From the IMG/VR virus record IMGVR_UViG_3300010885_036069, positions 1 through 64,000 of that record: a stretch of 64,000 nt of DNA; one strand, written 5' to 3'. Numbering within the stretch: the first letter of the stretch is position 1; every line of letters begins with the position of its first letter. The translations under genes and the position numbers were made by a program. The notes under the pieces were generated by a model. The model did not search any database. It worked only from the letters and a program-made list of their open reading frames with translations, and was not told where the DNA came from. This DNA comes from a virus. This document shows positions 1-64,000 of the stretch, piece by piece.

Positions 1-582
1 CGAATCGCTGATGAATGCTCTTCCGAGTGGGTTCTCTGGGAAAACGTCCCTGGCGCTTTCTCCAGCAACAAAGGAGCAGACTTCGCAGAAGTGCTTTACG
101 GACTCACTGGACACCGACCAATTGTTCCCGACAAAGGATGGAAGTCCGGAGGAATCTGCGTTGGACCAAAGCGAGCAGCCGTATGGCGAGTGCTTAACGC
201 TCAGGCTTTCGGAGTCCCCCAGCGGCGCAGGCGTATCTTCGTTGTCGCAGGTCCTAGAACCTTGGGGAGAAAACTTGCAGGAGTTCTGTTTGAGTCAGAA
301 AGCAGCGACAGGGATTCTCCGTCGAGCAGCAAAACGGAACCGAAAGTTACCAGTTCCTCTACGCAGCGCTTTGGAACTTCTAGCGTCGGAGCAGCCACAG
401 ACATAGCGCAATGCCTGACAACGAAGACTGGCTCTCGTAATGATCCCAACACCGAGTCATTCATTGTGGAACCAGAGTGGATTGGCTCGGCTTCACAAGA
501 GGGGGTCGCTGCTCCATTGTTAGTTCCCGGTGGCGGTCCAAGAACAACAGACATTGACGGAGCAACCTGGGTAGTGTATTAA
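1..582 (+). CDS. DNA cytosine-5 methyltransferase, central part (cut at left edge)
   Basis: The reading frame is already open at base 1, so the start and motif I lie outside the window. Near the edge the frame reads WVLWENVPG, the ENV motif VI of C5 cytosine methyltransferases, and then FGVPQRRRRIFVV, motif VIII. After this comes low-complexity target-recognition sequence with a CLTTKTGSRND-type segment common in phage Dcm proteins. The frame ends at TAA 580-582 before motifs IX and X, which sit in the next gene. The enzyme is therefore split, not merely short. It would transfer methyl from SAM to C5 of cytosine in phage DNA. Family assignment is firm; activity of the split form is unknown. 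Confidence 0.88.
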   Translation, partial: RIADECSSEWVLWENVPGAFSSNKGADFAEVLYGLTGHRPIVPDKGWKSGGICVGPKRAAVWRVLNAQAFGVPQRRRRIFVVAGPRTLGRKLAGVLFESESSDRDSPSSSKTEPKVTSSSTQRFGTSSVGAATDIAQCLTTKTGSRNDPNTESFIVEPEWIGSASQEGVAAPLLVPGGGPRTTDIDGATWVVY

Positions 583-587
583 TTGTT

Positions 588-1400
588 ATGCCCGATTCTG
601 AGCAGGATGACAATTTAGAACCTAAGTCTGTGTGGGAAAACCAACAGGCCTATGTTTGGTTGGCTAACTATTCAAACTCCGTTAGTTGCGGTGGAGGGAA
701 ACCCGGTCAGGGTTATGTCGCCGTGCTTCAGGCCATACCGATCACCGAGGACCAAATGACTGAACCAATGGTGTTCCAAGAATCCCAATCCGGAACCTAC
801 CTTCACGCCGAAGCCGGAACACTCCGAGCGGGCAAAGACAACTTTCAGGAAATCATCCACCCGATTGCTTTCAACTGGCAATCGGGTGGTGACTGTCGAC
901 TGAATCCATCCACGGAAGGTACCGATGCGCTCACCGTCAGCCAACTCCCCGCCGTCATGACTCCGAAGCCGTACACGGTTCATGGCGAACACTCCACACC
1001 GATGAGCGGTAACGGAAACGCCGCTGTTGCATTTGAAACGGATACTGCTAGAACGCTTGACACTACAGCTGGCTATGCGAGCAATCAGGGAGGCACCGTA
1101 GTGGGTGACCTTATACACGACGACCAAGAGAGCGCTCTTCTACCCTCGTCAGGTTCGCAAGACCCAGATGCTTCTATAGGGGGAGAGACAGACACTCATA
1201 GGTGGGTAGTAAGGAAACTAACTCCACTTGAATGTGAGCGTCTTATGGGATGGCCTGATGAATACACCATGCGTGGGATTACCGATGATGGTGAAGAGGT
1301 AGTTATCGCAAAGACGAGCCGCTACAAGATTTGTGGCAACGGAATCGTTTCTCCTATCACTGAATGGATCGGATCACGAATTATGGATGTCATGTCATGA
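588..1400 (+). CDS. C5 methyltransferase C-terminal part: target recognition plus motifs IX-X
   Basis: 270 aa, starting 5 bases after the upstream stop and in another frame. The N-terminal 180 residues contain the segments GGGKPGQGY and TARTLDTTAGYASNQGG, typical of variable target-recognition regions in phage Dcm-like enzymes. The C-terminus carries motif IX (RKLTPLECERLMGWPD) and motif X (GNGIVSPITEW). It has no SAM-binding or catalytic motif, so it can only act with the preceding protein or one like it. It may be a natural two-subunit enzyme, or the product of a frame break followed by a new start. The ATGA overlap with the next gene indicates translational coupling. Confidence 0.8.
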   Translation: MPDSEQDDNLEPKSVWENQQAYVWLANYSNSVSCGGGKPGQGYVAVLQAIPITEDQMTEPMVFQESQSGTYLHAEAGTLRAGKDNFQEIIHPIAFNWQSGGDCRLNPSTEGTDALTVSQLPAVMTPKPYTVHGEHSTPMSGNGNAAVAFETDTARTLDTTAGYASNQGGTVVGDLIHDDQESALLPSSGSQDPDASIGGETDTHRWVVRKLTPLECERLMGWPDEYTMRGITDDGEEVVIAKTSRYKICGNGIVSPITEWIGSRIMDVMS

Positions 1401-1693
1401 CCGAAAGTTTTGATGAGTACAACTTCCGACTAGGCGGCGAAATCCATCATTCCCTAAGGGCAGGGACACCACAGTCCAATGGAGTCTTAGTCAAGGGCAA
1501 GGTACGCCGACTAACGCCGTTGGAGTGCGAGAGGCTCATGGGGTGGCCGGATGCCTACACGCTCAATGGTGTTGATGACAACGGTGTAGAGGTGACCCTC
1601 AAGAAGGGCGACCGTTATCGAATCTGCGGTAATGGCATTGTCGCACCAGTGACTGAGTGGATTGCCAATCGGATCAATGCGGTGATGTCATGA
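1397..1693 (+). CDS. Duplicated C5 methyltransferase C-terminus (motifs IX-X only)
   Basis: 98 aa. Residues from about 36 onward repeat the end of the preceding gene: RRLTPLECERLMGWPDAY and GNGIVAPVTEW. The two copies differ at many positions, so this is an old tandem duplication. The first 35 residues are unrelated. There is no catalytic motif. It could be an exchangeable specificity or folding partner for the split enzyme, or a decaying remnant; the intact frame and ATGA overlaps on both sides favour expression. The start at 1397 was chosen over an upstream in-frame ATG at 1364 because of the overlap. Confidence 0.72.
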   Translation: MTESFDEYNFRLGGEIHHSLRAGTPQSNGVLVKGKVRRLTPLECERLMGWPDAYTLNGVDDNGVEVTLKKGDRYRICGNGIVAPVTEWIANRINAVMS

Positions 1694-2163
1694 AGGAAAC
1701 CGAATGGTGGGAAGAGTTAGCAACTGGGGACTTCACAGAGTTCACTGCTAGATGGGTACGACATCATGTGTGTGGCGATGAATGCGCCGATGGATGTGTA
1801 CGAAATGATCTCGCGACCAAACAGGGTGAAAAGCGTGGTCGTAGTGATATGCATTCATCAAGCATGCAGAAAGCGCCTGACCGTAAATGGATGGAGAACG
1901 CACGCTGTGCAGGCATGACCCACAAGATGTTCCCACGGGAGCATAAAGACATCACCTACATCCAAGAGGCACGACTAATCTGCGGTGACTGCGGAGTCCG
2001 AGAGGAATGCCTGGAGTATGCGCTATCGTTTCCCTCAGGAGATATGCATGGCGTATGGGCAGGACTGACACCCCGCCAATTGGCCACAGAGCAACGCAAG
2101 CAGAAGATTCGCCCGACCGTGCCTACCCTGGCGCAGATGTGGTCGGACCTAACTCGGGGGTAA
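1690..2163 (+). CDS. WhiB-like Fe-S transcription factor
   Basis: 157 aa. Residues 64-130 form a WhiB domain: Cys73, then CGDC (Cys98, Cys101) and Cys107 to hold a 4Fe-4S cluster, followed by GVWAGLT, the G[VI]WGG-type turn that contacts sigma-A. An N-terminal extension of about 60 residues carries three further cysteines (28, 32, 36), unusual for the family. WhiB proteins occur only in actinobacteria and their phages and modulate sigma-A promoters. The ATG overlaps the upstream stop, so it is co-expressed with the methyltransferase pieces. Confidence 0.88.
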   Translation: MKETEWWEELATGDFTEFTARWVRHHVCGDECADGCVRNDLATKQGEKRGRSDMHSSSMQKAPDRKWMENARCAGMTHKMFPREHKDITYIQEARLICGDCGVREECLEYALSFPSGDMHGVWAGLTPRQLATEQRKQKIRPTVPTLAQMWSDLTRG

Positions 2164-2165
2164 CC

Positions 2166-2330
2166 GTGGGCAAACATGCTAAGTGTGATGACATCATCGA
2201 CTTCTGGATCCGCAAGTATGAATCCGAGGCCGACATCGTGGAAGCTCTTGAGGACGCTCTCCGGAATCGCAATGCAGTCATCGACGAACTCCGAGCTGAA
2301 GTGCAGCGCTTGAGCCGCCAGTCACCATAG
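2166..2330 (+). CDS. Small hypothetical protein, coiled-coil-like
   Basis: 54 aa starting at GTG 2166, preceded by GGGGG three to ten bases upstream and only 2 bases after the WhiB stop. An in-frame ATG at 2007 would overlap WhiB by 157 bases and was rejected. Residues 15-54 are charged and heptad-like (EADIVEALEDALRNRNAV), predicting a short coiled coil. No family recognised. Confidence 0.55.
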   Translation: MGKHAKCDDIIDFWIRKYESEADIVEALEDALRNRNAVIDELRAEVQRLSRQSP

Positions 2331-2375
2331 TACCATCACCGTTGATGCAGGCATGATGCCTGCGCGGATTGAGAC

Positions 2376-2404
2376 TTGACATCGCCTCACCGTTAGGCTA
2401 CCGT
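2376..2404 (+). promoter_or_regulatory. Sigma-70-like promoter
   Basis: TTGACA (2376-2381), 17-base gap, TACCGT (2399-2404). A GTG lies 7 bases after the -10, the spacing seen at several other starts here. No rightward gene follows before the leftward genes at 2526, so its product would be a short RNA. Confidence 0.5.
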
Positions 2405-2411
2405 TCTCTCC

Positions 2412-2456
2412 GTGACAGTAGCGGCTTCGGTCGTTGCTTGGGTCCGATGGGGTTGA
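2412..2456 (+). CDS. Possible leaderless leader peptide (14 codons)
   Basis: GTG start 7 bases after a TTGACA-17-TACCGT promoter, 14 codons (MTVAASVVAWVRWG), stop TGA. The stop overlaps one arm of an inverted repeat, GAGCTG (2455-2460) with CAGCTC (2478-2483). The layout resembles an attenuator, but nothing rightward follows, so it may simply be a small RNA. Low confidence. Confidence 0.25.
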   Translation: MTVAASVVAWVRWG

Positions 2457-2525
2457 GCTGAAGTGTCCCCCCTCTACAGCTCGATCTCATTGGCCCTTCA
2501 TTTGCCCTGAGAGCGATTCGCAGCT

Positions 2526-2867
2526 CTAAGACAGCCGAATCCCGCATGCGTCGCACCATCGACTCCCACCGAAGTCTGAAGCAGAGCCTTCACCTTCGCA
2601 AGGCCAGGGCTTACCGCATGGCCCAATCGTTGTCTTTCCCTCTAGGTAATCTTTGATAACCATTTCAGAAGTGACTACTGGGGATAGAGGAGCAGGGGCA
2701 TTAAGTCCACCAACGAGGATGGATTTCAGCGCCGTCAGCACCCATGCGTTTACGCTCATGCCTTCCGCTTCGGCAGCCTGGGTCACGTCGTTCTTCAGCG
2801 AGCCTGGCAGCCGTACCGTCAGTTGTGCTGGGCGGTCCGGATTGTGCCGTACCACATGAGCGGGCAT
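2526..2867 (-). CDS. Ribbon-helix-helix protein with C-terminal zinc-ribbon-like part
   Basis: 113 aa. Residues 15-50 (QLTVRLPGSLKNDVTQAAEAEG, then SVNAWVLTAL) match the CopG/Arc-type ribbon-helix-helix: a beta strand that reads DNA followed by two helices. The C-terminus has four cysteines in two pairs (GPCGKPWPC and WCDACG), a likely zinc site. Such proteins repress by binding tandem operators as dimers. It lies 4 bases after the upstream regulator and is probably co-transcribed with it from the divergent promoter region at 3.05-3.1 kb. Confidence 0.7.
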   Translation of the reverse strand: MPAHVVRHNPDRPAQLTVRLPGSLKNDVTQAAEAEGMSVNAWVLTALKSILVGGLNAPAPLSPVVTSEMVIKDYLEGKTTIGPCGKPWPCEGEGSASDFGGSRWCDACGIRLS

Positions 2868-2871
2868 GAGA

Positions 2872-3048
2872 TCAGAGATTGCCCTCAGAGTCGCGCAGCA
2901 CCAGCGAGGTCAGATACTCGGTAACCGTCAGGTCCGTGGCCTCTGCTTGGTCGATTAATAGATTTTTGATGTGTGCCTCAAGCCGGATCGTCAGCGTTGA
3001 CGGTTGATTGCCGTTAGGCCGGCGAGGAGGTCGTCCTGGTTTTCCCAT
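2872..3048 (-). CDS. Small ribbon-helix-helix regulator
   Basis: 58 aa from the ATG at 3048. A basic, proline-rich N-terminus (GKPGRPPRRP) leads into STLTIRLEAHIKNLLIDQ and LTVTEYLTSLV, a ribbon-helix-helix. The ATG at 3048 was preferred over 3081 because TATACT ends 7 bases upstream of it, giving a leaderless mRNA. The intergenic DNA next to it has repeats suited to autoregulation. Confidence 0.65.
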   Translation of the reverse strand: MGKPGRPPRRPNGNQPSTLTIRLEAHIKNLLIDQAEATDLTVTEYLTSLVLRDSEGNL

Positions 3049-3109
3049 GAATAGAAGTATAGCCGGTATCCGTATTGACATGCTACTCGCCTGGGAGTAG
3101 TATCCGTAT
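3049..3109. promoter_or_regulatory. Divergent leaderless promoters with operator-like repeats
   Basis: Rightward: TTGACA (3075-3080), 17 bases, TAGTAT (3098-3103), then 6 bases to ATG 3110. Leftward: TATACT (3061-3056), then 7 bases to ATG 3048. Between the rightward -35 and -10 lies a perfect inverted repeat, CTACTC and GAGTAG (3083-3100), and GTATCCGTAT occurs twice, before and after it. This is what an operator for the adjacent ribbon-helix-helix protein would look like. Confidence 0.65.
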
Positions 3110-3274
3110 ATGCTTAATTACGAACGTGAGGTGCCTGATCCTCCATATGAGTTTCATCCACATGACGAATACATCCCTGATCCAGAACTCCCAGAACCGG
3201 CGCTCGCCGTGGAACCGGAGTGGCTGAACCAGGAACGGCTCACCGCTCTTGAGTGGATTGCCATAAATAACTAG
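3110..3274 (+). CDS. Small acidic protein, leaderless
   Basis: 54 aa (begins MLNYEREVPDPPYEF). Acidic, with repeated proline-glutamate pairs (PDPELPEPALAVEPEW) and a final helix. It has no ribosome binding site, but the start codon lies 6 bases after a near-consensus TTGACA-17-TAGTAT promoter, so the mRNA should be leaderless. It is divergent from the ribbon-helix-helix genes. No family recognised; an acidic partner or antirepressor is only a guess. Confidence 0.55.
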   Translation: MLNYEREVPDPPYEFHPHDEYIPDPELPEPALAVEPEWLNQERLTALEWIAINN

Positions 3275-3477
3275 GAGCTAGCCCTCACCTTTCTAGGGTG
3301 AAGGGGATCCTGCGTCGCCAGCGGCACTCATGACCCCTGGAGTCCGGCGTTAACGGACCATCGAGCGCGAGTTTAATGTTTCCCTCGCGAATACCGACCC
3401 GAAGGATCCCCGCTCCTGGGCGGGCAGCCCCGCTGTGAATAAGTGCGCGCGCCTGTGGATAACTAGGGCGGGACTCC
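3275..3477. other. Non-coding gap with hairpins
   Basis: No convincing gene. After the small acidic gene comes a CCCTCACC...GGGTGAAGGGG hairpin (about 3282-3306), a possible weak terminator without a T-run. The right half holds a copy of the GC-arm repeat (3426-3475) with a TGTGGATAA box inside. Confidence 0.4.
3426..3475. repeat. GC-arm inverted repeat, copy 1
   Basis: AGCCCCGC (3426-3433) and GCGGGACT (3468-3475) flank a spacer with GAATAAG and a DnaA-box-like TGTGGATAA. It lies just after the stop of the leftward gene ending at 3478. This is the first of about sixteen copies. Confidence 0.6.
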
Positions 3478-3870
3478 CTACCCTTTGTAGGCTCCAGGGA
3501 AAGCGTTGACTGGCCTCACCTGGATAAAGTTCGCTGGGTCTTCAAGCCAGCCGCTCTTATCGCGCAGAGACTTCCCGCACTTCATGCAGGTTTCTGCCCA
3601 GGGATACCACCGTCGAGATGTTGCGGGGTGTGGGCAGTCGAGTAATTCTTTAGCCGCTGTGTCAGCCGCTGACCGAACGAACTCCGCCATTGAAACGCCC
3701 ATCTTCGCTGCGGAGTCTTTCCACCGCTGGTGACTTTCTGGTGATGTTCGAATAAGCACCTGGTTAGAACCTTCCCCAGGAGCGGCGCCAGTGCTACGCC
3801 GTCGAGTCGGTTTGATGTCAGCCGCTACGATTTCCATCGCTTCTTCCAAGCCATCTTCGTGGTCAGTCAT
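3478..3870 (-). CDS. Ribbon-helix-helix protein with zinc-ribbon tail
   Basis: 130 aa. Residues 37-75 (NQVLIRTSPESHQRWKDSAAK, SMAEFVRSAADTAA) match a ribbon-helix-helix. CPHP and CMKCGKSLRDKSGW form a probable zinc ribbon. The architecture repeats that of the gene at 2526-2867, suggesting paralogy. Its start abuts the stop of the upstream HTH gene, so it is the last gene of the replication operon. Confidence 0.62.
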   Translation of the reverse strand: MTDHEDGLEEAMEIVAADIKPTRRRSTGAAPGEGSNQVLIRTSPESHQRWKDSAAKMGVSMAEFVRSAADTAAKELLDCPHPATSRRWYPWAETCMKCGKSLRDKSGWLEDPANFIQVRPVNAFPGAYKG

Positions 3871-4499
3871 TAGAACACCTCATCTGGGATAATTACTGCG
3901 TCTTCTGGTTCATCGTCTGGGGCCGCCGGTAATGCTGGGAAATTTCCACCGAGCAGAGCGTGGGTTGTCTCGGCTGGGAGTACACCGGCCATCCCCATAA
4001 GTTCAATAAGTCGCTTGGCTTCGGTTTCTGGATCAAACTCATCCACCGCCGCCGCATGGTCTGAGGCTTCTGCCAGCACGGCGCGCGCTGGGGTGTTCTC
4101 GGCATCACCGACAAAGTTGATGTTCACCGCTTCCATTCCCAAGAGTTTAGCGCGCCGGTCCATAATTGATAGGGCTTGCTGCACCGCTTTGAGATCTGGC
4201 TCAACAACAACTTCGGTACCGTCATCCATCGCGATCTTTCGATGCTGGGTAAGTGGCCATACCGATTGCTGTAGAGAATCAAGCCGCTCGAGCTCCATCC
4301 GAAGAACCTCTGGGTAAGCCATCAGGGCTTCCTGGTTCATTCGAGAGAGTTGCCGTTGAATGGCAAAGTTCACCGCTTTGGTGGAAATGCCAAACCGTCG
4401 AGCGATTTCCTGAACCGCCGTACCGGTCTTCCGCATCTGGAAGATACGGAGATCGCGCTCAGCCAGGAACTCCCGTGTAAGTCCTTCACCGTTGCTCAT
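3870..4499 (-). CDS. HTH protein, terminase-small-subunit-like
   Basis: 209 aa. Residues 16-50 carry a helix-turn-helix (RKTGTAVQEIARRFGISTKA), followed by long helices with the pattern ELERLDSLQQSVWPL, then ALSIMDRRAKLLGME, which is common in actinophage terminase small subunits and related HTH proteins. The C-terminus is acidic and flexible. It overlaps the primase-helicase stop by 4 bases. Because it sits in a replication operon and no large terminase is seen, a replication or regulatory role is equally possible. Confidence 0.55.
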   Translation of the reverse strand: MSNGEGLTREFLAERDLRIFQMRKTGTAVQEIARRFGISTKAVNFAIQRQLSRMNQEALMAYPEVLRMELERLDSLQQSVWPLTQHRKIAMDDGTEVVVEPDLKAVQQALSIMDRRAKLLGMEAVNINFVGDAENTPARAVLAEASDHAAAVDEFDPETEAKRLIELMGMAGVLPAETTHALLGGNFPALPAAPDDEPEDAVIIPDEVF

Positions 4500-6199
4500 G
4501 TCATTGAACTCCTGAAACTGATGACCTCGAATGGCATGATCGTTCCCCTCTTCATCCGAAGTGGGAAGTTCCGTTCATCGCGTGGTTCACGGAACCCCTT
4601 CCATTCGTATTCTTTTTCCATTGTTGTCGGATCCCGAGTGATACCGAAACCGAACTCTGGCCACCGCATCCATACCGCTGAATCCGCTGGCCTCATATCC
4701 CTGCCCGTAAGTGCGTTACCGAGTGGAGCGTGATGCTCCAGCCAGAGTGTTACACCGTAGTTGGCTCTGAGGTAGTCAAAGTAGGTACAGACTTCAGTGA
4801 TCAGGGCCGTAGAGGAACGGTTACCTGGATCTATGTATGACTTATAAATCGGTCCAAGGACGAGAAGTTGAGCGTCAGTCTTTACGATCTGCCGTTCAAG
4901 GAGTTCTCGGTCCTTCGTGTTCAAGATGTTAATGCCGTCTGGCTTGGTGTAGAGATCAGCCTCGCCAGGCCTTTTACCATAGTTGATTCTGAGCGATTCA
5001 ACAAGTTTGCGAGCTTGCCGTCTGATAATCCGTTCAGGGTTTTCAAGATCAACAAACAATGTTCGGATCGGTGGGATTTCCATGTAAGTGAATGGATGAA
5101 CTCCAGCACCGGCGCAAATTGCAATCTGTCGCGCCAAGGTTGTTTTACCGACACCTTCAGCAGCAACGATGACCACCCGCTCTTGCCGTTCCAGCAAACC
5201 GTCAATTAACCAGTCATATGGATCGGACTTAGTTTCGTTTACGAACTCGCCCCAGTTAATCAGGCGACCAGTCTTTGGCTCGTGCGGGACTTCTTCGGAG
5301 ATTGAGAGGATCTTCCTGGCTGCCGCCAGTCTTTCCTCAAGAGTTCCTGGTTTATCAAGAAGGCTCTGGAGGTTTGAAAGAACTGGGACAAATGGATCTG
5401 GTTCTCGAACTTCATCTTCCACCAGTTCAGAAATGTCACCGCCGGCCTTTAAAAGATCGGACACATCCTTATGCGGTTCTGGTGCATGCTTGATCTTCAC
5501 CGTGCAACCAACCGCAACAAGCTCAGTGGCTACATAATCAGCATGAATGCGACCCGGCTCATCATTATCAGCGATAATGGCAATGCGCGCGCCTTGAAGA
5601 GCTGCCGTGTGATTCGGTTTCCATTTTGAACCTTGACCGTTGTCAGCACCTTGAGGGTTGCATGTCGCCGTAAGACCCTTGGCGATCAGCGAGTCCGCAT
5701 CCTTTTCTCCCTCAACAATGAACACCGGCCTACCGTTTGCCACCGCATCAAGTACCGCCGGTAAGTTGTAGAGCGGTTTTTCTGAAAGATGCGTCGTTGA
5801 ATACTTCCAGCCGCTTCCTTCTTTTACTCTCTGGCGAAATTCTTTTCGACCGTCCGGTAAAGCGAAGCGAAGTACCTGGAATACCAGTTCACCGTCACCG
5901 TCGTAATAACCGTAAGTATTTGTAAGTTCTCCGTCCACAAACTCGCTTTTCTTTTCCTGGTACGGATGCAAGTCTCGCACCGTAAGTTCAATGGATTCAC
6001 AGATTTCATCGAGTGAACAAGCACTTCCGCCTCGATGACACTTCGCTAAAACTCGACCGTCGCGTCCTTCAACCACACTAAGTGATGGAGATTTGTCATC
6101 ATCTCGGCAAGGACACTGAGCAACCCAACCGTCACCGGAACGCCGTACACCGTTGAGCCGATCAAGGAAGTTCGTCATCGTCGGTGATGTAGCCGTCAC
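4496..6199 (-). CDS. Bifunctional primase-helicase (zinc finger, TOPRIM, RecA-like ATPase)
   Basis: 567 aa from a GTG at 6199 that overlaps the upstream stop (GTGA). Domains in order: CHC2-like zinc finger (Cys29, Cys31, Cys54, Cys61); TOPRIM primase core near residues 155-215 (FIVEGEKDADSL, then IIADNDEPG); RecA-type ATPase with Walker A AAEGVGKTT near 345 and FVDLEN near 380. This resembles phage and plasmid RepA/primase-helicase fusions that unwind the fork and lay down RNA primers. A helicase-loader-like gene precedes it. An internal ATG (Met8) is an alternative start. Confidence 0.87.
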   Translation of the reverse strand: MTATSPTMTNFLDRLNGVRRSGDGWVAQCPCRDDDKSPSLSVVEGRDGRVLAKCHRGGSACSLDEICESIELTVRDLHPYQEKKSEFVDGELTNTYGYYDGDGELVFQVLRFALPDGRKEFRQRVKEGSGWKYSTTHLSEKPLYNLPAVLDAVANGRPVFIVEGEKDADSLIAKGLTATCNPQGADNGQGSKWKPNHTAALQGARIAIIADNDEPGRIHADYVATELVAVGCTVKIKHAPEPHKDVSDLLKAGGDISELVEDEVREPDPFVPVLSNLQSLLDKPGTLEERLAAARKILSISEEVPHEPKTGRLINWGEFVNETKSDPYDWLIDGLLERQERVVIVAAEGVGKTTLARQIAICAGAGVHPFTYMEIPPIRTLFVDLENPERIIRRQARKLVESLRINYGKRPGEADLYTKPDGINILNTKDRELLERQIVKTDAQLLVLGPIYKSYIDPGNRSSTALITEVCTYFDYLRANYGVTLWLEHHAPLGNALTGRDMRPADSAVWMRWPEFGFGITRDPTTMEKEYEWKGFREPRDERNFPLRMKRGTIMPFEVISFRSSMT

Positions 6200-6663
6200 G
6201 ACAAAACTTCCGGGGCGTCCTCAGGAAGGGCGTATCTTTGGAGTTCATCACGTTGAAGCACCAGCGCCCAAGAGGAAACGAACGCGCGTTTCTCAGGCGT
6301 ACCAGTCTCGCGCATCGCGATTCCGATGAGTTCATCAATTTCTTCATCTCCAGAGCCAGGCGGATCAATCCCCATGGTCACCGCTTCCCACCGTTGGGCC
6401 GCTAAGAACCACGCGCGCTCAGCATCAGGGATTCGTCCAGAACCGTTTGATCGATCAATCGTGGTCCGTCGAATCTCTCCGACCCTAGGCATCCATCGTA
6501 CATTCTCAAGAATGAGTTCGTCAAGTGTCTTCAGAACATCTGGATACTCCAGATCAGCCAGGTAACGCCACCATGTCCGATAAAGCGAAACCTTTCCGCC
6601 ATCGGGACTCCCCCAGTTGGAACACGCCAGATCAACAATCGCCGTAAGCTCAGCCTTCTGCAA
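6196..6663 (-). CDS. Hypothetical replication protein, TTG start
   Basis: 155 aa from TTG 6663, which has AGGAGAAG 6 bases upstream and overlaps the end of the preceding gene. A start at the ATG 6726 would overlap that gene by 77 bases and lacks a better site. The protein is helical with WRYLADLEYPDVLKTLDELI and a later RWEAVTMG stretch. It resembles phage proteins found between helicase loader and primase, but I cannot name a family. The GTGA overlap with the primase-helicase indicates coupling. Confidence 0.62.
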   Translation of the reverse strand: MQKAELTAIVDLACSNWGSPDGGKVSLYRTWWRYLADLEYPDVLKTLDELILENVRWMPRVGEIRRTTIDRSNGSGRIPDAERAWFLAAQRWEAVTMGIDPPGSGDEEIDELIGIAMRETGTPEKRAFVSSWALVLQRDELQRYALPEDAPEVLS

Positions 6664-6985
6664 GGAACTTCTCCTGATCGCTGAGTTCGGTTGCAAAACT
6701 GGCGAACCGTTCAATGTGTTCGGCATCCCGCAGGATCAGTTCAATCGAGTCGTACCGTTTACCGCTCGGATTATCCCCCATATGCCAGGGAGATTTAGCG
6801 CAGCCGTCAATTGCTAAGCGACATCCGTCTTCGCCGTACCAGGAAATTGCTTTAGCAATGAGCTTATTGCGCTTGTCGGTGAGAACTGGCGTCAAGCCCC
6901 GCCCCGTATTTCTGCATGTGGTGAGCCAGTAATCAAATACTCGCTGGACTTTGAGGCTGGTTGCTTCTTGAGAATCTTCCGTCAC
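6650..6985 (-). CDS. Helicase-loader-like replication protein
   Basis: 111 aa. The pattern VFDYWLTTCRN, LTDKRNKLIAKAI, RLAIDGCAKSPWHMG, then YDSIELILRDAEHIERF is characteristic of phage replisome organiser or helicase-loader C-terminal domains. Such proteins load the replicative helicase onto origin DNA. It is the first gene of the leftward operon running to 3478, preceded by GAAAGGTG. Confidence 0.62.
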   Translation of the reverse strand: MTEDSQEATSLKVQRVFDYWLTTCRNTGRGLTPVLTDKRNKLIAKAISWYGEDGCRLAIDGCAKSPWHMGDNPSGKRYDSIELILRDAEHIERFASFATELSDQEKFLAEG

Positions 6986-7136
6986 GCTTCACCTTTCTTC
7001 GTAGTAATCGATCTTAAAGCGATATCGGAGTGATAGCAAACGCGAATATCGCGGGTAGAGCTAAGTGGTATTCCGTTTACGAGGAAAGAGTTGAAGTAAC
7101 AGGAGAACTAATTCTCGGACTCTTATCCTCGTATTG

Positions 7137-7150
7137 GTTTGTGTACAAAC
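7137..7150. promoter_or_regulatory. Operator-like palindrome
   Basis: Perfect palindrome GTTTGTGTACAAAC apart from the central GT. It shares GTNGT...ACNAAC-like halves with the palindrome at 7538-7551. It lies upstream of the leftward replication operon. Confidence 0.35.
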
Positions 7151-7360
7151 AACAAGAGTTAGATTCTTTAGGTAAGTCCAAAGCCCCCCTCCGTTGGTTC
7201 CCCCCAAGAAATCAACAACGGAGTTACCCGGTGCGCGCTTAAGGAGCCTTAAGGAAGAAGGCATAATACTCTGTGAAGTTTGCCCTTGGCCAGGGGTCAC
7301 CGGTTTTTCGGTGGTTAGCCGCGAAGATAGCAGGTCCCGCGCGCATTCGCGCCAACTCCA

Positions 7361-7405
7361 GCAAAGAAAAATAAAAAAGCCCCCAAGGAGCTACCCCGGG
7401 GGCTT
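7361..7405 (-). terminator. Rho-independent terminator for leftward transcripts
   Basis: Read leftward, AAGCCCCC and GGGGGCTT form a stem around a 13-base loop, followed by six T and an AT-rich tail. It would end transcripts coming from the 7.8-9.1 kb genes. Confidence 0.8.
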
Positions 7406-7537
7406 AGTCGTCGCCTCAAGAGCTACTTGAATAATCGACTGGTAACCGTTCCATTCGGCTGATTCACATAGGTCGTTACCGTTAGTACCGTGCGAACTTT
7501 CAGGATGTCGCGACACCCAATGCCACCCTGGCCGTAC

Positions 7538-7551
7538 GTTGTACGTACAAC
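7538..7551. promoter_or_regulatory. Operator-like palindrome
   Basis: Perfect 14-base palindrome GTTGTACGTACAAC in non-coding DNA. A regulator binding site is plausible; no promoter is clear beside it. Confidence 0.35.
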
Positions 7552-7597
7552 CAGACGCTCAGGGCTTAAGGCACTTCACTGGCCCTGACCAGTTGAT

Positions 7598-7671
7598 GAA
7601 GGGGCGGCGAACCGAGCAAGAAAGGCGGTAACTAACTCAGTTCAGACGGTAGAACCCTCAACCGCCCCTTC
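7598..7671. other. Long hairpin, candidate structured RNA
   Basis: GAAGGGGCGG (7598-7607) and CCGCCCCTTC (7662-7671) pair over 10 bp around a 54-base interior. It was checked as a tRNA because the stem looks like a 7-bp acceptor, but no D, anticodon or T arm folds. A small RNA or processed leader is possible. Confidence 0.3.
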
Positions 7672-7819
7672 AAAACATAAGGATATGTTGTTAACCGTTC
7701 CTTGTCAAATCTTGTGGTGCTGTCTCTCCATGCTGTCACGCCTAGCCTCCCGACGACACTTCCCGCGGCGTTCCGGTACTACAACCAGGGAAGGAGTTCC
7801 CCTCCATCGGTGGAAGCAT

Positions 7820-8299
7820 TTATGCTAATGGATAATCAAACCATCCACGCTGAACCATGATACCGATTGCCGAGTAACCGACAATATCCATGTAGGTATC
7901 ACTTACTGATTCGTTGGATGGATCAATTCCCTTAGAGAGAAGATTCTCGAGCCTGGCAACTTTGTCATGTGTTCTTACAACTAGACCGAATTGACCAAAC
8001 CGATTGATGTTCTCGGGACCGTAGTCAGTTTGCTTCTTAATTAAGAGCTCGGTGACGTTGGCTGGAGTAATATCGTAGTTATCTTTCAACACCGTTAAAG
8101 CAATAGAACCGAAGACTTGCCAACCCATCACGAGTATGTCTGAGTAGTTATCGGTTTTCGGTTCGCCTTCAATGGTTGCGGCTACTGAACTATGTAACCG
8201 CCGAAGAAGTTGTACCGTTGACTTTTCAGGACCGAGCGCTGCATCGGCTTGACCGTTGATTAGATTCACGGCATTTTCAGCCGCTGCATTCCAGGTCAC
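7820..8299 (-). CDS. Nmad1 / DUF1599 family protein (nucleotide-modification associated)
   Basis: 159 aa. The core KKQTDYGPENINRFGQFG, then RTHDKVARLENLL, then ESVSDTYMDIVGYSAI matches DUF1599, renamed nucleotide modification associated domain 1. The all-helical fold relates to MazG-like NTP pyrophosphatases and is found in phages with modified DNA. It could hydrolyse or select a nucleotide. The start overlaps the upstream stop by 4 bases. Confidence 0.72.
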   Translation of the reverse strand: MTWNAAAENAVNLINGQADAALGPEKSTVQLLRRLHSSVAATIEGEPKTDNYSDILVMGWQVFGSIALTVLKDNYDITPANVTELLIKKQTDYGPENINRFGQFGLVVRTHDKVARLENLLSKGIDPSNESVSDTYMDIVGYSAIGIMVQRGWFDYPLA

Positions 8300-8553
8300 G
8301 AGGCCTCACTTTCAAAGAGTGATTCAAGGTCAGAATCCGTAAGTTCATGAGCGTACTCAAGAAGGCGTTCATTACACGTGGCAATGACTTCTTCTAGGGT
8401 CGGCTTGTCCATGAAGGTGATGATGTCAAACTCCGTGAAGTCTTCTAAAGAACTATCTGGTGAACCGATGAAGATATTGATAGTAAGGCTACCGTTATAA
8501 CGGAACTCTACGATCCCTTCATCGCTTTCTTTGCGAACAATAATGCTAGGCAT
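8296..8553 (-). CDS. Small hypothetical protein
   Basis: 85 aa. The N-terminal half is beta-rich (IVEFRYNGSLTINIFIG) and the C-terminal half acidic and helical (ECNERLLEYAHELTDSD-like). AAGGAAG lies about 10 bases upstream of ATG 8553. It is translationally coupled to the Nmad1 gene, so it may work with it. No family recognised. Confidence 0.6.
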   Translation of the reverse strand: MPSIIVRKESDEGIVEFRYNGSLTINIFIGSPDSSLEDFTEFDIITFMDKPTLEEVIATCNERLLEYAHELTDSDLESLFESEAS

Positions 8554-8584
8554 ATCTACTTCCTTCCATTGGTTAGTTTGTTAG

Positions 8585-8761
8585 TTATCCGAAACACTCA
8601 TCACAGAAGTCTTCGGGTTCCCAGCAGTCACCGCAGAAGTTGCAACAATGGCAACAAAACGGTCCTGCTGAGCTAATCGAGCCGAGCGTAGCCTCAAGGT
8701 CGTCTTCACGACCCCGAGACTTACGCCAGGCGAAGAACGCTGCCCATCCGAGAAAGCCCAT
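8585..8761 (-). CDS. Cysteine-rich small protein with hydrophobic N-terminus
   Basis: 58 aa. The first 12 residues are hydrophobic (MGFLGWAAFFAW), followed by a charged linker and a cysteine cluster FCCHCCNFCGDC...FCDECFG with eight cysteines. A membrane-anchored metal-binding peptide is plausible. Its ATG shares TGATG with the stop of the upstream micropeptide. Confidence 0.55.
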   Translation of the reverse strand: MGFLGWAAFFAWRKSRGREDDLEATLGSISSAGPFCCHCCNFCGDCWEPEDFCDECFG

Positions 8762-8853
8762 CAGCCAATTACCGTAGCGATAATGTGGACGGTGATGGCT
8801 ATGATGGCTATCACGGCAGGCAGCAGAGCTGGGAGAATCAGGTCACTCTTCAT
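8761..8853 (-). CDS. Transmembrane micropeptide, family copy 1
   Basis: 30 aa: three polar residues, then one hydrophobic helix (ILPALLPAVIAIIAITVHII). It starts inside the end of the upstream zinc-ribbon gene with GAGGG as ribosome site and ends in a TGATG overlap. A second member of the same pattern (PALLP, then VH and IA) is at 23339-23419, which supports both as real genes. Membrane location is clear; function unknown. Confidence 0.6.
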   Translation of the reverse strand: MKSDLILPALLPAVIAIIAITVHIIATVIG

Positions 8854-9028
8854 TACAGCCCTCACAGTAGTGAAAGACCGTGCTGTTGAGTTCAATGAGT
8901 GTGAGGTTCTTGATCGGGAAATCCGACCCGCAACCGTCGCACTCAAAGTGTGACTCCAAGTAATCGTCATACTCGGGATCAATGTAGGGTCCGTCGCACT
9001 TGCCACAGACGCAGTTGATGGTTTCCAT
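8843..9028 (-). CDS. Zinc-ribbon-like small protein
   Basis: 61 aa with three CxxC pairs (CVCGKC, CDGCG, CEGC), suggesting one or two zinc sites. It follows a class I promoter cassette and an AAGAAAGG ribosome site. First gene of a three-gene leftward unit with the TM micropeptide and the cysteine-rich protein. Confidence 0.62.
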   Translation of the reverse strand: METINCVCGKCDGPYIDPEYDDYLESHFECDGCGSDFPIKNLTLIELNSTVFHYCEGCNEE

Positions 9029-9045
9029 TGTTTCGCCTTTCTTGC

Positions 9046-9096
9046 AGAGGCATTTCCCCTACATTAGATAAACGCACTCTTCGGGTGAAGTGTGCG
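9046..9096 (-). promoter_or_regulatory. Class I promoter cassette with leader hairpin (defining description)
   Basis: Read leftward: CACACTT, then GTGCGTTTATC, then -10-like TAATGT, then hairpin AGGGG-AAATG-CCTCT and AAGAAAGG before the ATG. Across copies, CACAYTT begins about 29 bases before the -10-like hexamer, and GTGCG is 6 bases before it. CGCAC...GTGCG form an inverted repeat. There is no TTGACA at -35, so a phage-encoded activator, repressor or sigma may read it. Confidence 0.75.
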
Positions 9097-9097
9097 G

Positions 9098-9556
9098 TCA
9101 GTCGATCCAGGTCACTTGTGGTTGCTGGAGTTTCATAACGCCACCGCTGACGATCTGTCGCCAATGAGCTCCATCTTCACCGCGCCATTCAAACCACGGT
9201 GCGCTTTCATCATCAGATGAGAGAACTGGAGCAAGAGCGGCGATGAAGACATCTTCTGAACCGGTCTTATTGTCATAACGCAGGAATGAAATCCCACCGT
9301 TACCATCATCCTCAAGTTCAAATCCCAACTGAAGAAGGATTTCAAACGCGTTGGCGCATGTTTCGGGGTAGTTCCAATCCATCCATGAGAACCAAATGCC
9401 CTCATGTGGACCCTTGGATTCCTCTTCGCGAGGGAATGAGAATCCACGCTTGAGTTCGTTATGTTGATTGAGTTCACACAGAATCGTGTAAGCCTCGTTG
9501 AGCTGGTCCTTGCGGATGTATGCGTTGTTGCCTTCTAGTGTTACGTAGTAACCCAT
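9098..9556 (-). CDS. Conserved phage hypothetical protein
   Basis: 152 aa, starting MGYYVTLEGNNAYIRKDQL. Alternating beta and helical segments, with a WFSWMDWNYPE stretch and a C-terminal WFEWRGEDGAHW. The type is common in phage small-gene regions but unnamed. A TTGACC-17-TATCCT promoter lies upstream and a GGCC-TATAA-GGCC hairpin precedes the AGAAAGG ribosome site. Confidence 0.7.
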   Translation of the reverse strand: MGYYVTLEGNNAYIRKDQLNEAYTILCELNQHNELKRGFSFPREEESKGPHEGIWFSWMDWNYPETCANAFEILLQLGFELEDDGNGGISFLRYDNKTGSEDVFIAALAPVLSSDDESAPWFEWRGEDGAHWRQIVSGGVMKLQQPQVTWID

Positions 9557-9607
9557 GATTGCTGCCTTTCTGTTTGGGCCTTATAGGCCGTGATCGGTTG
9601 TTAGTAG

Positions 9608-9636
9608 GATACCCGACCAGCATTTGTTGGTCAAGT
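9608..9636 (-). promoter_or_regulatory. Sigma-70-like promoter with leader hairpin downstream
   Basis: Read leftward: TTGACC, 17 bases, TATCCT. A GGCC-TATAA-GGCC hairpin then precedes AGAAAGG. This unit uses a host-type promoter but keeps the leader-hairpin layout. Confidence 0.6.
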
Positions 9637-9711
9637 ACTAGGTAAACGCATGAAGACCCATGAAATGTGCGCGCGTAATCCTGAAGAGCTTCGGGCCTGG
9701 AATCCCCCAGC

Positions 9712-9750
9712 AGCCCCGCTGGAGAAGTTTCGTGTAAGGGCAGCGGGACT
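9712..9750. repeat. GC-arm inverted repeat, copy 2
   Basis: AGCCCCGC (9712-9719) and GCGGGACT (9743-9750), just before the start of the HA-domain gene. It lies in a frame that would otherwise extend that gene upstream. Confidence 0.55.
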
Positions 9751-9766
9751 GCTAGGCTCAACGCCC

Positions 9767-10162
9767 ATGAACTCGTTTCCTCATCAAGCGCGCTTTGAGC
9801 AGAACGTTGAACTGCTCAGAAAGCTCGTAGCAGACCAGGGAAGTTGCAATGTCCCCCTCTCTAAGCAGATTTTTGATGAGGCTGGAACTGTCAACATCGG
9901 TCGATGGGTTGGCTACATCAAGACTAAGCACAAGCAGGGTCGCCTTGATCCCTACAGGATCGCGACACTGGAGGCGATCCCTGGCTGGAACTGGGAAACT
10001 CGACGATCAGGTCCTGAACCTAAACAGGCAGAACGAGACAACGAGATCCGGAGTCTTCGCAGGCAAGGGATAACCCTGGAGGCGATTGCCTTCAACTACG
10101 GACTCTCTAAGCAACGTGTTGCTCAGTTGTGCGAGGGAGTCAGGCCGGCAAAGAACCCCTGA
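9767..10162 (+). CDS. Helicase-associated (HA) domain plus HTH protein
   Basis: 131 aa. Residues 1-72 (RFEQNVELLRKLVADQG ... VNIGRWVGYIKTKHKQGRL) match the helicase-associated domain, a DNA-binding helical bundle. Residues 88-125 form an HTH (RRQGITLEAIAFNYGLSKQR). The frame extends to ATG 9650, but that extension encodes the GC-arm repeat, so ATG 9767 is preferred; TGCTAGGCT lies 8 bases upstream and could make it leaderless. Likely a DNA-binding regulator or nuclease accessory. Confidence 0.68.
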   Translation: MNSFPHQARFEQNVELLRKLVADQGSCNVPLSKQIFDEAGTVNIGRWVGYIKTKHKQGRLDPYRIATLEAIPGWNWETRRSGPEPKQAERDNEIRSLRRQGITLEAIAFNYGLSKQRVAQLCEGVRPAKNP

Positions 10163-10168
10163 CGCGCT

Positions 10169-10202
10169 GAAGCCCACTGAGTGGCGGTACTCAGTGGGCT
10201 TC
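10169..10202. terminator. Strong hairpin terminator
   Basis: A 14-bp stem, GAAGCCCACTGAGT with ACTCAGTGGGCTTC, around a 6-base loop, 7 bases after the HA-domain gene. No T-run follows, so it may work with a factor or in both directions. Confidence 0.65.
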
Positions 10203-10324
10203 AACTATCGGCAGCTCGAGGGTTAGGAGGCATAAGCCACCTCAAGCGGCCTTCTCAACTCTCGTAGGTGGCGGGTACCTTTGAGAGGAGATACTGGGGA
10301 GAGGCTTTCACCCCTCCCCCGATC

Positions 10325-11710
10325 TCATCGACGCAACCAAGCATCGGTGCGTGAGATTTGACCAATGGCCTGCGGAGCAAGTTTGCCTCCACGCTTGATA
10401 CTAAGGAGCGCTTTGACTGCACCTTCGGAATCGCGAACCATGTGGATCTTCTCCTTTGCCACAATCTTGGCACAAATCTCGGCCAAGTGATCGTGGAAAG
10501 AATCGCGATCGTCAGAAACAGCGCCATCGCAAACCCAAATAATAGGTTCACCCTGCTTGCGCTTCTTGACAGCAAACTCAAGAGCAGGACCGTCAACTCC
10601 GTTGCCACCATTACCCTTGCGGATAGCAGAGCAAACCTTTCCGTCTTGGGCAAGAACCCAAACATTGGGAGTTTCGCTGGAACCAGGACGATGGCTGTAG
10701 CCAATGACTGTGCATCCGGGGGCTGCCTCAAGGATTGCCCACAGGTCGGTTTCGTCCAAGTGCATTGATCCTGATTGATCGATGAGGACCACGCCACCCT
10801 TACCCTTGATCTTGCGATCAAAGACTCGGCGTTCGGGATCAACGAGCATCCGGCCAATGCGACGAGGATTGCGACCCATGTTGGTAGCGACTCGCTTGCG
10901 GCCAATCTGACCACCAACGCGTCGTGTCAATGGAATCTTCTCAAGGATGAGCGGAGCAAACGATCCACGCTTTCCACCGGTTCCACCCGGACGAACACGC
11001 TTCTTGATTTCCTCTGCATCAATTTCCTTGCCATCGGCATCTCCATCACCGTCGTCGGATTCTCCAGCCTCAAGGCCAACTCGAAGGATTTCGGCAACCG
11101 CTCTTGTGTAACGAGCAAAGCCATTCGGGATGCCATCAGCGTTGAGTTCGGTGTCACCGAGAGTCTTTGAACCGACCTTCTTGACGACCTTGATCATTGC
11201 CTTCTCAATCTCACGAAGAGCTTTCGCCCATTCGGGATCAACCTTCTTGACACCACGAAGGAAGTCGGCTGCTGCCTTTGTTCCTGCGGTTGCGCCAATG
11301 TTGAGGACTGCGCCTCGCCAATCGCCACGCTCGGCGCCACGCTCACCACTGGTGAACTCGCTGCCATCGCGAAGATCGTCGGTGCTAAATCCTGCCTTCG
11401 CAATCAAAGTGTTCACTCGGAACTCTTCTGCTGCGATGACTGCCTGAGGATCGATGTCATCAATACTTTCAACAGCGGCTCCGACATCAAAGGGAGAAAC
11501 TCGCACATGCATGAGCTCATGGATACGGATGATCCGACTAGCGGCATCCTCACCATAGGGAACCTTCATGCGCTTGTTGTCTAGGTCGGCCCACGCTTCG
11601 CCTCGCGCAGCCTGGCCCGCCTCAATTGCCCATGTCTCGCCGTTGTATTGCCCTCGTCGGTTGACGAACTCGGGCATAGCGACATTTGTTTGCTTGACTG
11701 CTTTACTCAT
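10325..11710 (-). CDS. VWA-domain protein with HEXXH motif (MoxR partner)
   Basis: 461 aa. The N-terminal third has HELMH at 64-68, a zinc-metallopeptidase-like motif. The C-terminal 150 residues are a von Willebrand A domain whose MIDAS motif DQSGS begins at residue 311. A charged Gly/Asp linker lies between. This order matches bacterial metallopeptidase-like/VWA proteins that pair with MoxR ATPases in chaperone or maturation modules. The MoxR gene is immediately upstream. RBS TAGGAGG is strong. Confidence 0.85.
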   Translation of the reverse strand: MSKAVKQTNVAMPEFVNRRGQYNGETWAIEAGQAARGEAWADLDNKRMKVPYGEDAASRIIRIHELMHVRVSPFDVGAAVESIDDIDPQAVIAAEEFRVNTLIAKAGFSTDDLRDGSEFTSGERGAERGDWRGAVLNIGATAGTKAAADFLRGVKKVDPEWAKALREIEKAMIKVVKKVGSKTLGDTELNADGIPNGFARYTRAVAEILRVGLEAGESDDGDGDADGKEIDAEEIKKRVRPGGTGGKRGSFAPLILEKIPLTRRVGGQIGRKRVATNMGRNPRRIGRMLVDPERRVFDRKIKGKGGVVLIDQSGSMHLDETDLWAILEAAPGCTVIGYSHRPGSSETPNVWVLAQDGKVCSAIRKGNGGNGVDGPALEFAVKKRKQGEPIIWVCDGAVSDDRDSFHDHLAEICAKIVAKEKIHMVRDSEGAVKALLSIKRGGKLAPQAIGQISRTDAWLRR

Positions 11711-11738
11711 AAGTGCCTCCTAAGGGCGTTGTTTGGAT

Positions 11739-11764
11739 GTGGGGGGACCGAAGTCCCCCCACAG
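11739..11764 (-). other. Intercistronic UUCG hairpin
   Basis: TGTGGGGGGAC and GTCCCCCCACA pair perfectly over 11 bp around a TTCG tetraloop, between the MoxR and VWA genes. No T-run. It may stabilise or process the mRNA, or set the ratio of the two proteins. Confidence 0.6.
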
Positions 11765-11769
11765 TGGGG

Positions 11770-12495
11770 TCAGACACCGAGCCGGTCAACCTTGAGTGCA
11801 TCAAGGATGTCCTGCGCTCGCTGTCCAAAGATGATCTTTGCAGCGCGCTCTTCGCCCAAACTCGAACGAAGATTGTCAAACGCTTGGAAAGTACGAACTG
11901 AGAACCGACGCTGGATTTCAGCATCAGCAAGGCCGGCGGCTGGACCACGAAGATCCGGCGAGAGGCCGAGTAGAGCGCCCGGATGGGGAGTGTTGATCCG
12001 AAGAGCAACAGGGAACCGGTCCTTGAGCGCCTCGGGAAGATCGCTCATGTCTTCAAGGTTGGTGGTCATGATGACCGAGAACCCATCAAGAGGCTTGATC
12101 TTCTCGCCGGTGGAGGGATGCTCCCATTCGGCAGAGGCAACCGTGTCGGTCATGGCAAGGAGCAGAGAGAGAACATCTCCCGATGCCTTGTCAATTTCGT
12201 CAATGACGAGGCGACCGCCAGTTTGGCCGTTGCCCTTCCACGCCTTGATCGCAGCTCCTTCGAGCCACTTCCATCCGTCGTTGCCCGCAGGCATCCAACA
12301 TCCGGTGACATCGGCAGCGGTCATGTCTTCAGTGCAGACGAGTCGGTATGAACCGGCTGACACATTGCCTTCGTTTAGTCCGGCATAGGTCTTTCCTGTG
12401 CCAGGAGGACCGAAGAGGATTACGCGATCAATTCCAGCCGAAACGACATCAGAGAAGTCGCTCCAGCACTGCGGTACTTCAGTAGTGCTAGTCAT
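11770..12495 (-). CDS. MoxR-type AAA+ ATPase
   Basis: 241 aa. Walker A GPPGTGKT at 29-36, Walker B VIDEID near 95-100, sensor-1 region IMTTNLEDM near 146 and RF near 165 mark a small MoxR/CobS-like AAA+ ATPase. Partners of this class remodel proteins through a VWA adaptor, which is the next gene downstream. Ribosome site TAGGAGG; transcription from the class I cassette at 12520-12570. Confidence 0.88.
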   Translation of the reverse strand: MTSTTEVPQCWSDFSDVVSAGIDRVILFGPPGTGKTYAGLNEGNVSAGSYRLVCTEDMTAADVTGCWMPAGNDGWKWLEGAAIKAWKGNGQTGGRLVIDEIDKASGDVLSLLLAMTDTVASAEWEHPSTGEKIKPLDGFSVIMTTNLEDMSDLPEALKDRFPVALRINTPHPGALLGLSPDLRGPAAGLADAEIQRRFSVRTFQAFDNLRSSLGEERAAKIIFGQRAQDILDALKVDRLGV

Positions 12496-12519
12496 TAGTG
12501 CCTCCTAAAGGCTTGTTGT

Positions 12520-12570
12520 GGGGTATTTCCCCGTTGCTAGATAAACGCACGATCTTGGTGAAGTGTGCGG
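12520..12570 (-). promoter_or_regulatory. Class I cassette with hairpin (MoxR-VWA unit)
   Basis: CACACTT, GTGCGTTTATC, hexamer TAGCAA, hairpin GGGG-AAATA-CCCC. Here the following ribosome site is AGGAGG instead of AGAAAGG. Confidence 0.72.
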
Positions 12571-12601
12571 TGACCTCTCGAAAGAGGCCACCGCCCGCCA
12601 A

Positions 12602-13027
12602 TCACTTGACGTCTTCGGTGTCCACCGCATTGAAGGTGACCTTCACATACGGCGATCCCGCAGCGACAGTCGTGCTGACCGCCTGAACCACGGTCGGGTC
12701 AATCAGACCCTTGAGGACCGCCTCGTTGAGAAGCGACTCATCCACCTTGCGGGTGGCAACAGTGATCTGCTCCCACACATCGGCAGAAATGAGCTTGGCG
12801 AGTGCCTTCTCATCACGCTTGACCTTGCCACCTTCAGGGACGACCACGGTCACGCGATCGCCATTGGGGAGGACATGGGCCTTGACCTCATTGGCCACGA
12901 ACACTTCGATCGCCGTCGCATCAGCATTTTGCTTATTGCGATCCGCAACCAAGAGAGCATCCTTGGCCTGTACTGCGCCCTGCGCCGCGAGTGCGACGAG
13001 GGTTTCTACCTCCACTGCTATAGCCAT
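12602..13027 (-). CDS. Hypothetical protein upstream of MoxR-VWA
   Basis: 141 aa from ATG 13027, chosen because AGAAAGGC sits 7 bases upstream and a leader hairpin precedes it. Alanine/valine-rich with alternating helices and strands (VEVETLVALAAQGAVQAKDAL; VTVVVPEGGKV). No family recognised. It has its own class I cassette, so it is a separate unit from the MoxR gene. Confidence 0.62.
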   Translation of the reverse strand: MAIAVEVETLVALAAQGAVQAKDALLVADRNKQNADATAIEVFVANEVKAHVLPNGDRVTVVVPEGGKVKRDEKALAKLISADVWEQITVATRKVDESLLNEAVLKGLIDPTVVQAVSTTVAAGSPYVKVTFNAVDTEDVK

Positions 13028-13043
13028 TGTTGCCTTTCTGTTT

Positions 13044-13095
13044 CGGGGTACTTCCCCGCTACTGGATAAACGCACGAAGTGCTTCAAAGTGTGCG
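13044..13095 (-). promoter_or_regulatory. Class I cassette with hairpin
   Basis: CACACTT, GTGCGTTTATC, hairpin CGGGG-AAGTA-CCCCG (13058-13044 leftward), then AGAAAGG. A class II box lies just upstream (13111-13132), so the unit has two stacked promoters. Confidence 0.75.
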
Positions 13096-13110
13096 CTTCG
13101 TACTGAGAAC

Positions 13111-13132
13111 ATTATGACGAGGGGGTGTGACA
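13111..13132 (-). promoter_or_regulatory. Class II promoter box (defining description)
   Basis: Read leftward: TGTCAC, ACCCCCTCGT, CATAAT. In all ten copies the gap between TGTCAC and the -10-like hexamer is exactly 10 bases, and most spacers begin ACC. The spacing is too short for a standard -35. Confidence 0.65.
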
Positions 13133-13156
13133 GTGGGTCGCCACACCCCCTCAGGG

Positions 13157-13420
13157 TCAGAAGGGTCCGATCTCCTCAACAAAGAGGTGGCCAGGCCCAT
13201 TGCCTTCCTCGTCGCGAGAAACAACGAGGTCTACGGTCTTACCGTTGGAGAGCTTGATACGGAGAACCGGCCAAACCTCAGGCCAATCGAACTCGTCCCC
13301 ATCTTCGCCTTCCACGGGCGCTCCCCATCCAATGATGGTGCCACCCACTAGTGGCTTCAGGTAACTTTCCACATACTTCTTCTGACTCTCTATGCGAGAT
13401 TCAGTCTTGGTTGCTGCCAT
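13157..13420 (-). CDS. Small hypothetical protein
   Basis: 87 aa with a charged helical N-terminus (TKTESRIESQKKYVESYL) and a beta-rich remainder (VLRIKLSNGKTVDLVVSRD) that looks like a small barrel. CTAGGAGGC is a strong ribosome site. No family recognised. Confidence 0.6.
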   Translation of the reverse strand: MAATKTESRIESQKKYVESYLKPLVGGTIIGWGAPVEGEDGDEFDWPEVWPVLRIKLSNGKTVDLVVSRDEEGNGPGHLFVEEIGPF

Positions 13421-13440
13421 GTTTGCCTCCTAGGCTGTCA

Positions 13441-13491
13441 GGGGAGTTTCCCCCGTTATGTGTATAACGCACGCTCCGCCATGAAGTGTGC
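13441..13491 (-). promoter_or_regulatory. Class I cassette with hairpin
   Basis: CACACTT, GTGCGTTATAC, hairpin GGGG-AAACT-CCCC. The loop begins with A-A as in other copies but ends CT. It serves the gene at 13157-13420. Confidence 0.7.
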
Positions 13492-13506
13492 TGTGTTGCT
13501 GAATAC

Positions 13507-13528
13507 ATAGTGACACATAGGTGTGACA
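13507..13528 (-). promoter_or_regulatory. Class II promoter box
   Basis: TGTCAC, ACCTATGTGT, CACTAT, read leftward. It lies between two class I boxes feeding the same gene. Confidence 0.55.
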
Positions 13529-13545
13529 CTTGCAAATCCGGTGTT

Positions 13546-13581
13546 GTAATAGGTAAACGCACGAACTAGCTCAATGTGTGC
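13546..13581 (-). promoter_or_regulatory. Class I box without hairpin
   Basis: CACACATT, GTGCGTTTACC, TATTAC, read leftward. No loop-conserved hairpin follows, and the next gene is over 120 bases away behind two further promoters. Confidence 0.6.
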
Positions 13582-13645
13582 TGGGGATAACCCTAGGGAT
13601 AACTGATAAGTGGTAACCCTGTGGATAACCCTGGTCGAGCTGGGC

Positions 13646-13675
13646 AGTCCCGCTGGAGATAAGCGATGCGGGGCT
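13646..13675. repeat. GC-arm inverted repeat, copy 3 (reverse type)
   Basis: AGTCCCGC (13646-13653), TGGAGATAAGCGAT, GCGGGGCT (13668-13675). A TGTGGATAA box lies 25 bases upstream. It follows the stop of the leftward gene at 13714. Confidence 0.65.
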
Positions 13676-13713
13676 ATCGGCGGGGGGCCACCTTTCGGCA
13701 GCTCCCCCTTTGA

Positions 13714-14034
13714 TCACTCGTCTTCATCGTCGAAGAAGTAGCCCTGATCATTAGCGTTGACTGATGCACCCTGGAAATCGGTTGGTTTCCCTGCCTCTTC
13801 CCAACACTTCTCATGCCAAGTAGTGCAGTCTGGAGTTATGTAGTTTGGTTCCTCGCCATCCTGAAGGCCTTCGAGTGGCCCTTCAATGACGCCGTAACCG
13901 TTATAGGTACCGATCCACAGTTTACCTTCAGGGGTGATGGCAACTGCTTTCGATTGGTACGAGTTGGTACCGACCGCATAGGGCGACCGGATTGAAACTT
14001 GACACTCCTCACAGAGCGTTGAAAAGAATCCCAT
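13714..14034 (-). CDS. Hypothetical protein with N-terminal CxxC
   Basis: 106 aa from ATG 14034 (MGFFSTLCEECQVS). A longer TTG-started frame runs through the leader hairpin and was rejected. Features: CEEC near the start, beta-rich centre (VAITPEGKLWIGTYNGYGV), then CTTWHEKCWEEAG, which could complete a metal site. The C-terminus is acidic. No named family. Confidence 0.65.
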   Translation of the reverse strand: MGFFSTLCEECQVSIRSPYAVGTNSYQSKAVAITPEGKLWIGTYNGYGVIEGPLEGLQDGEEPNYITPDCTTWHEKCWEEAGKPTDFQGASVNANDQGYFFDDEDE

Positions 14035-14054
14035 AATTTCCACCTTCTTTCTTT

Positions 14055-14106
14055 GGGGGGATTTCCCCCGTACTTGTATAACGCACAATACCGACAGGGT
14101 GTGACA
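14055..14106 (-). promoter_or_regulatory. Fused class II and class I cassette with hairpin
   Basis: Read leftward: TGTCAC, ACCCTGTCGG, TATTGT, whose last two bases begin GTGCGTTATAC; then hairpin GGGGG-AAATC-CCCCC. Both box types share one site, so they may be alternative read-outs of one region. Confidence 0.7.
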
Positions 14107-14313
14107 TCATCGCTTGATGTCACACCAATAAACGGTGTCGTTGTCAATCTTTCGAACTTGACTGACCCAGTGGCCATCGCGCTCGCACCACTTGTCAGCG
14201 AGAGCTTTAGCCTCTTCTAGCGCCCTGGCTCCGGTACAGACCGACCACTCGGCATCATCGCTCTTGAGGTCTTGGGCCATGGCGACGTACGGCTGATACT
14301 TGGTGAATCCCAT
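14107..14313 (-). CDS. Small hypothetical protein
   Basis: 68 aa (MGFTKYQPYVAMAQDLKS). A strand-helix-strand layout with ALEEAKALADKWCERDGHW and a C-terminal VRKIDNDTVYWCD, as seen in small phage proteins fed by their own promoter. RBS AAGAAAGG after hairpin GCGAG-AAGGA-CTCGC. Confidence 0.62.
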   Translation of the reverse strand: MGFTKYQPYVAMAQDLKSDDAEWSVCTGARALEEAKALADKWCERDGHWVSQVRKIDNDTVYWCDIKR

Positions 14314-14328
14314 GTTTGCCTTTCTTCA

Positions 14329-14383
14329 GCGAGTCCTTCTCGCTTACATAGGGGAAACGCACAAAGTGGGCCAAAATGTGCGC
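14329..14383 (-). promoter_or_regulatory. Class I cassette with hairpin, back-to-back with the next
   Basis: CACATTTT, GTGCGTTTCCC, CTATGT, hairpin GCGAG-AAGGA-CTCGC. It is divergent from the rightward cassette starting at 14417. Confidence 0.68.
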
Positions 14384-14416
14384 GCGAATCAAAAGAAAAA
14401 AATCCTGGTTTCAAGT

Positions 14417-14469
14417 ACACATTTCGAGGTACTTTGTGCGTTCTACTAGTAACAGAGGAAGTGCCTCTG
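14417..14469 (+). promoter_or_regulatory. Class I cassette with hairpin
   Basis: ACACATTT, GTGCG (14436-14440), TAGTAA (14447-14452), hairpin CAGAGG-AAGTG-CCTCTG (14453-14469), then AAGAAAGG. Confidence 0.75.
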
Positions 14470-14485
14470 AAGAAAGGTGACAGTC

Positions 14486-14698
14486 ATGAGTACGAATTAC
14501 GAAGTGACGATCAAGTTTGTGGTGGAGGACGATGTTCCTGAAGAGGAACTCAACAACTTCCTAGGTGAACTTCAAGCCCCAGCAGACGATCCATCGATTG
14601 ATGCCTACGTCTACAGCGTGGCGGTCAAGTGGACCAACAGCAAGGGCGAGTCAGCGGGCAGCGCTCACGGGAAGGTGATCCCTGCGGACCTGCTCTGA
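14486..14698 (+). CDS. Small hypothetical protein
   Basis: 70 aa from ATG 14486; a GTG at 14477 overlaps the ribosome site and was rejected. MSTNYEVTIKFVVEDDVPEE and YVYSVAVKWTNSKGESAG suggest a compact beta-alpha-beta fold. Single-gene transcript from a class I cassette, ending at a GC-arm repeat. Confidence 0.65.
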   Translation: MSTNYEVTIKFVVEDDVPEEELNNFLGELQAPADDPSIDAYVYSVAVKWTNSKGESAGSAHGKVIPADLL

Positions 14699-14737
14699 TC
14701 GGAAACAGCCCAGGGGAAACCCTGGAGCTGCTCCGGC

Positions 14738-14767
14738 AGCCCCGCTGGATAGAAGCACGGCGGGACT
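14738..14767. repeat. GC-arm inverted repeat, copy 4
   Basis: AGCCCCGC and GCGGGACT arms 14 bases apart, between the convergent ends of the genes at 14486-14698 and 14817-15365. Confidence 0.65.
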
Positions 14768-14816
14768 ACTGGAGCAGGCAAGCTCCCCCAGGAATCGGAG
14801 GAGCTTGTCTGCTGAG

Positions 14817-15365
14817 TCAGACCTGCTCGACTGCCTTCTCACGAAGATCGCTGATGGCATCAGACCACGCCTGCCAGTCCTCTTCGCCATTCTCGTCACT
14901 CTCCAGCGAAGGAAAGTCTGAGTCCGGCACGTCATGGACTGACCCATTGCCATTCTGGAATGAGGCAGCACCAATGGACTGCATACCCTCTTCGACCCAA
15001 TCGGTCTGAAAGGCGAGGGTCGGGAACAGTAGTGAAACTTGTTCTAGACCCTCTAGGGCCGGCGACCACGCGGTTTCGTACCTAATGACGAGGTAGTCAC
15101 CATTGACGGTGATCTGAGTTTCACAGTCGCCCCACTTGGTTCCCCAGTTTCGGAGGCACCACGAGTAGCCATCGTCGGTGAAGGCTTTTCCAAAGACGTT
15201 GCCTTCTTTGTCAAGGATGTCTTTGCCTTCGAGTTCCGTGGGAAACGGAACCAGGTTCTTGAGAATAGTGATGGACTCGTCGGCATTGGTAATTGCCGCC
15301 AGAAACTTCTGGAGTGATTCGGCATCGCCGGTAATCGTTAGGTTGTTATCGCACCAGTTGGGCAT
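14817..15365 (-). CDS. YubB/Api92-type ferredoxin-like-fold protein
   Basis: 182 aa. It starts MPNWCDNNLTITG, the signature of the DUF1281/YubB/Api92-like family found in plasmids and phages, and continues with GYSWCLRNWGTKWG and an acidic C-terminus. The family fold is ferredoxin-like; function unknown. Last of three leftward genes sharing one class I promoter. Confidence 0.8.
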   Translation of the reverse strand: MPNWCDNNLTITGDAESLQKFLAAITNADESITILKNLVPFPTELEGKDILDKEGNVFGKAFTDDGYSWCLRNWGTKWGDCETQITVNGDYLVIRYETAWSPALEGLEQVSLLFPTLAFQTDWVEEGMQSIGAASFQNGNGSVHDVPDSDFPSLESDENGEEDWQAWSDAISDLREKAVEQV

Positions 15366-15367
15366 GA

Positions 15368-15511
15368 TCAGACCCTGCTTTCTGAGAAGATGTCGGTGAT
15401 TTCATCGTCAATGCACTTTCCATCGAGGCACAACTGGTGTGCTTCCTCAACGCTTTCTGCTTCGACGATGAAGGTTTGTCTGCGATAGACGGTAACTGTG
15501 TAGTTGGGCAT
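15368..15511 (-). CDS. Very small hypothetical protein
   Basis: 47 aa from ATG 15511 (MPNYTVTVYRRQTFIVEAES). The strand-helix pattern with ESVEEAHQLCLDGK resembles short ferredoxin-like phage proteins. It starts 2 bases after the upstream stop and ends 2 bases before the next start, so coupling is clear. Confidence 0.62.
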   Translation of the reverse strand: MPNYTVTVYRRQTFIVEAESVEEAHQLCLDGKCIDDEITDIFSESRV

Positions 15512-15513
15512 TC

Positions 15514-15783
15514 TCAGACCTCCCCATCGCTCAGGAATGGATCCAGGTGGTGAGCTTCTGCGATGGCCCATGCCGGAGCAAAGTCCTCGCCTCGCCATTG
15601 GACACACTCGGGCAGCTCAATGGAGCGTTCGCTGTCATCCTCGTTGATAGCGTCAATGGCTGCGATACATACCGGAATCATTGACTGAGGGACGGCTGGG
15701 TAGTGATTCGACTGAAGGTGCCAAGACAGGGCGACCTCAATCGGAGCGTGTGCTGCTACATCTACTGCTAGTAATGCTCCCAT
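15514..15783 (-). CDS. Small hypothetical protein
   Basis: 89 aa from ATG 15783 (MGALLAVDVAAHAPIEVAL), with SWHLQSNHYPAVP and an acidic helical C-terminus. This NHYP-type sequence recurs in actinophage small genes, without a name. First gene of the unit; ribosome site AGAAAGGA. Confidence 0.62.
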   Translation of the reverse strand: MGALLAVDVAAHAPIEVALSWHLQSNHYPAVPQSMIPVCIAAIDAINEDDSERSIELPECVQWRGEDFAPAWAIAEAHHLDPFLSDGEV

Positions 15784-15800
15784 GATGGGTTCCTTTCTGT

Positions 15801-15854
15801 GGCGGGTACTTCCCGCCTTCATTGGTATAACGCACAATAATCGTAAAGTGTGCT
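15801..15854 (-). promoter_or_regulatory. Class I cassette with hairpin
   Basis: CACACTTT, GTGCGTTATAC, hairpin GGCGGG-AAGTA-CCCGCC, a perfect 6-bp stem, then AGAAAGG. It drives three genes. Confidence 0.75.
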
Positions 15855-15899
15855 GTGGATAACCTCGAGCTCCAGGTGTGGGCTAAGCAGTCCCGCTAC

Positions 15900-16088
15900 T
15901 CATACGCCCTCCTTCAGTTGAGCGGTAAAGATCACACCGTTAGGCGATTCAAGACGAATCAGACCATTGTCATCGGTGCTAATCGACCAAAGACTTTCAA
16001 CTTCATCGTCATCCAGCCCATCGTATTCCCACGCGGGAATGTCTGTTCGGAGTCGCAGATGCTCTATTGCTTCAATAAGTGAACTCAT
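15900..16088 (-). CDS. Small hypothetical protein
   Basis: 62 aa from ATG 16088 (MSSLIEAIEHLRLRTDIPAW). Acidic, helical at the start and beta-rich at the end (GLIRLESPNGVIFTAQL). Ribosome site AAGAAAGG and its own cassette. No family recognised. A lone half GC-arm (AGTCCCGC) follows its stop near 15884. Confidence 0.6.
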   Translation of the reverse strand: MSSLIEAIEHLRLRTDIPAWEYDGLDDDEVESLWSISTDDNGLIRLESPNGVIFTAQLKEGV

Positions 16089-16105
16089 AGTTTGCCTTTC
16101 TTCCT

Positions 16106-16157
16106 GGGGTATTTCCCCTTGTATAAGTATAACGCACTTACTCAGACAGAGTGTGCG
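16106..16157 (-). promoter_or_regulatory. Class I cassette with hairpin
   Basis: CACACTCT, GTGCGTTATAC, TTATAC, hairpin GGGG-AAATA-CCCC, then AAGAAAGG. Confidence 0.75.
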
Positions 16158-16585
16158 GTTGATGCCAGTTCTCGCGCCCATAGCGCGTAATCGGCATCGG
16201 AGTTGTCGTACCAAGATTCGAGAACACACCGAAGGGCGCTATCTGAAACTTGGTGATGGGTAACCTCGTCAAGAGCTTTAGGGTCATGCTGACCGTAGAT
16301 GTCGTAGTACCAACCGTCACCGTCAACCGCATAGAAGTGATCGCACATACAGGTACAGATACCGTCACCCATGTACGAGCATTCTTCAGGCTCTTCTTCA
16401 AAGCACTTCCAAGAGCCTACCGAAGCGGCAGTCCAGGTTGGATTCTGCTCTAAAAGGGCCGCGACATAGATGCCGCACCACCCCAGCGTGAACACGCTGC
16501 CGGCAGTCCCGCCCTCCATTTCGGGGATTTGCCCCAGGGCGGCGACATCCCGCAGGAACTGGACGGACTCGGGATACGCGCTCAT
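16142..16585 (-). CDS. Hypothetical protein with cysteine cluster
   Basis: 147 aa. The centre has a cysteine-rich stretch (SYMGDGICTCMCDHFYAVDG) that could bind metal, followed by WYYDIYGQHDP. Its 3' end overlaps the promoter of the next gene. The ATG overlaps the upstream stop by 4 bases. No family recognised. Confidence 0.62.
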   Translation of the reverse strand: MSAYPESVQFLRDVAALGQIPEMEGGTAGSVFTLGWCGIYVAALLEQNPTWTAASVGSWKCFEEEPEECSYMGDGICTCMCDHFYAVDGDGWYYDIYGQHDPKALDEVTHHQVSDSALRCVLESWYDNSDADYALWARELASTAHSV

Positions 16586-16749
16586 CCTTCGTTCCTCACT
16601 TCAATTGGAAGGGGGATTCCCCAAGAACTGAACGAGTCACGACGAGTGGCCGCTTGAATCGAATAGTCGTCAGCGACGATGTGGATTCCTTGAATGGTCA
16701 CGAGAACCTCGCTGCCATCCTCAAGGGTGACGATGATTGCTGTTTGCAT
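16582..16749 (-). CDS. Small hypothetical protein
   Basis: 55 aa from ATG 16749 (MQTAIIVTLEDGSEVLVTI), mostly beta with a final WGIPLPIEVRNEG. Ribosome site AGAAAGGC. It is coupled by ATGA to the 147-aa protein. Confidence 0.6.
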   Translation of the reverse strand: MQTAIIVTLEDGSEVLVTIQGIHIVADDYSIQAATRRDSFSSWGIPLPIEVRNEG

Positions 16750-16769
16750 GATTGGTGCCTTTCTGTTGT

Positions 16770-16811
16770 CGTTGTTATTAGGTAAACGCACGAAATGGTG
16801 CGGAATGTGCA
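16770..16811 (-). promoter_or_regulatory. Class I box without hairpin
   Basis: GCACATT, GTGCGTTTACC, TAATAA, read leftward. The leader carries ACAACGACAACAG instead of the usual hairpin. It overlaps the stop codon of the upstream gene. Confidence 0.6.
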
Positions 16812-17087
16812 TCACCAGTTTCGGAATGATCTTCCCCATCGCGGGCTAGTGCTACGAAGGTAGGTAGCGAGTTCGGGGTACTCCTCCTCTAGTGCCTGCG
16901 GAAGCAGGATGTGGATAGCAATGTCAACCGAACGAATGAACCGGCAAGGGCTACCCCAGGGGAACCGTGATACGGGTTTCTCCTCAGTCGCCCTAGCGAA
17001 CGCGAGGGATTCCTTTAGTCGAATGTCCCACGGGTCAATGCCGAGGTTGTTAGCGAATACGCGAACGGCCAGTATCGGGGTCACCAT
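16812..17087 (-). CDS. Hypothetical protein
   Basis: 91 aa from ATG 17087, whose first codons (ATGGTGA) overlap the upstream stop; a GTG at 17105 is an alternative. Helical, with VRVFANNLGIDPWDIRLKES, PWGSPCRFIRSVDIAIHILL and a basic C-terminus. No named family. Confidence 0.58.
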   Translation of the reverse strand: MVTPILAVRVFANNLGIDPWDIRLKESLAFARATEEKPVSRFPWGSPCRFIRSVDIAIHILLPQALEEEYPELATYLRSTSPRWGRSFRNW

Positions 17088-17257
17088 GACCCACGATCCC
17101 GACACGCCCGCTTGTTCGCTACCCGCTTACGGTCAGCGAAGGTATGTGCGCGAGTCCGGCGACCATCCGCTAGGGCGGCCACTCGCTCGGCACGTTCGCC
17201 AAGACGCATCGCAAGGATGTGTTCAGCGACATTCTGATTCTTTACTTTCTTAGCCAT
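17081..17257 (-). CDS. Basic small helical protein
   Basis: 58 aa from ATG 17257 (MAKKVKNQNVAEHILAMRL). Strongly basic, with RTRAHTFADRKRVANKRACRD; nucleic-acid binding is plausible. Ribosome site AGGAAGGAAG. Transcription could come from the class II box at 17290 or the class I box at 17335. Confidence 0.6.
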   Translation of the reverse strand: MAKKVKNQNVAEHILAMRLGERAERVAALADGRRTRAHTFADRKRVANKRACRDRGSW

Positions 17258-17289
17258 GATGCACTTCCTTCCTGTTGAGTTATGTAGGC

Positions 17290-17311
17290 AGAATACCATA
17301 AGGGTGAGACA
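17290..17311 (-). promoter_or_regulatory. Class II promoter box
   Basis: TGTCTC, ACCCTTATGG, TATTCT, read leftward. One mismatch in the first half. Confidence 0.55.
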
Positions 17312-17334
17312 CACCTAATCGGCGCATCATCCCT

Positions 17335-17371
17335 TCCCTACATAAACGCACGAAGAGCTATGGAATGTGCA
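17335..17371 (-). promoter_or_regulatory. Class I box without hairpin
   Basis: GCACATT, GTGCGTTTATG, TAGGGA. No conserved hairpin; the class II box follows 24 bases on. Confidence 0.55.
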
Positions 17372-17403
17372 TCCAATCGACGCCAGGAAATGCCGGCGCT
17401 GGG

Positions 17404-17452
17404 AGTCCCGAGTTATCCCCAGGTTTATCCACAGGGGAAACTCGGCGGGGCT
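17404..17452. repeat. GC-arm inverted repeat, copy 5 (reverse type)
   Basis: AGTCCCGA and GCGGGGCT arms flank GTTATCCCC and TTTATCCACA, two DnaA-box-like sequences. It follows the stop of the leftward gene at 17468. Confidence 0.6.
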
Positions 17453-17467
17453 ATCGGCCTGGGCCAC

Positions 17468-17638
17468 TCACTTAGTGAGCAGCTCAGCCGGGAGAAGGTG
17501 GCCTTCGATGTCGTTCCCGCACCCTTTGCAATACTCAATCCCATCGTCAATGAAGATGGTGGAGTACGCATCGCAGCAAGTAGTCGTACCGTCGGTCAAC
17601 CGAACGAAGGAAACCCTAAAGGGTTCGCGCTCGCTCAT
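17468..17638 (-). CDS. Small cysteine-containing protein
   Basis: 56 aa (MSEREPFRVSFVRLTDGTTT...). It has a CC pair near residue 21 and CKGC near 37-40, a possible zinc site. GGGAGGC is a strong ribosome site inside the end of the upstream gene, whose stop it overlaps (ATGA). No family recognised. Confidence 0.6.
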   Translation of the reverse strand: MSEREPFRVSFVRLTDGTTTCCDAYSTIFIDDGIEYCKGCGNDIEGHLLPAELLTK

Positions 17639-18030
17639 GATGCCTCCCTTGCGGGTACTGGAGTAGTTCGAATGACACCGTTCTCGTCAATGAAGGCCGT
17701 TCCGAAATTGATTCGGAACAGATACTCCACCGCCGTGATTGCCGATTGAGCGTCAATCGCAATAACCGGTTCACCGATTTGTTCGGATTTGTAGTGATCC
17801 CAAATGGTCACCGAGTAGGGACCGTTGGTATCCAGGAATGGACTGTCAATGTCGGTGATGAGCGCAAACCACGGTTTCGCATCCTTTGGATCTTCGCTGG
17901 TTTCACCGTCGATTTGATACGCCCAACAATCGCCACCGGTCCGAACGATTCCTGCGGTGTGCCACGGGAACTCGCGACCGGACATTGCCTTCACTAACGC
18001 CTTCTCAATTCCTATCTGGTGATGTTTCAT
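17635..18030 (-). CDS. Hypothetical protein
   Basis: 131 aa from ATG 18030; the longer frame to 18132 runs through another start and its leader. Contains GREFPWHTAGIVRTGGDCWAY and FALITDIDSPFLDTNG, then a helix and strand. Ribosome site AGAAAGGC. No named family. Confidence 0.62.
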   Translation of the reverse strand: MKHHQIGIEKALVKAMSGREFPWHTAGIVRTGGDCWAYQIDGETSEDPKDAKPWFALITDIDSPFLDTNGPYSVTIWDHYKSEQIGEPVIAIDAQSAITAVEYLFRINFGTAFIDENGVIRTTPVPAREAS

Positions 18031-18052
18031 TGTGTTGCCTTTCTGTTGAGGG

Positions 18053-18118
18053 TCACCTTGTGATGACCACGATCTTGGTGGGGAGGGGTGGGGGAGGGTT
18101 TTGATCCCGCTCCCCCAT
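18053..18118 (-). CDS. Possible micropeptide
   Basis: 21 aa (MGERDQNPPPPLPTKIVVITR) with AGGAAGGAAAC upstream, between the class I box at 18133 and the 131-aa gene. Its only support is the ribosome site; it may instead be a leader. Confidence 0.3.
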   Translation of the reverse strand: MGERDQNPPPPLPTKIVVITR

Positions 18119-18132
18119 GTTTCCTTCCTCAT

Positions 18133-18170
18133 GTACTAGTGAAACGCACGAAACGCCTAAGAATGTGCGC
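18133..18170 (-). promoter_or_regulatory. Class I box, back-to-back with the next
   Basis: GCACATT, GTGCGTTTCAC, TAGTAC, read leftward. Divergent from the rightward cassette at 18194, with 23 bases between the two CACA boxes. Confidence 0.65.
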
Positions 18171-18193
18171 GAAAGAAATCTCGAATACGCGCG

Positions 18194-18249
18194 CACACTT
18201 TAGGTCACTTGGTGCGTTTCACTAATACAAGCGAGGAAATGCCTCACTT
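18194..18249 (+). promoter_or_regulatory. Class I cassette with hairpin
   Basis: CACACTT (18194-18200), GTGCGTTTCAC, TAATAC (18223-18228), hairpin AAGCGAGG-AAATG-CCTCACTT with one internal mismatch, then AAAGAAAGG. Confidence 0.75.
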
Positions 18250-18264
18250 GAAAGAAAGGCAACC

Positions 18265-18477
18265 ATGTCAGCGAAATTTGGATGGGGCAGTGCAGCAGCA
18301 GCGCACCTTGTGATTCAGGGTGACGCTGGAGATTTCAAAGATGTTTGGGCGTGGGCGTGGAATCACTACGGTGAGAACGCGATGTACGCCGATTGGGCCG
18401 ACGGTTTCGTTGTCGGCCTTCAGGCATCGGGCTACGCCCTAGAGGGCGCGGGTCGGGCGGTTCTCGAATCGGCCTAA
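18265..18477 (+). CDS. Small hypothetical protein
   Basis: 70 aa (MSAKFGWGSAAAAHLVIQGD), aromatic and helical, with WAWAWNHYGENAMYADWADGF. Stand-alone rightward gene between leftward ones. No family recognised. Confidence 0.62.
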   Translation: MSAKFGWGSAAAAHLVIQGDAGDFKDVWAWAWNHYGENAMYADWADGFVVGLQASGYALEGAGRAVLESA

Positions 18478-18542
18478 CCGGTGGCCCCTCGGTGGAAACG
18501 CTGAGGGGCCATTGGCGCGCCTGGCCTTGAGCTGGCCCGACT

Positions 18543-18572
18543 AGCCCCGCTGGACTTATCCACAGCGGGACT
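18543..18572. repeat. GC-arm inverted repeat, copy 6
   Basis: AGCCCCGC, TGGACTTATCCACA, GCGGGACT. The spacer contains TTATCCACA, an exact DnaA box. It lies between convergent genes. Confidence 0.68.
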
Positions 18573-18580
18573 GAGGGTGG

Positions 18581-18730
18581 TCAAACTTCGACCAGCTCCC
18601 CATCAATCCAAACCAGGGAGGCGACATCCTCTTCGCATTGCCAACACGTGGTGGTGGCAGCGTTGGTGCCATGATCGCAGATGTCATAGACATCATCGGT
18701 CAACCAATAGGTTGCGGGGAAATTGGTCAT
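18581..18730 (-). CDS. Small protein with CxxC-type motif
   Basis: 49 aa from ATG 18730 (MTNFPATYWLTDDVYDICDH). CDHGTNAATTTCWQCEED gives a possible C..H..CxxC metal site. Ribosome site AGAAAGGC after a class I hairpin. No named family. Confidence 0.6.
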   Translation of the reverse strand: MTNFPATYWLTDDVYDICDHGTNAATTTCWQCEEDVASLVWIDGELVEV

Positions 18731-18746
18731 GATCGCCTTTCTGCTC

Positions 18747-18800
18747 GGGGGTATTTCCCCTTCGCTACTGGTGAAACGCACGAAGAGGCCCGAAATGTGC
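18747..18800 (-). promoter_or_regulatory. Class I cassette with hairpin, back-to-back with the next
   Basis: GCACATTT, GTGCGTTTCAC, hairpin GGGG-AAATA-CCCC, AGAAAGG. Confidence 0.72.
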
Positions 18801-18836
18801 ATCGGATCGCGAGGAAATCTTTCTGATCGATCAATG

Positions 18837-18890
18837 CACACTTCGGGTGGGTTCGTGCGTTTATCTATCAGAAGGGAGGAACGGCCTCCC
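18837..18890 (+). promoter_or_regulatory. Class I cassette with hairpin
   Basis: CACACTT (18837-18843), GTGCGTTTATC, TATCAG, hairpin GGGAGG-AACGG-CCTCCC, AAGAAAGG. Confidence 0.72.
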
Positions 18891-18904
18891 CAAGAAAGGC
18901 AAGA

Positions 18905-19138
18905 ATGGAAACCCGCACATTGCAGGACATCGCTCGGGAGATCCGCAGCGATTGGAAATCCCCCTACTTCGGGGCGGTCCCCTACCTGGATGCCCTGAGT
19001 AGCCTCGGGAGCGTCAACGACCGATTCGGTTACGATTCCGGTCGCGACATGGTGATCTACTTCCTCAGCAATGCCACGACGTGGCGAGGCGAAACCGCCC
19101 GCAGGGTCAAGGCTGAGCTGAAGGCCTTGCTCAAGTGA
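18905..19138 (+). CDS. Conserved actinophage small protein
   Basis: 77 aa. The pattern ALSSLGSVNDRFGYDSGRD, then FLSNATTWRGETARRVKAEL, looks like a conserved actinophage protein of unknown function that I have met in small-gene regions. Helical and positively charged at the C-terminus. Single-gene transcript. Confidence 0.7.
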   Translation: METRTLQDIAREIRSDWKSPYFGAVPYLDALSSLGSVNDRFGYDSGRDMVIYFLSNATTWRGETARRVKAELKALLK

Positions 19139-19172
19139 GATCCGGCCCCCTTCGGGGGGCCACTTCTCGACT

Positions 19173-19202
19173 AGCCCCGCTGGTGAAATAAGCGGCGGGA
19201 CT
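19173..19202. repeat. GC-arm inverted repeat, copy 7
   Basis: AGCCCCGC, TGGTGAAATAAGCG, GCGGGACT, immediately before a bidirectional terminator. Confidence 0.68.
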
Positions 19203-19205
19203 GCC

Positions 19206-19246
19206 AAACAAAAAACCCCCCAGCCATTTCAGCCAGGGGGTTTCTC
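19206..19246. terminator. Bidirectional terminator
   Basis: AAACCCCC and GGGGGTTT arms with an AGCC...CAGCC interior, T-rich on both strands, between convergent genes. Confidence 0.78.
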
Positions 19247-19256
19247 ATTTCTGAAC

Positions 19257-19592
19257 TCAGCGAAGATGCTGTTCAGCACTAAATATTGCCTCATCGAGGG
19301 TGTGGCAAATGGAATCAAGGTGTTCGCCATCCTCGGTGTAAAGGTCAAACCAGGCATTGAGACGCCAAGCGAGTAGATCCTCGTCGTCTGGGATTCCGTA
19401 GGGGAATGTTTCACGAAACTCTTCAGGAGTCCGTACCACATTCACCGTTCCAAAAATACCCTTACGGTCGAAGTAGAGAAGCGCTTCACCGTCACGATGG
19501 ATTTCTACGGTCTTGCCGGCCCCTTCAAACGTGAGAACGACACCGTTGTCATAAAACTCGGGTTCCTGGTGCTGGAAGATTGTTTCTATCAT
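19257..19592 (-). CDS. Hypothetical protein
   Basis: 111 aa: beta-rich first half (VVLTFEGAGKTVEIHRDGEALLYF), then WRLNAWFDLYTEDGEH and a helix. It overlaps the upstream micro-gene stop by 4 bases, using the AGAAAGGC inside that gene as ribosome site. No named family. Confidence 0.62.
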   Translation of the reverse strand: MIETIFQHQEPEFYDNGVVLTFEGAGKTVEIHRDGEALLYFDRKGIFGTVNVVRTPEEFRETFPYGIPDDEDLLAWRLNAWFDLYTEDGEHLDSICHTLDEAIFSAEQHLR

Positions 19593-19723
19593 CTGTTGCC
19601 TTTCTGTTTCACCGTTACATGAGCTTCGGCAAGGGTTAGTGCTGCCTCGGCATAGAGTCGGGCAGCTCGGTCAAGGTGGGCCAATCGAATGAATCGGTGG
19701 CTGAGATTGAGGAGAATCCTCAT
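19589..19723 (-). CDS. Small amphipathic helical peptide
   Basis: 44 aa (MRILLNLSHRFIRLAHLDRA ...). Basic, almost entirely helical, ending KQKGNR. ATG 19723 follows AGAAAGGCGTAACC. It overlaps the next gene's start (ATGA), supporting translation. Confidence 0.5.
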   Translation of the reverse strand: MRILLNLSHRFIRLAHLDRAARLYAEAALTLAEAHVTVKQKGNR

Positions 19724-19748
19724 GGTTACGCCTTTCTGTAGGGTGCTG

Positions 19749-19784
19749 TATCAGTATAACGCACGAAAGAGACAGAGTGTGCTG
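19749..19784 (-). promoter_or_regulatory. Class I box without canonical hairpin
   Basis: CACACTCT, GTGCGTTATAC, TGATAC, then a short leader ending AGAAAGG. Confidence 0.65.
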
Positions 19785-19806
19785 CATCTTTTCAATCCCA
19801 GCCAGG

Positions 19807-19837
19807 TGTCCCGCTGGGGTCGAGGGACGGCGGGACT
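19807..19837. repeat. GC-arm inverted repeat, copy 8
   Basis: TGTCCCGC and GCGGGACT arms, between the leftward gene ending at 19884 and the class I box at 19749. Confidence 0.58.
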
Positions 19838-19883
19838 ACTGGGGACGCTGATCCCGAGGATTTCTCCCCGGGACCTGATTGAC

Positions 19884-20249
19884 TCACTCCTCCCCACACT
19901 TGTCGGCGTCAGCGAGGGCGGCCTTGTGGGTCCATTGCCGGCGGCGAAGGCGGGCATAGTCGCTGATGATTACCTCAGCGTCGCCGCACTCAATGCACTC
20001 CTCGTGGGTGGCACCGGAATAGAGCGCCTCAACATAACCGCCGAGGTCACCGACCGATTCGAAGGCCTCTAGGACCTGATCGTGAGCGGCACCGTGGTTG
20101 ATTGCGTCGGCATAGGCGCCGATGGTGTCGCAGATGTACGGAGCGAGCTTGTAGACCTGTTCGATTTGCTCAGGTGAAGCTCCGGCGGCAATAGCGATTG
20201 CGTACTGCTCTGGCTCTGCTTCAGCAGGGGCCGGTGGGGTCGGGTACAT
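19884..20249 (-). CDS. Hypothetical repeat-helix protein
   Basis: 121 aa. Alanine-rich helices in ankyrin-like rhythm: YAIAIAAGASPEQIEQVYKL, YADAINHGAAHDQVLEAF, YVEALYSGATHEECIE. The three A-x-x-x-G-A[SAT] units are about 30 residues apart, a short internal repeat. A CIECGD motif follows. Possibly a protein-binding module. Confidence 0.62.
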   Translation of the reverse strand: MYPTPPAPAEAEPEQYAIAIAAGASPEQIEQVYKLAPYICDTIGAYADAINHGAAHDQVLEAFESVGDLGGYVEALYSGATHEECIECGDAEVIISDYARLRRRQWTHKAALADADKCGEE

Positions 20250-20264
20250 GAAATCATCCTTTCT

Positions 20265-20321
20265 CTGAAGGTATTTCCTTCAGTATCAGTATAACGCACG
20301 GAGCAATCCAGAATGTGCGCG
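20265..20321 (-). promoter_or_regulatory. Class I cassette with hairpin, back-to-back with the next
   Basis: GCACATTC, GTGCGTTATAC, TGATAC, hairpin CTGAAGG-AAATA-CCTTCAG: a 7-bp stem with a quite different sequence but the same loop. Confidence 0.78.
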
Positions 20322-20375
20322 CACACTTCGCAGCTCTGCGTGCGTTATACCTATACAAGCGAGGAAGTGCCTCGC
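20322..20375 (+). promoter_or_regulatory. Class I cassette with hairpin
   Basis: CACACTT (20322-20328), GTGCG (20340-20344), TTATAC, CTATAC, hairpin GCGAGG-AAGTG-CCTCGC (20359-20375), AAGAAAGG. The CACACTT directly abuts the leftward copy. Confidence 0.78.
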
Positions 20376-20389
20376 CAAGAAAGGCAAAC

Positions 20390-20668
20390 ATGAGCTTCGT
20401 ATCGGACGCTATGTCCCCTGAGGAGGTCGCTAAGCGACAGTCGAATCAGGGCCTCGTGATTGACGAGTCGTGGTCAGACCCGACCTACGGCACGACAGTC
20501 CGCAAGTATGTGCGCTACACCAACGGGTGGACCTACACCTTTGAGAAGCGCATCCTCCCCGACTACACGCGTTGGGCATGGAATGTCGCAGGACCTGATG
20601 GCTACTTCTTTGACGAGGCTGATTCTGAGGATGACGCCATCGCCATGATTTGGGCGCAGAGTCGCTGA
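20390..20668 (+). CDS. Hypothetical protein
   Basis: 92 aa from ATG 20390 (MSFVSDAMSPEEVAKRQSNQ). TVRKYVRYTNGWTYTFEKRI and YFFDEADSEDDAIAMIWAQ suggest a beta sheet with a terminal helix. Single-gene rightward transcript ending at a GC-arm repeat and terminator. Confidence 0.62.
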   Translation: MSFVSDAMSPEEVAKRQSNQGLVIDESWSDPTYGTTVRKYVRYTNGWTYTFEKRILPDYTRWAWNVAGPDGYFFDEADSEDDAIAMIWAQSR

Positions 20669-20736
20669 CCACGGTCAATCAGGTCCCGAGTGAACCGCCC
20701 ACTCGGGACCTGATGCGCGTCCGGGTCTGGGCGAGT

Positions 20737-20766
20737 AGCCCCGCTGGAAATAAGTGCGGCGGGACT
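20737..20766. repeat. GC-arm inverted repeat, copy 9
   Basis: AGCCCCGC, TGGAAATAAGTGCG, GCGGGACT spacing; between convergent genes. Confidence 0.68.
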
Positions 20767-20810
20767 GCTGGGGTCAATCGACTAGGGCCAGGCGCGCGTG
20801 CTGGGGCGCG

Positions 20811-20838
20811 AAAAAGGGGAGGGTTTCCCCTCCCCTCT
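20811..20838 (-). terminator. Terminator for leftward transcripts
   Basis: Read leftward: AGGGGAGG, 6-base loop, CCTCCCCT, then TTTTT. Confidence 0.78.
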
Positions 20839-20841
20839 CGG

Positions 20842-21180
20842 TCAGACTGCGGTGTAAAGAGCGTTCCACTCGTCAAAGCAGATTGGACCATCGTCGTTTC
20901 CTGACGATACCCAAATCTCCTTGCCATCACGGTCAAGTGATGCCGACCAATGAAGTATGTATTCGGCAGGTTCTGAGAGCGATCCCGCAAAGGTTTCGGT
21001 CGCTTCACCGTTCAGGTAAAGGATAAGACCCTTTGTCCATTCAGGGGCAACCTCAACCTCAAACTGTTCGCAGTAGGCCTCGGGAATGTCAATGGCATGA
21101 CTGAAATCGTCGTAACAGTCGCAGGCATCATCAACAAGTTTCTCAATGAAATCGGCGGGCTTCTCTAGCGTTGTTTCCAT
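20842..21180 (-). CDS. Acidic hypothetical protein
   Basis: 112 aa, very acidic at the start (METTLEKPADFIEKLVDDAC, CYDDFSHAIDIPEAY) with later strands (LHWSASLDRDGKEIWVSS). TTAGGAGGC ribosome site, fed by a class II box at 21215. No named family. Confidence 0.6.
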   Translation of the reverse strand: METTLEKPADFIEKLVDDACDCYDDFSHAIDIPEAYCEQFEVEVAPEWTKGLILYLNGEATETFAGSLSEPAEYILHWSASLDRDGKEIWVSSGNDDGPICFDEWNALYTAV

Positions 21181-21214
21181 TCTTGCCTCCTAAGGCGTTG
21201 TTGTTATGTAGATC

Positions 21215-21236
21215 ATTGTACGCAGGGGGTGTGACA
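21215..21236 (-). promoter_or_regulatory. Class II promoter box
   Basis: TGTCAC, ACCCCCTGCG, TACAAT, read leftward; the best match to a sigma-70 -10 among the ten copies. Confidence 0.6.
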
Positions 21237-21262
21237 GTTCCTTTCGGGCGGTCCCTGCGGTG

Positions 21263-21299
21263 TTACTAGTGAAACGCACCAAGTGGTCCGAAGTGTGCT
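21263..21299 (-). promoter_or_regulatory. Class I box without hairpin
   Basis: CACACTT, GTGCGTTTCAC, TAGTAA, read leftward, stacked upstream of the class II box. Confidence 0.62.
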
Positions 21300-21356
21300 G
21301 GGGATAAACCTGGGGATAACCTCGAGCTGGGGACAAACCTGTGGACAAGCTCGGGC

Positions 21357-21387
21357 AGCCCCGCTGGAACAAAAGGTCGACGGGACT
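21357..21387. repeat. GC-arm inverted repeat, copy 10
   Basis: AGCCCCGC with imperfect GACGGGACT, preceded by three GGGGATAA/GGGGACAA/TGTGGACAA words. Confidence 0.58.
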
Positions 21388-21404
21388 CCCAGCGGGCCAG
21401 GCGC

Positions 21405-21431
21405 GAAAAAACCCCCGCCCGAAGGCGAGGG
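21405..21431 (-). terminator. Terminator with UUCG loop
   Basis: Read leftward: CCCTCGCC, TTCG, GGCGGGGG, then TTTTTT. Confidence 0.82.
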
Positions 21432-21440
21432 CCAATTCAC

Positions 21441-27092: not shown

Positions 27093-27209
27093 TGTGTTAC
27101 TCCTGTCTGTAGATGGATAGATAGATAAATACTGCTAAGAAACATGATACACAGGTACAGCGGCGGACGCAAGTCCAAATCCCCGCTGGCCTCAAAACTC
27201 TGATATTGC

Positions 27210-27215
27210 TAGGAT
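27210..27215 (+). promoter_or_regulatory. Extended -10, leaderless start
   Basis: TGCTAGGAT ends 6 bases before ATG 27222. Same form as at 24059 (TGC plus TANNNT). Confidence 0.5.
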
Positions 27216-27221
27216 CTTCTC

Positions 27222-29141
27222 ATGCCGAATACCACCGGCGAGCTGCTACTCGCTGACGATCACTTGGTCGCTGACTTCCCCTACGATGCTGGCCAAGTTC
27301 GAGAAATCAAGATGATCAGCGGGGCTGCCTGGGACAAGGTTGCCAGGGTCTGGCGCCTCCCAGTCAGTTCCATTGAGGAGTCCCGCAGGTTTGCTGATCG
27401 ACACGACTTTTATATTTCCCCAGACGTGATGAAGCTCACGATTCCGGGGGTGAAGATGTCACAATCTAGGGTGTGGGTCGAGGAAAGTCAAGTATTTGTT
27501 GAGTTTCCATACGATCCAGTCATGGTTGAGGTCATTCGCCGGGTCGAGAACGTGCTTTTCAGTAAGTCGAGGAAGGTCTGGGCAGCCCCGCTATCTTCCC
27601 TGGGCGAAGTACTCGAACTCGCTGGGAAGTTCAGCCTGGTGGTCGATTCCGGCGCAATCGAGGCACATCGACGACTTTCCGAGGCAGAACGTCGTTTGGT
27701 CGATCTTTCGTCATCGACTGACGCCCAGCTCGACCTCCCAGAGGTGGGCGGGACTCTCAGGCCCTATCAGCGCTCTGGGATCGCCTACGCCCTGGAGGCT
27801 CGTCGATGCTTTATTGCTGATGAAATGGGTACTGGGAAAACGATTCAGTCCCTGGTGGCGCTCGAAGCGATCAAGTCTTACCCAGCGATTGTTGTATGCC
27901 CTCCGACTCTGACGCTCAACTGGGCGCTCGAAGCATCGAAGTGGGTTCCAGGTCGAAGCGTTTCAATTGTCGAGAACAGGAAAGAGTTCCCCGGCCCCGC
28001 TGACATCACGATTGTTGGCTGGTCAAACATCTCGACCTGGGTCGAGGAGCTTTCCGGGGCATCGAGTTATATCTTCGATGAATCTCATTACGCGAAAACG
28101 CCCAACGCCCAGCGCACGAAGGCGGCAATCAAGATCTCAAAAGGCGCTCCAGGTTTAGTCCTGTGCCTCACTGGAACCCCGATCACAAATCGACCTGCTG
28201 AGTTCGCTCCACAACTGGACATTCTCGGAAGACTCGGTGACTTCGGGGGGCAATGGAAGTTCTACAAGCGTTACTGCGGAGCCTTCAGGGATCGATTCGG
28301 CGTCTGGCACACTGACGGAGCCAGTCACCTTGACGAACTCCACGAGAAACTTCGAGGCTCGTGTTACGTGCGTCGAACAAAAGACCAGGTACTTGACGAT
28401 CTTCCTCCTATGCTGCATAATCGAATCCTGGTAACGCCAGATCCGAAGGTTATGCGGGACTATCGACGAGCAGAAGATGACATTGCCAGGTACATGGCGG
28501 ATCGAGCGGCGGAAATTGCCAGGGAACTGGGACAATCACCTGGCTCGGCTGCTGTTATTGCGAAGATAAAGGCTGAAGCGAACGAACACCTGGTTCGAAT
28601 TGCTGCACTTCGACGACTCGCAGCCCTGGCAAAGATGTCGGCAGTCGATGAATGGGTCGGGACTCTGCTCGAATCTGGAGCAAAGGTTGTCCTGGCTGCA
28701 CATCATCGAGACGTTGTTAATGCCCTGGCGGAGAAGTTTGGAGGCCTCAAGATCCAGGGGGGAATGCTGGTGCAAGAGGTCGAGGACCACAAGTCCCGCT
28801 TTATGAACGAGCCTGAAGCGCGCGTAATCACTCTTTCAATCCAGGCTGCGAAGACTGGACACACGTTGACAGCGGCGCAAGACATTGCTTTTGTGGAGTT
28901 GCCATTCACTCCGGCTGACTTGGATCAAACTGCTGCTCGATGTCATCGAATTGGCCAGGCGGGAGTTGTTACTGCCCACTACATACTGGCGGCTGGGACA
29001 ATCGACGAGAAGATTGATCGACTGATTGCCATGAAGCGCTCGGTAGTCGATGCGGCGACGGATGGGATCGTATCTGACCAGGCGGTATCGGTAGGCTCCG
29101 AACTGGTGGCTGCGTATCTACAGATGGGCCTTGACGGCTAG
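27222..29141 (+). CDS. SNF2-family ATPase/helicase
   Basis: 639 aa. Residues 1-150 hold two similar HARP-like units (AWDKVARVWRLPVSS and KSRKVWAAPLSS). The SNF2 core follows: LRPYQRSGI, Walker A ADEMGTGKT near 200, DESH near 285, LCLTGTPITNRP, and motif VI QTAARCHRIGQ near 570. The layout recalls SMARCAL1/HARP annealing helicases that reverse forks or anneal strands. Leaderless start. Several AGYCCCGCT words lie in its coding sequence. Confidence 0.88.
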   Translation: MPNTTGELLLADDHLVADFPYDAGQVREIKMISGAAWDKVARVWRLPVSSIEESRRFADRHDFYISPDVMKLTIPGVKMSQSRVWVEESQVFVEFPYDPVMVEVIRRVENVLFSKSRKVWAAPLSSLGEVLELAGKFSLVVDSGAIEAHRRLSEAERRLVDLSSSTDAQLDLPEVGGTLRPYQRSGIAYALEARRCFIADEMGTGKTIQSLVALEAIKSYPAIVVCPPTLTLNWALEASKWVPGRSVSIVENRKEFPGPADITIVGWSNISTWVEELSGASSYIFDESHYAKTPNAQRTKAAIKISKGAPGLVLCLTGTPITNRPAEFAPQLDILGRLGDFGGQWKFYKRYCGAFRDRFGVWHTDGASHLDELHEKLRGSCYVRRTKDQVLDDLPPMLHNRILVTPDPKVMRDYRRAEDDIARYMADRAAEIARELGQSPGSAAVIAKIKAEANEHLVRIAALRRLAALAKMSAVDEWVGTLLESGAKVVLAAHHRDVVNALAEKFGGLKIQGGMLVQEVEDHKSRFMNEPEARVITLSIQAAKTGHTLTAAQDIAFVELPFTPADLDQTAARCHRIGQAGVVTAHYILAAGTIDEKIDRLIAMKRSVVDAATDGIVSDQAVSVGSELVAAYLQMGLDG

Positions 29142-29305
29142 CGGGACTTCTTGCGCTTTTTGATTTTCGTCCCAGGTGGCGGCGGATCTATCTGGCGAAC
29201 TGTTTCTGGGTGAGCCAAAGCTCGGTGCGTGTAGAACGATCGAGTTCCAGTCCACTTCCCACATAAGTCGCATGTAGTCGGGAACTCTGGTGATTCCTCG
29301 CTCAC
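29138..29305 (-). CDS. Small C2H2 zinc-finger-like protein
   Basis: 55 aa from a GTG that overlaps the upstream stop (GTGA). CDLCGKWTGTRSFYTHRALAH gives CxxC, 11 residues, H, 4 residues, H: a classic C2H2 spacing, followed by a basic tail (KIKKRKKSR). It probably binds nucleic acid. Its stop overlaps the end of the SNF2 gene by 4 bases. Confidence 0.62.
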   Translation of the reverse strand: MSEESPEFPTTCDLCGKWTGTRSFYTHRALAHPETVRQIDPPPPGTKIKKRKKSR

Positions 29306-29502
29306 CAGTTCTGCTCAACGTACGCGTGCGTTTCATCGGAAACATATGCCTTGTGGAATGGATCAAGAGGCGTGGCGATGATCTTGTGTGAAATCTCTGA
29401 GCGGTGCGTGCTGAGAAGATTGAACCAGACCTGCGGGTAACGCATTTCTGGGTTCTTCTGGAACTCCTCACTTACGAGGGTAAGGAAATGGTCATACGTC
29501 AT
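29302..29502 (-). CDS. Small hypothetical protein
   Basis: 66 aa (MTYDHFLTLVSEEFQKNPEM), helical, with RYPQVWFNLLSTHRSEISHK. It resembles short actinophage proteins whose sequence suggests helices packed on YPQVW, unnamed. Coupled to the zinc-finger gene. Confidence 0.62.
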   Translation of the reverse strand: MTYDHFLTLVSEEFQKNPEMRYPQVWFNLLSTHRSEISHKIIATPLDPFHKAYVSDETHAYVEQNW

Positions 29503-29550
29503 TGTCGTCCTTATTGTTCGTTAGGTCTGCGGGTGCTGTGAAGATAAGGG

Positions 29551-29970
29551 TCAAGCGAGGTGTTTCCATGTTTTTCCCATCTTGATTCGATAGATGGTTT
29601 TAGTTGAAACTCCATACTTTTTCGCGAGTTCTGAGTTAGTCATGTCAAGGAGGGTATTTCTGATTTCAACGACCTGTGCTTCGGTAAGAACAGCACCATG
29701 CTGTCCTTCTCCAACAGGCCCTCTGCCCCGTCCCTTTCTTTTCATGTCTGCCATATTCTCAGCGTGAGTTCCCCCACGAAGGTGTCTTGGGTTGTAGCAG
29801 CATGGAACATCACACATATGAAGAACTTCTTCGGGATAGAAGTGGTGATATTCGTAGAAAACCTCTCGATGAATTGCTCTAACCTTCCCGTCAAACCACA
29901 TCATTCCATAGCCACTTGAGGTGATTGACACACTCGGCTGTCCCTTTGAAAGCCAGCAATCATTCATCAT
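29551..29970 (-). CDS. HNH endonuclease with C-terminal HTH
   Basis: 139 aa. HREVFYEYHHFYPEEVLHMC, then CCYNPRHLRGGTHAENMADM is the HNH_3-type His-Me finger of homing endonucleases. Residues 103-135 form an HTH (LTEAQVVEIRNTLL; SELAKKYGVSTKTIYRI). The start overlaps the deaminase stop (ATGATGAATGA). Likely a free-standing homing or nicking endonuclease. Confidence 0.83.
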   Translation of the reverse strand: MMNDCWLSKGQPSVSITSSGYGMMWFDGKVRAIHREVFYEYHHFYPEEVLHMCDVPCCYNPRHLRGGTHAENMADMKRKGRGRGPVGEGQHGAVLTEAQVVEIRNTLLDMTNSELAKKYGVSTKTIYRIKMGKTWKHLA

Positions 29971-30388
29971 TGGCGACGGACCTCCGAGTGCTGTGGGTAT
30001 GGAGGTCAAGTAGCGAGGTGCTTCGGTAGTCGGACACTCCGAATGATTCCTCGTCTATGGTCCAGACGACTGTCCGGATACCTGATTCCATGAGTAACTT
30101 TCGACACCTTCTGCATGGCATGGCGAGGCTCCGAGTGCCAGATCGACTAACCCTGGCGACGTACATAGTCCCGCTCGGGTTGGCAACCTTCTGGAGGACA
30201 GCGGCTTCGGCGTGGACGGAGCATTCCTCCAAGGGCAACCCTGCCAGGCTTGGTTCATTGCGAAGGGTATTTGATGCTGCGGCGATGACACTACCACTCT
30301 TAACGAGGACAGCCCCCATCTGCCACCTGAGATATCGAGACTTCTCTGCTTGGGCTAGGGCAATTCGAAGCCCTCTCTGATGGCGCAT
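29960..30388 (-). CDS. Cytidine/deoxycytidylate deaminase-like protein
   Basis: 142 aa from ATG 30388. Zinc and catalytic residues HAE (59-61) and PCRRC (Cys92, Cys95) are intact. It would convert cytidine or dCMP to the uridine form, feeding dTMP synthesis, or act on modified bases. A second deaminase-fold protein lies at 37119. Neighbour of the HNH gene. Confidence 0.8.
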   Translation of the reverse strand: MRHQRGLRIALAQAEKSRYLRWQMGAVLVKSGSVIAAASNTLRNEPSLAGLPLEECSVHAEAAVLQKVANPSGTMYVARVSRSGTRSLAMPCRRCRKLLMESGIRTVVWTIDEESFGVSDYRSTSLLDLHTHSTRRSVANDE

Positions 30389-30445
30389 TTGACGCAATCT
30401 ACAAGGGTTGGCGAGGATGGTCAATGATTGATTTTGATTAAAGTA

Positions 30446-30474
30446 TTGCGCTCCAACGCATGGTTGAGTACAAT
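30446..30474 (+). promoter_or_regulatory. Sigma-70-like promoter
   Basis: TTGCGC (30446-30451), 17 bases, TACAAT (30469-30474). Drives the small membrane protein at 30508. Confidence 0.6.
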
Positions 30475-30507
30475 GATCTTTCAAGTTCGCTACAGGAAGG
30501 AAAGATT

Positions 30508-30717
30508 ATGAAGCAATTTCTGATTGGCGTGGCCGTTGTTGGCGGATTCATTTTCTTGGTAATCGGAATGAATTGGTTCATCAAGGGTCCACCTGACGAA
30601 ATGCCAAGCGTGTGTCCTGTGATCTTGCGAGAGAACAAGACGTGGGTGGAGGATGGTTGGGTATTGACGGATGAGTTCCCGCCCAAGGGATGCATCCTCA
30701 CAGCAAGAACTAAGTGA
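30508..30717 (+). CDS. Small membrane-anchored protein
   Basis: 69 aa from ATG 30508 with GGAAGGAAAG upstream. MKQFLIGVAVVGGFIFLVIG is a single membrane helix or signal anchor; the remaining 45 residues hold two cysteines (SVCPVILREN, KGCILTART) likely disulfide-bonded outside. Function unknown. Confidence 0.65.
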   Translation: MKQFLIGVAVVGGFIFLVIGMNWFIKGPPDEMPSVCPVILRENKTWVEDGWVLTDEFPPKGCILTARTK

Positions 30718-30720
30718 AGT

Positions 30721-30755
30721 GCGAGTGGTCGCTCAGAAATGGGCGGCCACTTTCG
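30721..30755. terminator. Weak hairpin after the membrane protein gene
   Basis: GTGGTCGC and GC-GGCCAC pair with one G-U. No T-run. Confidence 0.35.
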
Positions 30756-30764
30756 CGCACACGC

Positions 30765-30770
30765 TAAGAT
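30765..30770 (+). promoter_or_regulatory. -10 of a leaderless start
   Basis: TAAGAT, then 7 bases to ATG 30778. No clear -35. Confidence 0.4.
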
Positions 30771-30777
30771 GAGTGGC

Positions 30778-31773
30778 ATGGATGGACTAGAACGAAATGA
30801 AACATCTGGAGCGAGCTTCGCGTACAACGCTGAAACTGGCGCTCCTTGGCATCGACTAGGTGTTCCGATGGCCGGACATCAGACTCCAGACGCAATGCTC
30901 AAAGCGGCGTATGCCGACTACCGAGTTTCGCTGGAACCCATGTATGTCAAGTCCCCAGACGGAAGGCTCGTTCCGGTTGCTGGCCAATTCGCAACAGCCA
31001 GAACGAATCCCCATACTGGATCATTTGAAGCCCTTGGCACTGTAAAGTCCCGCTACACGGTGCTTCAGAATCACGAGGTCATTGAGCGCGCTCTTGCTGT
31101 AGTCGGAGCATCTAGGGGTGATGCTGTTATTGATACTGCTGGCGTCCTATTTGACGGGCGTCAGTTCTTTGCGTCCATTGACCTTGGGACATTAGTGATT
31201 GACCCAGGTGGAGTTGCGGACTCAATTTCTCGCTACCTCCTCGTGAAGACTGGACACGACGGAAATACCCCACTGACTTACGCAAATACGGATGTGCGAG
31301 CAGTATGTAATAACACTGTTGCTGCCGGCCTTGCGAAGGCAACACGAGTATTCAAGGCAAAGCACACCCCAAATGCCCACGGGCGGCTAGAGGAGGCGAG
31401 GGAAGTGCTAAATCTTTCAACGACATGGGCGAATGAGTTTCAAGCAATGGCGATGGAAATGCTCAGTATCAAGATGACTGCCGGAAAACTTGATCGTGTG
31501 ATTGATTCAGTCATTCCTCCAGTAGACACTGCTCGGCGTCAAGCAAATCGCAACGAAACAGTTGAAGCAATCAAGCACATCTACGCCGGACCAAAGAACG
31601 CTGCATTCGTAGGCGAGAATGGATGGGCAGCATGGAACGCAATCGTTGAATACTTTGATCACTATCGACCAGCGAACGATGATACTGAGCGCGCGCTTAC
31701 ATCTATGGATGAGTCAAGTTGGGTCACGCGGCGGAAGATCACTGCACAGTCGGCAGTACTTTCTCTCGCATGA
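30778..31773 (+). CDS. DUF932 family protein
   Basis: 331 aa from ATG 30778, chosen because TAAGAT lies 7 bases upstream; an ATG at 30739 lies inside a hairpin. APWHRLGVPM, YVPVAGQF-like region, AVIDTAGVLFDGRQFFASID, then TYANTDVRAVCNNTVAAGL match DUF932, common on plasmids and phages and often annotated as LGT-associated or phage/plasmid-like. Biochemical role unknown. Confidence 0.82.
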   Translation: MDGLERNETSGASFAYNAETGAPWHRLGVPMAGHQTPDAMLKAAYADYRVSLEPMYVKSPDGRLVPVAGQFATARTNPHTGSFEALGTVKSRYTVLQNHEVIERALAVVGASRGDAVIDTAGVLFDGRQFFASIDLGTLVIDPGGVADSISRYLLVKTGHDGNTPLTYANTDVRAVCNNTVAAGLAKATRVFKAKHTPNAHGRLEEAREVLNLSTTWANEFQAMAMEMLSIKMTAGKLDRVIDSVIPPVDTARRQANRNETVEAIKHIYAGPKNAAFVGENGWAAWNAIVEYFDHYRPANDDTERALTSMDESSWVTRRKITAQSAVLSLA

Positions 31774-32132
31774 GGGTAGAACTGTGGATGGCAAGCGACC
31801 TTGCTCGCTTACCAGGCGTGTCGCTTCCTGAATATCAACACAGGTTGGCATTCTTCTACAATGACACAACCTCAAAAGATGCAAAGTTTGCTGCTGAGCG
31901 CGCGTGGCGGATCACTAATGCTGCAATCAATCGCCTAGAGGGCGAGGATCTTAAACTTCGCCAAGATTTTCAATCGGTTGCACCTGGTCAGGCGTTGAGT
32001 TTTGGCGACATTGTAAAGGTTGATGGATCTTCGTTTATGTGCGAGAAGAATGGATTCTCTGTGTATGTGTCTGGAGAAACAAAAAGGCCGATCCCCGCTA
32101 AGAGGATCGGCCTTGATGCCATTAAGCCTTAG
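31770..32132 (+). CDS. Hypothetical protein
   Basis: 120 aa from ATG 31770 in an ATGA overlap (MRVELWMASDLARLPGVSLP). Helical first part (AERAWRITNAAINRLEGEDL), then beta (DIVKVDGSSFMCEKNGFSVY). The 3' end doubles as a terminator for the convergent endolysin gene. No named family. Confidence 0.62.
   Translation: MRVELWMASDLARLPGVSLPEYQHRLAFFYNDTTSKDAKFAAERAWRITNAAINRLEGEDLKLRQDFQSVAPGQALSFGDIVKVDGSSFMCEKNGFSVYVSGETKRPIPAKRIGLDAIKP
32081..32115. terminator. Terminator inside a gene end
   Basis: AAGGCCGATCC and GGATCGGCCTT pair over 11 bp. Read leftward five T follow, so it serves the endolysin transcript although it lies in the convergent coding sequence. Confidence 0.78.
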
Positions 32133-33205
32133 TTATTGAGCAGTGCAGCCCAAGTCTGAGGGCCAACGATTCCATCAGTCTGAAGTCCACTATTTGATTG
32201 GAACTGACGGACAGCACCATCAGTTGCTGGACCAAAGATCCCATCGCTGACGAGGCTGTATCCCTTAGCGTTCAGTCCAACCTGAAGCATCTTTACCTCT
32301 CCGCCATTTGAACCAAGGCGAAGGACTGTCTTAGTCGCGGCGTCAAGTGCTGCGAGGAAAGAGTTGTCCGGAGATACCTGCTCAACAGCAGGAAGGTTGG
32401 AGAGGAACACAAACAGGTTGTGAGTTGCCTCTTCTGTCTGCGGACCCCAAATGCCATCTGGCGTGACCTTGAGGTTCTTCTGCCATTGAATCACAGCCCT
32501 CTCAGTCTGAGGTCCGTATACTCCATCCTGAGGCACACCAACGACCTGCTGGATTTCGCGTACCTTGTTGCCTGTTGATCCGACCTGCCATACAGACTGG
32601 CTCGGTACGGGGACGGGGACGGTAGGGATTGGAGGTGCGACGGGGGCTGAACCACTGTGGCGCTCAATTGCTTGAAGAAGCATTGAATCAAAGATCCAGC
32701 GATCTTCTCGTCGGCTCCAAGCGTCACTTCGATCCCAAGGCTGAACATCGCCGTGATGGGCCAATCCAGGCCGGTTCTTTACGTCCTCACCAATGAACTG
32801 AGAGGCAGAAGCAATATCAATCCCGTTTCGCTGCCAGAAGGCGACGATCTCGCGGGCCATGTTGTCAATCTCTGTTTGAGTGTCAGGACTGTCGGGAACG
32901 AGGGCGGCTGACTGTGCTGCAATGGCAATCATCCAACAACGAGAGTTGAAGCCCGAGGCGGCCACGCCATAGGCCGTATATTCATCTGGCATCATCATGA
33001 CTGCGGCGTTTGGTTCTGAATCAACCAAGCAGTGATAACTGCCCGGATCCTGACGTCGAGCGATGAATGCGGCGGTGTTCTCTGCTGAGGTGTACCCACC
33101 ACTTCCTTCAGTGGTGTGGATAACTACACCACCTGACACGCCATTGTTGCGTGACGGCCAGAACTGTTGGCTTGCTGGCGGGTTGTCAATGAGGTAGTAG
33201 CCCAT
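32129..33205 (-). CDS. Endolysin: amidase with two peptidoglycan-binding domains
   Basis: 358 aa. Residues 20-165 are an N-acetylmuramoyl-alanine amidase fold (VIHTTEG, YHCLVD, LAHHGDVQPWDRSDAW supplying zinc histidines). Two PG_binding_1 repeats follow (VREIQQVVGVPQDGVYGPQT and VKMLQVGLNAKGYSLVSDGI). It cuts the sugar-peptide bond of the cell wall at lysis. RBS AAAAGGAG. No signal peptide, so a holin is needed. Confidence 0.9.
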   Translation of the reverse strand: MGYYLIDNPPASQQFWPSRNNGVSGGVVIHTTEGSGGYTSAENTAAFIARRQDPGSYHCLVDSEPNAAVMMMPDEYTAYGVAASGFNSRCWMIAIAAQSAALVPDSPDTQTEIDNMAREIVAFWQRNGIDIASASQFIGEDVKNRPGLAHHGDVQPWDRSDAWSRREDRWIFDSMLLQAIERHSGSAPVAPPIPTVPVPVPSQSVWQVGSTGNKVREIQQVVGVPQDGVYGPQTERAVIQWQKNLKVTPDGIWGPQTEEATHNLFVFLSNLPAVEQVSPDNSFLAALDAATKTVLRLGSNGGEVKMLQVGLNAKGYSLVSDGIFGPATDGAVRQFQSNSGLQTDGIVGPQTWAALLNN

Positions 33206-33234
33206 ATGGACTCCTTTTCTAGTGATCGTATGTG

Positions 33235-33462
33235 TCAGTCTAACTTATTTGCCAAGTCAGCGAAATTAGTTATTTCGCATGTGATTACATCTTCAGTCAT
33301 GCCAACCACCTTGAATCCCAAGGCCTCAAGGAATACATCAGCGAGATCCTCGCTCTCATCAAACTCCTCGTCTGAGGGGTCTTGATCGGGGTCAAGCATC
33401 AGGTCAAGGAAGATGCTTTGGATGGCGTCGCGTACTTTCAGAGTTGCATCTTGTTCGTTCAT
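33235..33462 (-). CDS. Small acidic protein, leaderless
   Basis: 75 aa (MNEQDATLKVRDAIQSIFLD), acidic centre (DPDQDPSDEEFDESED), then a beta-helix end. TAGGGT lies 6 bases before the ATG, with TTGCAC 18 bases further, so the start is probably leaderless. It overlaps the divergent SSB promoter. No named family. Confidence 0.62.
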   Translation of the reverse strand: MNEQDATLKVRDAIQSIFLDLMLDPDQDPSDEEFDESEDLADVFLEALGFKVVGMTEDVITCEITNFADLANKLD

Positions 33463-33465
33463 GAC

Positions 33466-33494
33466 TTGACCCTACCCTTGCACCTGTGTAGAGT
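33466..33494 (+). promoter_or_regulatory. Sigma-70-like promoter of the SSB gene
   Basis: TTGACC (33466-33471), 17 bases, TAGAGT (33489-33494). A CCCCC-ACTT-GGGGG hairpin follows in the leader near 33505-33520. Confidence 0.65.
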
Positions 33495-33568
33495 GCAAAT
33501 ACCTCCCCCACTTGGGGGCAGGTGTCTAATAGATGCGGATACGTCCGTCCAAGCGAGAAGGTACATAT

Positions 33569-34006
33569 ATGAATAACGCCCAAGTAACGGTCGTTGGCAA
33601 CCTCACTGCCGACCCCGAACTGAAGTTCTTTGAGTCTGGAAGCGCAAAGCTCACATTCTCAGTTGCTGCTGATCGCAGTTGGAAGAAGGGCGATGAATGG
33701 GAAACCCAGACATCGTTCTTCAATGTCATTGCATGGCGTGATGTTGCAGAGAATGCTGCTGACGTCATTGGCAAGGGCATGCGAGTTGTTGTAGTCGGTC
33801 GGCTTGAACAGCGTTCATGGGAAACCCCCGAGGGCGATAAGCGTTATGCCATTGAGGTTGTTGCGGATGAAATCGCTGCATCAGTCAAGGGCATTGAAAG
33901 CGCTGTTCGTCGTCAGCGTGGTGAAGGTGGCGGAGCGAAGTCTGCTCCCACTCCACGAAAGGCCGCTGCTAGCGATCGAGTAGTGCCAGACGAAGAAGCC
34001 TGGTGA
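33569..34006 (+). CDS. ssb: Single-stranded DNA-binding protein
   Basis: 145 aa from ATG 33569 with GAGAAGG upstream. OB fold with VTVVGNLTADPELKFF, SFFNVIAWRDVAENAADVI and KGMRVVVVGRLEQRSWE. The tail is acidic and ends VVPDEEAW, a variant of the DDDIPF tip that recruits replication partners, with Trp as last residue. It coats single-stranded DNA at the fork. Confidence 0.93.
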   Translation: MNNAQVTVVGNLTADPELKFFESGSAKLTFSVAADRSWKKGDEWETQTSFFNVIAWRDVAENAADVIGKGMRVVVVGRLEQRSWETPEGDKRYAIEVVADEIAASVKGIESAVRRQRGEGGGAKSAPTPRKAAASDRVVPDEEAW

Positions 34007-34007
34007 T

Positions 34008-34286
34008 CTAGCGATCACGAAGGGTCAGTTCCGAAAACCGGAGCTGGCCCTTCTTTCGCGCTAACGCCTGACGCTGATTGACTGTGTAGCCACCCCACAC
34101 CCCGTGCCTCTCTTCTGTGGCAATAGCATGATCAAGACATTGCTCTCTAACTTGACACACGCCATGACAGATTGAAATGGCAAGTTTCTGTTCGGGTACA
34201 CCTGGGTCGGCATACCAATTAGCACCAACAGCGTTGTATGTTTTACACGCAGAGAGTTTCATCCATGTCAGTTCATCAGGTTCCAT
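34008..34286 (-). CDS. Second WhiB-like protein, variant cysteine spacing
   Basis: 92 aa. Cys14, then CHGVC (Cys40, Cys44) and Cys50, then GVWGGYT. The usual CxxC is CxxxC here, one residue longer, which could change the Fe-S cluster. Start chosen at ATG 34286: TTGACA, 18 bases, AATACT, then 6 bases to ATG, a leaderless start. It converges with SSB and diverges from the next gene. Confidence 0.82.
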   Translation of the reverse strand: MEPDELTWMKLSACKTYNAVGANWYADPGVPEQKLAISICHGVCQVREQCLDHAIATEERHGVWGGYTVNQRQALARKKGQLRFSELTLRDR

Positions 34287-34292
34287 AAGTGA

Positions 34293-34322
34293 AGTATTGA
34301 CTGGACTGAACATCAATGTCAA
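34293..34322 (-). promoter_or_regulatory. Promoter of the second WhiB gene
   Basis: Read leftward: TTGACA, 18 bases, AATACT, 6 bases, ATG. Confidence 0.6.
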
Positions 34323-34350
34323 TGATTTCTTTTGATGATTAGAGGTGCGT

Positions 34351-34752
34351 ATGAATAACGAAGTTATGGAACTGTTCAGCGAATGTCCGAGCATGCTTCA
34401 AATGGCACTAGCAATGGATGTTGTTGAGGGGGAACTTGACGGTGCTACGGGATTTCCATCGCTAAGGGCAGTAGCGAAGCACTGTCTTACGGGAAGTCCT
34501 ATCGCTGATTCTGAAGTAGCGGAGTGCAGTGAGTTGCTTGATGGGTGGGTTAGCACTCAACAAGCATTGCAGGCCGAGTGCTTTGAGGTACTGGCGCAAC
34601 TTGAAGAGGTCATGCCCACTAGCGACCTTGATAACATGCCCGATTGGCCATGGACTGAATGGGGTAAGACGCTGAAGCACCCGTGGTCTGAGCGTCTTAC
34701 TGAAGCGATTGAATGGGCGCACTTCTATTTGGATGCCAAGAAGGTGAAATAG
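34351..34752 (+). CDS. Helical hypothetical protein
   Basis: 133 aa (MNNEVMELFSECPSMLQMAL). Helical with several cysteines and a WPWTEWGKTLKHPWSERL stretch. RBS AGAGG. It begins a rightward operon of five genes with overlapping ends. No family recognised. Confidence 0.62.
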   Translation: MNNEVMELFSECPSMLQMALAMDVVEGELDGATGFPSLRAVAKHCLTGSPIADSEVAECSELLDGWVSTQQALQAECFEVLAQLEEVMPTSDLDNMPDWPWTEWGKTLKHPWSERLTEAIEWAHFYLDAKKVK

Positions 34753-35225
34753 TGGGGTATCGGCACAGTGGTCCGAGGCGTGACATAAAGAGAGTTAGCC
34801 GAGTTGGTGAGTATGGGTCGGTCTGGTGGCTCCACGAGCTTGAGTGCGGACACATAGAGAAGAGGAAGCGTGCCTCCTCAAAGTCTCAGGTTGGGTGTGC
34901 GGCCTGCAAGTCCGAGGAGCGAATGAAGATTGGCGTAATGCGTCACTCTGACTTTGATTCAGGTTCGGATGCTCAGGTTCAGATTGAGGCTGACCAACTG
35001 AAGGCAAAACTTGCCTCTGCTCTCGGCGTGCCTCTTGATGCTGTTGGCGTTCAAGTAGCCATGACCGGTCAGAAGTTGCAGATCAGTGGAGCGATGATAT
35101 TCCTTCACCCCCAAGCAGCAAACGGCGTGGTGAAAAGATTTGACAATGGAATTATGTCTGACTATGTTGAAAATCATAACGAAATGGGGCAGGAAGTCCC
35201 TTATTACCTAGGAGATAGCGAATGA
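34752..35225 (+). CDS. Hypothetical protein with zinc-ribbon-like N-terminus
   Basis: 157 aa from a GTG overlapping the upstream TAG. LHELECGHIEKRKRASSKSQ, then GCAACKSEE gives C..H..CxxC, a zinc site. The C-terminal half (LKAKLASALGVPLDAVGVQV ... GAMIFLHPQAANGVVKRF) is an alpha-beta domain. No named family. Confidence 0.58.
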   Translation: MGYRHSGPRRDIKRVSRVGEYGSVWWLHELECGHIEKRKRASSKSQVGCAACKSEERMKIGVMRHSDFDSGSDAQVQIEADQLKAKLASALGVPLDAVGVQVAMTGQKLQISGAMIFLHPQAANGVVKRFDNGIMSDYVENHNEMGQEVPYYLGDSE

Positions 35226-36196
35226 ACTCATCTGAACGATCACAGCGTGATGCGTTGATCAAGGATGCTTATGATCATGGTGAGCGTATTGCGAATATCG
35301 CAAGTGCCACTAGTACATCCGAGGCAGTGGTCTATTCGATCATTCGGTCAGGGCGTAAGGATGGCACTGTCACTCGCACTAGTCGCTCGGCATACTTGGC
35401 CGATCCGGAGAAGGTGGCTAAGCGCCAGAAGCGCAATGCGGCAGTGGTTGAAATGTACGAATCGGGAATGACCCTTGCTGAAATCGGTTCCTCACTTGGC
35501 ATAAGTGGGGAAGCAGTTCGGAAGATCATCCGAAATAGCGCAGGACTCAGTGATGAGATGAAGACCGCCTCGTACTACAAGGAGCGTCGCTACGAGCGGT
35601 TTGTCAATGAGTATGGGGAAAAGGTTGATGCGCTCTTTGATGAGAAGCGCAACATGGCTGAAGTGATCGCCTCCTTCCCCGAGCTGAAGGCGACAGACGT
35701 CAAGCGATTCCTCAAAGCAAAGTCAAAGTCAGTTGTCCAGACGCGCACATCAAGAATGCACTGGACAAAGGAGCGCATCATTAGCGTCCTCAAGGATGCT
35801 GCTGATGAGCGTGATCGCCTTTCTACTGTTGATTACGACAAGTGGCGCAACTCTGGTGCGCTCTTTGAGGGTCGTATCCCACCCACGAAACTGGTCATCT
35901 GCTGGCGCTTTGATACCTGGAACAATGCGATTGAGGCTGCTGGCCTTGATCCAATCAGTTCTAAGCGTCGTGTCTACTCACGGTCTTGGAATCGCTCTGA
36001 TGCAATCACAGCAGTTCGTACCTACGCCAGCGAGTCGCTTGATATGGGTAAGCGCCCCACTTCCGCTGGATACGAGAAGTGGAGTCCATCGAAGAGCGGG
36101 GTTCCATGTCGGGCAACACTCGCATACGCCTCAGGTGGAATGAAGTGGTCAGAGATGTTGCGTGAAGCATTTGATGGGATTGAGGAGAATCAGTGA
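35222..36196 (+). CDS. HTH protein with homing-endonuclease-associated repeats, paralogue A
   Basis: 324 aa. Two HTH motifs at the N-terminus (GERIANIASATSTSEAVVYS; GMTLAEIGSSLGISGEAVRK), then two copies of a W..R..I..l...P....Y..W....P....FGSW.nAl.aAGl-type unit (WRFDTWNNAIEAAGL; then SAGYEKWSPSK). This resembles the homing-endonuclease-associated repeat, a DNA-reading module, but no HNH nuclease is present. Translationally coupled to its paralogue. Confidence 0.65.
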   Translation: MNSSERSQRDALIKDAYDHGERIANIASATSTSEAVVYSIIRSGRKDGTVTRTSRSAYLADPEKVAKRQKRNAAVVEMYESGMTLAEIGSSLGISGEAVRKIIRNSAGLSDEMKTASYYKERRYERFVNEYGEKVDALFDEKRNMAEVIASFPELKATDVKRFLKAKSKSVVQTRTSRMHWTKERIISVLKDAADERDRLSTVDYDKWRNSGALFEGRIPPTKLVICWRFDTWNNAIEAAGLDPISSKRRVYSRSWNRSDAITAVRTYASESLDMGKRPTSAGYEKWSPSKSGVPCRATLAYASGGMKWSEMLREAFDGIEENQ

Positions 36197-37122
36197 ATAG
36201 CACAAAGCGACAGGCACGCAATCAGGAAATCATCAATGACTACAACTCACGAATGAAGGTTGTTGACATTGCCCGCAAGCATGACCTCAGTGTTGTTTCG
36301 CTCTCGGTGATCATCAGGGCTGCTCGCACCTTGGGTCATGTGACATGGGATGGCAAGGAGGATAAGTCAGAGCGCAATCAGTCAATCATTGCTCAGTATC
36401 AGTCAGGACTCACCATGGAGTCCATTGCTCAGGGATATGGACTTTCCCGTGAGCGCATTCGTCAGATCCTCAGCGACAATGACATTGAGTCACGCTCACT
36501 CACTCAAGCAAATGAGGAGGCTTACAGGAACTGGGTACTTGAGAATGGTGATGAGGTCAACGAAACATTTGATCGCGTTCGCAGTATCAGTGGAACTGCT
36601 GCTGCCCTCCCAACACACCCAACAACTTGGGTTCGTCGCTTCTTGAGCAATCGCAAGCACGAGTCAATCCGAACAAAGGGTTCTGAGAAGTTCTGGAATA
36701 GAGAACGCTTGATCGCTGTGGTGAAGGACGCTTCAATTGATGGGGTGCTGACCATTCCTCGCTATCAGAGGTGGCGCAACTCCGGAGTGAAGTTTGAGGG
36801 TCGCACTCCACCCACACATGCCATCATCGTCTGGACATTTGGGTCGTGGAACAAGGCTCTCTTAGAGGCCGGCATTACCTCATCAGAGAGAAAGAACAAT
36901 CGGATCTACTCACGCACATGGTCAGTTGATGATGCTTACAGTGCTGTGCGTGTCTACTCATCCGAAATGATGAGCATGGGAAAGCGCCCCACATTCGCTG
37001 GCTATGGTGAGTGGAGTCATGAGAACCCTGGCTACCCATCCAACACATACATTCGAGTGTTGACAAACAAGCCATGGGCCGAAGTTCTTCGTGAAGTGAT
37101 GACACCAACTAAAGAGTCATGA
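36193..37122 (+). CDS. HTH protein with homing-endonuclease-associated repeats, paralogue B
   Basis: 309 aa, the same order as the preceding protein: HTH (RMKVVDIARKHDLSVVSLSV), HTH (GLTMESIAQGYGLSRERIRQ), two repeat units (WTFGSWNKALLEAGI; FAGYGEWSHEN). The two are clear tandem paralogues with diverged sequence, overlapping by 4 bases. They could form a heterodimer binding a long DNA site. Confidence 0.65.
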   Translation: MNSTKRQARNQEIINDYNSRMKVVDIARKHDLSVVSLSVIIRAARTLGHVTWDGKEDKSERNQSIIAQYQSGLTMESIAQGYGLSRERIRQILSDNDIESRSLTQANEEAYRNWVLENGDEVNETFDRVRSISGTAAALPTHPTTWVRRFLSNRKHESIRTKGSEKFWNRERLIAVVKDASIDGVLTIPRYQRWRNSGVKFEGRTPPTHAIIVWTFGSWNKALLEAGITSSERKNNRIYSRTWSVDDAYSAVRVYSSEMMSMGKRPTFAGYGEWSHENPGYPSNTYIRVLTNKPWAEVLREVMTPTKES

Positions 37123-37628
37123 CCATCCTCTCTCATAGGCAACTGTTGCTTCTCGCATATGAGTCAGCATCCAACTCCATCCACCCATCAACACAAGTAG
37201 GCTCGCTGCTCTACTACCCTCGTCTTGACGGTGGTATCCCATATCCAGACACTGCTGGCAATAACACCATTCCAAGTGGATTGATTGATAGTTTAGATAG
37301 GTGGTCATCCCCCTTTATGAGGAATCTGTATGTTGAACACTCAGAGCGTTCGACGATCTATGCAGCGGCAAGGCAGGGGATTTGTACTGATCTGCTCGGA
37401 ATGGTTGCGACTTGGGCGGCTTGCTCGGATTGCGCTAGGGCGATCATTGCTGCTGGTATCACTGAAGTGCTTACGGATGCACGCTCATACGAGAGGACAG
37501 CCCCTGAGTGGAGAGATACAGTCCTACTTGGAAGAGAAATGATGAAGGAGGCCGGAGTCAAAGTGATTGACTACAACGGCCCCCTCATTGGTGAACTACG
37601 TCAAGGTGGAGAGATCGTCACTCTGTAA
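37119..37628 (+). CDS. Deaminase-fold protein with HSE in place of HAE
   Basis: 169 aa. YVEHSERSTIYAAAR gives His74 and Glu76, and ACSDC gives Cys102 and Cys105: the zinc and proton-shuttle residues of dCMP/cytidine deaminases, with Ser instead of Ala between. An N-terminal insert (YYPRLDGGIPYPDTAG) lies in the substrate loop. Possibly a dCMP deaminase or a guanine/modified-base deaminase. Confidence 0.68.
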   Translation: MTILSHRQLLLLAYESASNSIHPSTQVGSLLYYPRLDGGIPYPDTAGNNTIPSGLIDSLDRWSSPFMRNLYVEHSERSTIYAAARQGICTDLLGMVATWAACSDCARAIIAAGITEVLTDARSYERTAPEWRDTVLLGREMMKEAGVKVIDYNGPLIGELRQGGEIVTL

Positions 37629-37863
37629 GTGACTTCTTCTTCCAAGTGACTGCATTGCTGATGTAGACAGATGCCCATAGGGCAGTGAGTGCTACGAACC
37701 CCCATCTCTCAGTGATGATGGAGTATGTGGCCCACGGGATTGTCATCACTCCCACAATGATGAGCCATCCCCACCAGATATGTCGTGTTGCTATGACACG
37801 CATGAATGTGATGCCCACCACCTCACAGGCAAAGAGCAACCATGTCCATGCTTGTTCGCTCAT
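37618..37863 (-). CDS. Small membrane protein, three helices
   Basis: 81 aa. Hydrophobic segments at about 8-25, 30-48 and 55-72 (TWLLFACEVVGITFM; WGWLIIVGVMTIPW; FVALTALWASVYIS) with a charged tail WKKKSLTE. Holin-like in size but with three helices; function unknown. Its end overlaps the deaminase gene by 11 bases. Last gene of a leftward operon. Confidence 0.65.
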   Translation of the reverse strand: MSEQAWTWLLFACEVVGITFMRVIATRHIWWGWLIIVGVMTIPWATYSIITERWGFVALTALWASVYISNAVTWKKKSLTE

Positions 37864-37866
37864 TGC

Positions 37867-38079
37867 TCACCATGTTCCATTGGCAAGTTTCTGAATGCGC
37901 TCATTCAGTTGCTCAACCTCATGTACCTGATTGTCAAGCTCAGCACGAAGGAGTATGGCTTCCTCAATGAATGCGACCAATACAGGTCGAAGGTCAATCC
38001 AATTGTTTCCATCATGGATCTTGATGAGTCCTGCTGTCCTGATGGTATTGATGAGTTGTTCTGGAGTCATGCCACTCAT
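37867..38079 (-). CDS. Small protein, HTH-like start and coiled-coil tail
   Basis: 70 aa. MSGMTPEQLINTIRTAGLIK, then ILLRAELDNQVHEVEQLNERI, a heptad coiled coil. Overlaps the upstream stop by 4 bases. No named family. Confidence 0.58.
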   Translation of the reverse strand: MSGMTPEQLINTIRTAGLIKIHDGNNWIDLRPVLVAFIEEAILLRAELDNQVHEVEQLNERIQKLANGTW

Positions 38080-38360
38080 CCTATTGCATCTGACTCAATG
38101 CCAATACGCACATGACGTCTGTCATGAGCATCCAAGTACTGAATCCCATCACTCAGAGTGACTGGCCATTCGCTCTCTGTCACAGGCCATTCACTCTTTG
38201 GAGGTCGGATGATGAGTGCCTCCTCTACCCCACACTGTGAGCAGATCTCTGTTTCGTTGTCAGTCCTGCTCAATGCTCCTGGGTATGCACCAGGTGCATC
38301 GTTACTTGGAATGTACCCTTCACATCGAGGACAGATGATGGTTATCGCTGTGTTGTTCAC
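38076..38360 (-). CDS. Zinc-ribbon protein
   Basis: 94 aa. CPRC and CSQC at 10-13 and 40-43 form a zinc ribbon around a GAYPGALSRTDN loop, common in phage small proteins. The centre carries a short tandem repeat (SEWPVTESEWPVT). ATGA-type coupling on both sides. Confidence 0.65.
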   Translation of the reverse strand: MNNTAITIICPRCEGYIPSNDAPGAYPGALSRTDNETEICSQCGVEEALIIRPPKSEWPVTESEWPVTLSDGIQYLDAHDRRHVRIGIESDAIG

Positions 38361-38824
38361 TTGGCTTCTTCTTTCTCTTTGAGTCGATCTACTTGAGGAT
38401 CACGCACCTCATAGGAACCTTTGCCTACCCTGAGGAAGTATGTGATGTGTTCATTCATGAACTTACGAGCTGTTGCTTCTGAGAACTGTCCAGCCTCTGC
38501 TACATCAAGGACTGTCACTACTGATCCAACACTCTCAGACATCCACTGCATTGCTGCTTTGCGCTTATCAACATTTCGGATCTTGCGCTCAGGATCAACT
38601 GAGTCACTGCCACATAGTTCTTCAATGACTCTGTTAGCAATTGAGTAACCACGCAATGCACTAGATGATCGTTCACCAGTTGTGATGAACACACATTCAG
38701 CACGATGACGCTCTCCCATTAGGAGTAGTTCATCCTTTGGAATCAGTTGATGTGATCCATGCTTCTTGAGTGCTGATGAGTATGAGTTCTTGAACTCGTT
38801 GTCCACCTCTTTGATGGTTTTCAT
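38357..38824 (-). CDS. Hypothetical protein, possible winged HTH
   Basis: 155 aa. C-terminal VVTVLDVAEAGQFSEATARKFMNEHITYFLR suggests an HTH with a following wing; the N-terminus is charged and helical. Possibly DNA-binding. Part of the same operon. Confidence 0.58.
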   Translation of the reverse strand: MKTIKEVDNEFKNSYSSALKKHGSHQLIPKDELLLMGERHRAECVFITTGERSSSALRGYSIANRVIEELCGSDSVDPERKIRNVDKRKAAMQWMSESVGSVVTVLDVAEAGQFSEATARKFMNEHITYFLRVGKGSYEVRDPQVDRLKEKEEAK

Positions 38825-39150
38825 TGATTCTCTCCTCTGAGGTATTCCATACCCATTGACACGCCAATGCTGATGGCTGATGTGACTCGTGCTATTGACA
38901 TAGGTACTTCAATCTCTGATGTCGGAATCATTGAATCAAGGTACTCATCTGAGTACACGACAATGACATCATCCATCAGGTCACTTGCTATGAGGACCGG
39001 ACCTGTACCTCCATCGATTGATGATGCAGGTGCTGTCACGACTAGGACATTACGTCCCCACTCAGTCGTGGCTGTGACCATCACGTTCTTGTCCTCATTC
39101 TTTTCAAATCGAATCATCGGCACTTGGCCTGAGCTGTTGCTCTCCGTCAT
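38821..39150 (-). CDS. Hypothetical beta-rich protein
   Basis: 109 aa from ATG 39150 with AGAGAGGTT upstream. VMVTATTEWGRNVLVVTAPA and DDVIVVYSDEYLDSMIP are strands; a helix ends it. First gene of the five-gene leftward operon, fed by the class I box at 39191. Confidence 0.6.
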   Translation of the reverse strand: MTESNSSGQVPMIRFEKNEDKNVMVTATTEWGRNVLVVTAPASSIDGGTGPVLIASDLMDDVIVVYSDEYLDSMIPTSEIEVPMSIARVTSAISIGVSMGMEYLRGENQ

Positions 39151-39190
39151 GTGAACCTCTCTCGTATATGACAGGAACATTGTTGTCCCT

Positions 39191-39229
39191 GTGTAGGTAG
39201 TAACGCACGATGCATTGATAGATGTGCAT
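39191..39229 (-). promoter_or_regulatory. Class I box, outlying copy
   Basis: GCACATC, GTGCGTTACTAC, TACACA, read leftward. It lies 14 kb from the other copies, next to the origin candidate. Confidence 0.5.
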
Positions 39230-39350
39230 CGGCTTATGTGATTGATGAATAGGATACACATAGGCAATGGTCAATGCAAGGGCAATGCATCTGGGCAATG
39301 AGCATGGGCATGGGCTGAGCCTGGTATCAATATGATCTTTTGATTTTATG

Positions 39351-39665
39351 GTTGTGAATAACCTGTGGATATGACTGTGGATATCCTATGGGTAACTGGG
39401 AGAGGCACCCCTGTGGGTAACTTGTCCACAGTCCCGTCATCGTTATCCACAATGTTGTCCACAGGATAAGGCCTATCCTGTGGACAACACGAGGGTTATC
39501 CCCAGCCTTATCCACAGACCTGCTGACTCCGACGGGACTATCCACAGCCTTGTGGATAAGTGATGCCTGTGGATAACTATCGACCTGTGGATATCCATGT
39601 GGATAACCCTGTGGATATGTGGACAACCTGTGGATATGTGGATAACTCTGTGGATAAATGCGGGA
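39351..39665. other. Candidate replication origin: DnaA-box cluster
   Basis: Eleven exact TTRTCCACA boxes (either strand) between 39422 and 39657: 39422, 39443, 39455, 39479, 39508, 39551, 39568, 39598, 39618, 39637, 39649, plus near matches such as TGTGGATAT. The left half holds mostly forward boxes and the right half mostly reverse ones. Lies at a strand switch between a leftward and a rightward operon. No iteron-binding initiator gene is adjacent, so host DnaA may act. Confidence 0.72.
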
Positions 39666-39775
39666 CTCCCAACTTTCCGGGGCCGGTCAGAAAGTGGGGG
39701 GGGACCAATATGGATCATCTAAGCCCCTTTTTCTGTTCGTACAAACGGAACGCCTCTCACTTGCTAGTCCTCTAT

Positions 39776-39804
39776 TTGACTTGTTCTATTTGGACTGTCA
39801 TACT
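39776..39804 (+). promoter_or_regulatory. Sigma-70-like promoter
   Basis: TTGACT (39776-39781), 17 bases, CATACT (39799-39804). Drives the rightward block starting with the deacetylase-like gene. Confidence 0.65.
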
Positions 39805-39849
39805 GCTCGGGAAGTAATTATCCACTATCTACTTGACCAGGAGGTCTTT

Positions 39850-40737
39850 ATGAACATCTATTTCAATAACTCTTACACGGCATCGCTATTTGCCTTTGAC
39901 ACCACCCGCAAGTCTGGCGATGTGGCTCAGTCTCTTCTAGATCGGCCCATTGACGGAATTACGCTTGTCGATCCTGTCGGATTCGCCCAGCGTGCTGAGG
40001 CGCTTATCAATATGGTTCACTCTTTTGACTATTACACCGCCGTCAAGTCGGGCAACCCACGCGACGTGGCGGAATCACAGGGCTTCTCATGGGACGAAGG
40101 AATCTTCCCAATGGCGCTAAATCACACCGCCGGTGTTGTCGCTGCTGCTGATGAAGCACTCAACCTCAACCGAGCGACGGGAACGCTCTCGTCAGGCTTG
40201 CACCACGCTAAGTGGGACCAAGGCGAAGGTTTCTGCACCTTCAATGGGCTTGCTGTTGCAGCTCGCCATGCGGTTGATGCAGGAGCGCGCGTTCTCATCC
40301 TTGACTTTGATGCCCATTGTGGCGGAGGCACCTACAGCCTTCTTGAAGACATCGGTGGTTATGTGACTCACATTGATGTGTCCGTTTCAGGCTTCGACAT
40401 GTACCGCACCGACGGCAATAATAAGTTGGTCATGTCTGAGTCCGGTTCATATGAATGGGATATCAACGCAGCACTTGATTACGCAAGCACCCTTGGACAG
40501 TTTGATTTGTGTCTGTATAACGCCGGCATGGATCCGTTCAACTGCGGTGTGAGCATTGATGAATTGGTCGCTCGGGAGAACGCTGTTGCTGCCTTCTGTC
40601 GCGATCATGTCCCCGCTACGGCCTTTACTTTGGCTGGTGGCTACACCTGGGGCGACGTGGAAATGAGCGAAATCGTTGATCTTCACCGCCTCACAATTAC
40701 GAGCTTTCAGGAGAGTTATGACTGCATCACAAACTGA
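39850..40737 (+). CDS. Histone-deacetylase-like amidohydrolase
   Basis: 295 aa from ATG 39850 with CAGGAGGTC upstream. GLHHAKWDQGEGFCTFNGLA (double His near 118), DFDAHCGGGT near 153 and NAGMD near 226 supply the charge-relay histidines and the three zinc ligands (D, H, D) of the HDAC/acetylpolyamine amidohydrolase fold; GGYTW matches the late glycine turn. It could remove acetyl groups from polyamine, protein or a modified nucleotide. Rare in phages. Confidence 0.78.
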   Translation: MNIYFNNSYTASLFAFDTTRKSGDVAQSLLDRPIDGITLVDPVGFAQRAEALINMVHSFDYYTAVKSGNPRDVAESQGFSWDEGIFPMALNHTAGVVAAADEALNLNRATGTLSSGLHHAKWDQGEGFCTFNGLAVAARHAVDAGARVLILDFDAHCGGGTYSLLEDIGGYVTHIDVSVSGFDMYRTDGNNKLVMSESGSYEWDINAALDYASTLGQFDLCLYNAGMDPFNCGVSIDELVARENAVAAFCRDHVPATAFTLAGGYTWGDVEMSEIVDLHRLTITSFQESYDCITN

Positions 40738-41164
40738 CATTGTTTTACACTTGCTTGATGTTGACTCCATTGAGCGTTTTACCTGCAATTGGGGGATGCA
40801 TCCCGAACCAAGTTTTTGGGATGTTGACGATGACACCTACATCAACGGCATCGTCATGACCATTGACAAGGATTACATCCTTGGTTCTCTGCTTGAAATC
40901 GTTGAGCGGAGTTCCGGCGTGGTCAGTTACCTTGCTGTAGTTGAGTTCCATGGTCCTGTTTTTGTGGGCGTGGAAATCGCAGTACGTGATTGGGATGCCG
41001 AGTGGTACCCCAATCCAGCAGGGACATTCTTTGATCGGAAGGTTTCTCAAGAGCTGGCATGCATTTGGGCAGTGGGGAAGATCCACGGGCTGATTGACTC
41101 CTGGTACGATAGGAAGAAGGCCACCTCGGAACGGACCCTCAATGCAATCACAGAACAAGATTGA
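40718..41164 (+). CDS. Hypothetical protein
   Basis: 148 aa from ATG 40718 with CAGGAGAG upstream; overlaps the previous gene by 20 bases. ERFTCNWGMHPEPSFWDVDD, then DYILGSLLEIVERSSGVVSY and WYPNPAGTFFDRKVSQEL. No family recognised. Confidence 0.6.
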   Translation: MTASQTDIVLHLLDVDSIERFTCNWGMHPEPSFWDVDDDTYINGIVMTIDKDYILGSLLEIVERSSGVVSYLAVVEFHGPVFVGVEIAVRDWDAEWYPNPAGTFFDRKVSQELACIWAVGKIHGLIDSWYDRKKATSERTLNAITEQD

Positions 41165-41459
41165 TTTAGTCGCTGCTGAAATGCGCGCCCGAGTCAATAA
41201 ATTAAAACTTGAGTCAACTATCAGTTCATATGAACGGACCCAGATGGGCCTTTTGGCGACTCGACTTAGCGAGAACCTTCCCTACGGGGATGACTCTGAG
41301 GTTGCCCGTCTTGAGTGGATGCTGATTTTCCTAGAGGGCGATTTTGACTGGAAGAACAAGTACAAGGAAGTTTTCGGTTCTGCACTCAAAGAGCCGAAAA
41401 AGAAACGGGATATGAAGTTTCCCAAGCCACGATTTGAAACAAGATCGGAAATGGCGTGA
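41142..41459 (+). CDS. Small module protein A1 (YKEVFG family)
   Basis: 105 aa from ATG 41142. MRARVNKLKLESTISSYERT, then ARLEWMLIFLEGDFDWKNKY and KEVFG closely parallel the C-terminal part of the protein at 43240-43701. Each paralogue sits directly before a very large protein, with overlapping ends, suggesting a chaperone, adaptor or docking partner. Confidence 0.65.
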   Translation: MQSQNKIDLVAAEMRARVNKLKLESTISSYERTQMGLLATRLSENLPYGDDSEVARLEWMLIFLEGDFDWKNKYKEVFGSALKEPKKKRDMKFPKPRFETRSEMA

Positions 41460-43147
41460 ATTGGACTTCTATCAAGGTGGTGCAGGGCCGAATCGGTGGG
41501 ACTTCCCCATCGGTCGGCTCAGCAGCGCGCATGACGAGAAATCTGAAGCCCGCTGCCTATGATCCGGATTCTGTAGACATTGATAATGATGGTTGGCATC
41601 AAGAAGGAACGACTGCTCAGTGGTTCGGATTGGGTCGTAATCATGTGCTATTTCGCGCTATAGCCCAGGCTTTTCGCAACGAAGGTGGCGACGGTCAGAC
41701 TATGGCCATGCAGCGGCAGTTTATTGATCTTGAGGTACGACGAAATGCGCCGCCAGTTGAGTTGTCAGATGAAGATACTGACATTGCATTTATTGCTGGA
41801 GTTCTAACCAACAACGATCCGACTCGGGATCAACTCAGCGTTGCCGAACTAGCAACTGCTAGGCGATTCTTAAAATATCGCCAAGATAGTCGAAATGAAT
41901 TTGAGCCGAGAAACAAGCCCTTTCAGGATCTTGATGGAGAAATTACTCCGGATTCCGATGGCTCAGTTAAGGGTGCAATCAAGCGACTCATTGAAGCCCG
42001 CAAGAAGCGTCGCGAAGAGCGTGAATCACGATTTCAAGAAGAAGTTGATCGGATGATTGACGATCCAACCAAAGATCTAGCGATTGAATACAAAGATCGC
42101 TACATGACCGACATGAACAACGCTAAAGAATCCTACGATGAAATTTATCGTAGGATTATGGATGATTACGCCAAAAAAGTCCGGCGCCCGAGTGCAAATC
42201 AATGGGAAACCTCTCCAGAAATTCGCGAATGGGAAAGAATGAACCCTGAGCCAAACCACAGACTCTACGATTCTCATTCTGATCTTCTTGATGCTATGGG
42301 TGAATGGAATGATGCTCGATCGGACAAGGTTTGGGAACTTTCGCGTCCGGCATATCAGGCTTGGGTTGCAGAAGTTGAGAAGATGGCGAATGAGGAGTTC
42401 AAGCGAATTCACGGATCCTTACCAGGAGAAGGCACGGAAGACCTCCAAAGTCAAACGGGCTTACTCACGGATATGTTCACTTTTTCGGCAATGGGCCGTG
42501 ACGGCCAGCAATACGATTTCCGAGTTGAGAATGTTGTAGACATGTTTGGATCTCTAATGATCCAAGGCGGAGTTTACGATAAGGATGGAAACAACATTGG
42601 AACCTACGAGCGTTCCTTTAAGGATGAGTCAAGAGATGTTCATCATGATCATCTGATTTTTAATTCAAGTGTTCAAAACCTTGGACTTGGTAGCATTTTT
42701 AATGCTCGCAATGAACAAGTTTACAAACTGATGGGTTTTGAGAGCATTTCTACTGCCGGCTTGTCAAACGATAAGGAATACAAGGGTGCCACTCATTGGC
42801 CCAAGAATGGATTTGATTGGGCAGACGACTGGGAGCGAGACAAGTTCCTTGGTCGAATTCAGACCTTCATTGATTTTTGGGAAAGCGAAAGCGCAAGAAC
42901 TTCAGATCAAAATGTAACTATTGTCCTGAAAAAACAACTTCCAGATGGAACATTCCAAAATGTTTCTATTCCACTCTTTGCTTCTGCGGAAGAAGTTGAA
43001 ATGATTCGCAAAATGGTAGATATGGCTAGATCACAGGACTTTAATGATCCGAACCGATTGGTTGCAGATGATTTTCTTCAGTTCCAAGGAGCAGAAGAGG
43101 CATTTAAGGTCTGGAAAGCAACCATCAATTACACGAGAAGCATTTAA
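41456..43147 (+). CDS. Large modular protein 1 (one DGWHQEGT module)
   Basis: 563 aa. Residues 30-60 carry KPAAYDPDSVDIDNDGWHQE, an EF-hand-like acidic loop followed by EGTTAQWFG. A helical middle (140-330) has many charged residues. The C-terminal 230 residues form a domain with IGTYERSF, VHHDHL, NARNEQVYKLMG, GATHWPKNGFDW and SIPLFASAEE. The same module occurs in the next two large proteins. The domain pattern (turn, then basic RNE, then GFDW) loosely recalls GNAT-like folds. Function unknown. Confidence 0.6.
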   Translation: MNWTSIKVVQGRIGGTSPSVGSAARMTRNLKPAAYDPDSVDIDNDGWHQEGTTAQWFGLGRNHVLFRAIAQAFRNEGGDGQTMAMQRQFIDLEVRRNAPPVELSDEDTDIAFIAGVLTNNDPTRDQLSVAELATARRFLKYRQDSRNEFEPRNKPFQDLDGEITPDSDGSVKGAIKRLIEARKKRREERESRFQEEVDRMIDDPTKDLAIEYKDRYMTDMNNAKESYDEIYRRIMDDYAKKVRRPSANQWETSPEIREWERMNPEPNHRLYDSHSDLLDAMGEWNDARSDKVWELSRPAYQAWVAEVEKMANEEFKRIHGSLPGEGTEDLQSQTGLLTDMFTFSAMGRDGQQYDFRVENVVDMFGSLMIQGGVYDKDGNNIGTYERSFKDESRDVHHDHLIFNSSVQNLGLGSIFNARNEQVYKLMGFESISTAGLSNDKEYKGATHWPKNGFDWADDWERDKFLGRIQTFIDFWESESARTSDQNVTIVLKKQLPDGTFQNVSIPLFASAEEVEMIRKMVDMARSQDFNDPNRLVADDFLQFQGAEEAFKVWKATINYTRSI

Positions 43148-43239
43148 GTATACCCTCCCCGCCACAAAATTTTTTCTTGGCTTCGCCATAAGAGATGCGT
43201 TGGTGGTTACTCAGTAAAACCGTCTATTCTGTAGGGATT

Positions 43240-43701
43240 ATGGCTACCGAAAATACAACTCCGCAACCGGCTCAGCCGACCCCAACTCCCGATCCCACAG
43301 CGGCTGCTCCGCCTGCCCCTCCAGAGGCTCCAGCACCCGCTGAAACGCCGACTGGAGAGCGCAAAGTCATCACTCCGCCGATTGACATGCTCGCAGAGCG
43401 GATGCGTGTACGGGTCAATCAGGGGTTCCTGAAGAGCAACCTTTCATCCGTAGATCGGAACTCGGTCAACCATCTTGCGGGAACACTTGCTCTTCAGAGC
43501 GACGAAAAAGACAAGGCATCAGCACGCCTTGAGTATCTGTTGTGTTTTTTGGATGGTGACATTGACTGGAAAAAACGATATAAGGAAGTTTTTGGTCTTG
43601 AACCGCCGAAGGAACGACGCTCTGTGATCATTCCCGAGTCAGTCCGTAAGCGCGGCAAGATTTCTTCAGCCAAGGGTGTAATAGAGGAACCCGATTACTG
43701 A
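43240..43701 (+). CDS. Small module protein A2 (YKEVFG family) with proline-rich N-terminus
   Basis: 153 aa. Residues 1-50 are proline/alanine-rich and flexible (QPAQPTPTPDPTAAAPPAPP). Residues 60-130 match protein A1: MRVRVNQGFLKSNLSSVDRN, RLEYLLCFLDGDIDWKKRY, KEVFG. The stop overlaps the next start. TAGGGATT serves as ribosome site. Confidence 0.65.
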   Translation: MATENTTPQPAQPTPTPDPTAAAPPAPPEAPAPAETPTGERKVITPPIDMLAERMRVRVNQGFLKSNLSSVDRNSVNHLAGTLALQSDEKDKASARLEYLLCFLDGDIDWKKRYKEVFGLEPPKERRSVIIPESVRKRGKISSAKGVIEEPDY

Positions 43702-46700
43702 TGAGCATCTTTGAGTCTTCTTGGGACAAAATTGAAATCAAGAAGATTCCAGGCTCACTCGGAACGCCAAACGCTCCAAGTGGGCCTGGTCGTCCGCGCA
43801 AACTTATTCCTGCCGTCTTTGACCCAAAGTCTGCCGATGCTGATTCCGATGGTTGGCGACAAGAGGGAACAACTGCTCGCTGGTACGGACTCGTTCCCAG
43901 TAATCCCATCTACAAGACTGTTCTTAGGAACCTAGAGAAAATTAAAGATCCCGAGGGAACCACTGACTGGCTCCCCGTCGGGATGACAAATCTTGATGAG
44001 TGGCTTGGGACTATTGATGAAATTGAAAATCATCGACTAAGGGCGCCAAAAGTTGAACTTTCAACGCGCGAGGCCGACCTTAGTTTTATTGCTGGTCAGG
44101 TAGATCTCAGGGCGCGTCAGGCACAAGCAAGTGGCCGAGAAGCCCCAAATATTGCCAGCGAAACGCGCCGAGCTGCTGCTTGGGTTAAAGGCCGAGAAAT
44201 TCAGCGACGACGCTTTGGAAAGGCTGATGAGTTTTTTTCTGACGCAGATCAGAGCGTCATCGTAAAGGCAGATCAACTCATTGAGGATCTGAAGAAGCAG
44301 CGCATTGAGCGTGACGCCAAGATCAAGCAAATTGTTCAACTTGATCCCGAGGTGGCAAAACTTGCTCGCGAATTTGACCCAACAAAATATGCTGAATCAA
44401 GGATGGAACTTTGGGAATGGTCGGACCTCAACGAAGAAGAATACCCCCCACCGGTAAGAGGTGATTTTGAAACCGAGCGAGATTACTTGGATGCGGTGAC
44501 ACAGTGGAACGCAGAATCTAATGATCGCTGGATTGATTACGAAAATGGCTATCAGGGGGATTCACCAGGTGACGAACTGGACAATCTAGTAGCGAACGTC
44601 TTTGACTTCTCTTTCACCAGCACTGAAGGTGATGATTACTATGTTCAGGTTGACTACATTGACGATGTAACGCAAGAGGGCATGAAATTACACTTCAGTA
44701 TTCGTACTGAAGGAGAGGGCAGTAGTCACGGATACCCCGATGGGACTCAAGTTGGGAATCTTGAACGGTCTTTGAATTTCTACCAAGGAACCGTTTATCA
44801 CGAAATTTTCATGCTTGACGAAGATGTCCGAGGTGGGCAGATTTCTGGAATCATTAACGCCCGCAATGAGCAGATTTATGAGGCAATGGGCATAAGGCAG
44901 ATTTCTGTTTCAGCCACCAGTAGCCAAAGCATGAATGGTGCGACCCACTGGCCGAAGGTTGGTTTTGACTGGGGCGATTCCATGGAGCGGGATTCCTATA
45001 TGAAGGTAATTGAAAAAGCCCTCGATGCGTTCGCATCTGACCTTGAAGATAATCCCGATGAACTGCCATGGGTCATTCTTGCACGCGATGCGAATGACAT
45101 AAAAGTTCCCATTTTTGCTTCCAGAGAAGAAGCCGAAATTGTCCGAGCGTTAGTTGAGCGAGCCAAGACTGAACAGTTTGATGACCCTGATCGACTAACT
45201 GCCGGCGACTTAGTTAACTGGGCTGGTGCCGAGGCTTGGTTCAAGCAAAGTCGAGTAACTGGACATTTAGTAAAGCCGGTTGGATCTAGCGGTAAGAACC
45301 CAGCAGTTAAGTGGCTAATCATTGAGCCTGAATACAAGGCCGTTGTTAAGCCAAATAAACCCAATCTCCCCAACACCCCAAAGAAGCCGAGCGTTGGCGG
45401 TGGCGCACCAAAACCTCGAGCCTTGAAACCTGCGGTATTTGATCCTCGTTCTGTGGACGTAGATAACGATGGCTGGCATCAGGAGGGAACTACTGCTGCT
45501 TGGTTTGGGGCCGGTCTTAATAATCCAGTGGTAAAGGAACTCCAAGACGCTCTTGGAAAACTTGGTGATGATGATCGGGAGTCTTCATACAATGCGATGA
45601 TTGCAACTGGCGGATATGGGATCTTTGAGGGCGCTCCAACTCCAGAAGCCTCAACCGCAGAGGCTGATCTTGCGTGGCTTGGTGGAAAAATTGTTCTCAA
45701 TGAGCAGCAACGGGAATCTTGGATGAGTGGCCCTCCCCCGCCACGTGTTGGTGGTGCTGATCGCTCACTTGAGGCCCAGTGGCTTCATGGGCGAGAAGAA
45801 GCACGGCGTCGTGGTGGAGTTCGGGAACAAGTCATCCCAACTCCAGAAATTGAAAAACTTGACGACGAAACCGTTTTTCAAGCAATTGATAAAGCCATTA
45901 CCGCCCGCCAAGAACGGCGCGCAATTCTTGATGCGAAAACACGAATTAAGTCCGATGATGCGGTATCTAGCGAATCAATAGAAAAAGCACAAAACTTTAA
46001 AGTTGATGATTATCCACCCGCCGATGGCTACGAAGTCGCTGACTATACCGAATGGTCAAAGACTTCTTACGAACCGCGTCCGGAAGCGATGGACTATCCG
46101 CTTGGGGGGACGCCGGAAGAATTTGAAGCATATGAAGCCAGCGTGGCGGAAACTATGCGATGGTCTGCTGATTCTTGGGATGCTTGGATTGAGTTTCAAA
46201 GAGAGCATGAAGATCTTGCAAATTCCGACCTGAGGGGAGCTACTAAGGAACTCTTTGAGTTTGAGTTCATTGGAAACAATGGGAAAACGTACTCAACCAG
46301 AGTTGATCGTGTTGTCCAATCCGCCATTGAACTTGATTCCGGTGAAGAAGGCACAATGTTTGGAATCAATGGAGTCTTCCTGGATGAAGATGGAAATCAA
46401 GTTGGATTTTTTGATCGTTCGTTTTATCCAGACCTTGGGATGGTAACCCACAATCATCTTGTTATTGACCAAGGGGAACGTGGTTCTCAGGTTTCAGGAA
46501 TTTTCAATTCTCGGAATGAAATCCTTTACCAAGAAATGGGTTACCACACCATCGGCGTAGGGGCGATGAGTGGGGCGGGTTACAACGGTGCTACCCACTG
46601 GCCCAAAGTTGGCTTTGACTGGGTGGACGAGGACCAAAGGAGCCTCACTCTCGGGGCGGTTGAAGACGCTTTGACTGAATTCGCTCTGGCAATCAAGGAG

Positions 46701-48551
46701 GATCCAGATGCACTTCCAATGCTCATTAAGATCATTGAAGATAACGATAATCCAGACATAACGACCGAAGTTAGGATTCCGATCTTTGCTTCTCGGGAAG
46801 AAGCCGAATCTGTTGCACTTTTAATCGCAATTGCGCGAGATCAAAATCTTGAAGACTCGGATCGACTAACCGCTGGTGATTTTGTTAACTGGTCTGGAGC
46901 TGAACTTTTTTTTCAGGAAAAGGGTATTCAGATTGAGTTAAGTCGCTCTATTGGTGGTCAAAAAGAATCTGCTGATGTTCCGGATGTCACGTCAGATGCT
47001 GGTATTGCAGTTGGCGGAATGAGCGCTGAAGAAATCCAAGAAAAAAATAAGAAAATTCTTAATGAGTTGGAAGTGGCTGGTTCCAGTTTTGGACGTATTG
47101 ATGAGGATTACAAGAGAGCGCAAGAACAAGCCGCGGCTGAAGGACGAGTTAACTCCCTTCATGTCCCGAAAACCCGTGAAGAAGCAATAGAAGCACGAAG
47201 AGAAACAACATCAGCCACAATCACTGCTGTTCGTGCTTACTTGGAAACCGGTGAACTCACTCCATGGAATGGCCGTGTTGGTATTAGTGAGTCTGATGCA
47301 GGGGCCTTAGACAACATGCCGCAAGCCTTACGGGAACTAATACTCACATCTACTGATGATGATTTAAACGACATGATCCTCAGTCAAGCAACACGAATGC
47401 AGGAAGAAGTGAAGGCGGGACGTATCCGTGTCAACGTGACAGATTCACGATTAGGTGCTGTTGTTGAAGATGGAGAATATAAGACGGTTTTTTCTGGCGC
47501 TCTAACGGATAATGCAAGAGTTGCTGGACGCGAGCAAATAGATGCTCGTATTTTGGGTATTCCAAGTGACATAGCGCCAGAACTTCACCCCGCATCCGGC
47601 TATGCCATCACCAGAGAACAAGGTCAGGCGGTGCGGGGAGATGGAGATGTTGAAGATACGGAACTCGCGTCCAAGTTGACGGGTATTGGTGGAACCTACG
47701 GAGATGTTGTATTTGAGTTGAAGCCCGAGGTCGCTGACCGAACATCGTGGAGTCTTGGTGACAGTATGAATGCCAAGGGTCCCGGTGTCGTCCGAATGGA
47801 TGAGGATGATCCCGAATACATCGCAGCCGTAATGATCAACGGAAGCGGCACGAAGAAACCACAAAATGTTGTACTCAACATGCTGGAAAGTGAACGCAAC
47901 GAAACGACATTGACAGCATCCGTCAGCAGACTCGGCGGGATTCCCGCTGCCAAAAGTCCAAATGAAGTTTCAGGCGCCGGTCATGACTACATCGAAACTA
48001 ACATTGCTGGAAGTTTCAATCTTGACGAAGTAGATTCAATTCGAGTCCCAAGCATTGAAACACTGAAGAAATCTGCCCTCCCTGTCGAAAGTGATGCCGA
48101 TGATTTGATTGACGGGAGATTTATGGAAAGGCAAAAGTTGGAGGCTGCCGGTATGACCGAAGGGCAGATTGCCTACATACTTGAGTTGAAAGAATCAGAT
48201 CCCAGTGCTTACAGGGAATATCTTCAAGACCAAAGACTCCAAAGCCTTGTTTACGCAGAACAAGTAGATAAGTTCGGAAAAAGCCTGTCCGAGAAGCATG
48301 GAGTGAGGCTTCTCATCGGGGATGAAGGGCGCAGTCCCGAGCAAGAAGTAGAGAAGCGACTTGAAAAAGTAAAACCCTTTTATGACACCCTTGCTAGAGA
48401 TGTTGATGCAGCGATAGCCAGTCGAGACGAAGATGCTCGTCGGATTGTTGAAGGTTTGCCAACTTTGGCCCAAGAAAGTCAAGCGGCACGAGAGGCTGAA
48501 GAAGCCCGAATTGCTGCCGGTGGCGGCTTAGACGTTGGAGGTCTTGGTTAA
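43701..48551 (+). CDS. Large modular protein 2 (two modules plus C-terminal effector-like domain)
   Basis: 1616 aa. Module 1: acidic loop KSADADSDGWRQEGT near 40-55 and GATHWPKVGFDW near 412. Module 2 repeats it: SVDVDNDGWHQEGT near 580 and GATHWPKVGFDW near 963; between them the linker KPNLPNTPKKPSVGGGAP. The last 500 residues differ: FELKPEVADRTSWSLGDSMN, then HDYIETNIAGSFNLDEV and IRVP, a pattern resembling DUF3626/ADP-ribosyltransferase-like domains. Likely a multi-domain virion or injected protein. Confidence 0.6.
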   Translation: MSIFESSWDKIEIKKIPGSLGTPNAPSGPGRPRKLIPAVFDPKSADADSDGWRQEGTTARWYGLVPSNPIYKTVLRNLEKIKDPEGTTDWLPVGMTNLDEWLGTIDEIENHRLRAPKVELSTREADLSFIAGQVDLRARQAQASGREAPNIASETRRAAAWVKGREIQRRRFGKADEFFSDADQSVIVKADQLIEDLKKQRIERDAKIKQIVQLDPEVAKLAREFDPTKYAESRMELWEWSDLNEEEYPPPVRGDFETERDYLDAVTQWNAESNDRWIDYENGYQGDSPGDELDNLVANVFDFSFTSTEGDDYYVQVDYIDDVTQEGMKLHFSIRTEGEGSSHGYPDGTQVGNLERSLNFYQGTVYHEIFMLDEDVRGGQISGIINARNEQIYEAMGIRQISVSATSSQSMNGATHWPKVGFDWGDSMERDSYMKVIEKALDAFASDLEDNPDELPWVILARDANDIKVPIFASREEAEIVRALVERAKTEQFDDPDRLTAGDLVNWAGAEAWFKQSRVTGHLVKPVGSSGKNPAVKWLIIEPEYKAVVKPNKPNLPNTPKKPSVGGGAPKPRALKPAVFDPRSVDVDNDGWHQEGTTAAWFGAGLNNPVVKELQDALGKLGDDDRESSYNAMIATGGYGIFEGAPTPEASTAEADLAWLGGKIVLNEQQRESWMSGPPPPRVGGADRSLEAQWLHGREEARRRGGVREQVIPTPEIEKLDDETVFQAIDKAITARQERRAILDAKTRIKSDDAVSSESIEKAQNFKVDDYPPADGYEVADYTEWSKTSYEPRPEAMDYPLGGTPEEFEAYEASVAETMRWSADSWDAWIEFQREHEDLANSDLRGATKELFEFEFIGNNGKTYSTRVDRVVQSAIELDSGEEGTMFGINGVFLDEDGNQVGFFDRSFYPDLGMVTHNHLVIDQGERGSQVSGIFNSRNEILYQEMGYHTIGVGAMSGAGYNGATHWPKVGFDWVDEDQRSLTLGAVEDALTEFALAIKEDPDALPMLIKIIEDNDNPDITTEVRIPIFASREEAESVALLIAIARDQNLEDSDRLTAGDFVNWSGAELFFQEKGIQIELSRSIGGQKESADVPDVTSDAGIAVGGMSAEEIQEKNKKILNELEVAGSSFGRIDEDYKRAQEQAAAEGRVNSLHVPKTREEAIEARRETTSATITAVRAYLETGELTPWNGRVGISESDAGALDNMPQALRELILTSTDDDLNDMILSQATRMQEEVKAGRIRVNVTDSRLGAVVEDGEYKTVFSGALTDNARVAGREQIDARILGIPSDIAPELHPASGYAITREQGQAVRGDGDVEDTELASKLTGIGGTYGDVVFELKPEVADRTSWSLGDSMNAKGPGVVRMDEDDPEYIAAVMINGSGTKKPQNVVLNMLESERNETTLTASVSRLGGIPAAKSPNEVSGAGHDYIETNIAGSFNLDEVDSIRVPSIETLKKSALPVESDADDLIDGRFMERQKLEAAGMTEGQIAYILELKESDPSAYREYLQDQRLQSLVYAEQVDKFGKSLSEKHGVRLLIGDEGRSPEQEVEKRLEKVKPFYDTLARDVDAAIASRDEDARRIVEGLPTLAQESQAAREAEEARIAAGGGLDVGGLG

Positions 48552-48553
48552 TT

Positions 48554-51500
48554 ATGGTTAAGCAGCAAATGATTGAAGTCGCAAAAACTTCAGATGCCAA
48601 AATCTATTTCATAATCAATCCAAAAGACATTGACAGTGATGGCGTAGTCATTAGGGGTAAAGAAACGGAGTATGTCCGATTTTGGTCGTATGTGACTCGC
48701 CTTGGTTCTGAACTTGTTCCGTTAACCAATAATGAATTTCTTAAATCTTTATGGATGTCAAATCTAAAAAGAAACAGCAAAAACTGGGCAAAAGCAAGCG
48801 AGGACTGGACTAAGAAGTTTCTCAATAGGGAAGTTGAATTCACCAGAGAAGAACTGAAATCAATAAGAACAAGTTTGATTCCAACTCCAATTGGTGAAAC
48901 TTCCAGTGGGGTCAAAAAGCAAGTTAGGCGTCGAGTCCTTTCTAAGAAAATCCTCCTTGAACAGATTGAACTCAAGGCCGTCAACAAGCCAAATCTCCCC
49001 AATACACCGAGCAAGCCAGGTTTGGGCGGGGGCGCTCCAAGCGCTCGCGTACTAAAGCCTGCGGTGTTTGATCCTCGTTCAGTAGATGTTGATAGCGACG
49101 GATGGCATCAAGAAGGCACTACCGCAGCCTGGTTTGGTGCTGGACTAAACAATCCGATTGTTGAATCTCTTAGGTCAGAAATGAGGCTAATCCAAGGGGC
49201 CGGAAATGCAGATTTAACCCATATGGCCAATTTGAACCAGTCGTACTTTAGTGATGCGCCCCCACCGCTGGGTTCAACCCTTGAAGCGGATTTATCTTGG
49301 CTTGGGGGCAAGCTCCTTAAAGCAAATGTGACGGACCCCGGCATGATAGAGGGTCGGTGGCTCGTTGGACGAGAGCAGGTTCGCAAGCAGAGTGGAATTA
49401 GAGAGGAGATCCTTCCAACTCCAGACATTTCTGAACTCAGCGATTCCGACATTATGGAGAATCTTGAGCAGATAATTGATGCTCGCAAGAAGGCGAGAGT
49501 TGCTAAAGACGCTAAAACTCGCATTATGGCCTCCGACAATTTGAGCGATGAGGCCGCAGGCGCCGCTAAAGATTTTGACTTTGATGCGATCAACCCTGAC
49601 GATGCCGATGAAGTTGCCCGAGCAATGTTCAATTTTGAATTTGTTGGGATGGATGATCAAAAGTATTCAGTTGAATTGGGTAAGAGTTATCTCCAGAGAG
49701 ATGATTATCAAGGCAGGCGCCTCACGATTAGCGGAAAAATTTTCAAAGACGGGAAAGAAGTTGGATTCTTTGACCGGACTATCTATTTAGACAAAAAAAC
49801 AGTTGCCCATGACCATATGCATCTTGACGAAGAGGTTCGCGGAGCGCAGATTTCAGGAATTATTAATTCTCGGAATGAATTGGTTTATCGCTCTTTGGGA
49901 TGCGATGCAATATCAACCAAAGCAACTAGCAATATCGGATACAACGGAGCAACACATTGGCCCAAGGTTGGATTTGACTGGGAGGATGATTATGCCCGTG
50001 AAGTTTATTTTGCTTCTATTGATTCTGCGTTGACTAAATTTGCTCTAGGAATTTCTGAAGAACCAGACGCATTGCCAATGATGATGAAATATGATGACAG
50101 TACTGGTTCATTTGTAAATCTTCCAATTTTTGCATCGCGAGAAGAGGCTGAAGAGGTTGCTCTTCTCTTAACCCTTGCTCGGACTCAAAGTATGGATGAT
50201 CCAGATCGACTTACATCTGGAGATTTAGTGAACTGGTCTGGTGCTGAATCATGGTTCCAAATCAACAATATTGAAGGAAATCTAGTTCGCAACATTGGTG
50301 GGCAGGAGGACATTGCGGATGTCCCTGAAGTCGCTGATATTCCCGAAGTTTCCAAACCCGAAATTCCGGCCAAAATGTCAAAACGCCCTAACTGGCTCAC
50401 TATGGAAATATTTAGTGAAGATCTTGAGGTGGCGATTTCTGAAATTCCAGAACAGAAATTGAAAAATGAAAAAGTACAAAAACTTATAGCGGATCTTAGA
50501 TATAGAGGTGAAAGTGCCTTCTTTTTTGGGGACTCCAATGGCAATGATACCTTTTTCCCTGGTGATCCAGAAGCGGATGAACCAGAAAAGGGCGCTCCTT
50601 TTGCAGAAAATTTAAACTTTGTTATTGATGAAGTTATCAGCGTAGGAGCAGATTCTATGAACTCTTATGTTAATTGGCTTACTGCAAGGGAACAGCAGAC
50701 TTATCGAATGGAACTTTTCGCTTCTGGGGAGCGGGATGAATTATATGACTTTGGAACAAAAGATGGTGATTTACTCAGTGTTGATGTGGACAAAGTTGTA
50801 ACAATGGCGCTTGATCCCACCGCTGATGAAGATCGCATCAAAGAGAGTGAGATTGAACTTCTTGATCTCCAAAGCAAGATGGTTGAAAGACTTGGGCGAC
50901 CAGGTGCAGAGTGGAGACATATTTCTTTCATTAACGGCAGTGGCAAAGAAGTCACCATGGTTAGGGGCATTGATTTTAACAAAGAGCAAGAAATGAAGGC
51001 TGCAATTGCACATGGCATTGGAAGTCTCATGGCTGACGAACTTAGTGTTGAGGAAATGATTGTCATGATTTACTTTATTGGTGCAGGATATGAGGCTGAA
51101 ATTTCTGATGAAACCCTTAATGACTTTGTGAGCAATTTCGGGAAAGGAGGCAAGGATCGACTTGCAATGACGCCTGAAGGCAGGGTTGAGCGGGGATGGC
51201 CTGGAACCAATAGCGATCAAGCAATTTCTCCCCTTTCGCCAGATTACAAAAAATTTATGGGTGAGTATATTGCCGATCAGTTGCTTGGAGCGTGGGCGCA
51301 TTCATCAAATAGCGGACTTGCGCTTGGAATTCAAAGTGCGGTAGAGCAAATTTTTGGTCAAAAGGATGGTGTTCGTTCATTTAAAATTTCAAACGATGAT
51401 CCTGAAATTACGAATGTGTATGAAGAGTTTGTAAAAGCGCAATACTTAATAACTCAGACAATGTTCAGAGATGCTGGGATAACAAAAATAACTACCCATC

Positions 51501-52048
51501 GAGGTATGATGTGGCACTCCAGCAAGGATAATCCGCTTGATTCCAATGCTGTCGGTAGGAATGCTTTTCTAGTTATTGAGGATGCGGAAGTAGCACTTCA
51601 GCCCGTTTCGTCAACTTCGTTCAACAGGAAAATTGCATATGGCTTTGCTGGAATGCGTGGTGAGGATACTTTGTCCGTGGTGGTCCATTCCGATACACCA
51701 GTTGAAAGGATTCTCTCTTCAGCATTTACGGGGATCGGGTGTCTAATCGAGAACGAACTAACGCTAATTGGCGGTGGAGACACAAGATTTAATCTTTCTG
51801 CAAGTTCCGGTATGCGTATTGATGCTGCCAAGGGAAATCTTATTGGAGCAGTTATTGACAGGTTCCGCAATGGTGAAACAATTGAAATTAGTGCTGCTGA
51901 GCGACTTAAAAATGCTGGCTATAGTGAGGAAGAAATCAAAAAAATCCAAGATTACATGACTAGGAATTCTGGGAAATTTCCCAATATTCTCCAAATTAGG
52001 GATATTCTCAGTGGCAAAATGCCTGAAAGTAACTTTGACTTAATGTAA
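48554..52048 (+). CDS. Large modular protein 3 with C-terminal ADP-ribosyltransferase-like domain
   Basis: 1164 aa. A unique N-terminus (1-150) is followed by linker KPNLPNTPSKPGLGGGAP, the acidic loop SVDVDSDGWHQEGT near 175 and GATHWPKVGFDW near 465. The C-terminal 250 residues show the three ADP-ribosyltransferase motifs in order: THRGMMW near 980 (Arg), PVSSTSFNRKIAYGF near 1018 (S-T-S) and ENELTLIGGG near 1067 (ExE). It would transfer ADP-ribose from NAD to a host protein, as T4 Alt does. Motif order is convincing; activity is inference. Confidence 0.68.
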   Translation: MVKQQMIEVAKTSDAKIYFIINPKDIDSDGVVIRGKETEYVRFWSYVTRLGSELVPLTNNEFLKSLWMSNLKRNSKNWAKASEDWTKKFLNREVEFTREELKSIRTSLIPTPIGETSSGVKKQVRRRVLSKKILLEQIELKAVNKPNLPNTPSKPGLGGGAPSARVLKPAVFDPRSVDVDSDGWHQEGTTAAWFGAGLNNPIVESLRSEMRLIQGAGNADLTHMANLNQSYFSDAPPPLGSTLEADLSWLGGKLLKANVTDPGMIEGRWLVGREQVRKQSGIREEILPTPDISELSDSDIMENLEQIIDARKKARVAKDAKTRIMASDNLSDEAAGAAKDFDFDAINPDDADEVARAMFNFEFVGMDDQKYSVELGKSYLQRDDYQGRRLTISGKIFKDGKEVGFFDRTIYLDKKTVAHDHMHLDEEVRGAQISGIINSRNELVYRSLGCDAISTKATSNIGYNGATHWPKVGFDWEDDYAREVYFASIDSALTKFALGISEEPDALPMMMKYDDSTGSFVNLPIFASREEAEEVALLLTLARTQSMDDPDRLTSGDLVNWSGAESWFQINNIEGNLVRNIGGQEDIADVPEVADIPEVSKPEIPAKMSKRPNWLTMEIFSEDLEVAISEIPEQKLKNEKVQKLIADLRYRGESAFFFGDSNGNDTFFPGDPEADEPEKGAPFAENLNFVIDEVISVGADSMNSYVNWLTAREQQTYRMELFASGERDELYDFGTKDGDLLSVDVDKVVTMALDPTADEDRIKESEIELLDLQSKMVERLGRPGAEWRHISFINGSGKEVTMVRGIDFNKEQEMKAAIAHGIGSLMADELSVEEMIVMIYFIGAGYEAEISDETLNDFVSNFGKGGKDRLAMTPEGRVERGWPGTNSDQAISPLSPDYKKFMGEYIADQLLGAWAHSSNSGLALGIQSAVEQIFGQKDGVRSFKISNDDPEITNVYEEFVKAQYLITQTMFRDAGITKITTHRGMMWHSSKDNPLDSNAVGRNAFLVIEDAEVALQPVSSTSFNRKIAYGFAGMRGEDTLSVVVHSDTPVERILSSAFTGIGCLIENELTLIGGGDTRFNLSASSGMRIDAAKGNLIGAVIDRFRNGETIEISAAERLKNAGYSEEEIKKIQDYMTRNSGKFPNILQIRDILSGKMPESNFDLM

Positions 52049-52058
52049 GGATTGAATC

Positions 52059-52391
52059 ATGAAAAAAAATGACAGTGAAATTTACCTTCAAGATGAAGAT
52101 TGGATCAAGCGCGGCAAGTGGGATTTGAATGTAACTAAACTTGACCAATTCTTTACCGTGATTGGTGCAGGGATTGCGGGAAACCCTAAGACTGTTGCTG
52201 GGTTCATTGAAAGTCCGGTGGCCCTGAATATGCCCGATTGGCTCGTTGTGGATGTGGTCAATCATCTAGATGAGAACAAAAAGGGCGATGCAGTGCCTGA
52301 CGAAATCCGATCCAGATTCAATAAACTCACCAAGTCCGATCAATCCAAAGAACCCCAAAAGCGTCGTGTAGTATTAAAAAATGACCGCTGA
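52059..52391 (+). CDS. Hypothetical protein
   Basis: 110 aa (MKKNDSEIYLQDEDWIKRGK), helical, with a lysine-rich tail. It begins 11 bases after the modular array and overlaps the next gene by 11 bases. No family recognised. Confidence 0.58.
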   Translation: MKKNDSEIYLQDEDWIKRGKWDLNVTKLDQFFTVIGAGIAGNPKTVAGFIESPVALNMPDWLVVDVVNHLDENKKGDAVPDEIRSRFNKLTKSDQSKEPQKRRVVLKNDR

Positions 52392-53022
52392 ACTTAGCAT
52401 TGAGTTTTGCAAGGATCTTACGAAAGAGGCCAAAGAGTCTCTCGTGAGGGAGGAGGGCATTGGTTCTGATATAGCCCCATGTGTCATAGCCTTTGATGAG
52501 AACTCAGAATGTCTTGGCTGGGCGCAAATGATTGAAAGCGCAGACGATCGACTAGATCAGTACCAGCGACTAGCGCTTGTGGCCGGAATGATGCGGTCCG
52601 GGTGGCACGCCGATGCTGTTGCCCTCGTAGTTGAGGGATACATGATGATTGGCGATAGCGAGGGCGAAGAGAGTCTTGCAAAGCTCTTCGCTGCTGGCGA
52701 TCAAAATGTTCATGAGTGCATTTCCATTGTCTATGGGAACTCCTCTGGAGAAATGAGAGCCACAAGCATCCCCTACAAGCAGGAACTCGGGCGAAAAATC
52801 ACTTGGCTCACCGAGTCTGTTCAGGTCGTAGATGAAGGTGCAAGCGGATCTTTCATTGAAGTAATTAGATATCTATTTGATGTTGTTGAAATGATCCCAT
52901 GGCCCACTGAGGGTTCTCCAGCGAGGTACATGACCGCCGTCGCTTCGCAGATGGGTGAGCATGGATTTATGCTCGTTTGCGGGATCCCAGGCACCGTTAC
53001 CGACTGGGATTCTCCCTCCTAG
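52381..53022 (+). CDS. Hypothetical phage protein
   Basis: 213 aa. Beta and alpha alternation: IAPCVIAFDENSECLGW, ADAVALVVEGYMMIG, VHECISIVYGNSSGEM and HGFMLVCGIPGTV. It resembles unnamed phage proteins downstream of structural genes. Coupled to the preceding gene. Confidence 0.6.
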   Translation: MTAELSIEFCKDLTKEAKESLVREEGIGSDIAPCVIAFDENSECLGWAQMIESADDRLDQYQRLALVAGMMRSGWHADAVALVVEGYMMIGDSEGEESLAKLFAAGDQNVHECISIVYGNSSGEMRATSIPYKQELGRKITWLTESVQVVDEGASGSFIEVIRYLFDVVEMIPWPTEGSPARYMTAVASQMGEHGFMLVCGIPGTVTDWDSPS

Positions 53023-53024
53023 TC

Positions 53025-53030
53025 TATAAT
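53025..53030 (+). promoter_or_regulatory. -10 of a leaderless start
   Basis: TATAAT (53025-53030), a perfect -10, 6 bases before ATG 53037. No clear -35. Confidence 0.55.
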
Positions 53031-53036
53031 TTACCT

Positions 53037-53210
53037 ATGGGTAAAGGTAAGGGCAGTTCAAATCGAGCAGGTGAGAGGACTCGGAAAAATCCTCTCACCG
53101 GAGAAATTGAGAAAGTTGCCGGCACCAAAGCCGGAAGGGGGCGTATGCGCGAGGCTCCAAACTCGCCACTTCGCACCCATGACCGCAATCAGGTAAAAAA
53201 ACCCTCCTAA
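53037..53210 (+). CDS. Small basic protein, leaderless
   Basis: 57 aa (MGKGKGSSNRAGERTRKNPL), very basic and glycine-rich, probably disordered and nucleic-acid binding. The perfect TATAAT 6 bases before the ATG and the lack of a ribosome site mark a leaderless start. Confidence 0.6.
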   Translation: MGKGKGSSNRAGERTRKNPLTGEIEKVAGTKAGRGRMREAPNSPLRTHDRNQVKKPS

Positions 53211-53286
53211 TCAAGATAATTCTTGACTTTGACCTGTGAATCAGTAAGTATCTAGTGACCGAATAAATAACCCAAGGAGTCTTGGG

Positions 53287-53514
53287 ATGTTCAGTAAGTT
53301 GAAGTGCCTTCTATCTACCATTAACCAGAAGTCACAAGATGAGCCAATCATCCTTGTGGTGTTAGCACTGTTTTTATTGATGTTTGTTTGCCTATTGTTG
53401 CTTATCGTGCTTCTGGCAGTCAAACTCCTAGGAATTCTATTTATCCCCGTTGTTTCCTTACTTGGGGCCATATCCATGGTTCTGATTGAGCGATTTGGGG
53501 AGGAAAGCGAATAA
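53287..53514 (+). CDS. Membrane protein, holin candidate
   Basis: 75 aa with two adjacent hydrophobic segments (PIILVVLALFLLMFVCLLLL; LLGILFIPVVSLLGAISMVL), a basic start and an acidic end. RBS AAGGAG. Size and topology suit a class II holin, which the endolysin needs, but it is 20 kb away. Holin role is a guess. Confidence 0.55.
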   Translation: MFSKLKCLLSTINQKSQDEPIILVVLALFLLMFVCLLLLIVLLAVKLLGILFIPVVSLLGAISMVLIERFGEESE

Positions 53515-53516
53515 GC

Positions 53517-54068
53517 GTGAACGAGGAAGCGACCGAGAATCCGTTTCTAACGGTTTGGATTGAGTTGAGTCGCCATGAACTTTTATCTGCTGCGGTCGGG
53601 GGCTGCCAGCGTCGAGTGACCTCAATGGAAGTTGCCAGACCTCAGTTCTATGGCGCCGACGAACGAAACAACTATTGGCAAATTGATATTCAGGGTGCAA
53701 TTGCTGAATATGCAGTAGCAAAGGCCTTTGATAAGTATTGGGAACCGGCAACTGATAAGTCGCTTAAATCGCTTCCTGGCGATGTTGGCTTCTACCAAAT
53801 TCGGTCAACTGCACATAAGACGGGTCAGCTCATAGTCCATAAGGCGGATGCTGATGATGTTCCGTTCATTCTTGCCATTGTTTCTGAGCCGTATGTGAAA
53901 CTTGCTGGATACCTCTACGGCGGTGAAGCAAAGGAAATTGGCGAGCAGCGAAAGTATGGATGCACTTGGGTTCCACAGGAAAAACTCCGTTCAGTGACGG
54001 AACTAATTGATTTCCCTCAAATGGATGGGGTTTCAATCAAGAAGGCAAAACATCGTCAAGCCCAGTAA
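53517..54068 (+). CDS. Phage protein with nuclease-like (PD-D/E-XK-type) pattern
   Basis: 183 aa. GAIAEYAVAKAFDKYW, then LPGDVGFYQIRSTAHKTGQL, then DDVPFILAIVS follows a widespread phage protein with the E...D...x-R/K order of restriction-like nucleases. The start is 2 bases after the preceding stop. Nuclease activity is not established. Confidence 0.6.
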   Translation: MNEEATENPFLTVWIELSRHELLSAAVGGCQRRVTSMEVARPQFYGADERNNYWQIDIQGAIAEYAVAKAFDKYWEPATDKSLKSLPGDVGFYQIRSTAHKTGQLIVHKADADDVPFILAIVSEPYVKLAGYLYGGEAKEIGEQRKYGCTWVPQEKLRSVTELIDFPQMDGVSIKKAKHRQAQ

Positions 54069-54597
54069 CGCTCGCAATAATTTCTCTTGGGACTCCGAGC
54101 CATGTCAGCAGTACGGCAAGTTTGTATGGGTTGGCAGTAAATAGCGTTATGAAAGATCCAGAGAAAGCGCCATCACTGTCTGAAAAAATTGCTGATGATG
54201 ACCCAGCCCAATCTTCACTTTTCCTGAGCCAACTTGAGAGATTCTGTGATGGATGTTGAGTTCTGGCGCTCCAGTCAAAACTGCCATCAGCAAGCAAACC
54301 ATCAATATCCCTGTCTTTGTCAGCGTCAAAGATTTCTTCAAGAAAGTCATTTGAAAATCGCGCAGACCAAAGTCCTTGCACCTCATCATTTGAAAAAGAC
54401 AAGCCCTCCGATGATGCAAGATGAATCGCTTCTTCAGTAATTTCAAATGGACCATCACTTGAAATTTCTACTCCGGCATCAGACGCTTTAAGCATGCGGA
54501 TTCCGGAGCCAGTTTCAATAGCAACATGTGGTTCAAACCAGCAAGGCCGAGTCAATACTGCATACAAATAACCATCTAGGGCTTTGTCTGAGTTCAT
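54037..54597 (-). CDS. Hypothetical protein
   Basis: 186 aa (MNSDKALDGYLYAVLTRPCW). Mixed strands then acidic helices (FLEEIFDADKDRDIDGLLAD) and a hydrophobic C-terminal helix (PYKLAVLLTWLGVPREIIAS). Convergent overlap of 32 bases with the preceding gene. No family recognised. Confidence 0.58.
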   Translation of the reverse strand: MNSDKALDGYLYAVLTRPCWFEPHVAIETGSGIRMLKASDAGVEISSDGPFEITEEAIHLASSEGLSFSNDEVQGLWSARFSNDFLEEIFDADKDRDIDGLLADGSFDWSARTQHPSQNLSSWLRKSEDWAGSSSAIFSDSDGAFSGSFITLFTANPYKLAVLLTWLGVPREIIASVTGLDDVLPS

Positions 54598-54610
54598 GTG
54601 AGGAACCGTA

Positions 54611-54862
54611 TCAGAACTGGGAGTAGCCCCTCAATCCAGGTTCCGCCTGAGGACGCTCAACCTCTGGCCATTCTCCGTATTGAGTTTCGGGAATTTCAAA
54701 CTCTTCCTTGTTGCTTGAAATCAAAGACGCTCGAACTTGATCAATCCATGGCCAAGGCATGGAGAAGCAGCGCTTGGAAGAAACGAAAACTTCAATGCCA
54801 TCCTCTCCGAGGCGACACACGACGGTTCCATCTGGATTGCTCATATCGCATGTTTCTGACAT
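54611..54862 (-). CDS. Small hypothetical protein
   Basis: 83 aa. VVCRLGEDGIEVFVSSKRCF, then PWPWIDQVRASLISSNKEEF and a proline/glutamate tail. TAAAAT lies 6 bases before the ATG, so the start may be leaderless. No named family. Confidence 0.58.
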   Translation of the reverse strand: MSETCDMSNPDGTVVCRLGEDGIEVFVSSKRCFSMPWPWIDQVRASLISSNKEEFEIPETQYGEWPEVERPQAEPGLRGYSQF

Positions 54863-54880
54863 GCCCGTATTTTAATACAG

Positions 54881-54917
54881 AAAAGACCCCTCACCGAAGT
54901 GAGGGGTCTTCCCTTTT
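54881..54917. terminator. Bidirectional terminator
   Basis: AAGACCCCTCAC, CGAA, GTGAGGGGTCTT: a perfect 12-bp stem with T-rich flanks on both strands. Confidence 0.85.
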
Positions 54918-54940
54918 GGGTGACTCTAGGGCATTACCGG

Positions 54941-55522
54941 CTAGAGCCAGCCAAATTTGCGGCTACAGCCCGGCCAAGCCTTCCAGCCCGATCCGGCAAG
55001 GACTCGCTCAGCGATCACAATCTGCTGTTCACGAGAGGCTTCCCAGGGGTGAGGTGCGAACTCGCCGCCGCCGTAGGACAGCCAAGTTGAGTATGAATGC
55101 TGGTGCATAAATTGGAGTCCGCCACCGAAACCGTTACCGGTGTTGGTCGCCCAATTACCCCCCGTTTCACACTGAGCCAACTGATCCCACCTGCTGCCAT
55201 CGCCCGAGTCGTAGTTCGGTTCCGTGGGTGGCGCTTTGGGTGCATTTGCGGCTCGCTGAGCGGCTGCAACTTTCTCCTGCTCGATCTTATTAAGTTCCGC
55301 AAGGTAGGCATCAAGATTTCGCTGTTGCTCAATTTCAGCGAAATAAGCCTCCACCGCTGCGGTGTCTTCCGGTGTTACTTCCGTGGTTGATGGAGCCGAT
55401 TGGGCTGCTGCAACTGCGGATCCTAAATCTCCTGCTTTCCGTGATGTTGTCATGATGCCAATCGACCCGACTAGAAATAGGACGACTGTAAAAACGGCAA
55501 TGTATAAACGATTGCTAAGCAT
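54941..55522 (-). CDS. Rpf-type transglycosylase, membrane-anchored
   Basis: 193 aa. A membrane helix (8-25), then a charged spacer, then the resuscitation-promoting-factor domain at 113-193 (RWDQLAQCETGGNW with catalytic Glu, GGLQFMHQHSYSTWLSYGG, WKAWPGC). These enzymes cut peptidoglycan glycan strands and are typical of actinobacteria. It may help DNA entry or exit. Its gene has its own leftward unit. Confidence 0.87.
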   Translation of the reverse strand: MLSNRLYIAVFTVVLFLVGSIGIMTTSRKAGDLGSAVAAAQSAPSTTEVTPEDTAAVEAYFAEIEQQRNLDAYLAELNKIEQEKVAAAQRAANAPKAPPTEPNYDSGDGSRWDQLAQCETGGNWATNTGNGFGGGLQFMHQHSYSTWLSYGGGEFAPHPWEASREQQIVIAERVLAGSGWKAWPGCSRKFGWL

Positions 55523-55550
55523 GAACTTTTCCTTTGCTCGGGAATAAGAA

Positions 55551-55567
55551 CTGATTCCAATTTGGAA
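55551..55567. other. Palindrome upstream of the Rpf-type gene
   Basis: GATTCC and GGAATC arms around AATTT. A regulator site or minor hairpin. Confidence 0.3.
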
Positions 55568-55698
55568 TCGTCACCAATCAGAAATCTCTCAGAGGCGACC
55601 CGTATAAGACGGTCAGAAAAGGCTAGCAAAGGGAATATCAGTATGCAAGAACGCCCACGCAAGCGACATAAAGTTTTTTGTGGTACTTGACAAAAGTA

Positions 55699-56457
55699 TC
55701 AATCAATAGTATTCCAAGCCAAGTCATCTCCCTCAGCATAAATATCGCACCCAACTCCATTCCGTAGAAGCCTATTTGCCACTTCTACGGTCGTGTGGCT
55801 TCCACTAAAAGGATCCAAGACATTCTCACCTGGTCGCGTTGAAAGGGGGATGCAGCGAAGCGGAAGTTCCTCGGGAAAGGGTGCTAGATGGCCTCTCCCC
55901 TTAGCAGGAGGGAAGCTCCATACATTCCCACGCTCCGTTAGTTGATCCTCGTAAAAACGATGTCCCTTATCCTTGGCGAGCATAAAGATGAACTCGCTAG
56001 AAACGCCTGGCCGGCGAGCATGCTTGAGATCTTCAGGACGAAGCATGCCCTTGTCCCAAGTGATTGAAGCCCTATAAAGCCATCCACAATCAACAAAAAC
56101 CTCAACCACCCTGTGGGGAATATTCAGCCACTGCATTTTTGCTCTATCTGTTTCACCTTGGCGGTAGCGAGGCTTCCCATCTTTTGATCCGCCTTTGTTG
56201 TAGTCGCCCCCAGCGCCACCAGAGCCGGAGGCAGTATCGCCAAGATTGAGCCAGAGAAGACCTTCATCGTCTAGTAGTCGGTTCCACTCTTTCGCGCATT
56301 TTTCCATGTCTTCCAAATAGTCCTGAACGGAGCCAGTACCAATTTCAAGGTCACTATTTCCGTATTTACGCAATCCGAAGTACGGAGGTGAGGTGACGAT
56401 TGAGTGAAAACATCCATCTGGAAGCGGAATCTCGCGAGCATCAGATTTCAAAATCAT
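55699..56457 (-). CDS. DNA N4/N6 amino-methyltransferase
   Basis: 252 aa. Motif IV TSPPYFG near 30 and motif I LDPFSGSHTT near 216, in that order, mark a beta-class amino-methyltransferase; WLNLGDTASGSGG lies between. It methylates adenine N6 or cytosine N4 in DNA. RBS AAAGGA. No cognate restriction enzyme is nearby, so it is an orphan. Confidence 0.88.
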   Translation of the reverse strand: MILKSDAREIPLPDGCFHSIVTSPPYFGLRKYGNSDLEIGTGSVQDYLEDMEKCAKEWNRLLDDEGLLWLNLGDTASGSGGAGGDYNKGGSKDGKPRYRQGETDRAKMQWLNIPHRVVEVFVDCGWLYRASITWDKGMLRPEDLKHARRPGVSSEFIFMLAKDKGHRFYEDQLTERGNVWSFPPAKGRGHLAPFPEELPLRCIPLSTRPGENVLDPFSGSHTTVEVANRLLRNGVGCDIYAEGDDLAWNTID

Positions 56458-56532
56458 GTGAATCCTTTGAGGTTTTTTGTGTGGTCAGTTTACCCCCCTC
56501 AGGACTTTGGATGCGACCACCGTGTCGTGGTG

Positions 56533-56538
56533 TATGGT
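56533..56538 (+). promoter_or_regulatory. -10 of a leaderless start
   Basis: TATGGT, then 6 bases to ATG 56545. Confidence 0.4.
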
Positions 56539-56544
56539 CACCAG

Positions 56545-56868
56545 ATGTACACAAATGACCATGAGGGTGCCTACCCGGAATACGTTTTAAATGACATCAG
56601 AATCATCAGGGCGAGTCGAACTCCCTGCATTATTTGTGGTCACCCAACTGGAGATTGCAGCGACAATTCAGCAGCAAAACCCCGCCAAATCATTGGGGAC
56701 CATATGTTCCAAAAGTCAACGATTCCGCAGAACGAGGTTCTCGTTCTTGAGGATTTATTTGATACGGTTCAAATTACCAACCGCACTTCAACTCGGGTAT
56801 TGGTGGCTAGGGCCGGTACATACATATCACGCGACAAGGCAATTGAATTTGGACTTGTTTCACCCTGA
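56545..56868 (+). CDS. Small protein with CxxC, recombination-type HNH-like look
   Basis: 107 aa from ATG 56545. TPCIICGHPTGDCS near 33 gives three cysteines; IIGDHMFQKS and DTVQITNRTSTRVLVARAG follow. Short phage proteins with CIICGHPTGDC are common in actinophages, unnamed. Leaderless start (TATGGT 6 bases upstream). Confidence 0.6.
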   Translation: MYTNDHEGAYPEYVLNDIRIIRASRTPCIICGHPTGDCSDNSAAKPRQIIGDHMFQKSTIPQNEVLVLEDLFDTVQITNRTSTRVLVARAGTYISRDKAIEFGLVSP

Positions 56869-56946
56869 AGTAGTTAATAGCAGTATGTAGATTCGCCTAA
56901 GTTTGACTTACCAAAACAACCTCAATTAGCCCGAAAGGCATTTCCG

Positions 56947-58872
56947 GTGTCAGTTATCAGTTCTGATTTTGTTTCTAGTTACGCATCCCAAACCCCTCCT
57001 TGGGGATTCGGTGGAATGGGTGAAATTGTTTACCTGCGTACTTATAGTCGTTCAATTCCTGAATTGGGTCGCAACGAAATGTGGCCTGAAACCATTCAAC
57101 GATGCATTAACGGCGCTGTTGAAATTGGAGCAGAACTTTCACAGGAAGAAGCGGAAAAACTCTTTGACCATATGTTCAATCTTCGCTGCTCACTTAGCGG
57201 TCGTTCCCTCTGGCAGCTCGGTACGCAACTGGTCAAGAAGTTCAACGGAACATCACTCAACAACTGTTATTTCACCTCTATTGAATCCGTAGAGGACTTT
57301 GAACTTCTCTTTGATTATCTGATGCTTGGCGGTGGTGTTGGATTCTCCGTAGAGCGATCAAAGATTCATGAACTTCCAAAGGTGAAGTCTGGAGTCACAA
57401 TTACTCACGAGCGCACCAACGATGCTGACATCATTGTTCCTGACTCACGCGGAGGATGGCGTCGTCTTCTTCATTCAGTTCTCAAGAGTTACTTCACGAC
57501 GGGGAAGAGCTTCTCATACAGCACCCTTTTGATTCGTGAGTTCGGCGCACCTCTCAGCACCTTTGGTGGGACCGCTTCAGGACCAGGTGCATTGATTGAT
57601 GGAATTTCCGATATCTGCAAAGTCATGGAGAATCGAGTCGGAAAGAAACTTCGATCAATTGATGTTCTTGATATTTGCAACATTATCGGTCGCATTGTTG
57701 TAAGCGGTTCTTCACGCCGTTCTGCTCAGATTGCCATTGGCGATCCGGACGACATTCTTTTTCTTCGTGCCAAGAATTGGGGAACGGGGAACATCCCTGG
57801 CTGGCGAGCAAACTCAAACAACAGCATCTATGCAGATGCTTATGAAGAAATCATGCCTGAACTTTGGAAGGGTTACGACGGTTCAGGAGAACCTTACGGA
57901 CTTTTGAATCGTCGTCTTGCTCGCTCTTACGGTCGTGTCGGTGAGCGCAAATCAGATCCATCAGTTGAGGGATTCAACCCCTGCGCTGAAATTGCCCTTG
58001 CTGACGGAGAGTCTTGCAATCTTGCAACAATCTTCTTGCCATCAATTGAGTCATTTGAACAGTTCTGTGAAATTTCAGAACTTCTTTATAAGGTTCAGAA
58101 GGCAATCACGAGTCTTGATTATCCATACGAGAAGACAACAACGATTACTCGCAAGAATCGTCGCCTTGGTCAGTCAGTAACTGGAATCCTTCAATGTTCT
58201 GAGGAACAGTTGGCGTGGCTCTCACTCGGCTATGAAAACCTTCGTGCTTTTGATGTTGCCTACTCAGCGGAGCATGGAGTTCCAGAGTCAATTCGACTTA
58301 CCACAGTTCAGCCGTCAGGAACGCTTTCGCTCCTCCCGGGTCAGACTCCTGGCATTCATCCAGCATTTGCTCGTTACTACATTCGTCGTGTTCGGTTCTC
58401 TAGTGCTGATCCCCTCGTGGAGTCATGCCGTAAGCGCGGCTACAACGTGGTTCCCGAGGTCGGTATTGATGGGCGGGAAGATCACACAAAGTGGGTTGTT
58501 GAATTTCCCGCAGAGTCCCCAGAGAATGCAGTCCTCGCTAAGGATATGACCGCAATTGATCAGTTGGAATGGGTAAAGCGTCTTCAGGCTGAGTGGGCGG
58601 ACAACGCCGTTTCGGTGACGGTCTATTACCGCAAGGAAGAACTTTCAGAAATCAAAGATTGGCTTTCAAAGAACTACGACAAGCACATCAAGAGCGTTTC
58701 ATTCCTTCTTCATTCTGACCATAACTTCCCACTCCCCCCATACGAGGAAATCAGCAAGGAGGAGTACGAGCGGATGCTGTCAAAGGTTGACTTCTCAATT
58801 TCAATTGCTCCGAATGCATCTGGTGACCTTCTTGATGAGTCCTGTGCAACAGGGGCTTGTCCTGTACGGTAG
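56947..58872 (+). CDS. nrdJ: Class II (cobalamin-dependent) ribonucleotide reductase
   Basis: 641 aa. NNCYF near 107 and ESCNLA near 358 are the reducible cysteine pair; FNPCAEI near 345 holds the radical cysteine and glutamate; the C-terminal CATGACP is the shuttle pair. The layout matches monomeric Lactobacillus-type adenosylcobalamin-dependent reductase acting on ribonucleoside triphosphates. It supplies dNTPs without a second subunit or oxygen. No B12 riboswitch was seen upstream. Confidence 0.9.
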   Translation: MSVISSDFVSSYASQTPPWGFGGMGEIVYLRTYSRSIPELGRNEMWPETIQRCINGAVEIGAELSQEEAEKLFDHMFNLRCSLSGRSLWQLGTQLVKKFNGTSLNNCYFTSIESVEDFELLFDYLMLGGGVGFSVERSKIHELPKVKSGVTITHERTNDADIIVPDSRGGWRRLLHSVLKSYFTTGKSFSYSTLLIREFGAPLSTFGGTASGPGALIDGISDICKVMENRVGKKLRSIDVLDICNIIGRIVVSGSSRRSAQIAIGDPDDILFLRAKNWGTGNIPGWRANSNNSIYADAYEEIMPELWKGYDGSGEPYGLLNRRLARSYGRVGERKSDPSVEGFNPCAEIALADGESCNLATIFLPSIESFEQFCEISELLYKVQKAITSLDYPYEKTTTITRKNRRLGQSVTGILQCSEEQLAWLSLGYENLRAFDVAYSAEHGVPESIRLTTVQPSGTLSLLPGQTPGIHPAFARYYIRRVRFSSADPLVESCRKRGYNVVPEVGIDGREDHTKWVVEFPAESPENAVLAKDMTAIDQLEWVKRLQAEWADNAVSVTVYYRKEELSEIKDWLSKNYDKHIKSVSFLLHSDHNFPLPPYEEISKEEYERMLSKVDFSISIAPNASGDLLDESCATGACPVR

Positions 58873-58877
58873 TGATC

Positions 58878-59669
58878 ATGAATCTCTCCGATCTGACGGT
58901 TCCCTATGAGGGGACGGGTGCTATTGACTGGAATGACGAAGGCGTTGTCATTCTTAAAAATTTCATTCCCGAAGAACTCATGGTCGCTTATGAGGAATGC
59001 TGGATTAACAATCATGCAGTCGGAACACTTGATAACTATGAAATGACTTCCCCAAATGGGTGGAGTTATTGCACCCCGTATAGGGATCATCAAGAAGTTC
59101 TTGACATCCTTTCTTACGGACCTCTTCATGAGGAAATGAAAAACCTCATTGGTGAGTCAGTTGGGGTTCATCTGAACCTCACTGGATGGGTTTCAACTAC
59201 TCGGAATTGGCATCAAGATTCTTACCTCAACCCCACTCATGTTGGTGATCGGTATATTGCCGCGTGGATAGCACTTGGGAAGATTGACCCCGACTCCGGA
59301 CCTTTTCAGTATGTCCCCGGTTCGCATAAGTGGCCCCAAGTGACTCGCGAAAAGATCCTTCAGGCTCTCCCTGAGGGGGATCGTGACCACCTTTGGCCAA
59401 CCCATAGCGAAAAAATCCTTACGCCTTTATTTGAGGAAGAACTCAAAAAGCGCAATTCGGAAATTGTCACCTATCTCCCAGAACGCGGAGATGTGCTTCT
59501 GTGGCATGGACGACTTCTTCATCGTGGTTCAGTTGCTAACATTCCAGGGATGGAGCGTCGATCTTTGATTGCTCACTATTCGGGTGTTAACCATCGTGAA
59601 GATATGCCCTCTGCCATTCAGCACGGTGGCGGTTATTACTTTCCAGTTAATGACCTGAGCGGCAAATAG
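58878..59669 (+). CDS. PhyH-family Fe(II)/2-oxoglutarate dioxygenase
   Basis: 263 aa from ATG 58878. WHQDSY near 110 (His and Asp iron ligands), GPFQYVPGSHKW, and LLHRGS near 212 (distal His) followed by RRSLIAHYS (Arg for 2-oxoglutarate). A phytanoyl-CoA-dioxygenase-like hydroxylase. In phages such enzymes may act on nucleotides, proteins or surface sugars. Same transcript as the reductase. Confidence 0.82.
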   Translation: MNLSDLTVPYEGTGAIDWNDEGVVILKNFIPEELMVAYEECWINNHAVGTLDNYEMTSPNGWSYCTPYRDHQEVLDILSYGPLHEEMKNLIGESVGVHLNLTGWVSTTRNWHQDSYLNPTHVGDRYIAAWIALGKIDPDSGPFQYVPGSHKWPQVTREKILQALPEGDRDHLWPTHSEKILTPLFEEELKKRNSEIVTYLPERGDVLLWHGRLLHRGSVANIPGMERRSLIAHYSGVNHREDMPSAIQHGGGYYFPVNDLSGK

Positions 59670-59670
59670 C

Positions 59671-60207
59671 ATGACTTCAACAGACTTGTTTATTAATCAT
59701 GTAGCGACATTAGATAAGCCCAAGGTTCTTGAAATCGGAACCCTTCAGTGGGTTGATGGTGTTTCTACGCATCACGGAGCATGGTTGCCCGGAGGGTCCA
59801 CTCATGTGATGTCTGATATCAAGGAAGGTAAAGATGTTGATGTTGTTGCTGATGCTCATGATCTTTCCTTGTTTAGTGAAGGCGAGTTTGATGCTTTTAT
59901 TGCTGTAAGTGTGTGGGAGCATCTCCGCAAGCCATGGATTGCTTCTGCTGAAGTCGCCCGCGTGGTAAAGCCTGGTGGGATTATCTATGTAGCCACTCAT
60001 TTTGCTTTTCCCGTTCATGGTTACCCCTCTGATTATTGTCGATGGACAGATGAGGGATTGAAAAGTCTTTTTGATGAACCAGAGTGGCATTCACAACAGG
60101 CTGATTATGCATTTCCCTGCACGATCAAACCCCCACGAGAAGTTAAGGCTTGGAACACGCTTGCTCCGGCTTTTCTTAATGTTGCCATTTTTGCTATTAA
60201 GGCATAA
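59671..60207 (+). CDS. SAM-dependent methyltransferase (class I fold)
   Basis: 178 aa. VLEIGTLQWVDGVSTHHGAW is the SAM-binding strand, VSVWEHLRKPW and EVARVVKPGGIIYV are the Methyltransf_11 core. It starts 2 bases after the dioxygenase stop. Substrate unknown; small-molecule or sugar methylation alongside the hydroxylase is possible. Confidence 0.75.
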   Translation: MTSTDLFINHVATLDKPKVLEIGTLQWVDGVSTHHGAWLPGGSTHVMSDIKEGKDVDVVADAHDLSLFSEGEFDAFIAVSVWEHLRKPWIASAEVARVVKPGGIIYVATHFAFPVHGYPSDYCRWTDEGLKSLFDEPEWHSQQADYAFPCTIKPPREVKAWNTLAPAFLNVAIFAIKA

Positions 60208-60209
60208 CG

Positions 60210-60581
60210 ATGCCCACCTTCGGTGAACTAGCCCAAAATGGCGCAATAGCGATTCTTGAGGAAACCTTGCTTATTCTTCAGAAGCGAGGATGGACTCCTG
60301 GTGTTCACCGGAACATGGTTACCGGTGAGGTTGACATCATTGGGGCAATGGGGATTGCTTCTGGCGTCACGGTTAGTCAGATAGATGACTCGTTCGGCGT
60401 TCCAAGCGAGTTGATCCCACAGGCAAAAAGACCTGCTGTTTTCGTGGCATTAGAGGCTTCTGAGTGGGCCGTAGATTGCGATCTAACGGCTTGGCAGGAT
60501 CAAATAGGTAGATCGTTTACTGATGTTGAAAAAGCCCTTCAGAAGGCGATTGACCATTTAGGGATCGTCGCTTCTTCATAA
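60210..60581 (+). CDS. DUF6197-like hypothetical protein
   Basis: 123 aa. ILEETLLILQKRGWTPGVHR, then CDLTAWQDQIGRSFTDVEKALQKAI resembles actinobacterial DUF6197 proteins. Function unknown. Last gene of the RNR unit; it converges with the next gene over 65 bases. Confidence 0.55.
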   Translation: MPTFGELAQNGAIAILEETLLILQKRGWTPGVHRNMVTGEVDIIGAMGIASGVTVSQIDDSFGVPSELIPQAKRPAVFVALEASEWAVDCDLTAWQDQIGRSFTDVEKALQKAIDHLGIVASS

Positions 60582-60720
60582 CATCAATCCCTATCCCTCC
60601 GCAGCAAAAGCACGGAGTTTCACCGACCCACCAAACATCGCAGGGTTGACACTCCATGAGGTCTGATGGGATGCCCATATTGTCGTTGAAGATCACCTTC
60701 GGTACTAAAGACTCGCTCAT
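60517..60720 (-). CDS. Small zinc-binding protein
   Basis: 67 aa. CQPCDVWWVGETPCFCCG is a two-pair zinc ribbon as in many actinophage proteins; the C-terminus is basic. It overlaps the preceding convergent gene by 65 bases, so one of the two ends may be wrong. Confidence 0.55.
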   Translation of the reverse strand: MSESLVPKVIFNDNMGIPSDLMECQPCDVWWVGETPCFCCGGIGIDVMKKRRSLNGQSPSEGLFQHQ

Positions 60721-60740
60721 GGGGTAAGTCTAGGGAACTA

Positions 60741-60774
60741 AAAAACCCCTCGGCCCGAAGACCGAGGGGTTTTT
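60741..60774. terminator. Bidirectional terminator
   Basis: AAAAACCCCTCGG and CCGAGGGGTTTTT pair over 13 bp, T-rich both ways. It ends the capsid transcript and the small zinc gene region. Confidence 0.85.
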
Positions 60775-60796
60775 CAAAGAATCTAACTAGTCAGAT

Positions 60797-62140
60797 TCAG
60801 TCGGGTTGTGCATCAAACGAAACGCTCACAAATGACTCTGGGCGCTTGACCGCAAGGGCAAGACGCTCTTCGGCAAGAACGACGATTGCGTTCCGGACGA
60901 AGAAGTCAGCGTGCTGTTCGCTGATACGGATGGTCGCCTGCTCACGATCATAGAGCTGGGCGCCGGTGCCGAATGCGCCGACAAGGGCTGTGCCTTCGGG
61001 CATTGCGGGGGTGTCAACTACTGGCATGCGCCAGATGCGTGGTTCGCCACCAAGTGCAACTGAAACGGCAACGAGGTACTGACCATTGGTGTCCTTGGTC
61101 AGTTCGATGTCTTCCCAATCGTTGGGGTGAAGAACGACGCCAGTTGGCTCGTAGTAGGCAAGGAACGCCAGAGTTGCTGCACGACGGATCGCATCAGCCT
61201 TGGTGTCCGGAACCGGTGAGGTAGCGCCTGAGGACCAGTCGTAGGTCTGAACACCAGGGGTGTTGAGAACGCCGAGGAGGTTCTCGCCAGTGCCATCACC
61301 CTCAAGGATTTGGTAATCCTCTTGGAGGCGAAGGCCGTAGAGAAGCTCGTTGTCAATGATGGAGCGGAGCTGCGGCTCATCAGCGAGAACGTTGCGGTGT
61401 GCTGCTTCCCAATGGGCAAGGGTCCGGATTGGAGCCTGATGACCTTCAAAGACCATGCTTGACTGTGGCTTTGCGGCGTAGTTTCCACCATCGCGTTCAG
61501 CAACAGTGCTGGCTGCGTTGTTGGCCGTGGTGCCGGGGGTGGTAAAACCAATCATGCGGAAGTATTCAATGACCGCAGCAGTGGTTGTACGCACTGGGAA
61601 GAGGTCACGAACACGACGTGTACGCATGGGAGGAACTACCATCGGGTCACGCTGGATGGTGCCGAATGAACCAGGGGTGCCGGTGGGAAGAGCGCTATAA
61701 ACGTCCTTCTGACCGTACTGACCTGAGGTGAGATCGGCACGAGCAATGGTGAATGGGGAAGGCATGTTGGCGCCATTGCGGCCACCATCAAGGGACTTGA
61801 ACTCTGCTGAGTCAAGGAAAGCCTGACCAAGTGTCTTTGCTGAGTAACCAGCAAGTGAACCCTGGCTTGATGCCCAAGCGTCAACAACGCTGGCGACTGA
61901 TTCGCCTGCGGGCTGGCTGCCCCACTGTGCGGCTGACTTCATTTCTTCAAGACCCTCAATGAGGCCCTTGATTTCCTTGATGTCAGACATGTTGCGGTCA
62001 AATGCTGACTTCTGCTCAGCGGACACAACAACAGTGCCATCTTCAATCTTAAATGAATCAGCAATTTCCTTATTGCTGGCCATCTTTTCACGCATTGCTG
62101 ACTGAAGTTCGTTCAGTCGGCCTTCGTCATCGAAAGACAT
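60797..62140 (-). CDS. HK97-fold major capsid protein
   Basis: 447 aa from ATG 62140 with CAGGAG upstream. N-terminal 100 residues are helical and acidic, a probable scaffold-like delta region. The capsid core has PMVVPPMRTRRVRDLFPVRT, LAHWEAAHRNVLADEPQLRS, LLYGLRLQEDYQILEGDGTG, NLLGVLN and RAATLAFLAYYEPTGVVLHP, all hallmarks of HK97-type capsid proteins. It builds the icosahedral head. The upstream partner genes and portal lie beyond the right edge. Confidence 0.93.
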   Translation of the reverse strand: MSFDDEGRLNELQSAMREKMASNKEIADSFKIEDGTVVVSAEQKSAFDRNMSDIKEIKGLIEGLEEMKSAAQWGSQPAGESVASVVDAWASSQGSLAGYSAKTLGQAFLDSAEFKSLDGGRNGANMPSPFTIARADLTSGQYGQKDVYSALPTGTPGSFGTIQRDPMVVPPMRTRRVRDLFPVRTTTAAVIEYFRMIGFTTPGTTANNAASTVAERDGGNYAAKPQSSMVFEGHQAPIRTLAHWEAAHRNVLADEPQLRSIIDNELLYGLRLQEDYQILEGDGTGENLLGVLNTPGVQTYDWSSGATSPVPDTKADAIRRAATLAFLAYYEPTGVVLHPNDWEDIELTKDTNGQYLVAVSVALGGEPRIWRMPVVDTPAMPEGTALVGAFGTGAQLYDREQATIRISEQHADFFVRNAIVVLAEERLALAVKRPESFVSVSFDAQPD

Positions 62141-62299
62141 TTTTTTTGCTCCTGTAAGAGAAAGGGGGTGTGTGAGATTTCTAACCTGATTTGACGATTT
62201 GACCCGTCGGCTCAGGTAAGCACCCAGCCGCAATATCGCGTCAAGTATTTAATTTATACGCTCATATCAGTGTTCTGGCGCAACTACTGATGAATGAGG

Positions 62300-62452
62300 C
62301 TATTTTACCTTGCTGATGCCTTTTCCAACTTCACGCATAATATCTGTTAGTGCTTGCTGTTGTTCTTCAATGGTCATTTTTTCATAGCCTTCTGGCAGTT
62401 TAAAAAGACCAAATCCAGCAGATTTTTCAGGCTTTTTTTGCGATTTTGGCAT
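62300..62452 (-). CDS. Small basic protein
   Basis: 50 aa (MPKSQKKPEKSAGFGLFKLP), basic ends and a helical MTIEEQQQALTDIMREVGKG centre. Starts inside the previous gene (26-base overlap). Probably a minor head-associated protein. No named family. Confidence 0.55.
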   Translation of the reverse strand: MPKSQKKPEKSAGFGLFKLPEGYEKMTIEEQQQALTDIMREVGKGISKVK

Positions 62453-62669
62453 TGTACTTTTTCCTCATGGGTTCAAGGGCAGCGTTAATTTCCAAAGCAC
62501 GCTCTTCACTAATGCCTAGTGCTTCAAGTGCAGGATTCTTTGGATCAATTATTTTCATAATGTCATCAAAGGTGATGTCGTCAACTGGGACATACTCAGG
62601 ACTGTCGTCCTCGTACTCCTTATTTGGTTGACGAACCTTGAGTCGTGGCGCTCGGGATTTCTTGCTCAT
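62427..62669 (-). CDS. Small acidic-basic protein
   Basis: 80 aa: basic start (MSKKSRAPRLKVRQPNKEYE), acidic centre (PVDDITFDDIMKIIDP), helical end. It overlaps the large upstream gene stop by 4 bases. Between that protein and the capsid gene, a scaffold-like role is possible. Confidence 0.58.
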   Translation of the reverse strand: MSKKSRAPRLKVRQPNKEYEDDSPEYVPVDDITFDDIMKIIDPKNPALEALGISEERALEINAALEPMRKKYNAKIAKKA

Positions 62670-64000
62670 TTGAGAGTTGCTCCTGATAATGCTCCGGATG
62701 CTGAGTCTAGACCTTCACCGAAGGGGGCGCGTCTGTGAGCAACCCAGAGAATCGCCTGCAACTGAGGAAGGTCAAGAACATCAAGGGCTTTCAGGCCACG
62801 CTTTTCTCGAGCTTTGTTGATGACCTCAAGTCGCTCATTAAACCGTTCAAGGGTCTGCTTAAGCGCAATTTGAAAGATCGGATAGGTTCCAACCGTTCCT
62901 TCTGAAACCGAAGTTGGATTTTCAAAGATCGTCTTTCCGGCTTCTCCAGTGATCTTTTTCCCCGTGCCGATGCTTGACATGTGGACATCAATTGTTGTGT
63001 CTCGGCTTTCAAACGGGAACATGATGTTGTTATAGAAAGATCTAACTTTATGCTTTCCGCCAAGAGCGGAGTCAAGATAATTCGGAGATACATCTTCAGC
63101 CGCTAGTGAAAGAGCCTTCCGGAGATTGTCCCAGGACTGCCACTGGACCGCCTCGTATACGGGTTCACCTTCAAGGATAGTTTTTTCGGTATTCAGGATT
63201 ACCTGATTGGGTCGCCAATCTTTGCCCTCATGATCAATCGTGAGTTGCGATCCGTATCCACGAAGACCAAGAGCGAGTACATCAAGTCCCTTCTCGTCAG
63301 ATAGGAGTTCCTTTACGCTCTTACCCTTGAAACTGCTGGCATCCACATCTAGGAACTTAGGAAGATTTGCCGTATTTCCGGAGGCGTATTCCTTCATCTT
63401 CGTTGTGTAATCGGCAACTCTCATCGCATCAACGAGGGCGATGAACTCATCGTCAATGACTCTGTTCTGATCAATGAAGTCAGTCACCCACTTGGCCTGC
63501 CATACATTTTGATCCCAAGAACGACTTGGGGAGAGAACTGCCATCATTCCAGCAGCCTGCCAAGACTCAATTCCTAGTGTCTTGGCCATATCATCAATCA
63601 TCTTGCGAGCCTCGGGATACCAAGTAAGTCCATCTTCTAGGTCTTGTTCGGTAACAGACTCAAGAAGGGCATCAAATCTTGCTGCAATGTCGTCTACATT
63701 ACCGACATCTTTCCCGTAGGTCTTGTTGAGGATTTCAGTCAATTTGTCAATGTGTTCTTGACTGATCCTGTCAACGGCAAATTCATCAAATCCGTCAGTT
63801 TTTGGCTTGTTGTCACGAATCTGAACTCTAGGTTCTTGCTGAATTTGCTCAATTTCTCTATCGCTAGAGGCGATGCGATTAATCTCACGGAGTTCAAAGG
63901 TGAGGTCGGCATATTCGCCACCAGTACCACCGCTGCCTAGAAATGCGGTGTCCATTTTCCCAGCCTCTAGGTCATCAAGATTTGTGATTGCAATTTGATC
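62666..64000 (-). CDS. Large protein cut at right edge (helical DUF7178-like domain)
   Basis: The frame is open to base 64000 beyond the ATG at 63955, so the start lies outside. At least 444 aa are visible. LTWYPEARKMIDDMAKTLGI, MMAVLSPSRSWDQNVWQAKW and KHKVRSFYNNIMFPFESRDT, then TIDVHM look like a phage domain (DUF7178-like) with glycosylase-type helices. Its place just upstream of the capsid gene suggests a portal- or MuF-linked head protein with an attached enzymatic domain. Confidence 0.55.
   Translation of the reverse strand, partial: DQIAITNLDDLEAGKMDTAFLGSGGTGGEYADLTFELREINRIASSDREIEQIQQEPRVQIRDNKPKTDGFDEFAVDRISQEHIDKLTEILNKTYGKDVGNVDDIAARFDALLESVTEQDLEDGLTWYPEARKMIDDMAKTLGIESWQAAGMMAVLSPSRSWDQNVWQAKWVTDFIDQNRVIDDEFIALVDAMRVADYTTKMKEYASGNTANLPKFLDVDASSFKGKSVKELLSDEKGLDVLALGLRGYGSQLTIDHEGKDWRPNQVILNTEKTILEGEPVYEAVQWQSWDNLRKALSLAAEDVSPNYLDSALGGKHKVRSFYNNIMFPFESRDTTIDVHMSSIGTGKKITGEAGKTIFENPTSVSEGTVGTYPIFQIALKQTLERFNERLEVINKAREKRGLKALDVLDLPQLQAILWVAHRRAPFGEGLDSASGALSGATLK

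Follow-up and report, generated by a model that had tools for sequence, protein, structure and literature searches.

What does a gene pair for a MoxR-type AAA+ ATPase and a VWA-domain protein do in a virus of bacteria? The question is raised by IMGVR_UViG_3300010885_036069, a 116,661-bp record of a freshwater virus of bacteria, whose first 64 kb (64,000 nucleotides, hereafter the window) were analyzed. An earlier note on this DNA had reported two adjacent genes on the minus strand, and both were recovered, correct to the base:

11770 to 12495, minus strand: MoxR/NorQ-type AAA+ ATPase of 241 aa (motor)
10325 to 11710, minus strand: zincin-like and VWA partner protein of 461 aa

The VWA gene starts 59 nt downstream of the AAA+ gene. 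The first assignment is based on a Pfam match, an AlphaFold model and PDB matches to NorQ and CbbQ, and the second on adjacency to the AAA gene, an AlphaFold model and a match to the VWA domain of NorD. The N-terminal HELMH and C-terminal DQSGS that had been noticed in the 461-aa protein are both present (residues 64-68 and 311-315). The implied novelty of a phage-borne pair does not hold, as a MoxR plus metallopeptidase-vWA pair is already described in jumbo phages (PMC7824862) and cobST pairs in many tailed viruses (PMC8651126). The module of the window is a divergent, real example of the published MoxR plus metallopeptidase-vWA kind. Phage AAA+/VWA pairs are common and are often labelled CobS/CobT or peptidase. 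On the other side of the VWA gene, and convergent with it, a protein with Helicase-associated and HTH domains is encoded at 9650-10162 on the plus strand, and a member of the same family lies downstream in the opposite orientation at 18 of 92 pair loci. Between the two convergent genes, a sequence scan found one further element:

10168 to 10203, no strand assigned: 15-bp inverted repeat, terminator-like

The AAA+ protein was matched by Pfam AAA_5 (E 7e-14) and by PHROG 16448, annotated 'ATPase' (5e-34). Its nucleotide-binding motifs are

12388 to 12411, minus strand: Walker A, GPPGTGKT, residues 29-36; G29, G32, G34, K35 and T36 invariant in 35 relatives
12190 to 12213, minus strand: Walker B, RLVIDEID, residues 95-102; D99, E100 and D102 invariant in 35 relatives

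and sensor 1 (TTN) and the arginine finger (DRF) are recognizable as well, with the key residues of all four elements unchanged across the 35 relatives. The Walker motifs, on whose function the earlier note had made its proposal depend, are conserved in sequence. The AlphaFold model, built from an alignment of relatives (pLDDT 90.1), contains a helix-2 insert hairpin (strands 65-70 and 74-79) and a C-terminal helical lid (helices 180-239). The helix-2 insert is a mark of the MoxR group. When this model was compared with the PDB using Foldseek, the best 12 matches were all NorQ, followed by CbbQ. The best NorQ match had a Z of 16.2 over 215 residues, but its rmsd was near 4 Å, which counts against a NorQ-type reading. 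Comparison of an AAA profile with solved structures gave matches only to Midasin, NorQ, CbbQ and one Lon. Judged from these alignments and the predicted fold, the AAA+ protein belongs to the MoxR/helix-2-insert group and is of the NorQ-CbbQ type.

For the 461-aa protein, no Pfam or NCBIfam model was matched, whether VWA, peptidase or other, and the sole PHROG match was the uncharacterised 33218 (1e-40). Its AlphaFold model (pLDDT 92.5) contains a VWA fold, for which the best match in the PDB is the VWA domain of NorD in complex with NorQ (Z 9.4; Foldseek E 7e-3; 134-148 residues aligned). The margin is small, with other VWA domains reaching Z 8.7, and VWA folds are common. The alignment to 9qh6 begins at residue 252 and takes in the region preceding the VWA core; residues 252-300 of this region hold the invariant G279 and D291, align with NorD in the model and are a candidate for a finger that would enter the AAA pore. 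No solved structural match was found for the N-terminal half, the fold search being filled by VWA domains, and a VWA profile gave nothing meaningful against the sequences of solved structures. The metal site of the VWA domain is located at

10766 to 10780, minus strand: DQSGS of the VWA MIDAS, residues 311-315; D311, S313 and S315 identical in 95 of 95 aligned proteins

and D311, S313, S315, N370, D373 and D395 are identical in all 95 aligned VWA proteins. A conserved threonine of the usual MIDAS kind was not seen in this alignment, where the invariant N370 and D373 occupy the expected loop instead, and the MIDAS is therefore a variant site. The earlier note had also staked its proposal on a MIDAS; of the canonical DxSxS-T-D pattern, DxSxS and D395 are present in 95 of 95 sequences and no conserved T was seen. 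In NorD, where the MIDAS is required for function and dispensable for NorQ binding, a T-to-V change in this site inactivates the protein (PMC9976466), which counts against a NorD-like reading here.

The N-terminal half carries two motifs that could bind zinc:

11507 to 11521, minus strand: HELMH, candidate zinc site, residues 64-68; H, E and H retained in 75 of 95 sequences
11423 to 11428, minus strand: E95-E96 of EEFRVN (residues 95-100), candidate third zinc ligand, co-conserved with HExxH

An EExRVN-type motif, with minor variants, is present in all 75 sequences that retain HExxH, and together they make a plausible zinc peptidase site. This would suit an ATP-dependent metalloprotease, in which the motor would deliver proteins of host or phage to the zinc site for defence removal or host shut-off. 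We regard this as rather unlikely. HExxH is missing from 20 of the 95 aligned VWA proteins, and on a tree built from an alignment without the HExxH columns its state changes four times, at least two of the changes being forced by well-supported branches, so that several lineages lost the site while retaining motor and VWA domain. The lack of a peptidase family match in Pfam and NCBIfam also argues against a protease, as do the occurrence of the pair in bacteria at an SOS-like locus (see below) and the PADLOC result, which gave only weak P-loop similarity. That similarity was to IetA, and an anti-phage defence system was rejected as a candidate for the pair. Two loci inside an otherwise HExxH-bearing clade, L014 and L015, have REMVR in place of HExxH (near residue 64) and keep all VWA residues. 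A zinc site that is found in most lineages and lost in some is not an indispensable part of the machine, and the invariance of the six VWA/MIDAS residues, set beside the absence of HExxH from 20 of 95 sequences, suggests that the core function is mechanical and not proteolytic. Across the alignment, the candidate zinc site is expendable over evolution and the putative VWA metal site is not.

The two genes are tightly linked. A search for linked MoxR-VWA pairs, proposed in the earlier note, gave many viral loci: searching viral contigs with the AAA protein alone returned 80, in 79 of which the VWA gene is adjacent, and in the remaining one the contig ends about 15 bp past the AAA gene. Searching with the VWA alignment returned 80 loci from viruses and 21 from genome bins. 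By their titles, almost all of the bins are Actinobacteria, and an AAA gene lies upstream in nearly every locus. The VWA protein found nothing among 50,697 phage records, searched at nucleotide and protein level; only the AAA protein found relatives there, the distant ones in cultivated actinophages being those of DSL-LC01 and of the Gordonia phages Sixama and GMA2. The HExxH-VWA protein of DSL-LC01 has relatives of its own in Microbacterium phages (NC_073468.1 162341-164269 and similar genes, H15-H21), whose label 'AAA-ATPase' looks like a misannotation. The complete bacterial-style module of the earlier note is thus supported by the linkage, the conserved motor and VWA residues and the NorQ/NorD fold matches. 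Either of the roles suggested in the earlier note, remodelling of a host complex or help with assembly, would be compatible with this evidence.

Among 92 pair loci, the commonest recognizable neighbours were a replication initiator (23), a helicase loader (22) and a DUF1599 nucleotide gene (20), a gene context that points to the replication/nucleotide-metabolism region rather than to structural genes. The bacterial copies have a context of their own. In Acidimicrobiaceae bins, a LysM gene, nrdR, a PIG-L deacetylase gene and dinB lie downstream of the pair, nrdR being the second gene downstream in 11 of 12 MAGs, and lexA is divergent on the other side, with transporter genes intervening in some bins. 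A perfect LexA-box-like palindrome, CGAAC-N4-GTTCG, was found just upstream of the AAA open frame in 5 of 15 loci, all near lexA (L105, L106, L107, L108 and L112), and in bacteria the pair may be under SOS control.

These neighbourhoods bear on a possible role in virion assembly, in which the motor would remodel structural proteins and the zincin domain would cleave them. Such a chaperone-protease is the published proposal for the jumbo-phage pair, which has the same architecture (PMC7824862). In the archaeal virus ATV, virion and tail proteins are interaction partners of the MoxR-VWA proteins (PMC4124505). Co-packaging of a MoxR-like ATPase has also been discussed for a Staphylococcus jumbo phage with adjacent AAA and metallopeptidase genes, a finding flagged by its authors as needing confirmation (PMC10638138). 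However, the conserved neighbours of the present family are replication and nucleotide genes, the bacterial chromosomes carry the pair in the lexA-nrdR-dinB context with no phage structural neighbours in the loci read, and 20 of the 95 aligned sequences lack the catalytic motif. We consider a virion-assembly role unlikely, while granting it appreciable weight.

Since both AlphaFold models match NorQ-NorD best in the PDB, the pair most likely works like NorQD/CbbQO, that is, as a two-protein ATP-driven remodelling machine, and we give this reading a probability of about 0.8. To remodel nitric oxide reductase, NorQD places a finger in the pore of its AAA component and twists (PMC13036017), and its mechanism has also been studied in PMC9976466. 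By analogy with NorQD, the AAA+ protein would assemble as a hexameric ring. A single VWA protein would dock on this ring and insert its finger, at about residues 260-300, into the pore, and its VWA domain would be twisted as ATP is hydrolysed. A client may be gripped by the MIDAS metal together with the N-terminal zincin-like domain and would thereby be pulled into an active or assembled state. The gene linkage, the motor and VWA residues, the predicted folds and the dispensability of the zinc site, but not of the VWA site, over evolution are the directly supported parts of this reading. The pair would probably act early in infection, on a client presumably belonging to replication or nucleotide metabolism.

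Expression of the pair may be adapted to such a complex. The perfect 11-bp UUCG hairpin that had been reported between the genes was confirmed by an inverted-repeat scan and by folding:

11738 to 11763, minus strand: intergenic C(UUCG)G hairpin, perfect 11-bp stem, TTCG loop

Its predicted stability is -28.3 kcal/mol (z -4.2), and none of 200 shuffles was as stable. In the two nearest relatives the same place holds a hairpin in other letters, its stem being 9 bp long with UUCG in L001 and 8 bp long with a GAAA loop in L003, so that, in these three sequences, the predicted structure is kept through sequence change. A classical terminator was considered and rejected because no U-tract follows the hairpin, which was also absent from the terminator scan. 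At 34 of 79 other loci there is no such gap, the AAA and VWA genes having a few bases in common. The hairpin could hold VWA output below AAA output, in keeping with a 6:1 complex. The AAA gene is preceded by

12515 to 12568, minus strand: repeated promoter/leader-like cassette, GCACACTT...GTGCGTTTATC...GGGGAAATACCCC

The outline of this cassette is common to genes starting at 13024, 13420, 14034, 15777 and others. It precedes the AAA gene and several small genes, and none was found before the VWA gene, which suggests that AAA and VWA form one transcript. The 'class I cassette' from which the earlier note had the pair expressed is accordingly real in outline upstream of the AAA gene, but is not found upstream of the VWA gene. 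Between about 9000 and 23000 of the window, the leader GCACACTT ... GTGCGTT(TATC or ATAC) ... GGGGAAATACCCC stands before many small genes on both strands and looks like a phage-specific promoter with a 5' hairpin. Other genes of the window include one for a histone-deacetylase-family protein, phage-encoded, at 39658-40737 on the plus strand (Pfam Hist_deacetyl, 8e-21), and three for large proteins (563, 1616 and 1164 aa) at 41456-52048 on the plus strand. The latter have common repeated blocks, PAVFDPxSxDxDxDGWxQEGTTAxW ... GATHWPKxGFDW, which appear to be tandem paralogous domains.

Which client would a NorQD/CbbQO-type machine serve in this phage? The window encodes one candidate:

56947 to 58872, plus strand: adenosylcobalamin-dependent ribonucleotide reductase (RNR), candidate client; TIGR02505 (RTPR) 370.7 bits, cut-off 340; PDB 1l1l, 1e-90

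Directly after it, at 58857-60207 on the plus strand, lie genes for a PhyH-type dioxygenase (8.7e-19) and a methyltransferase-like protein. In a specific form of the NorQD/CbbQO-type explanation, the pair would be an activase for the B12-dependent class II RNR of phage or host, which loads, ejects or reseats the cobalamin cofactor. CbbQO acting on inhibited Rubisco and NorQD acting on the iron of nitric oxide reductase provide the analogy. We hold this more specific form to be improbable as matters stand, and treat the RNR link as a lead. Besides the RTPR-type enzyme of the window, among pair-bearing contigs of 100 kb or more all but one of 16 have class II RNR (15 of 16, against 8 of 22 among shorter, incomplete ones), and the pair was found in 3 of 3 contigs of at least 100 kb that carry class II RNR. 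This co-occurrence is explained equally well by shared ancestry, the phages being related, and the two may just belong to the core gene set of a single viral group. Moreover, RNR is lacking from the complete phages Sixama and GMA2, which carry a related pair, and from the pair-bearing 118-kb contig G085. RNR was found in none of the 6 contigs whose VWA protein lost HExxH; we do not claim this correlation as evidence, because it reduces to two independent comparisons of zinc site and RNR, which are not significant.

In the Acidimicrobiaceae, the pair adjoins LysM-nrdR and lexA, the RNR of the two pair-bearing MAGs that were typed is the class II, B12-dependent NrdJ, and the class I small subunit was found in 0 of 20 pair-bearing MAGs. 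The last result is weak evidence, since most genomes of the order lack class I RNR in any case (it is present in 49 of 148). The nrdJ gene lies elsewhere in the bacterial genome and does not adjoin the pair, and the lexA-nrdR neighbourhood could reflect SOS regulation instead of RNR. That a dedicated activase of class II RNR is common to freshwater actinobacterial phages and to the SOS-like lexA-nrdR locus of Acidimicrobiaceae is a doubtful proposition at present; if it holds, we know of no earlier case of an AAA+/VWA machine that services a ribonucleotide reductase.

Vitamin B12 could enter in another way if the proteins were CobST-like cobaltochelatase subunits that raise B12 supply through the CobN of the host. 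Phage pairs of this layout have been annotated or interpreted as CobS/CobT (PMC8651126), the partner protein of DSL-LC01 is annotated as a cobalamin biosynthesis protein, and the model resembles a CobT-like protein of Gordonia phage GMA7. A cobaltochelatase identity is nevertheless unlikely, and we would give it very little credence. The CobT profile PF06213 was unmatched at E up to 10, while the control was positive in Caulobacter; the AAA protein matches NorQ/CbbQ first; and CobN was absent from 34 of 34 pair carriers, including seven bacterial MAGs, in a search of the carriers themselves; the phage hosts could still have a CobN. The family of the window offers three handles, namely NorQ/NorD-like folds, an expendable zinc site next to a kept VWA metal site, and the bacterial lexA-nrdR locus. 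Together they lead to a testable guess at the client, class II ribonucleotide reductase, and speak against the B12 chelatase label.

Compared with known systems, the NorQD/CbbQO-type machine proposed here has both viral and bacterial counterparts. ATV p618/p892 (PMC4124505) is likewise a virus-encoded MoxR with a VWA partner, which stimulates its MoxR, but ATV is an archaeal virus, and its proteins have no metallopeptidase domain and are linked to tail development. In the CobT-like pairs of actinophages (Actinomycetia phage DSL-LC01, Gordonia phages Sixama and GMA2), an AAA gene lies near that of an HExxH and DxSxS VWA protein. Their AAA proteins, however, are only about 30% identical to that of the window, their VWA proteins were not found by tblastn from the window protein, and a profile comparison with phage CobT-like proteins aligned 44 columns around HExxH-EExR with a probability of 1.8%. 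By published description, the group 2.2 jumbo phages (PMC7824862) have the same adjacent genes for an AAA+ motor and an N-terminal metallopeptidase-vWA protein. The family of the window differs from them in being compact (241 and 461 aa), in having a VWA protein without Pfam match and in having lost the zinc site in several lineages.

The Rubisco activase CbbQ/CbbO has a different client, Rubisco, and we know of no zincin-like domain described in CbbO. It has the same two-gene layout of motor and VWA protein, and its AAA protein was the next-best structural match (PDB 6l1q, 5c3c). NorD differs from the partner protein of the window in its canonical MIDAS with T534, its known membrane client and its N-terminal domain, which was not seen to match the zincin-like half. 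For both proteins, however, the NorQ/NorD pair of denitrifying bacteria (PDB 9qh6, 9qh8; PMC13036017) was the best match in the PDB, and it has in common with the phage pair both the helix-2 insert AAA and a region before the VWA core that also aligns.

Follow-up and report, generated by a model that had tools for sequence, protein, structure and literature searches.

The window, comprising bases 1-64000 of a 116,661-bp metagenomic virus record, carries an array of four copies of one module of about 550 residues, distributed over three co-directional genes (window 41142-52048). According to the best reading, the array represents a known kind of phage product, the polyvalent proteins, in an unusual tandem arrangement of GNAT and ADP-ribosyltransferase (ART) domains. 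The encoded proteins are quite likely carried in the virion and injected as 'polyvalent' effectors by an uncultured, contractile-tailed phage of the actinobacterial type. An earlier note on this DNA had proposed the layout of injected phage effectors, and this idea gains support from the GNAT fold, the ART-type ends, the head-locus synteny in relatives and a common tag. The array is composed of the following features:

41142..41459, + strand: P1, small protein of 105 aa, partner of a module protein and paralogue of P3 (sequence comparison)
41480..43147, + strand: P2, single-module protein of 555 aa, grouping with single-copy relatives in the tree
41576..41611, + strand: tag loop of P2, DIDNDGWHQEGT (motif; low-confidence/disordered in the model)
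42467..43144, + strand: GNAT-like domain of P2 with canonical motif A Q-N-L-G-L-G (model pLDDT about 90, GNAT matches in the PDB)
43240..43701, + strand: P3, small protein of 153 aa with a Pro/Ala-rich N-terminus, paralogue of P1 (sequence comparison)
43701..48551, + strand: P4, 1616 aa, composed of tag-GNAT, linker, tag-GNAT and a DUF3626-like end
43836..43871, + strand: tag loop of P4 module 1, DADSDGWRQEGT
44592..45290, + strand: GNAT-like domain of P4 module 1 with altered motif A R-G-G-Q-I-S
45357..45410, + strand: linker between the P4 modules, KPNLPNTPKKPSVGGGAP
45456..45491, + strand: tag loop of P4 module 2, DVDNDGWHQEGT
46245..46964, + strand: GNAT-like domain of P4 module 2 with altered motif A R-G-S-Q-V-S
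47469..48443, + strand: P4C, DUF3626-like, putative ART-type domain (sub-threshold Pfam match, Foldseek with a low-confidence model, 29 distinct loci)
48554..52048, + strand: P5, 1164 aa, composed of P5N, linker, tag-GNAT and R-S-E ART
48554..48943, + strand: P5N, homologue of the small gene after the P4C domain in relatives
48986..49039, + strand: linker in P5, KPNLPNTPSKPGLGGGAP
49085..49120, + strand: tag loop of P5, DVDSDGWHQEGT
49619..50308, + strand: GNAT-like domain of P5 with altered motif A R-G-A-Q-I-S
51251..51808, + strand: P5C, R-S-E type ADP-ribosyltransferase-like (R983, S1020-T-S1022, E1066-N-E1068; motif, homology)

Pairwise comparison confirmed the four modules that had been described for the three genes, namely one in P2, two in P4 and one in P5: BLASTP E-values between modules ranged from 2e-22 to 3e-74, and the other copies are 32-34% identical to the P2 copy, which is far above chance. 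The loop, the sequence GATHWPKxGFDW and the FAS.EE.E stretch were all found in the modules. Likewise, the small proteins encoded ahead of two of the genes are paralogues, P1 and P3 sharing 45% identity over 89 aa (E 7e-22). The repeated linker KPNLPNTPxKPxxGGGAP precedes the second module of P4 and the module of P5; the other two modules lack it. Differing C-termini were observed for P4 and P5, whereas P2 ends with its module and has no additional C-terminus. The genes are tightly coupled, since the P3 stop and the P4 start share one base and the gap between P4 and P5 is two bases; an alternative P2 start (GTG at 41456) overlaps the P1 stop. P5N, the first 150 residues of P5, is a separate domain, and its interpretation as a degenerate loop copy was dropped when a family of its own was found.

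In each module, a disordered DxDxDGxxxEGT loop, termed the tag, is joined by charged helices to a GNAT-fold domain. An AlphaFold model of P2, built with 13 sequences, reached a mean pLDDT of 74, with values mostly of 80-95 in the C-terminal 220 residues, about 90 in the GNAT part and below 50 for residues 1-49 including the tag; the charged helices of the model are long. A Foldseek search of this model against the PDB returned 1083 matches with E <= 10, and among the matches listed N-acetyltransferases were found wherever the title is informative, the top GNATs having a probability of 1.00 and a best E-value of 8.7e-4. Among the BFVD matches are acetyltransferases of phages and a protein described as 'phage head morphogenesis'. 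Based on this model, the module domain is predicted to possess a GNAT fold. Sub-threshold Pfam matches to GNAT were also obtained for relatives. In named phages, the module search yielded one weak and partial match, located in Microbacterium phage Jera, where it is a minor capsid protein (Phage_min_cap2) that is fused to a related GNAT-like domain; none was found in bacterial genomes. Further relatives of the domain reside in large proteins encoded by related phages. A tail-fibre or tape-measure fold, which had been named as counter-evidence to the effector layout, did not appear in the fold search, and such a function was ruled out by the GNAT fold together with the location of the tail block elsewhere. 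A large gene of the tail block lies at record position 95918, away from the array.

The CoA-binding motif Q/R-x-x-G-x-G/A is kept in P2 (motif A QNLGLG) and in both single-module relatives (QGLGIG and QGLGVG). In both P4 modules and in P5, motif A reads RG(G/S/A)Q(I/V)S, Q replacing the first G and S the second. Moreover, these three modules form one clade in the tree, (P4M1,(P4M2,P5M)), with a support of 97/94, and P2 clusters with the single-copy relatives (support 83/84). From this grouping, P2 probably represents the ancestral type, with the other three modules having arisen later in the lineage.

The C-terminal end of P5 matches a protein of Bacillus phage SP-15 (E 4e-8) as well as proteins of Rhodococcus, Streptomyces and Euzebya plasmids, one of which also carries a NUDIX domain. 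In all six sequences of this family, including those of SP-15 and the plasmids, R, S and (E/Q)xE are aligned, and P5C contains the catalytic R, S-x-S/T and E/Q-x-E of R-S-E ARTs in this order. From motif and homology, P5C is predicted to be R-S-E ART-like. Pfam gave no match for P5C, a search of PDB sequences with its profile returned nothing useful, and hhalign against an annotated phage VIP2-type ART detected nothing, the profiles being shallow.

The P4 end shows weak similarity in sequence and fold to the DUF3626 family, which includes the effector SopF, an ART with an I-Y-E triad (PMC6682159, PMC10333799). The Pfam match (E 0.015, 14.8 bits) is below the gathering cut-off of 27, and a DUF3626 protein ranked second in a Foldseek search whose query model was poor (pLDDT 50), so that the fold matches are leads only; a PDB sequence search with the P4C profile gave nothing useful. 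In agreement with the DUF3626 likeness, the Y and E positions are conserved in the P4C family (23 and 22 of 26 sequences, respectively). The copy in the window differs in having W at the Y position and retains the E. Based on these weak matches, P4C is a probable ART-type, DUF3626-like domain that is possibly altered in this genome.

Since Q stands for a motif-A glycine in three of the four GNAT copies and W for Y in P4C, some domains may be inactive. These two changes, together with the long charged helices of the model, would also fit degenerate enzyme modules that now have a structural or scaffold-like role inside the head, with the repeats as spacers. This explanation is considered highly improbable, as the canonical motif is intact in P2, P5C has all of R, S and E, and many other invariant residues are retained across the modules.

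Related loci were collected by similarity to the capsid protein (80 of 284 related loci) or to P4C. Of 50 records searched, only two contain full modules, each time in single copy, with a small partner gene and without an extra C-terminus; the small protein and module protein are encoded at 8198-8497 and 8504-10738 in one (L011) and at 13632-13937 and 13941-16130 in the other (L052), the same pairing as for P1 and P2. P4C was found in 29 distinct loci, with a P5N homologue directly after it in 25 of them; in 21, the same strand carries the capsid gene 4.5-9.2 kb further downstream. Since P5N was not used for fetching the loci, the adjacency of P4C and P5N was not selected for. Some relatives encode P4C on its own, as a protein of about 330 aa; in others it forms the end of a longer protein, the largest exceeding 2300 aa. 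P5N is fused to cargo in two phages. One locus has the architecture tag-X-P4C followed by a separate P5N (G005), another a separate P4C followed by P5N-tag-X (G045), and the giant protein of a relative contains DnaJ, zeta-toxin, NUDIX and GNAT-like domains. Thus, the relatives have a constant P4C/P5N junction with variable flanks: the cassette in the head locus is conserved, and the domains next to it are exchanged. In the window, these flanks are the tag-GNAT units and the R-S-E ART.

These findings also bear on the layout of polymorphic toxins that the earlier note had seen in the array, in which the module would be a constant trunk, the C-termini swappable toxins against competitors, and immunity genes would lie nearby. 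A repeated constant part with different ends, the ART-type nature of these ends and the small genes alongside speak for such a system. It is nevertheless very unlikely: the constant part is an enzyme fold and not a delivery trunk, both module-containing relatives have no toxin end, and neither MuF nor another known trunk was detected by Pfam in P2, P4 and P5. Furthermore, the P4 end and P5N form a conserved pair in relatives while the upstream partners and other parts vary, P5N is fused to cargo, unlike an immunity protein, and no immunity gene is evident. The variation expected among relatives does exist, but instead of C-termini being exchanged behind constant modules, domains are shuffled around the fixed P4C/P5N junction. 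This junction fits the distinction made in passages of the polyvalent-protein paper (PMC5512222), which set polyvalent proteins apart from a trunk plus variable C-terminal toxin.

The phage context was deduced from gene calls and Pfam matches. A head block on the - strand encodes the major capsid protein, large proteins, a prohead serine protease (S78) and a portal-MuF protein; the terminase is encoded on the + strand of the same record, as is the tail block, which includes a sheath with 37% identity to the annotated sheath of Gordonia phage ChisanaKitsune and 33% to that of Brevibacterium phage Cantare. Among named phages, those of Brevibacterium and Gordonia have the most similar capsid proteins (about 49%), so that an actinobacterial host is likely. 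The following features of the head locus are relevant here:

60797..62140, - strand: major capsid protein (context; query for finding relatives)
62666..64000, - strand: start of the head-locus block of large proteins, which extends past the window (gene calls)
record 65545-69462, - strand: head-locus protein of 1305 aa with two tags and two HExxH motifs (gene calls, motif search)

A ribonucleotide reductase-dioxygenase-methyltransferase island sits between the array and the head genes. A scan for sigma-70-type promoters performed no better than on shuffled sequences.

The acidic loop had been regarded as part of the module, but DxDxDG-EGT also occurs outside it, twice in the 1305-aa head-locus protein, whose two mutually similar halves each carry an HExxH, and also in many of the large proteins that related phages encode. 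The pattern D-x-D-x-D-G-x(2-4)-E/D/Q-G-T was counted 31 times in a set of 472 distinct open frames (300 aa or longer) drawn from the window and the collected loci, compared with 0 in 20 shuffles. In other proteins, xxERP and a region rich in proline usually come after the tag. A regular-expression search over stretches of six named phages did not find the tag, and tblastn with the tag peptide, limited by low-complexity filtering, returned nothing. We take its spacing to recall the calcium loops of Excalibur and EF-hand domains. The idea that the tag contains a prohead-protease site was dropped, since the residues before E/D differ between the modules and other tags. Our guess is that the tag acts as a spacer or as a loading/processing element marking the N-terminal edge of cargo units. 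A stronger version, according to which the tag is a transferable loading/processing signal and phages of this clade carry in their heads any domain that follows it, is rather doubtful; if true, it would explain why unrelated large proteins of the head locus have the tag and why it is repeated before every duplicated module.

Placement of the array 9 kb from the capsid gene, on the opposite strand and beyond the ribonucleotide reductase island would suit intracellular host-takeover enzymes that are not packaged, resembling T4 ModA/ModB rather than Alt. This alternative is judged unlikely in view of the tag common to the array and the head-locus protein and of the P4C-P5N cassette residing in the head locus of most relatives.

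For the favoured reading, that of virion-delivered polyvalent effectors, a course of events can be proposed from the domains, their homologies, the duplication order, the synteny and the tag recurrence described above. A tagged GNAT unit would have been duplicated and fused onto the conserved head-locus cassette, consisting of the DUF3626-like ART-type domain and the subsequent P5N protein, and also onto a second ART of the R-S-E type. The large array proteins would be expressed late and packaged in the head, from which they would leave together with the DNA. Inside the newly infected cell, the two kinds of domain, ART and GNAT, may then modify host proteins as their presumed targets, by which defence could be blunted or host machinery redirected.

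Among known systems, MuF polymorphic toxins (PMC5576092) are likewise head-linked phage proteins with variable enzymatic ends, and the fusion of a related GNAT-like domain to the minor capsid protein of Jera adds to this likeness; the array proteins differ in being devoid of a MuF domain and in that their repeated part is an enzyme fold. ARTs are reported to be frequently packaged in the heads of contractile-tailed phages/myoviruses (PMC9503650). With phage T4 Alt and other head-packaged ARTs (passages of PMC5512222; PMC9503650), the system has in common the R-S-E ART motif, the contractile tail and the proposed head packaging, whereas P5C is fused to P5N and a GNAT module.

The closest likeness is to the polyvalent proteins found in phages and conjugative elements (Iyer et al. 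2017, PMC5512222), which are described in passages of that paper as large multidomain proteins joining unrelated enzymatic domains. The array is assigned to them because large phage proteins that are linked to the head and bear GNAT, ART, zincin and zeta-toxin domains have, according to the same passages, the typical contents of polyvalent proteins. P5 combines two unrelated biochemical classes, a predicted GNAT fold and an R-S-E ART motif domain, in one polypeptide, and the phage has a portal-MuF protein, an S78 protease and a terminase, with P4C/P5N in head synteny in relatives and the array displaced from the head locus in this genome. The earlier view that no described phage system has this arrangement holds in part: the passages report that GNATs typically adjoin ARTs in the same polypeptide of phage polyvalent proteins and describe an ART repeat protein of 12 copies, while the tandem tag-GNAT array was found only here. 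The searched passages do not contain the DxDxDGxxxEGT tag. In contrast to polyvalent proteins described there, the repeated element is a GNAT-like unit with its own tag loop, and this system is unusual in that tagged GNAT units stand in tandem, that a protein of this kind contains an R-S-E ART and that the tag recurs across the clade.

The head locus of the phage, continuing beyond the window into the same record (stretch L008), encodes large proteins on the minus strand:

Window 62666 to record 65317, minus strand: 883-aa protein with a match to DUF7178
Record 65545-69462 (L008:1545-5462), minus strand: 1305-aa protein
Record 69775-72252 (L008:5775-8252), minus strand: 825-aa protein with weak Pfam matches

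The 1305-aa protein is composed of two similar halves sharing 24-29% identity, each featuring the tag, i.e., the DxDxDGxxxEGT-type loop, together with an HExxH zincin-like motif. Neither a Pfam search nor tblastn against named phages returned a match for this protein. Weak matches of the 825-aa protein were to PI3/PI4-kinase and HipA-like kinase, and it possibly represents a further delivered enzyme. Furthermore, a CPPGT..FT..C motif was observed in the 883-aa protein and twice in a 538-aa protein (record 72417-74033).

Genes flanking the module array were also recorded:

Window 39658-40737: protein assigned by Pfam to the histone-deacetylase family (E 8e-21)
Window 56947-60207: genes for B12-type ribonucleotide reductase, PhyH-type dioxygenase and methyltransferase

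The former adjoins the array operon on its upstream side and the latter set separates the array from the capsid gene. In the related phage locus L011, similar genes lie between the capsid gene and the single-module gene.

Proteins encoded elsewhere were also considered:

L011:95-1645: 516-aa protein, immediately upstream of the capsid gene
L085:2-9673: giant protein of another relative, 3224 aa within the stretch covered
L175:659-4018: 1119-aa protein of a Streptomyces virginiae plasmid

By eye, the 516-aa protein appears to contain a more distant GNAT-type segment ending in GTYVWARVGF, for which Pfam provided no confirmation. The giant protein contains DnaJ, zeta toxin and NUDIX domains, together with a sigma-70 region 4-like and a GNAT-like domain. 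Moreover, the plasmid protein combines a NUDIX domain with the R-S-E ART-like domain that it has in common with the C-terminus of P5, the last protein of the array operon.
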